NCBI GenBank assembly: GCA_009602725.1
Contig: WELB01000181.1
Span: 112,335-137,284 of the forward strand
DNA length: 24,950 nt
Direction: 5' to 3'
DNA from: Spirogloea muscicola
Taxonomy: Eukaryota > Streptophyta > Zygnematophyceae > Spirogloeales > Spirogloeaceae
How positions within the stretch are numbered: the stretch's first letter is position 1; each line of letters starts with the position of its first letter. The position numbers and the translations under genes were made by a program. This document shows, piece after piece, positions 1 through 24,950 of the stretch. The notes beneath the pieces were generated by a model that ran no database searches, was not told the origin of the DNA, and saw nothing but the letters and a program-made list of their open reading frames with translations.

Positions 1-250
1 GCCTCCGGGTCTCGGCGGAGTGCCTCCTTCCCTGCCTCGAGCTACTCGGACCTGATGTTGCTCACTCGCGGGTACTGAGCTTCCCTAGTATGTTGTCGTG
101 ATTGGTAGAGTAGAGGAGTCCTTCCTCGGCTTCTCATTCTTCGGCTTTGGACATTGTCCATTCTTTTTGGGCTGGCTTTGCCAGCCCCTCTTTCTTTATG
201 GGCGAGCCTTCTGCTTTGCTAGCCCCTCTGATTCTATAGGCGATGCCCCT
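1..250 (+). mobile_element. LINE copy L1: last 25 codons plus 3' tail, truncated by window edge
   Basis: Frame 1 reads to a TGA at 76-78 and ends in the residues LMLLTRGY. The same ending closes the copy near 10.08 kb, and its variant LRLLSRGY closes the copies near 5.97, 6.29, 12.38 and 13.16 kb, so this is the C-terminus of a LINE protein. After the stop, 79-207 matches 10089-10210: a GGACATTGTCC stretch, then a perfect hairpin at 169-187 (8-bp stem, TTT loop), then ATGGGCGAGC. A diverged second tail segment (GCTAGCCCCTCTGATTC) follows at about 218-250, suggesting a tail duplication. The 5' extent lies outside the window. Confidence 0.8.
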
Positions 251-700
251 TTCTTGTCTTTCTGGGGCTGGCTTCCATCTGGGTGGTCCCACCCCAAATT
301 AGCCTGTCGGATGTATATGTGCTCATTCGCGGGTACGAACGTCTCACTGTTACCTTAGCCACCTTAGAGTTGGGCTTTTCATGTAGCCCCAATTTTTTCA
401 TTAGCTTTTGCCTGAGCTTTATAGTGGCGTACATCCGGACACCCTCTCAATATATGCGCACCGCCCCCCTTCTCGCCAAGCGCCGGCCACCTACCACGAG
501 TACCGTTTCGACCTGGTGACCCTGAACATACACCAAGTGTAGTGCAACCATCGCTTCGTGGGTAATAGTGACCCCATCAGCCAGCTTATTGTTCCGTTAC
601 CAGGACTTCTGCAATGCTCGAGTTGGCCTCCCTCTCAGGTCATGCGCACCGCGCTATTTTCATTTCATTTCATTTCATTCAATTTTTCATTCGTCGGGAA
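251..700. other. No gene recognised; left edge of the duplicated NAC unit
   Basis: I see no supported coding region. From about 525 the sequence (CACCAAGTG, then GACCCCATCAG) resembles the stretch that starts just after the LINE tail at about 13.29 kb, which probably marks the left edge of the repeated unit. A short (CATTT)n tract lies at about 658-682. Confidence 0.4.
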
Positions 701-1350
701 AAACGTCTGGAGCTGTGAGCCGAGTGGATAACACCCCCCCGAGTCGCCAGCACGAGGTCAGACCAGCCATGTAGCGCACACCGAGCCGAGCGGGAACCAC
801 CTCCTGAGGTCTGCCAGCCCCTCCTCACAACGTCGCCACCTTAGGAGTTGGAGCTATGGGCTTTTCTATCTATGCTGCGCCTAGTCGGCTCGTGGGCGCC
901 CACAGCAGGAATTAACGCAATTGACGCAGAGATCCTGTCTAATCCGAGGCCACTCGTTCCTTGTGTTGTTGGTCTTTTGGCACTCCAAGCTCTCTTCTTG
1001 CCGCTAGCCTGCTCTCGTGTGAGGGACAACCCCGGCTGGCCACTCTTGTCAGGGACTGGACCTCATTGAATCCCTCCTTTTCTTTGGCTCGGGGCTCCTG
1101 CTCGCCGCCGTTGCTGCTGGCTCGAACATCAAGACCAGCTTCACTTTCAGCAGCAGCCACAGCTTCCCCAGTGCACTGTAAGCAGCCGAGCCCAGGCGTG
1201 TTAGAGCTCCCAGCACAGGCCGCTGACCAGGTGCATTGTGGCCTCATCCAGAGTCGCCGTCAACGGCTGCTCGCTGACTCCTTGACCACCACCAACCTTT
1301 GGATTGCTGTGTGTTTTGCCACAGCACCAGCAGCGACATTTTGAAGGCCT
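700..1350. repeat. Upstream module U1, direct repeat of 13.50-14.11 kb
   Basis: Long GC-rich segment that aligns along its length with the module at about 13500-14110. Landmarks shared by both are GAGGTCTGCCAGCCCCTCCT, AGTTGGAGCTATG, CTAATCCGAGGCCACTC and CAGCTTCACTTTC. Partial copies occur at about 8660-9030 and 14170-14560. Open frames exist on both strands but no single frame is kept between copies, so I regard it as non-coding or decayed. It lies upstream of NAC-A just as its twin lies upstream of NAC-B, so promoter or 5' leader content is possible. Confidence 0.7.
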
Positions 1351-1972
1351 CTCACGGTTTATTAGAAGCCGTGGCAGCAGATTTTGGTCAGCAGGACTCA
1401 GAGGCTGTTGCCTCATCGTCCTGCTTTACAACCATAGGGCCTCGTGAGCACAGCTTGTGCCAAAGCCCATCCTTCAAGTCGCCTGCGCCAAACCACCGCA
1501 ATGTATGAGTTGCGAATTCCTGGTATCCTGGACCACTCAAAGGGCTGTTGTCAGCTCCACAACGACCAACAATTTGATGAGGACGATTTTGCTGAACTCC
1601 TGGCCTGCGAAGCTCAACTTCCTGACCAGGTGGCCTCACTACACACTTTGAGACTGCAGCCAACACCCGCAACCAGCCAGCCTGCAGTGAGATCCCGTAT
1701 TGACCATGTTCCTCGATGTTCCTCTCCCTGCTACTAGAGCCACATTGCCGACACAATGAGTCTCAAGCATCTAGACCCAGAGGCTTGAGGCCCACTCTTG
1801 ACTTGCATGTTTACATGTTTGGAAACATCACGATTTGTATTGGCTGCCACATCATAAGTGTTACTGAAATGCTTCCAAGTCTAGTGTCAAGTGCCTCAAT
1901 GACAGGATGTTGACATGGTATGCTCCTGCTCTTATCCTTGCATTAATGATTGAAATTTGACCTCCCTGGCAG

Positions 1973-3289
1973 ATGGCCAATTCCTTGCTTTCGTCTAGCC
2001 GACACGCACTCTCAGGAGATTGTTTCCGTCCAACAGACAAGGAAACTCTGCTTTTATTTAGCATGCTTCTCGGTGGGCTCACTGAGTATGAGAAAGGTCT
2101 ATTTCCAGTAGTGACTGATGCGCTGGTGCCTCCTGAGGAGCTGCTCCGGGAGCTGCCACATGGTACACTTGCTCTAAAGCTTTGAAGTATATCCTGCAAT
2201 TCTCATTAATCATCTGGTGCTTGCATCATTATTGGCTTACATACGTTTGAAGCAATAGGCATGCATGTAAATGTACCTCCTCTAAGAGCTACAGCTTTCT
2301 TGCACATACTGTTTAAATGACAAGTGTGCAAGTTGAGTGCTATGCAGTGGCTTGCATTTCCTTCCAAGATAGTCACTGTTATAGGGTGGGGGCTTGTGAC
2401 TGCTCAAGTGCTGCAGAGCATAGACTGTGCCAATACACCTCAACATCTCAACATCTCTAATTACAACACAAAATTTGTTCTCCAGGCTTAGGTCAAGGAG
2501 GATGTTGCAATGAGCTCCACGAGAGGAAGTTCTACATCATTCACACTCCAAAGCTGATGTCTCATGGAAAACACACACGGGTAGTGAAGAGTAAGGATAA
2601 CGAGAAGGTAGGGGTATGGAAATGTTCAGGCTCCACTACCATTAAGGATGGCGACCGCTGGCTTGGAACAAAGAGAATCTTATCTTACTACAGATGCAAC
2701 GGAGGAGGCGGCAAAAATCGGAAGACGTCTACTAGTATCTTCATCAGAGAGTGTCAGGCTAAGTCAAAAGCAAGTGCTTTTGTGCACGAGTATAGCTTCT
2801 GGCAAAAAGGTCAGAGAGAGGTAAGCAGCAGAGCTTCCTTGGAGGGCTTCCTGGAGCATTGATGCTGCTCACAAGCATCATAAAGACATATGCTTCAATC
2901 AGCTAGTAGTCTAACTTGCAGATTCCTACTATCACTCCACCCTTGACTCGTTTGCATGTCTCACTTCATGTGCCTGAGAATGGTGCTACCTATAGAATTA
3001 CTAACAATGATGCCCTTATGAATCTGTGGAGAAGTGGATAGCATCTATCTCACTCTGCGTTCCGCAGGATCAAACTGTGCTTTGGAGGATTTGGTTGAAG
3101 GACAATCCGCTTGAAGGAACAGTTTCTAGTTCGTCAACCAGCAGTGCATCCTGCCCACTTTGTGATCATGTCAAGCGTGATGCACGACCAGTGGCATGTC
3201 TTTTTCCACCTTCACCTTCAGCTTCACCTTCAGCTTCACCTTCACCTTTGCTTCTGGACATGGTGAGGAAGCCAGGTCAATGTGGGTGA
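1973..3289 (+). CDS. NAC-like transcription factor NAC-A (three-exon model, 246 aa)
   Basis: Model: exons 1973-2162, 2492-2820 and 3068-3289. Introns are GT-AG and the phases join exactly (63 codons + 1 nt; 2 nt + 109 codons; 74 codons including TGA). Residues 17-23 (CFRPTDK) match the FHPTDEE core of NAC subdomain A. WKCSG at 106-110, LGTKRILSYY at 121-130 and HEY at 162-164 match the family pattern W-x-x-T/S-G, VGxKKxLVFY and VMHEYRL. NAC proteins bind DNA as dimers in the nucleus, so a transcription-factor role is inferred. The third exon has WRIWL, a Ser-rich run, a CPLC motif (C202, C205) and a Pro-Ser-Ala repeat coded by TTCACC/TTCAGC hexamers. The start is the ATG right after a CAG, so a further 5' exon cannot be excluded. 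A donor-like GTGAGG inside exon 3 (3260) could splice to exons farther downstream. The domain is very diverged from land-plant NACs. Confidence 0.78.
3195..3250 (+). repeat. TTCACC/TTCAGC hexanucleotide repeat within an exon
   Basis: Imperfect six-base repeats run through the third exon of NAC-A and encode a Pro-Ser-Ala stretch. NAC-B lacks the repeat at the matching place, so it arose or expanded after the two copies separated. Confidence 0.8.
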
Positions 3290-3490
3290 TGACAATGACC
3301 TGCTCAGCTATCGCTGTTGAAATGCTGAGTGCTCCTTGTTGTGCTGGGTCACTGGTTGATTTAGATGTCATTGATGGACTGACATGTATGCTGCCTCGTG
3401 ACTTGACCATTCTTAAAGGATTCACTATCCCAGAAGTTCTTTCCCACAGCCGCAGTCATGGCCGCAATCGAAGAAAAGGTCAGTATCTAC
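3290..3490 (+). other. Conserved block after NAC-A, possible additional exon
   Basis: The frame containing TCSAIAVE is shared with ICSAIAVE in the relic at 6.54 kb, and the DNA of the two stretches aligns for about 180 bases. It ends at a plausible donor (AAAAG then GTCAGT at about 3479). It may be a fourth exon reached from the donor-like site within exon 3 of NAC-A, but I could not settle the phase to any later exon. A candidate last exon after a CACAG at about 3569 would read MCVPLPSFDTD and end in TAA at 3765; its phase does not match. Confidence 0.35.
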
Positions 3491-3769
3491 AACCACTTAG
3501 GAGGCAATTATGAAAAGGAGGACCCTGATCTCCTGGACGTTAAAATAATGTCTGGCAAACAACTCACAGGCCCATGTGTGTTCCTTTGCCTTCATTCGAT
3601 ACTGACAGCCCATCTCACAAAGTGCAGGATGTAGCCAGCTCGGTGGTTGTCGAGGAAGAAAGTGATCAACGTAAAAGGGAGAGAAGCTACTGTGGAAGCG
3701 GTACAGAAAGCGGACGCTGGCGGGGGATCCTTTCCTTTGGTTTCAGGGCTGCATCTTTCAAGTAAACAA

Positions 3770-4860
3770 GAAGAGCCAATAAGAGTCACACGATAATCGG
3801 GTAATGGAATCTCTTGTATGTATCCATTGCTTGTGCAACAGCTGAAGTCAGATTTTCAGGGTAAGCGACTGTAGCAACCAAACATTTGACACAGTCAATT
3901 GACTAACTTTTAAGTTGACAGGTAAACAATCACTGCAAGTAAGGAGGCGCCCATGCTCTATGCTCGTCAAAGATCTACGGAAACAGCATGCAAGGTGTAA
4001 CGAATGGCTTGCCCCTTTGAAGTCCACTGTAAGAAGGGCACGCAGGTAAAGCAAGCACGGCGCGGCGAAGCAGACGATTGGGGAAGGCATTGGGGTGGGC
4101 CTGCAATGACATGATGAAAAACTGCAGGGGCAAATCTCAAGGTGTCCGAGGGTGGTGAAGACCTCACTCCCTTTGCTAAGCCACCATCATTATTGTTGCT
4201 CGCCTGTACGGTGTACTGGCTCGGCTGGCCTCGGTCTCCAAGTTATGTGCATCGCTCGCCTTCTCTCTTCCCCTCTCATAAGCACCCCATATTACCAATG
4301 GGCATCTCAGCCCGACGCTCTTGTAAGAGAACTCGCACTCATCCGTAAACGACTTGTCGACGGCAATCAATGGTCTGCTAACGACAATCTGACCCATCAA
4401 TTCTTTCAGACCTGATGAAGGAGATACACTTTTTCCTGCCTTTTAGCCGTTGATCCATTCCTACCGTCCCATTTAGGGGGGCGCTTGTCACCTACGGAGG
4501 CGGCTTGCCCAGGCCACCTGGGTTGCCAGATAGTCCACTTGTTTGTAATTTGAGTCAGCAGTGCACGTGCATATTCCAATGGTGACATACAGCTGCTTCA
4601 CTGTCTATCTTTCCTTGGGCTTCGCCATCGCCCAAGCCCCAATTGAGTGGTCGCGATAATTCTCTCCTGAGCTCCCACTCAATTCTGAAAGAGCAGTGCT
4701 CAAGAGCCAAATTGAAAATCACAGTTAGCTGTCTGATCTTCACGTCAGCGTCAACGACCACTAATGGCACCGTCAAGGGTAGTGGCCTCCCCTTCAACGC
4801 AAGCACCACACCTTCTCGCGGCACGTCTCCAGGTTGCGCCGTTCTCAGCTGAAGGAGGTA
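3770..4860. other. No gene recognised
   Basis: No frame on either strand has family motifs, a paralogue in the window, or convincing splice sites. The only structure I noted is a short hairpin, TTGGGC...GCCCAA, at about 4616-4636. Confidence 0.4.
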
Positions 4861-4954
4861 AATAAATCCTCCCAGTCGTCAGCCTGGTGAGTTGCCTTCC
4901 TCCGCTCAGCCATCGGCCCCCTTCGGGGAAGAATGTGGCTCTCCCGAAGGCGGC

Positions 4955-5062
4955 AAGGGCTGTAAACAGCCAGCCCAAAAAGAAATTGACAAAGTCCGAA
5001 GGGGCCAGATCTCTCAGAGCTTGGCCGGTAGGATGGATCACTTGGTAACCACGAGTGAGGAG
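4955..5062 (-). mobile_element. Old, diverged LINE tail O1
   Basis: Read on the minus strand, it begins CTCACTCGTGGTTACC (compare CTCACTCGAGGGTACTGA at the end of the LINE protein). It continues through GGCCCCTTCGGACTTTGTC and TTTTTGGGCTGGCTG, with a weakened hairpin ending ACAGCCC. The same order is found in the tails near 10.9, 11.6 and 18.2 kb. Confidence 0.6.
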
Positions 5063-5467
5063 CTACAAATCAGAGAGTCTAGCAGCTGGAAAGCAACCCC
5101 CCTGCCGAAAGCCAGAGGCTGCAGCTAAAGCATGGCCAGCACGCAGTTGCAAGCCGTGGGCCATGGACCGCTGGATTGAGATGGAGAGGCCCTTACAACA
5201 AGACCTGAGTTAGCAAGCCAGCGGCGTTGAAGTCGGCCGGCTCACCTCGCCTGCTGATCGTGCCTGAGCCTGAGGAGAGTGGATTGAATGTGCGCTACTC
5301 GGAGTAACCAGGAAGGGGCCAGTCCGGCCGGTGGCTCTGTACGTAAGAGTATGCTTTTCCTCGACGAGAGAGAGGCGCGCAGTGCACATGAAATGAAAGG
5401 GTGGCCAATGCAAGCCAATGCATTGCTCAGGAAAAATCTAGTGCACAAACAATGCTCTTTCCAAAAG

Positions 5468-5600
5468 GGGCGAGGGTTGTGAATGGCCAGCCCGAAGTGC
5501 ATGAAGCAGGTGATGTACATCTGTCAATGTGCTTGCCATTTTACTTGGCCACACAGGGCCCTCCATCACTTAATACACACTTCTTTCCATGTGATTAATA
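5468..5600 (+). repeat. Inverted copy of the block at about 16.60-16.69 kb
   Basis: GATGTACATCTGTC through CTTGGCCACACAGG matches the reverse complement of about 16630-16680, and more weakly that of about 11800-11860. Reading frames of the copies share CLPxYLATQ. The first 35 bases (GGGCGAGGGTTGTGAATGGCCAGCCC) look like part of a minus-strand LINE tail. Whether the shared peptide is a real exon is unclear. Confidence 0.5.
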
Positions 5601-5633
5601 AGAGCACCACGTGTGCGCTGCTGATTAACAAAT

Positions 5634-5917
5634 CTGGCGACGCTTCGAGCCCCGCTGGCTGCGGCGGCCATTTCCGTGTCAAGAGTACCTTCCTTAAATG
5701 GTGCAGATACAGGCAGTGCCTCTCTCGGCCCTTAAGGCGGTCGATGGTGTTGGGTCGACGGCTCAGATGCGCCTTGACTTTTCAGCGGGCGAGCCCCGTT
5801 GCGCCTGAACTCCTTGCCAAATGAGACGAAGGACGCAGGTCCATTCTTTCCTGGCCTGGCTTTGCTAGCCCCTCTTTTTCACGATACACGAATGTCTACT
5901 TTTTCTATGGGCGAGCC
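5634..5917 (+). mobile_element. Composite repeat: V element plus LINE-type tail (L2')
   Basis: The first part (GTCGATGG through CGCCTTGACTT and AGCCCCGTTGC) matches segments at about 8330-8425 and 12630-12745. From 5839 it passes into a LINE tail (GTCCATTCTTTC, a weakened CTGGCTTTGCTAG hairpin, ATGGGCGAGC at 5907-5916). There is no protein-coding remnant between the two parts. It may be a non-autonomous element that borrows the LINE tail, or a deleted LINE. Confidence 0.5.
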
Positions 5918-5924
5918 ATTTCTC

Positions 5925-6098
5925 TTTCAAGAGCCAAGTATCCCTGACCTGAGGCTGCTTAGCAGGGGGTACTAAGTGCATCGTAGCTGCTTAGTTTCTT
6001 TTTGTGCTTGTCTTTCTTAGTTTTTACCCTGGCCCCTGCTCGTACTTTGTCATTCTTTTTCTGGGCTGGCTTTTCCAGCCCCTATCCTCAATGGGCGA
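5925..6098 (+). mobile_element. LINE copy L2: last 17 codons plus 3' tail
   Basis: Codons from 5925 read FQEPSIPDLRLLSRGY and stop at TAA (5973-5975), matching the C-terminus of L6, which ends in TGA. The tail has the hairpin GGGCTGG-CTTTT-CCAGCCC (6063-6081) and ends with ATGGGCGA at 6091-6098. Its 5' truncation lies within a few bases of the end of the L2' tail, and L3 faces it on the other strand. Extreme 5' truncation is typical of target-primed reverse transcription. Confidence 0.75.
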
Positions 6099-6146
6099 TC
6101 CCTTCTCTTCCAGGAGGATCAACAAAGGACGAGAAGGGGGCCAGGG

Positions 6147-6534
6147 GAAGAAAGTGCTCGCCCATTGAGAATAGGGGCTGGAACAACCAGCCCGAAAAAG
6201 AATGAACAGAGTACGAGAAGGGGGCCAGGGGAAGAGCTAAGAAACAGAAAGAAGCAGACAAAGAAACAGAGCAGCTACGAATCACTCAGTAACCCCTGCT
6301 AAGCAGCCTCAGCTTAGAGGCCCTAGGCTCCTGGAAGTGGGTGCCCTGGCTAGAGCCAGAGGCAGCAGCGAGGGCTCTGCCGGCCCGCAGGTGCAGCGCG
6401 CGGGCCATCGACCGCTGCAGCGAGACGGCCAAGCGCATCCGGTACACCTGCGCTAGCGACCCGGCTGCAGGAAAGTCCACCGGCTCCTCATGGAAGCGAC
6501 GGGCGATGGCGTGTCGGGCGAGCTGGGTGAGCAG
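6147..6534 (-). mobile_element. LINE copy L3: C-terminal coding part plus 3' tail
   Basis: On the minus strand the open frame reads from the 5' truncation at about 6534 to the TGA at 6286-6288. It includes LAQVYRMRLAVSLQ and ends in LRLLSRGY, nearly identical to L6. The tail carries the hairpin GGGCTGG-TTGTT-CCAGCCC (6175-6193) and ends near GAAGAAAGTGC. Beyond the 3' end, 6119-6146 repeats an inner piece of the same 3' UTR (CTTCCCCTGGCCCCCTTCTC on the minus strand). The 5' truncation abuts the NAC relic. Confidence 0.8.
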
Positions 6535-6540
6535 GAGGGG

Positions 6541-7090
6541 TGATGGTTATGATCTGCTCAGCCATAGCTGTTGAAGAGTGAGCAAATGGCTAAGACTTGA
6601 GGTGCTGGGTAATTGTTTGACAGAGATGTCAAGTCAACTGAGGTGTATGATGTGTCAGTACTTGACCCACTCTCGCGTTGTGCCCCAGGGGTCATTATTG
6701 CAGGAATTCAACACCACAGCCGCAGTCCTTGACGCTTTTGCTGATATAGTCGGCACTGATCATTCAGGAAGGCAAACACGAAGTGGAGAATCTAGGTTCA
6801 GATAGAGCTGAACACTGGCCCTTTCACCTGCAGATGAGTATAGTACTGTCCAAGGGCTTAAGCATCAGCACTTGGCAGTGGAGCTACACTCAACACTCAC
6901 TCAATGGAGGCTGATGCCTCCAATCCTTACCAAAATTTGCAGCTGCTGTAATCTAGCTGCTATAAAATCTAGCCACAACAGGAGGCCTTTGTCAAGTGGA
7001 AGTCGGTGCTCTTTATGTCAGCAGCTTACTCTTGACATAGCACCATATCGTCCTAGATTGTGGCATCCTTGGAAGATATGTCCATGATGG
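6541..7090 (+). pseudogene. NAC-C relic: downstream fragment of a third NAC unit
   Basis: 6541-6725 aligns with 3283-3470 downstream of NAC-A (CTGCTCAGC, CTGTTGAA, GCTGGGT, CACAGCCGCAGTC). Its frame ICSAIAVE stops a codon or so later. 6866-7090 aligns with 16300-16500 downstream of NAC-B (GAGGCTGATGCCT, CCACAACAGGAGGC, GTGGCATCC). The NAC domain itself is absent on the left, where LINE copy L3 abuts. I take this as the remains of a third tandem unit that lost its 5' part. Confidence 0.55.
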
Positions 7091-7099
7091 TCATTTCAT

Positions 7100-8030
7100 A
7101 GTGTCACCATCCATCTGCATTCACGTTAAACATACACTCCCTGGCAAGGATCACAGTCTAGAGCCATGTCTATATTCACACTATACACATTTGACCAAGT
7201 CTTGCCCGGGAGCGTCTCGTCATTTATGCCTGCAGAAGTGCCTGTCTTTCGTAATTTCGTACATCCACTTGTCCTGTGGCCTTGTAACTTCGAGCATTTG
7301 CCTAGTCACATTGCAGATGGTGTGTAGGTGCAGGCGATTCAGCCCACGAAGCCTTATGCTGAACCAGCGAACTGGTATATCTTGACGATCTGCCGAAATA
7401 GACCTGGTCAACCTATGATGACAGGATTAAAAGCAGGACATCACGGACAGCCGATCAAGGTCAGTGGAGAGTAAGCCGCAAGCATACAACATGAAAGTCA
7501 ACAAGCGGAGAACTAGGCTATCGGCAGATGTTGTACTACTTGAGGTTACCTTGTCCTGCCATGGACCTCTTGCAGGCAGTGGTGGAGACACTGCTGGGTA
7601 CAGGTCGCGCATCCAAGCATGGGCCGGTGGGGGTGCCCATATCGAATACCAAACCTCAATGCTTGTCACTGACTCGAGACAAGCCGGTTGAACATTGAGT
7701 CGAGACAGCAAAAGCAGAAGGATGGGCTTTCAGGGGGAGTCGAGCAGTCACTGTAGACTGAGGTGATGGTGGTGCGCATCCCGTGGTTGTAGGCGTGGGT
7801 GGCATTGGCGCGGCGTCCAGCCTTGGCCCGGCAATTCCTCTGTGTCCGAGTAGCTCGGCTTGGGCGTTGTCAAGGAGCGGGAGAAGAATACGAAGCTTCG
7901 TCAAGATGGGGTGATGGCCAATCAAGGCCAGCCATAAAGGCAGAGAGGTCTCGCCGCCGGCCATTCAGCTGGGATGGTCAGGCCTAGCTTGACCAGCTCA
8001 GGCCACTCAAACTTGAACAAGTGAAAGTCG
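7100..8030. other. No gene recognised
   Basis: Several frames of 60-100 codons are open on both strands, but none shows a family motif, a duplicate in the window, or a convincing chain of splice sites. I found no tRNA- or tail-like sequence here. Confidence 0.4.
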
Positions 8031-8140
8031 ATGCACCTTGTCAGTGGGACTTTCCTTAGCCTACGACGCCACATCTACGGCGTTACAAGCTTGCCTCTGC
8101 AACAGAATTTCTCCCCGTTGAATATGTCTAGGATGTTCGG

Positions 8141-8190
8141 CTGCTGGTGCTGGTGCTGGTGCTGGTGCTGGTGCTGGTGCTGGTGCTGGG
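8141..8190 (+). repeat. (GCTGGT)n hexanucleotide microsatellite
   Basis: About eight nearly perfect GCTGGT units. Open frames run through it on both strands (Leu-Val on one frame, Thr-Ser and Gln-His on the minus strand), but this follows from the repeat and is not evidence of a gene. Confidence 0.9.
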
Positions 8191-8299
8191 TTTGTTGGAT
8201 ACACGGATGGATGGTGGTGGAACCATCTGCCTGGACGATTGTTTTTTCAGTTGCATCCCGGTCTCGAGCTCCGTCGATACTGGCACATGGAGCCACATG

Positions 8300-8500
8300 A
8301 AAGGTTCAGCGCGCAGCTCTGCTGACTTAAAAGGCCGTCGATGCTGTCGCGTCGAGGGCTTGGGTGCTCTTCTTGCGCTGTAATCCCTGGGCCACACGGC
8401 GGTAGAGCGGGCCCCGTTCTCCGTGTCCTCATTCTTGGGTACTGAACTTTCTCTTCGACTGTACTTTTACTCTGCTTTGTTTACCCGTTTAGCCAACGGC
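8300..8500 (+). mobile_element. V element followed by a diverged LINE end
   Basis: About 8330-8425 (GGCCGTCGATG, CGCGTCGAGGG, GCGGGCCCCGTT) matches the V segments at 5.63 and 12.63 kb. Just after it, CTCATTCTTGGGTACTGAAC resembles CTCACTCGCGGGTACTGAGC at the end of the LINE protein, so the order is V, then LINE end. The tail beyond about 8500 is not recognisable. Confidence 0.45.
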
Positions 8501-8654
8501 TTTGCTTTGCGCTTTGCACGATAGTAGACTGAACAGTGCATCGTTCCGGCTTTGCCTCCCGTTCATTTCATGCCAAGGCGCGCCTTTCCGCGGAATTGTC
8601 AACAGTGCGGCGGAATAGGAAGTGGGGCCCACCAGCTGGAGCTGAGACTTTGAA

Positions 8655-9035
8655 AATCACAGCTCCCGAGTCACTAGCCGCGGGTCAGACCAGCAATGAA
8701 GCACACATCGATGGAGCACCCACTTAGCCGAGGGTGAACCATCTCGCGAGGGCTCGCCAGCACCTCTTTACACGTAGCCACCTTGTGAGCAGCGGCCAGC
8801 AGCTTCGAATTGTCAGCTCGTGGAGCCCGCATATTCAGCAATGTGGAGGCGCGGACTGGCCCTTGACTCTCTCCAGAATTAAGGATTCTCTCCACGTGCT
8901 TCGATAGTCATCGGCAGCCCATGCTCTCTGTCCACGACTTACGCCTGCTTGATTGTAACGGAGGCTCACAGAGCTTCCCCGACTGGCCATCCTCGTCTGG
9001 GGCTAGTCCTCGTCGACCTCCCCTTTAACGTCCCC
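8655..9035. repeat. Upstream module U2, partial and diverged copy
   Basis: Shares with the modules at 0.7 and 13.5 kb, in order: CCCGAGTCACTAG, GGGTCAGACCAGC, TAGCCGAG...GAACCA, CGTAGCCACCTTG and GTCAGCTCGTGG. Later come GGAGGCTCACAGAGCTTCC and CTGGCCATCCTCGTC. It is less similar than the 0.7/13.5 kb pair. No NAC exon follows it; LINE copy L4 does. Confidence 0.5.
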
Positions 9036-9161
9036 TCGTTTGAACGAGCCGGTAAACGGCTTCACGCGCCAGTCACGCGCGCCTCGCGCCAGTCCCCTTG
9101 GACTTGTATCCCATTCGTCAGGCTCGCGCCACGCGCAGCCCGCAGTACGCGCGGTACGCCC

Positions 9162-9217
9162 CCTGTATCCTTATTGTGCGGGTCCGCTCTTCCAGGGGCC
9201 AGACCCTGGGGCTTCTC
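9162..9217 (+). repeat. Left direct repeat flanking LINE copy L4
   Basis: 9173-9213 matches 10241-10281 at 37 of 41 positions by my count, and all four differences are transitions. It lies just before the part of L4 that resembles LINE protein, and its partner lies just after the L4 tail. A long target-site duplication is the simplest reading. Confidence 0.6.
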
Positions 9218-10210
9218 CCTCCGTCCGACCTTCGCGCGCATGCCCGGCTCCTTTCAGCCTCGTCCCCTGGGGCGGCGGCGTGGCTAAATGCGCTCTCACT
9301 CTACGCAGCACTTACTATGCCAGATGAGGTCTACAGGACGGCGGTCCATCGGCTCTTGGGCCTCCTCCCTCCCTGCCTCGTGGGCGTCACTCAGTGCGAG
9401 TGCGGCGCCCGTCACGCCGACCTAGCGGAGCTGGCTGCGCACATGCTCCATTGCGCGCACGGGGGCGAGCGGACCTGCTCGTATGATGTCCTGCGCGATG
9501 GTATGCAAAGGGTGTTTATGGAGGCGGGCTTCAAGGTGGCGGTGGGGAATGCCTCAGTGATGCCAATCCAGCTCGGCGCGGACGGCCAGCCCCATAAGCG
9601 CCGCGCCGACCTGGTCGCCAGCCCGCCCGGCGGCGGTTCCCGCACCATCGCCGACGTGGTGACAACCGACTGCTTCGACTCCGCCAATCCCACCAGGTTG
9701 GCGTCGTTTGCAGGGCATGCGGTCGGCCTGGCGGCCCGCGGTAAAGAGCGAAAATAGGCCGACCACCCGGCTGGTGACTTTGCGGCCCTGGCGATCGACG
9801 TTCACGGGCCTTTCGGCTGCCGCTGGCCGGATCTCCTCCAGCGGCTTGTCCGTCAGGCCATTGACCGGCGGCCGGGTCTACCAGGGGCGCTGCCCGGCTT
9901 CAACGCCGCCGGTTCGTCAGCCCAGGTCTTCCGCATGCGCCTGGCGGTATCGCTCCAAACGATCTCTGGCCCACGCCGTCCACACGCGAGCAGGAAGTGC
10001 TCTGGCCGCCGCCTCTGGTTTTCGGCGGAGTGCCTCCTTCCCTGCAACGAGCTACTCCTACCTGATGTTGCTCACTCGAGGGTACTGAGCTTCCCTAGTG
10101 CGTTGTCATGTTCGGTAGTGTGATACTATTTCGGCACCTCTTTCTTTGGCTTTGGACATTGTCCATTCTTTTTGGGCTGGCTTTGCCAGCTCTCTTCTCT
10201 ATGGGCGCGC
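9218..10210 (+). mobile_element. LINE copy L4: endonuclease region of a REL-type non-LTR retrotransposon, broken
   Basis: The open frame up to 9757 contains RLLSASSPGAAAWLNAL, HRLLGLLPPC, a CCHC knuckle (CEC-G-x11-H-x3-C) and then RAD-x14-D (RRADLV...IADVV). This is the arrangement of the C-terminal restriction-like endonuclease of R2/NeSL-type LINEs. The frame ends at TAG (9755-9757), where L6 has a Tyr codon in K-Y-A-D-H-P. Past it the homology continues (ADHP, LAIDVHG, FRMRLAVSLQ). Near 9958-9970 one extra base relative to L6 shifts the frame to the one ending LMLLTRGY, with TGA at 10086-10088. The tail follows, with the hairpin at 10174-10190. No reverse transcriptase domain is visible upstream, so the copy is 5'-truncated. 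It is inactive as read. A chimeric host use of the endonuclease fold is unlikely given the two lesions. Confidence 0.8.
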
Positions 10211-10225
10211 ACTTCCTTGGGGGCT

Positions 10226-10285
10226 ACCTGTCGTATCCCCATTGTGCGGGTCCGCTCCTCCGGGGGCCGGACCTTGGGGCTACCC
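10226..10285 (+). repeat. Right direct repeat flanking LINE copy L4
   Basis: Partner of the repeat at 9.17 kb. This copy keeps CpG sites where the left copy has CA, as expected if the left copy decayed by deamination. It contains complementary arms GGTCCG and CGGACC. A TATA-like box lies about 40 bases downstream. Confidence 0.6.
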
Positions 10286-10319
10286 TCGTCACATCCTCCG
10301 GGGAGGAGCGGCAGGTGGA

Positions 10320-10490
10320 ACGCTATAAGTAGTAGGCCGAGGCCAGACTCCTCAGTCGGACCAGTGACGCCCAGAGAGAGGCAAAGCCCTGCTTGCCTGC
10401 TGCCGCAGCCGCCGCCCCACTTCTGCTGCTGCCGTCTGCTGCCCAGCCCGTCGCCGCAGCTCCTCGCTGCGGACACCGTCGGCTCTCCGT
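10320..10490 (+). promoter_or_regulatory. Possible Pol II promoter and first exon
   Basis: TATAAGTAG at 10323-10331 is a good TATA box. About 155 bases on, CTCTCC is followed by GTAAGTGCC, a strong splice donor. The sequence between is Ala/Pro-rich if translated. I could not find a matching acceptor with a recognisable second exon, so the gene it might serve, or whether it is an LTR promoter, remains unknown. Confidence 0.3.
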
Positions 10491-10890
10491 AAGTGCCACG
10501 GTTGCGCCCAATCTGGGGTCAGCTACTAATCCCAGACCCTCTGAAGAGTCGCCGCCTTCTGGCGGTGCCTCAGGGTAGACTTCCGCTGTGCTATTTGATG
10601 CACTTGAGTGCACCGTGTGCGTTGGCGCTCCACTATGTGGGGGGTGGGAGTTCCTAAACCCCCTAGGTCCGAATTCAATAAGGACGTACTAACCCCTAAC
10701 TGCGTGTATAGGGATCAGGACGTCACGGTAGCCACCGAGCCCCATAGCCCCCATGGACGTCGACGGCAAGGGGCACAGAATCCTTACCCAGTGGATGATC
10801 AGCATACTAGCCTCCTTGCCTCGGGTTACACTGGCCATTGCGTGTCCTGCCTTTGAAGCTGCGAAGATCACGTCGGAGCGGTAAAAGGAA
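10490..10890. other. No gene recognised
   Basis: Follows the possible promoter. I saw no open frame with motifs or a duplicate elsewhere in the window. Confidence 0.35.
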
Positions 10891-10895
10891 GCAGC

Positions 10896-11005
10896 AGTGA
10901 CAGGCCAGCCCAGTAAGAATGGACAAAGTCCGAAGGGACCGGACAGCACACGCTTCAAAACTACGCAAGTGGCTATAACAGGTACAGCAACCCCTAGTCG
11001 ACAGC
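10896..11005 (-). mobile_element. Old, diverged LINE tail O2
   Basis: On the minus strand: CTAGGGGTTGCTG (compare AGCAGGGGTTACTGAG), then GGTCCCTTCGGACTTTGTCC, ATTCTTACTGGGCTGGCC. Same order as O1 and O3; the hairpin is no longer complementary. Confidence 0.55.
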
Positions 11006-11579
11006 CACAGCTTTGAGCCGCAGCCGCAGGTTGCGTCAAGATTTAGAAGGAGCAGCCGACCGTGGCCGGCCCGCAAATGCACGGCAAACGCCTGGGAGCA
11101 CAAGAAAGAAGACAAAGTGGGCGGGGGTTGGCCAGCAAGGGCAAGAAGCGGGCTCCTTCGAGAACTCGTTGAGCTCTCAGAGGGGCTCGATTTTCGCGAC
11201 TACAGTCACCGTCTCGTTTTGAAGAGATCCTCCATAGGAGTGCAATCGTGATGACCCTATGATTTTTCTCCGTGGAACTTCTACCTCGGCCCCTCCTCTT
11301 GGTATACACTACCCGACTCCTCTGTTTCTTCGCGAGCTGGTCACAGCCCTCGCCCCCTTCATTAGGCTGCTTCCTTGTCCAGAAGACTGCGGCTGCTGAT
11401 ATAACAAGGGGCTTTGAAAGCCAGCCGGGTGCACAAAGAAGGTGTTCGTATTCGAGTTAGCGGGGCAACAGGGTGTGATGGCTTGAGAGCCCTCTTAGGC
11501 TTGGTCTCGGGTGTGAGGCGGAGGAAGGGAGCCTAAGCCTGACAGAATGTGCGCTGCATGTATGTGGCTTTTGCTTTAG

Positions 11580-11695
11580 GGGGCGAGGGCTGTGAATAGC
11601 GAGCCCGAAAGGAATTGACAAGGTCCGAAGGGGCCAAAAGCGCTGTCTCAGAGCTTGGCCGGTAAGATGAATCACTTGGTAAATACGAGAGGAGC
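11580..11695 (-). mobile_element. Old, diverged LINE tail O3
   Basis: Nearly parallel to O1. On the minus strand it reads ACCAAGTGATTCATC, CCGGCCAAGCTCTGAGA, GGCCCCTTCGGACCTTGTC, then TTTCGGGCTCGC and ACAGCCCTCGCC. O1 and O3 share more sequence on the coding side (GGCCAAGCTCTGAGA) than either shares with the young copies, so they form a subfamily or a duplicated pair. Confidence 0.6.
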
Positions 11696-11784
11696 CGCAG
11701 AAGTAACTCAGAAAGAAATCAGAAAGCATAGGCAGCCGGAAAGCAATTCCCCTGACGAAAGCCAATGGCTGCAGCTAAATCGAA

Positions 11785-12110
11785 TATTTCGTATACTTGA
11801 AACAAACGAAGGCCAAATGGCCAAGTACCAAGGCAAGCACATCTGAAGACCTACATGACCTACAGCAGATTGACCCGCTCAGTAACCACGGGTCAAAACA
11901 TAAAGGTCGCTAATCGATGCCTGAATACCAGATGTCAGATACGAAGCCCTTCTGCCACCAACTAGAGCTCGCCCAGCTTTTTGGTGCAAGGCATTAGCCT
12001 GAGCACGCTGCAAACAGGCGAAACTCGTCGTCGCAAGAACGACAGATAAGCAGCTGGCAAGCCCATCTCAGCCGAAAACACATCTGCACGTCGTGTGAGC
12101 CTAGATTGGC
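11785..12110. repeat. Direct repeat of about 16.64-16.92 kb
   Basis: Common landmarks in order: GGCCAAGTA, AGGCAAGCA, GGGTCA, AGGTCGC, ATGCC, GCCCAGCTTT/TCCAGCTTT, GCTGGCAAGCCCATCT and CACGTCGTG/CATGTCGTG. It belongs to the downstream end of the NAC unit. No frame is convincingly conserved. Confidence 0.6.
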
Positions 12111-12197
12111 AGTGCTTTGAAGGAAGGTGTGGAAACGAGGACCCAGAGCAGTTGAAGGAGTAACCGCGGAAAGCGTGCCAACTGGGGAGCTTGTGGG

Positions 12198-12240
12198 TTT
12201 TCTGGGCTGGCTTTTCCCAGCCCCTATCCTCAATGGGCGA
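12198..12240 (+). mobile_element. Left part of a + strand LINE tail split by L5
   Basis: GGGCTGG-CTTTTC-CCAGCCC (12204-12223) followed by CTATCCTCAATGGGCGA. The tail seems to resume at 12426 as ATGGGCGAGCCCTTCTTC, like the end of L6 (ATGGGCGAGCACTTTCTTC). L5 sits between the two parts. Confidence 0.65.
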
Positions 12241-12425
12241 AGAAGAAAGTGCTCGCCCATTGAGGATAGGGGCTGGAAAAGCCAGCCCAAAAAAGAATGA
12301 ACGGAGTACGAGAAGGGGGACCAGGGGAAGCGCTGAGAAAAACAAGCACACAAAGAAACAAAGCAGCTACGAGTCACTCAGTAACCCCTGCTAAGCAGCC
12401 GCAGATCCGAGATGCTAGGCTCCTG
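12241..12425 (-). mobile_element. LINE copy L5: last 15-16 codons plus 3' tail, nested in another tail
   Basis: On the minus strand it codes QEPSISDLRLLSRGY and TGA (12378-12380). The 3' UTR follows, with the hairpin GGGCTGG-CTTTT-CCAGCCC (12270-12288) and the end GGGCGAGCACTTTCTTCT. ATGGGCGA is present on both sides (12233-12240 and 12426-12433), which fits an 8-bp target duplication. With the opposed tail it makes a long inverted repeat of about 36-bp arms. Confidence 0.75.
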
Positions 12426-12519
12426 ATGGGCGAGCCCTTCTTCGTCTTCTTCTTGTGGATTTCCGACCACTGTGAACGAGGACACAGACCACGTGGTGCG
12501 GCTTGTCGTGACACTTGGC

Positions 12520-12750
12520 ACCGCTCCGAGCCCGCTTGCAGCGGCCTCCTACCCCTGCTTCCAGCGCCGTTGATAATGGCAAGTGGAGTGACTTCATCGG
12601 TCTGGATGCAAGGCTGTGCATACACCGGCCTCTAGCCGTCGATGATATCGCCTCGACGGTGTAGGTGACGCCTTGACTTCCACGAGCTGATTCCGCTGGG
12701 CCCATTTGCAACGGGGAAGCCCCGTTGCCCGCAGACTCGCCGCCATAGAG
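12520..12750 (+). repeat. V element, third copy
   Basis: Matches 5634-5800 and 8330-8425 (CCGTCGATGATATCGCCTCG, ACGCCTTGACTTCC, AAGCCCCGTTGCCCGC). Here it runs directly into the coding remnant of LINE copy L6. Confidence 0.5.
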
Positions 12751-12761
12751 AGTGCCAGAGA

Positions 12762-13291
12762 CCGCCGATTGGGGAAGACGGCCGGCCGCTCGTAAAAAAC
12801 CCATCTGGGCGGTCCCACCGGGCCAAAGAGCTGAAGTACGCGGATCATCCGCGGGAAGACGAGTCCTTCCCGTTGGCCATCGACACACATGGGGCGCTGG
12901 GCGCTCGGTGGCTCGAGCTGCTCACCCAGCTCGCCCGCCACACCATCGCCCGGCGCTTCCATGGGGAGCCGGTTGACTTCCCTGCAGCCGGGTCGCTGGC
13001 GCAAGTGTATCGAATGCGCCTGGCCGTCTCGCTGCAGAGGTCCATGGCCCGGGCGCTGCACCTTCGTGCCGGCAGAGCCCTCGCTGCTGCCTCTGGCTCT
13101 GGCCAGGGGACCCACTTCCAGGAGCCCAGCATCTCTGATCTGCGGCTGCTTAGCAGGGGTTACTGAGTGTCTCGTAGCAGCTTTGTTTCTGTTACTTAGC
13201 GCTTCCCCTGGCCCCCTTCTCGTACTCTGTTCATTCTTTTTCGGGCTGGTTGTTCCAGCCCCTATTCTCAATGGGCGAGCACTTTCTTCTT
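12762..13291 (+). mobile_element. LINE copy L6: C-terminal coding part plus intact 3' tail
   Basis: The frame ending at TGA (13164-13166) contains AKELKYADHP, LAIDTHGALGARW, LAQVYRMRLAVSLQ and LRLLSRGY. Compared with L4 it keeps the K-Y after which the REL-type domain continues, but lacks the CCHC and RAD-x14-D part; a short IGEDGRP upstream recalls QLGADGQP of L4. The tail has the hairpin GGGCTGG-TTGTT-CCAGCCC (13243-13261) and ATGGGCGAGC (13271-13280). It is the best reference copy for the 3' end. Confidence 0.8.
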
Positions 13292-13499
13292 CACCACCAA
13301 GTGTGGGGTCACCCCATCAGGAGCACCGTCTCATTGTGGTGGTCTTGAGCGACTTCCCACCAAGTGCACCAGCTTCCATTTCCGATAGCCGGAACAATGT
13401 ATGGGCTCAAATCGGCCACCCTTTCATTGCATTCCCACCGTGCCCGCCTTCTCTCGAAGTGTGGTGCCACCATCGGCGTCACCGTCTGATGGTGTGACT

Positions 13500-14110
13500 C
13501 GATTGACACACCCCCCGAGTCGCAGCTCGTAGGTCAGACACAGCCTTGGAGCGCACCCCGAGCCGAGCGTGGAACACCTCCTGAGGTCTGCCAGCCCCTC
13601 CTCACGACGTCGCCACCTTGAGAGTTGGAGCTATGCTGCATCTAGTCGGCTCGTGTGCGCCCACAGCAGGCACTGACGCAGGGACCTTGTCTAATCCGAG
13701 GCCACTCTTTCCTGGTGTTGTTGGTCCTGTGGCAGTCCACGCTCTCTCCCCCCCCGCTCGGCCTGCTCCCGTGTGAGAGAGGCTCACTGGATAACCCCAA
13801 CTGGCCACTCTTGTTAGGGGATTGGACCTCACTGAATTCCCCTTTTACTTTGTGGCTCGGGGCTTCTGCTCGCTGCTGTCGCCGCCGGCTCGAACATCAA
13901 CACCAGCTTCACTTTCCGCAGCAGCCACGGCTTCCCCACAGTAAGCAGCCAAGCGCAGGCCCCGTGGCAGACCTCCCGGCACAGGCTGCTGGCTACGTGC
14001 CTTGCGGCCTCATCCAGATTCGCCGCTGACGGCGGCTGGCTGACTCCTTGCACCAGCCTTTGGATTGCTGTCCTTGGCCATGGCACCAGCAGCGACCGTT
14101 TGAAAGCGGT
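13500..14110. repeat. Upstream module U3, copy of the module at 0.7-1.35 kb
   Basis: Same landmarks and order as U1, preceded by sequence that also matches (from about 13297). It lies directly downstream of the L6 tail and upstream of NAC-B. Confidence 0.7.
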
Positions 14111-14169
14111 GGACCGCACTTCGAGAGTGTGAACCTTCTCTGGAGGTCCTGCCGGCGCAACCACACAAA

Positions 14170-14560
14170 GTCGCTACCTTGGGAGCTGCACAGCAGCAGC
14201 AGCCTCGCCTGGCCGGCTCGAGGGCGCTTGCGTTTTCGGCAATGCGCGAACGTGGACTGGCCAAGGACACCAAGAACATCTTCCTAGGTTCGAGGCCCTC
14301 TCTCCGTTTGTCGCTGGTCCTCGGCAGCCACGCCTTTCTCCAAGGCTCACACCTGCTTGCATGTGAGGGAGGCTCACTGGGCTTCCAGCGCTTGCCACCC
14401 TCGTCAAGGGTTGGTCGTTTGCCCTCCTTCGTCGGCTCCCGGTTGGGTGCCTGCTAGCCGCTGTCGCCGCTGGGCTTGGACAGAGGACCACTGTCACCTC
14501 CAGCAGCAGCCACACCCTCCCCACGGCCGGCCCAGCTTGCAGCTGCCCCGTTCAAGAGCA
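14170..14560. repeat. Upstream module U4, diverged tandem copy of U3
   Basis: Repeats parts of U3 about 560 bases later: CTACCTTGGGAGCT, TTCGAGGCC, GTGAGGGAGGCTCACTGG, CAGCAGCAGCCAC and TCCCCAC. So the upstream region of NAC-B is itself internally duplicated. Confidence 0.5.
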
Positions 14561-14883
14561 CGTGCACAGGCGGCTGGCTGAAGCTCCTTATGGCCTTGTC
14601 TTAGATAGCGGCTGAAGGCGGACAGCTGAGTCCTCCTTGCTCCAGCCTTATGCTTTGCCACAGCCCGCGCGGTGGCCACGTGAACGCTTGTCACGGTCAT
14701 CAAAAGCCGGAAGTAGCTGGCAATGATACTCCTCTCTCTTCTCTGGAAGCCACAAGTCGTCACAATGAATTTCAAGCACAAGGGTCTGCTAGTACGAAGC
14801 TTGATGCCCATGCCTGATCTTCATTGGTGCGATTTTACCATACAGATCTTGCTCATGCGAATCACCGTTGTCCTCCCTTGCAG

Positions 14884-16185
14884 ATGGCCAGGGCCTCGCA
14901 TACAGATGGCCCACACCCACTTCCAGAAGAGGGCTTCCGACACTAAATTCCAGGAGTGGGCTTCCGTCCAACCGATGTGCAGAATCTGCAATACTCAAAT
15001 CTTATATCTCTGGCTTCGAGGAGAAGGAGGCAAGGAAAAGGAGGCTGTTTGCAGCAAGGCTATTTTCGGTAGTAGATGACATGATGGTGCCACCTGAAAA
15101 GCTGGTGAAGAAGCTGCCATATGGTACATCCGCTCTGAAAATTTGGAACAAACGATTTTGATCCTGCTCCTGTCCTCTGCTGCTAACAAGATAGTGGCAT
15201 ACGTAGTTCTGAAGCACAGGTGGATGTGTGCATGCATTCTATTTTAAAGCAAAAGCTTGATGGCACATGCTGATTGACATGTGAGCAAAACGAGTACAAG
15301 TACTGGCTTGCATTTCCTGAACATGTCCAAAGAATTACAGTAGATAGCATAGAGACTCTTGTATTCTTGCTGGTACACACATCCACACTTATAAAAGATT
15401 CCTGAGCATGCCGCAGGCTTAGGTCAAGGCGAGAATTGCAATGAGCTCCACGACAGGAAGTGTTACTTGATTATTGAGAATCCAAAGCCATTTGGTCGTG
15501 GAATTGCGCGAATTGTGAAGAATGTGGGGTGTGATGAAAAAATAGGTAAATGGGACAGTTCAGGCGAACAGGAAATCTTCGATGACAGCATCAACAAGGT
15601 TGGAAAAAAACGGATCTTGTCGTACTATGTTATTGAAAAGGGAGCAAAAAAAGAATATAGCTACCGGGAAGAGACGGTCATGTGGTGAACAAGCCATTGG
15701 CAATTGCTACCGTGCACGAGTATCGCCTCTGCAGTAAAGAACAGGGACAGGTAAGCAGCAGCATAGTCCTTCGTTGCTGAACGGGTGTGCTCATTATTGT
15801 CATCGTTGCCTGACGTGTCTAACTCATCCAGAAGCACAACCTGCCAAGTATTGCTACACTTCTCCCCACATCATTGCTGCATGACTATTGGTCACGTAGA
15901 TGGATCGGAGCTACCTCAAGCTTAGAGAACCTAAGCAGCTCTTACAAAATGTGAACAAGTGTTATGCCCTTTGCACAAATTGTGCTTTTGCAGACTTTGA
16001 CTCTCATTTGGAAATTTTGGTTGGAGAAGGCCTCGCTTGAAGGACTTTCTCAAAGTTCGTCAGCCGGCTCAATGTCTTGCCCTCTTTGTTACCTTTTCAA
16101 GCGTGATTCGGAGACCAAATTCGGAGCCGATTGCGGATTTGCTGACAACATGTCTGCTGTTTATTGCGTACTGAACCAGTTGTAA
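14884..16185 (+). pseudogene. NAC-B: paralogue of NAC-A with broken frame
   Basis: The three exons correspond to those of NAC-A: to 15123, 15423-15750 and 15994-16185, with the same splice junctions (TATG/GTACAT, GGCTTAG/GTCAAGG, ACAG/GTAAGC, TTGCAG). Exon 1 keeps DDMMVPPEKLVKKLPYG. Exon 2 keeps NELHDRKCY, KWDSSG, VGKKRILSYY and TVHEYRL. Exon 3 keeps IWKFWL, the Ser run and SCPLC. Lesions: exon 1 has an insertion with an internal GGGCTTCCG duplication that takes the ATG at 14884 out of frame; exon 2 is one base shorter than in NAC-A, with an in-frame TGA at 15686-15688, and the HEYRL part is in another frame. A sequencing error could explain one lesion but hardly both. If expressed, it would lack the end of the NAC domain. 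Confidence 0.72.
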
Positions 16186-16239
16186 CTTGTAGCCCCTTGA
16201 TTCAGATGGAGCTAAGCAGGCAAACCTTTCCACCTTTCC

Positions 16240-16630
16240 ACCTGCACACCTGCACATGTTAGCAATGAGAAGGGTTGAGCATGACCCACATAGTATGCTC
16301 CCAATACTGGAGCTGCACGTTTGTGTTGAGGCTGATGCCTTCATTGACAGATAGCATACCTGAGCTGCTATGGACTTGAGCCACAACAGGAGGCGTTGCC
16401 AAGTCACAACATTGCCAGTGATCATACTGTATGCAGCTCAGGTGCAGCCTTATCTTCCCACCAATGTGGCATCCATGCAGATTGACATATCTTGGTGTTT
16501 GCACCCACAGTTTCCCGTTCCGAGTAACCTTTTGTAACTTCTTGTAGAGGCTTCCTTTCAGTTCAGGAGCCGAAGCGGCTGACTGGCCAGCCCTTGGGGG
16601 TAAAAGCGTATATTGAGCGTAGAGGGCCTC
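16240..16630 (-). other. Conserved block downstream of NAC-B, open on the minus strand
   Basis: A minus-strand frame of about 159 codons (to 16738) runs through a segment that has diverged copies at 6.87-7.09 and 17.10-17.29 kb. The residues around CCDLATPPVVAQVHSS are partly kept in frame in the copies (PPVVA, LIVAQV), but both other copies are interrupted. It may be an exon of a minus-strand gene or a chance frame over a duplicated non-coding segment. Confidence 0.3.
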
Positions 16631-16634
16631 CTGA

Positions 16635-16925
16635 GTGGCCAAGTATTGAGGCAAGCATATTTGCGGATGTACATTACCTGCTGCTAAGACGACCGGCCTA
16701 GTACTTGCTGACCCTGGGTCAGCAAGTAGAGGTCGCATATTGATGCCAGCATAAAAGACGGCATAAGGTCAAGCACTTATGCCGCCAATCAAAAGCTTGT
16801 CCAGCTTTCAGGTGCAAATCATGAGCCAGAGCTCACTGCAGGCTGACACACTGTGGTGCAAGAACACAGTATGCTGCTGGCAAGCCCATCTTGGCTGATC
16901 ATGTCGTGCATAATGTATATGTAGC
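16635..16925. repeat. Direct repeat of 11.79-12.11 kb
   Basis: See the partner repeat. This copy contains a perfect palindrome that the other lacks. Confidence 0.6.
16702..16728. repeat. Perfect 27-base palindrome
   Basis: Arms TACTTGCTGACCC and GGGTCAGCAAGTA around a single T. The corresponding place of the 11.88 kb copy reads AACCACGGGTCAAAAC, so the left arm is new or was lost there. Confidence 0.85.
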
Positions 16926-17238
16926 AATGTTCTACTGTAGAGGCTGGAGCTAGGAGCAGCTAAAGATGTCGACTGCAGCTGGTAGGAGGTTGTTGCAGCG
17001 GTGGTAGTCGAAGTAGTGCTTCATTTTTCCTGCTCTGCACTACCGACTGCACTACCAGCAACGTAGGTCATCTCTGGACACTCATCTACCTCCATAACAA
17101 CAGCATCTACCAGGCACGTGGTCCTCCACCACTGTGCCATGACTTGAGCCACTATCAGGTTGTGCCCAATGATCATGCAGACCTCAGTTTCCACATGACC
17201 TGGAAGACTTGCAGTTGAAAGAACCCAGACGCAACTGG

Positions 17239-17458
17239 CGTTGTGCTTCCCCTAGTAACTCACACAGAATTCTGCTCCAGAAAGGATACTTGTATGTTGG
17301 ACCACTGTCATACTGGCCATGGGCTAAGCATCAAAGAAAATTGTGCTTCCCGCAGCAACTCATGGCTGGGACTACCAATCTAATTTGAGAATTTGGCACC
17401 AAAAAGAATACTTGTAGGTCGGACCACTGTCATACTGGCCAAGGGCTAAGCATCAATG
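17239..17458 (+). repeat. Tandem repeat, two units of about 100-118 bases
   Basis: Both units start TTGTGCTTCCC and contain GGACCACTGTCATACTGGCC and GGGCTAAGCATCAA. The middle parts differ in length. No coding sense is apparent. Confidence 0.75.
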
Positions 17459-17469
17459 ATATAGTAAGC

Positions 17470-18190
17470 TGCCTATTAGTGCTGGTAGATGATAGTAATG
17501 TGGAGGCTGCTGCCTGCAGTCTCTTACAATTAGGCTACAGCTGCCGAAAGATCAGCCACATAGGAGGCTGTTATGAAGACGTGCAAGGAGAGACACAATC
17601 TCATAATGGACTAATAGCCATATGTAGTAGATATGAATATCTTCTTATGTGGCAGTCCTTGACAGAACACTTACGGCAGAGTTGTGTCCTGTTGGTGAAT
17701 TTCTTCTGTCTTCTTCAAGTTGTCTTATTCAAGGTTTGATGATTGTTCATTTTCATTTCCTTGCATGATCACACTGCCCAGCCAGATATGTTTCTACCTT
17801 GTGCTTGATTCCCTCTTAGTTGATGCATGAGTTGCCCATGCATCTTACCGCTGCTTTGCATGTTTCCTTTCCCCCAGATATAGCCCCATCCACGTCTTCT
17901 AGCTTCCTAGCATTTTGATTGTAGATTGTGTGGTAGGAGCTATACTTTCACCCTCCCTAAGTCAAGGATCAACGAACAATACAAAATCAAGTTTGATTAG
18001 CAACCCAACTTTGTTTGTCAGCAATGGTGATAGAAGTAGGAGCCCATGGTCAATGTCATAGCAGTCACAATTACTTCCGTCTTCCAAAGCACCGTGCTTC
18101 TCTTCATCTTTATAGCAGTGTCCTGTTAGAAAGACAGTATCATATGCACCTTTCACTGTGTCGACTAAGAAGAAAGACTCTTCCAATCAG
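17470..18190. other. No gene recognised
   Basis: An 86-codon open frame at 17479-17739 overlaps a diverged copy of the GAGGCTG...CCACAxxAGGAGGC block seen at 6.89 and 16.33 kb, but has no family motif. The rest is AT-richer spacer downstream of the ceramide kinase gene. Confidence 0.4.
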
Positions 18191-18202
18191 AGGGCGATGG
18201 AT

Positions 18203-18275
18203 ATACTTGGCCAGCCCAGAATAATTCAAAGACCAAATTCCGAAGGGGCCAGGAAAGCGCTAAAGCACAAAGCGA
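18203..18275 (-). mobile_element. Diverged LINE tail O4, in the probable 3' UTR of the ceramide kinase gene
   Basis: On the minus strand, starting some 40 bases after the stop codon: TTTAGCGCTTTCCTGGCCCC, TTCGGAATTTGG, ATTATTCTGGGCTGGCC. This matches AGCGCTTCCCCTGGCCCCC...ATTCTTTTTCGGGCTGG of L6. It is in the same orientation as the gene. Confidence 0.55.
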
Positions 18276-18307
18276 CTCACGTGGCCACTGGCTGCTCAAT
18301 AACCGTC

Positions 18308-21300
18308 TTAAGTTTCTGGCCCGCGAGCAAAGAGGCTGATCAGGCCGTGGAAGACCTGCACTGACAGCTCGTGTGCTGCAAAGAGCTCCCCATCCACGCT
18401 CCAAGTGCTCTCTCGCCCAGATGTTACGCACGTGAAGGCTGGGGTCTGGCAAAGATCCAACTACAGCAAACTTAAACGAGCAGCACTGTGATTCAGCTAG
18501 AGAGGAGCATTTGTCCTTGTATCCTAGGATGTAGAAGCAGACGAGCAAGTCAGGCCATACGTATCCACGGTGAACATCAGGAGCTAAGAGGAAATACCTT
18601 GTGGTGCTCTACAAATTTAAAGTCAAGCGGCCGCCCGCCCTTGTATGTAAGTTGCAGCAACTGCCTGTGCAACAACCAAACTCATCACATTAGGGGTCTG
18701 AGATGATAGATACCATAGGTTGTCCCGACAGTACAATGACTGTTTGTCAGCTGTCAATTGTCAGCTGACGAGCATAATGATGTACATATTACATACTATA
18801 AGTAGCATAATCAATGAATTGAGGCGCCATGCTCATCTATGCCCAATTGAAAATCCATGCGAAGAGCACGCAAAGGACCCTTGGAAAGCCAAGCGCAAAT
18901 GGGCAGTGGAAGTCACTGGCCAGTATGATTATTGAGTTGCGAAGTGCGAGGTGGAAACGAGTAAATGATGGCTGATTCAGCGGTCACCTCAGGTAGTCGG
19001 CGCGAGAGCACTCCCGGATGAGGATGAGGTGCAGAAGGCCATCAGCAAGGTGCGCACCCGCAGAGATGCCAGCGGGGGCCTTATCGTTGCGGCACGACAT
19101 CACCGCCGCGCCGATACTGCAAGGTCCACATCACCACCTCAACTAAATCAGCAACCCTGATCACTGGATTCAAGTTCATCTTCAAGCATGTTAAGTCCAC
19201 TGAGGTAGCAGATCAGAAACGTCCTACAGTGGCACACTTAGTTAAGATTCTATCTGAAACCGGTGCTTTAGATTGTCACTTTATTGTCAACGCTAGTGCG
19301 TCTGATCCAGCTCCAACTTGAGAAGCATTTGTGTTAACAAACTGGCTTCCTCACCCTACGGAGGCCTGAGGGAGAAAGACCTTTGGAAACGGCCCCTGAC
19401 AGTGCGCCAGTGGGTGCCCAGCAGAGGAGATGCGGAGCCGGTGGCCACATTGCCGCCGTTGCCCTCTTGGTCGCCACGTCGACTTCCGTCGACCAGGTCC
19501 AGGCCAGCCGCACACGTCTTGCAGTCAACGACACACAGTGGCGGTCCTGCTGGCGGTGGCGGCTGCGGTGCTCGCCAACGGGAGGAGCGTGACGGGCCCA
19601 CCCTCCTCGACCCCCACCTGCTGCTGCGGCCTGAGAGCTCGGGGCCCTCCTCTGTCGTCACTGCCGCAGGGTGTGGCTCCACAACGCCACCGTCGCCACT
19701 GCCGTCGCCAGCATCGCCGACCACGGCTTCTGATGCCATGTCCAAGGAGGACACCTCCGCTTGGTACGCTCTATTGACAAAAGTGGGAAGGGGGAGAGGA
19801 GGTGTAAGGTAGGAGGCAGGAGGGAGGAAGAAGCCAGGAGAGGCGCCAATGCAGGTCATAGTCTTACCGGTGGCGGGCGTAGGTGAAAAATCCGGCAACG
19901 TCATAGCGCGCTGGTCCGAGCCAGCGGTACGCCTCACTCTGCCGCATCACGTCCCCGTAGAAGCCGTAGCTGGAGACATCCGGTTTGTCAAAGAATTGGT
20001 TAGTGAGGTGAAAGAGCAGGAGAGGAGCAGCCCCCAGCAAAGGTATGTAGACATTACAAGTGGACGATTACGGGAGGTGGTGTATGAGGGGTATTGAAGT
20101 GCTAATGCTAATGCTAATGCTAACGCTTACCCGGCGAAGGAGGCAGCATAGCGCACTTGCGGCGGTGGCGGGACGGACGGCGGCGGGCCACAGCCGCGAG
20201 TCCACCCAGTGACGCGCGCGATGTCCAGCGGTAGGCAGTCGCCCAGCACGATGTGGAGAGCGGCTGCCACGAAGCTTCGGGAGCCATTCGTGCTGCGACT
20301 CGGCCAAAGAGGAGGAGGCAGAAATGGGTATGCAGAGAGGAGGCAGGAGGAGAGCAAGCCATGGTGATGACTCAGAAGCCTAGCATTAGCAATTGCTGCC
20401 TCACCTGATGACCACTGTGTCTGTCGACCCCGCCGGGATGATGCCAAAGCGCAGCCGCGAGAGCTCAGCCGGCGCCCAGCGGCGCGTCCCCGACGTCTGT
20501 TGCTCTGCTTCGGCAACGTCACGACCATCAGCAACTGCAGGCAGACAGATGGCACAATGCTGGAGTTGAGGAGATGGAGCTTCTCGTGTGCACTACCGTC
20601 CTCCATCTCTCCTTCCTACCCTCTCTCCTCTCTTATCACCTTCCCTCCGTCGCTACGTATATTTCATCATTCCTCGGCAATCTCCACCCTCTTGAGAGCC
20701 TCCTTCCGATCTCCAAAAGTTGCTCCCCTCTCTCTCTCTCTTGTTGACTCCATACTTCTCCTTACCTAGCAATCAAACCTTTCTACCTCACTGAAGGCTT
20801 TGCCAAAGTGCAGTCCCACTTGGCCTAAGTCTTCAGCCGGCTGCCTTACTAAAACAGCAATTGCGTCGGCACTGGCAATAGACAGGGGCCATGGATGCCT
20901 CACCTGGGCCTGTGGCGTCACCTGTCCTTCCTCGTCGCTGCGGCTCCTCTCTCCCCCCTAAGCTTAAATCTTCCCTCCTTATGTGGGCCTCGGCCCCCAT
21001 CTCCTCCACAGCAGCCGCATCACCAGCTTCTCGCTCATCATCGCCAGCACCTCGCTCGACGGCAGCCAGCGGCAGCGACGGCGCCGCAGCCGATGGGCGA
21101 CGGCTGAGCGGTGCAGCGTGGCGGCCACTCAGGAAGCCGTTCAGCACCTCGCTGAAGAACCCATCGCCGCCCTGGAGGAAGGGCGGAGGAGGCAGGGCAG
21201 AGGGTGACGGCAAGCTTGAAACGAGCACGTGAGAGGAGGGAGAACAGGAGGGAGGGAGAATAATTAGAGATATAAAACTAAAGAGGGGCAGAAAGAGGGC

Positions 21301-23974
21301 AGGTGAAAAGCATACAGAGGGGGAGGGATCTCTGGAGACTGCTGCCGGCAATGCACCATGGTGTACACTCACCACGACGACGATGCCATCGAGAGCAGCA
21401 AGCTCCTCATCAGCGGCCGCCGCTAGTGTTTCCTGCGCGTGGCCCTGCCGCTCTGTGACGACAACCTGTCAGGCCGTGAGCAAGTAATGTGCGGAGTCAA
21501 GTCCTGGGTATCCCTGCAACTTGGCTTCTCCATGCCACAGTCATCACTCCCTCTGTTCTGTTACTAAGTTCTCTTACTCGCACGAAGCAGCTCACTAACC
21601 CCTGCTTCTGCTCCCTCTCCTCCCTCCTCCATTTTCCTGTCTGCATCAGCCACTATCACTACTCACCTACCTCCTTCTCCTCTCTTGCTCTGCTACTCAA
21701 GGACAAGCAGGGCCGCAGCGAGGAGCAATTGCCACCTTGGTCCTGGCTCCGGCAATGTGGAACATTGGCGCAACAGCGTGCCACACCTGCAGCCCCTGGC
21801 CACGGCCGCCATAGGGGTTCACAAATACCTGGTGGAGGGACGAAGGATGGATAAGGAGGGGGAGAGCGCTTTAGGAAAGGTGGGGGACAAGGAGGACAGG
21901 AGGAAGGGGGACAAGGAGGACAAGAGGAAGGAGGGCAGGTCCAGTAGACATGAAGGGAGATGAATCTACTGCCGAGGGGCTCTTGAGCATTGAGGGCGTC
22001 CACAGATGTATGAGAAGGGCCTCGGAGGAGGAGAGGAAGAGGAAGGAGGGAGCGGAGATGGGAATCTATTCTGGTGGAAGAAGGTAACCACAGCGCGATG
22101 GTTTGAGAGGGTTGAGGAGGAAGATGGCTGGACTTCAAGAGGAGCATTTGAGCAACTACAGCTAGGGGATAGAAAGGAGGAGCAAGTGACAGAGGGAGAG
22201 GGCACAGAGAGCCACAGATTGAAGTGGAGCTTCCAAAGGGAAGGAGGGCAAGAGAGGAGGCGAGAGAGGAGGAAAGAGGGAGACAAGGGAGGCAGCTTGA
22301 AGGACGACGAGACTCAAGAAACAGGGGAGGGAGCCAAGGAGGAGGGAGGCTACTGATAAGAAGGAGATATCCAGCTGGCAGCTTAGGCTTTGAGTTTTAT
22401 GGTTTAGGATTTAGGGTTTAGAAATTAGGGTTAAGTTTTAGCTTCTAACAAACTTGTGTTGGGCGAGGGGGCAAGGGAAGTGGGGCGAGTGGAGGAGGTG
22501 AGGAGAGGAGAGACTAAGAGATAATGAGGACAGAGAGAGGGAGACTCGCGCTTCACAAGGCAGCGTACAAGCAGGTTCTTTGGCCGGTGGCGCTGCGCAG
22601 CAAGCTTGGCAGCTATCCGCGCGGCCCAAGCCTCGGCAGCGGCGACCTCTGGGCAACCGAAGACGATGCGGCGCGGCTGCCAGGCATCGCTGCGCCTAGC
22701 CTTGCCCGCCTCAAAAGTGAAGACCGCAAAGCGGTGCAGCTGCAAGGCGAGGACAGAGGAAGGACGTTACAGAGGAGGGGAGGTGGTGCAGGCAGAGATT
22801 CAAACACCTGCCACCGACTGACAAATCATAAAGACCGTCAATGATGTAGACCTTTAACATCTGGCCCTATGTAGCCTTGAAACCTTCAAGTAATGACTAA
22901 TTTCTCCGGCAATCAAGACGGCTGGGGAGGGAGCTGCAGGGCAGGCGGCCAACCTGAAGCACGGCCTGCTGATGTGCCGACTGCCGGCGTGGACTGAGGG
23001 CGACGGGCCCAGCACCAAGGCGGCACACACCGTAGACGTTACGCAGTGGCAGTACCTGCTCGTCACCCTGCGCGTGCCAGCGCCGGCGTAGAGGACACAT
23101 ATATAGGGTTAAGGTTGTAAGGCAGCGGGTAAGCTGAATGCCGCCTCTTTGCTGTTGCCGGCTAGCCTTTGAGTGCATGTTCCAGTTGCCACGACGACTG
23201 ACATATTGAGGTTGGGTCGTAGTGTCTAAGCTTTAGTGTAGCATCAAGGCATCCTGATCCCAGGCACTCACAGACAACGTCTTTGCATTGCTGCAAACAA
23301 GGACCAAGAGAGTAATTACTTGAAGAGCAAATGATCTCTGCACAGTAAGATCTTTGGAATCTTCAGAACACAATTGTGCATGCTGAAGATCATCTGCACA
23401 GTGTTCAATTGCACTCTGGCAGCCACCCAATCAATCACCGTCTGCAGTCATGCTGCCAAATTGGTGCCATCCGGGAGACGAAGGATCCTATGCCCGGTAG
23501 CCACGAAATGGCACAGAGGCACAGGAGAACTCTTATTGGGAACTCTTAAGGGATTTTGTAGTTTTCAGTGGTCTACTTTCAGCAGTATAATTGACAGCTA
23601 ATGACTAATACAATTGCTTCCTAGCTTCCTGACAGAAGGTCGTCTCAAGGTTGTCACTGACAGACTACCAGGGCACAGGTGACAAAGTATTACAGTATAT
23701 ATACAGATCTATATACTCCACATGTGTATATGATGGTTGTCTCCCATACATACATACTAGAAGTCCACTTTGCGATTCCTGCGAGTGCCTCGCTGTGACA
23801 CTGAGCATTGTGATGCAAGAGAGGATTGATTGTGGGGCCAAGGGCTGCACACACCTGCAGGGCCTCGCCGGCGAGGCTCTGCCACACAAGCGCCTCGCCG
23901 TCGCCGCTGCCGCGGAGCTCAAGAGCCGCCGAGCCCTGGCCTTCCACAAACACGCGAGCGGCGCCGGCCTCCAT
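18308..23974 (-). CDS. CERK: Ceramide kinase (13 exons, 648 aa)
   Basis: Transfers phosphate from ATP to ceramide, giving ceramide 1-phosphate; in plants this enzyme restrains ceramide-driven cell death (Arabidopsis ACD5). Exons in transcript order: 23974-23855, 23067-22954, 22739-22569, 21828-21736, 21465-21373, 21171-20904, 20504-20405, 20292-20131, 19969-19868, 19770-19381, 19116-18988, 18664-18598, 18445-18308 (TAA at 18310-18308). All twelve introns are GT-AG and every phase joins, giving 1947 nt. Residues 1-115 resemble the PH-like N-terminus (LVWQS, LPLRNVYGV, VFTFEAGK). The lipid kinase core follows: RPKNLL and FVNPYGGRGQG at 130-147, VTERQGHAQETL, GGDGFFSEVLNG from 198, GIIPAGSTD at 307-315, ALHIVLGD, YGFYGDV and RWLGPARYD. 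The CERK-specific CxxxCxxC is at C487/C491/C494, and the C-terminus reads WSVDGELFAAHELS. Oddities: Gly/Ala-rich inserts at about 215-290 and 420-480, slightly longer than the plant enzyme (about 608 aa). The ATG has a good context (GGTGGCCATGG). Nothing indicates a pseudogene. Confidence 0.95.
20099..20128 (+). repeat. (GCTAAT)n repeat at the 5' end of CERK intron 8
   Basis: Four to five GCTAAT/GCTAAC units start within a few bases of the exon 8 donor. A shorter version (CTAGCATTAGC) lies near the donor of intron 7 at about 20380-20391. Confidence 0.8.
21840..22370 (+). repeat. Purine-rich tract in CERK intron 3
   Basis: About 500 bases dominated by GGA/GAG/AAG on the + strand, thus C/T-rich in the transcript. 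It includes short tandem GGGGGACAAGGAGGACA units at about 21880-21930. Open frames here are compositional. It lies between the intron 3 donor and its acceptor. Confidence 0.75.
22401..22436 (+). repeat. Telomere-like TTTAGGG repeats in CERK intron 3
   Basis: GGTTTAGGATTTAGGGTTTA and GAAATTAGGGTTAAG are degenerate copies of the plant-type telomere unit TTTAGGG. A similar cluster lies upstream of the start codon, and a single weak unit (AGGGTTAAGG) is in intron 1 near 23105. Confidence 0.8.
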
Positions 23975-24010
23975 GGCCACCTGCCTTCTCCTCCTCCAAG
24001 ACTTTGAATC

Positions 24011-24051
24011 GAGGGTTCAGGGTTTAGGGTTAGGATTTAGGGTTAAGGTTT
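24011..24051 (+). promoter_or_regulatory. Telomere-like repeats 37-77 bases upstream of the CERK start (telo-box-like)
   Basis: In transcript orientation the tract reads AACCTTAACCCTAAATCC, TAACCCTAAACCC, TGAACCCTCG, thus containing AACCCTAA units like the plant promoter telo box. In plants such boxes near the transcription start are common in genes of protein synthesis and growing cells. Here the position suits the promoter or 5' UTR; function is inferred. Confidence 0.55.
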
Positions 24052-24680
24052 GGAGCTCAAGCTCGGAGCTGACTGACGAGCAGCCGCGTTCTTCTCCTCC
24101 TCCCCTCCTCAGCTATGCCTCCCTCATCCCACTGCAGCCTCTTGCTCGCTCGCTCTCGCTCCATCCCTCCGTCCCGCCGCTCCGCCGCTCCGCCGCTCCG
24201 CGGTGGCGCTCGCACCCTCCCGGGCCTCCGCGCCGGCCCTCGTCACCGCTGCCGCGCCGCGCTGCTCCGCCGTTGCGGCCAGGAGGCGGCCGCGCGGCAG
24301 CTGGAGGATGGAGGGGATGGAGTGAAGTGGGCTTGTGGGGAATGCGGCATTTATCACTGAGAGCGACTGTAGAAGCCAGGTCTGCAATCATGAATGGCTC
24401 CAATAGTAGAAAGGCTATCACACATTCATTTCCGTAAGTCTTGATAGAGGGTGCATGCAGAGGGTGTTCATGACCATAATAGCGCCACAGGCTATGAATG
24501 CAGCCGCTCTTAGTAACCCCGAGTCAGCAATAGGAAGTCTGATGAGCTGGAGGATGGAGGGGCGGGAGGAGCTTCTGGGAAAGTGTGGCTTAGTGACGTC
24601 CTGTTGTCATGGTTTAAGGTTACTTCTGATTCTGTGTGTTTTTAAGCCCCCACTCGCTGAGGCCACGGAGAATACTATCG
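24052..24680. other. Upstream region of CERK; no gene recognised
   Basis: 24170-24300 is very GC-rich with CCGCTCCG repeats and many CpGs, as in a promoter. The 18-base AGCTGGAGGATGGAGGGG occurs twice (about 24300 and 24544). Around 24505 AGTAACCCCGAGTCAGCA recalls the end of the LINE family (AGTAACCCCTGC on the reverse strand), but the match is short. Confidence 0.35.
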
Positions 24681-24685
24681 TGCTT

Positions 24686-24950
24686 GATGCGCCTTCAAAG
24701 GACGAGGTATTCCGAAGTGCCGTCCACCGGCTCCTGGGCCTACTGCCGCCATGTCTCCAGGGTGTGCGTCAATGTGAGTGTGGCGAGCGCGGGACCGAGC
24801 CTGGAGAGCTGGCTGCTCATGTTCTGCGCTGTTCCCACGGCGGAGAGCGGACAGCGGCCCACGACCGCCTCCGCGACGTAATGCATGGCATCCTGTTGGA
24901 GGCTGGTTTCTCCGTGGCAGCAGAGCACTCCGGAATCATGCCAATCCAGC
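24686..24950 (+). mobile_element. LINE copy L7: endonuclease region, runs off the window
   Basis: The frame containing codon 24701 reads DEVFRSAVHRLLGLLPPC, QCECGERG, ELAAHVLRCSHGGER, LLEAGFSVAAEH and IMPIQ. This parallels L4 (DEVYRTAVHRLLGLLPPC, QCECGARH, ELAAHMLHCAHGGER, MEAGFKVAVGN, VMPIQ), including the CCHC knuckle. The frame is open to the window edge with no start codon nearby. Similarity to L4 begins only at about 24686, so the copy is either 5'-truncated there or diverged upstream. It may be less decayed than L4. Confidence 0.8.

Follow-up and report, generated by a model that had tools for sequence, protein, structure and literature searches.

The minus-strand copy L5 (positions 12241-12425) in a 24,950-nucleotide stretch of DNA from Spirogloea muscicola (contig WELB01000181.1; hereafter the window) is best explained as a non-LTR-type, LINE-like element copy that inserted in the ordinary way into an older one, a reading to which a probability of ~0.63 was assigned. 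The locus possesses an exact duplication, a family tail on the left, a truncated copy, and a 3′ end that is common to other copies. In the favored course of events, the element RNA, recognized via its structured 3′ UTR, would have been reverse transcribed at a nick after the motif ATGGGCGA in an older plus-strand tail. Synthesis would have ended after ~185 bases to leave the 5′-truncated copy L5, and cleavage of the second strand ~8 bp away would have duplicated ATGGGCGA. The nick and the enzyme are proposed steps. Recognition of a structured 3′ UTR is a property of many LINE reverse transcriptases.

The L5 locus and its host tail

L5, which also is denoted T6 among the tails, is a 5′-truncated copy of ~185 bp with its 3′ end at the left, as delimited by self-BLAST and the tail profile. 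In self-BLAST comparisons it matched a minus-strand copy at 6147-6333 (87.8%) and plus-strand copies at 13119-13295 (86.3%) and 5927-6110 (84.5%). L5 scored E 6e-23 against the tail profile, of which it is itself one of the six members. The first-pass annotation had described L5 as bracketed by an 8-bp sequence, and direct reading bore this out: exact direct repeats of ATGGGCGA on the plus strand adjoin the two ends of L5 at 12233-12240 and 12426-12433. The left copy also was registered in the motif count, and the right copy, which is the probable target duplication, in the flank-word test. The two copies are preceded by A and G, respectively, and are followed by A and G, respectively, so that the repeat is exactly 8 bp. 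The target duplication nevertheless is given as 6-8 bp because the joint reads GAAGAAGAAAG, which permits the 3′ end of L5 to slide by ~2 bases. Among seven copies or complexes whose flanks were compared, L5 was the only one with a shared word of at least 8 bases. Words of this length were shared by 0.85% of 2000 random flank pairs, a frequency that is not family-aware as ATGGGCGA is family sequence. The other six copies or complexes had shared flank words of 4-5 bases at most, and this limit of ≤5 bp compared with 8 bp at L5 counts against the nested-insertion reading.

The host of L5 is T5, a 5′-truncated plus-strand tail whose left part (12198-12240; nhmmer E 3e-10) ends in ATGGGCGA and is 97.7% identical in self-BLAST to 6057-6098. 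The exact duplication together with this tail on the left supports the initial suggestion that L5 is nested in the tail of another copy. The tail also had been thought to resume on the right of L5. Here, the second ATGGGCGA runs on as GCCCTTCTTCG, and the probable resumed end of T5 (GCCCTTCTTC...) occupies 12434-12445 on the plus strand. Among seven real tail ends, the first 11 bases after the right ATGGGCGA best matched T2 (8 of 11 positions), with 4-7 positions alike in the other six; 452 of 49,880 window positions (0.9%) match tail ends as well as this stretch does. The resumed part (12425-12441) is weak by itself with a profile E of 1.7, and is placed exactly at the joint. Thus, the left-hand portion of the suggestion stands, and the plus tail T5 probably picks up again to the right of L5, as judged from the 8/11 match and the position. 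The brevity of the resumed tail, its E of 1.7, and the agreement of six of the seven tail ends at no more than 7 of 11 positions weigh against the nested insertion.

T5 faces the tail of L5 in a near-perfect palindrome at 12198-12294 (inverted self-match 85.7%; DNA fold z −12.7). Foldback, which had been named earlier as an alternative for L5, would make T5 and L5 a single product: the 3′ end of a strand would have turned back at the 12-nt loop that separates the tails and served as the primer for copying itself, which would give the palindrome. The 43-bp arms around this loop, with one mismatch and one gap, are in keeping with such an event, as is a second tail-to-tail palindrome at 6057-6198 in which the copies T3 and T4 oppose each other with a short minus-strand fragment in between. 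The flank-word test found no target duplication at this second palindrome. The repeated layout also argues against nested insertion, as a pair of random insertions, each independent of the other, would not easily generate it. However, T5 resembles T3 (no mismatches and one gap over 43 positions) no less than it resembles L5 (one mismatch and one gap), a weak point that turns on one base. More strongly, the right-hand ATGGGCGA and the tail-like sequence that follows it are not expected from foldback. Foldback is disfavored on these two grounds and is considered unlikely. Separately, 12 Rfam matches to microRNA precursors were obtained on 4900-13600 with an E-value threshold, all at the two palindromes and below gathering scores. 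The matches were rejected because a long hairpin yields such matches.

Two further features were observed around L5. The copies T3 (5924) and L5 (12425) almost share a 5′ boundary (CAAGAG or CAGGAG), and CAGGAG occurs again at 6111-6116 past the tail of T3. This boundary may mark a short non-autonomous unit of defined extent, or the point at which the reverse transcriptase stops. In addition, a dispersed repeat detected by self-BLAST at 11818-12068 and 16636-16891 (71% alike) ends 130 bp to the left of the L5 nest.

The family 3′ end and its coding pieces

The family copies in the window share a common 3′ end and vary in their 5′ reach, as revealed by self-BLAST and the tail profile; this combination of a shared 3′ end with varied 5′ truncation is a criterion for LINEs. 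The profile was built from six copies and detected eleven tails at E <1e-4 in the window, with its own six members included. The 3′ flanks vary among copies, as expected without a fixed target. On the plus strand, the tail T1 (1-212; E 3.4e-16, a profile member) is succeeded by T14 (213-246; E 0.12), a second and weakly scoring tail piece. The plus-strand tail T8 (5831-5922; nhmmer E 8.5e-7) has T3 directly after it: T3 (5924-6110, plus strand) starts where the T8 tail stops, according to self-BLAST, the tail profile, and flank reading. Between T3 and T4 is a minus-strand fragment that corresponds to the upstream portion of the tail (6115-6147; 89% over 37 bp to 6199-6235; profile E 0.12), and T4 itself (6148-6534, minus strand; self-BLAST and tail profile) directs its tail at that of T3. 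The longest copy (9056-10219, plus strand) comprises a coding piece, 3′ UTR, and tail T2, and its 5′ limit is merely the start of the reading frame. T7 (12815-13295, plus strand; 5′ limit uncertain) is another longer copy that includes a C-terminal coding piece, stop codon, 3′ UTR, and tail.

The window also contains repeats of other kinds. A related module of ~170-210 bp (core GTCGATG..TCGA.GG) was noted at 12521-12730, 5635-5812, and 8255-8425, in each case on the plus strand. The module is positioned upstream of different entry points into the family 3′ part, the third case by eye only. It could be SINE-like or a 5′ piece joined to the tail; E-values for the module are circular as its profile was built from the same three stretches. 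In self-BLAST, 704-3181 and 13483-16107 form six collinear blocks (72-80% alike) at a spacing of 12.8-13.0 kb, which suggests an old segmental duplication carrying the repeats. Short interstitial TTTAGGG-like repeats are located at 22396-22432 and 24012-24048.

The motif ATGGGCGA is present nine times in the window compared with 0.57 expected in shuffles, and for one of the nine, at 21093, there is no tail hairpin in front. The motif is not the family terminus, as the tail extends past it by GC(A/C)CTTTCTTC or a variant thereof. The T4, T6, and T7 tails continue beyond ATGGGCGA as GCACTTTCTTC; T2, T3, T8, and the resumed T5 bear variants of this continuation, and T1 is less clear. The consensus fold of six tails is a two-tier 3′ stem. 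In the predicted outer stem, GUUCAUU or GUCCAU in the arm before the hairpin pairs with AAUGGGC, and in the inner hairpin GGGCUGG pairs with CCAGCCC (GGGCTGG...CCAGCCC in DNA). The outer helix appeared in the minimum-energy single-sequence folds of T1, T2, T4, and T7, was partial in T3, and was absent from T6. Three tails folded clearly better than shuffles, of which 0/200 (T7), 1/200 (T1), and 3/200 (T2) folded as well. The corresponding values for T6 (11/200), T3 (24/200), and T4 (32/200) were not clearly better. Covariation does not prove the stem because none of the 14 pairs in the six-tail consensus fold had changed on both sides. Both this absence of paired changes and the failure of more than three of six tails clearly to beat shuffles count against the nested-insertion reading.

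On the basis of these patterns, ATGGGCGA recurs at tails as a part of the 3′ end of the element itself, in which it forms an arm of the predicted RNA stem. As the motif is part of a conserved 3′ end, its presence at tails requires no target preference, and the nine copies in the window are therefore not nine target sites.

There are 13 stop-to-stop frames of at least 150 amino acids in the 25-kb window, a low number that, together with the TTTAGGG-like repeats, gives the DNA a eukaryotic look. Reading by eye of the longest copy revealed a Cys/His pattern as well as RRADLV...IADVVTTD; a stop at 9755-9757 breaks this coding piece. Judged by eye, the arrangement is reminiscent of the zinc finger plus restriction-like endonuclease found in R2-type elements. 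The last part of the longest copy resembles T7 (47% over the aligned row). The first part has a second version at 24659-24949 with 59% identity at the protein level. As this diverged Cys/His coding piece is situated at the right edge of the window, more of the element may lie beyond. Pfam searches of 6 of the 13 long frames were empty even at an E-value limit of 1. Neither a reverse transcriptase nor an endonuclease was detected in the six stop-masked frames of 4900-13601 or in the plus frames of 1-4901 and 13600-16602; within 16603-24950 the scan covered two long frames. The lack of a reverse transcriptase in the frames scanned is a further point against the nested insertion; the scanned copies are short or truncated, and the domain may be missing from them. 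A PDB profile search returned one weak match to a RING/CHY zinc finger (E 0.6), and AlphaFold gave no usable fold for the C-terminal region (mean pLDDT 38.7). Weak Pfam matches to SelP_N (E 0.79) and DUF3974 (E 0.044, below its cut-off) were set aside. A NAC-like plant protein at 2000-2800 was withdrawn as Pfam gave no support.

Joints between copies

Joints in which one copy begins just after the tail of another, or in which copies face each other, had been described by the first-pass annotation under the labels L2, L2′, and L3, which were left undefined. Joints of this kind do exist, at 5914 to 5924, 6110 to 6147, and 10219 to 10233. For seven of eight tails, a further family piece lies no more than 15 bp from the 3′ end, and 20,000 random placements of the same pieces gave at most four, once. 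When the joints were collapsed to five loci, 4/5 adjoined a family piece compared with 14.3% coverage (P 0.0018), and the value became 3/5 loci (P 0.023) when two weak pieces were dropped. Four of the seven joints, those at T1, T8, T4, and T2, are in the same orientation; the other three, at T3 and on both sides of T5/L5, are opposed.

This clustering is what would be anticipated if the family prefers its own tail, such that an endonuclease recognizes the tail or is led there and copies pile up in 3′ ends. The situation of L5 in the motif itself, and the three opposed joints that template jumping leaves unexplained, also point in this direction. The numbers are soft, however, as the pieces were delimited by hand and the window was singled out for these repeats, and the four same-orientation joints fit template jumping equally well. 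Moreover, an enzyme that cuts at ATGGGCGA would put the sequence of the site after each tail. The 3′ junction lies in the motif for just one of the eight tails, that of L5, and the other seven 3′ flanks differ; hence, the preference is unsupported, and a fixed target sequence at the 3′ junction, which is frequent but not universal among RLE-type elements (PMC4640811), was not observed. Overall, a general preference for the tail is improbable. The proposal that the tail motif is a preferred target fails in that ATGGGCGA is inside the conserved 3′ end, and the broader notion that the family nests in its own 3′ ends survives in part: pieces do cluster at tails, but the four joints in the same orientation may be due to template jumping. 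The first-pass annotation had considered such self-targeting to suit a REL-type endonuclease, an enzyme type that is a candidate only. A more elaborate version, in which the cleavage preference of an RLE element would extend to the stem of its 3′ UTR at the DNA level (GGGC..GCCC around ATGGGCGAGCCC), is very improbable. The RNA priming structure would then double as a landing site, and a self-nesting array would spare host genes.

For the joints that run head to tail (T8 to T3, T4 to the 6115 fragment, and T1 to T14), another possible origin is that the reverse transcriptase, within a single insertion, jumped from the 5′ part of one RNA to the 3′ end of the next, without target choice and with L5 as a separate event. 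Jumps of this kind are seen in vitro for the R2 reverse transcriptase, although the authors indicate that this activity perhaps is not physiologically necessary (PMC8857657). By extension from that report, jumping would yield head-to-tail joints without target duplication. Here, the flank-word test of the T3 and T4 joints found no target duplication at either, and both are on CTTC or similar, which also is the end of the tail. The overlap at CTTC, however, was read by eye, and the joints are read from sequence alone whereas the jumping described for R2 was seen in vitro with the enzyme (PMC8857657). Jumping also leaves unexplained why L5, with its 8-bp repeat, lies in the opposite orientation and why T3 faces T4. 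As an explanation for the head-to-tail joints, template jumping is tentatively entertained as a real possibility that falls short of being probable.

Comparison with known elements and implications

In the green algae Coccomyxa and Chlamydomonas, Zepp and Zepp-like elements, respectively, are reported to build nested arrays of LINE 3′ ends (PMC3446292, PMC8226300), and the arrays are said in these reports to arise by insertion that targets existing copies (PMC8226300, PMC3446292). Zepp copies are mostly 5′-truncated and lie in nested clusters (PMC8226300, PMC3446292); in the family studied here, L5 is probably nested and seven of eight tails adjoin a family piece. The L5 nest differs in that one joint is opposite in orientation and has an 8-bp duplication. 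Zepp has been assigned to the L1 elements (PMC8226300); neither an L1 reverse transcriptase nor an AP endonuclease of the Zepp type was found in the frames scanned, in which the copies are truncated. By analogy, the L5 nest would be of the same kind as the nested Zepp arrays on a small scale, a likeness in 3′-end nesting alone.

RLE elements (R2, NeSL, Utopia) are reported to be mostly target-specific, with some Utopia families weakly so, and 20 of 94 3′ junctions of Utopia in Nasonia vitripennis adjoin another Utopia (PMC4640811). The window copies are like Utopia in that 3′ ends at times are followed by another copy (PMC4640811), but their 3′ flanks vary whereas most RLE elements are described as target-specific (PMC4640811). 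In plants, nested LTR retrotransposons, which are a different class, are reported to target specific regions of other elements and palindromes (PMC6911290). Literature searches found nothing on nested RLE elements in a green alga or on self-insertion of a non-LTR retrotransposon. Database comparisons likewise provided no relative. A viral collection produced no match to two tail patterns, and a protein search of that collection gave five stretches with a pattern but no relative; stretch L001, the one hit to a third pattern, lacked a preceding hairpin and matched the profile over 24 bases (E 0.0016 within that locus alone), and was attributed to chance. Prokaryote genomes gave 96 stretches with a peptide pattern, no relative, and no tail-pattern match. 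There was no match in plasmids, and none in Rfam at the gathering score.

If self-targeting were true, the 3′ end of a retrotransposon would be its own safe landing site, which would bear on the origin of target specificity and on LINE arrays at centromeres or telomeres. On present evidence, the L5 locus is a tidy example of nested insertion. It also carries a caution: a short motif that is repeated at junctions may be sequence of the element, and not the signature of a target.
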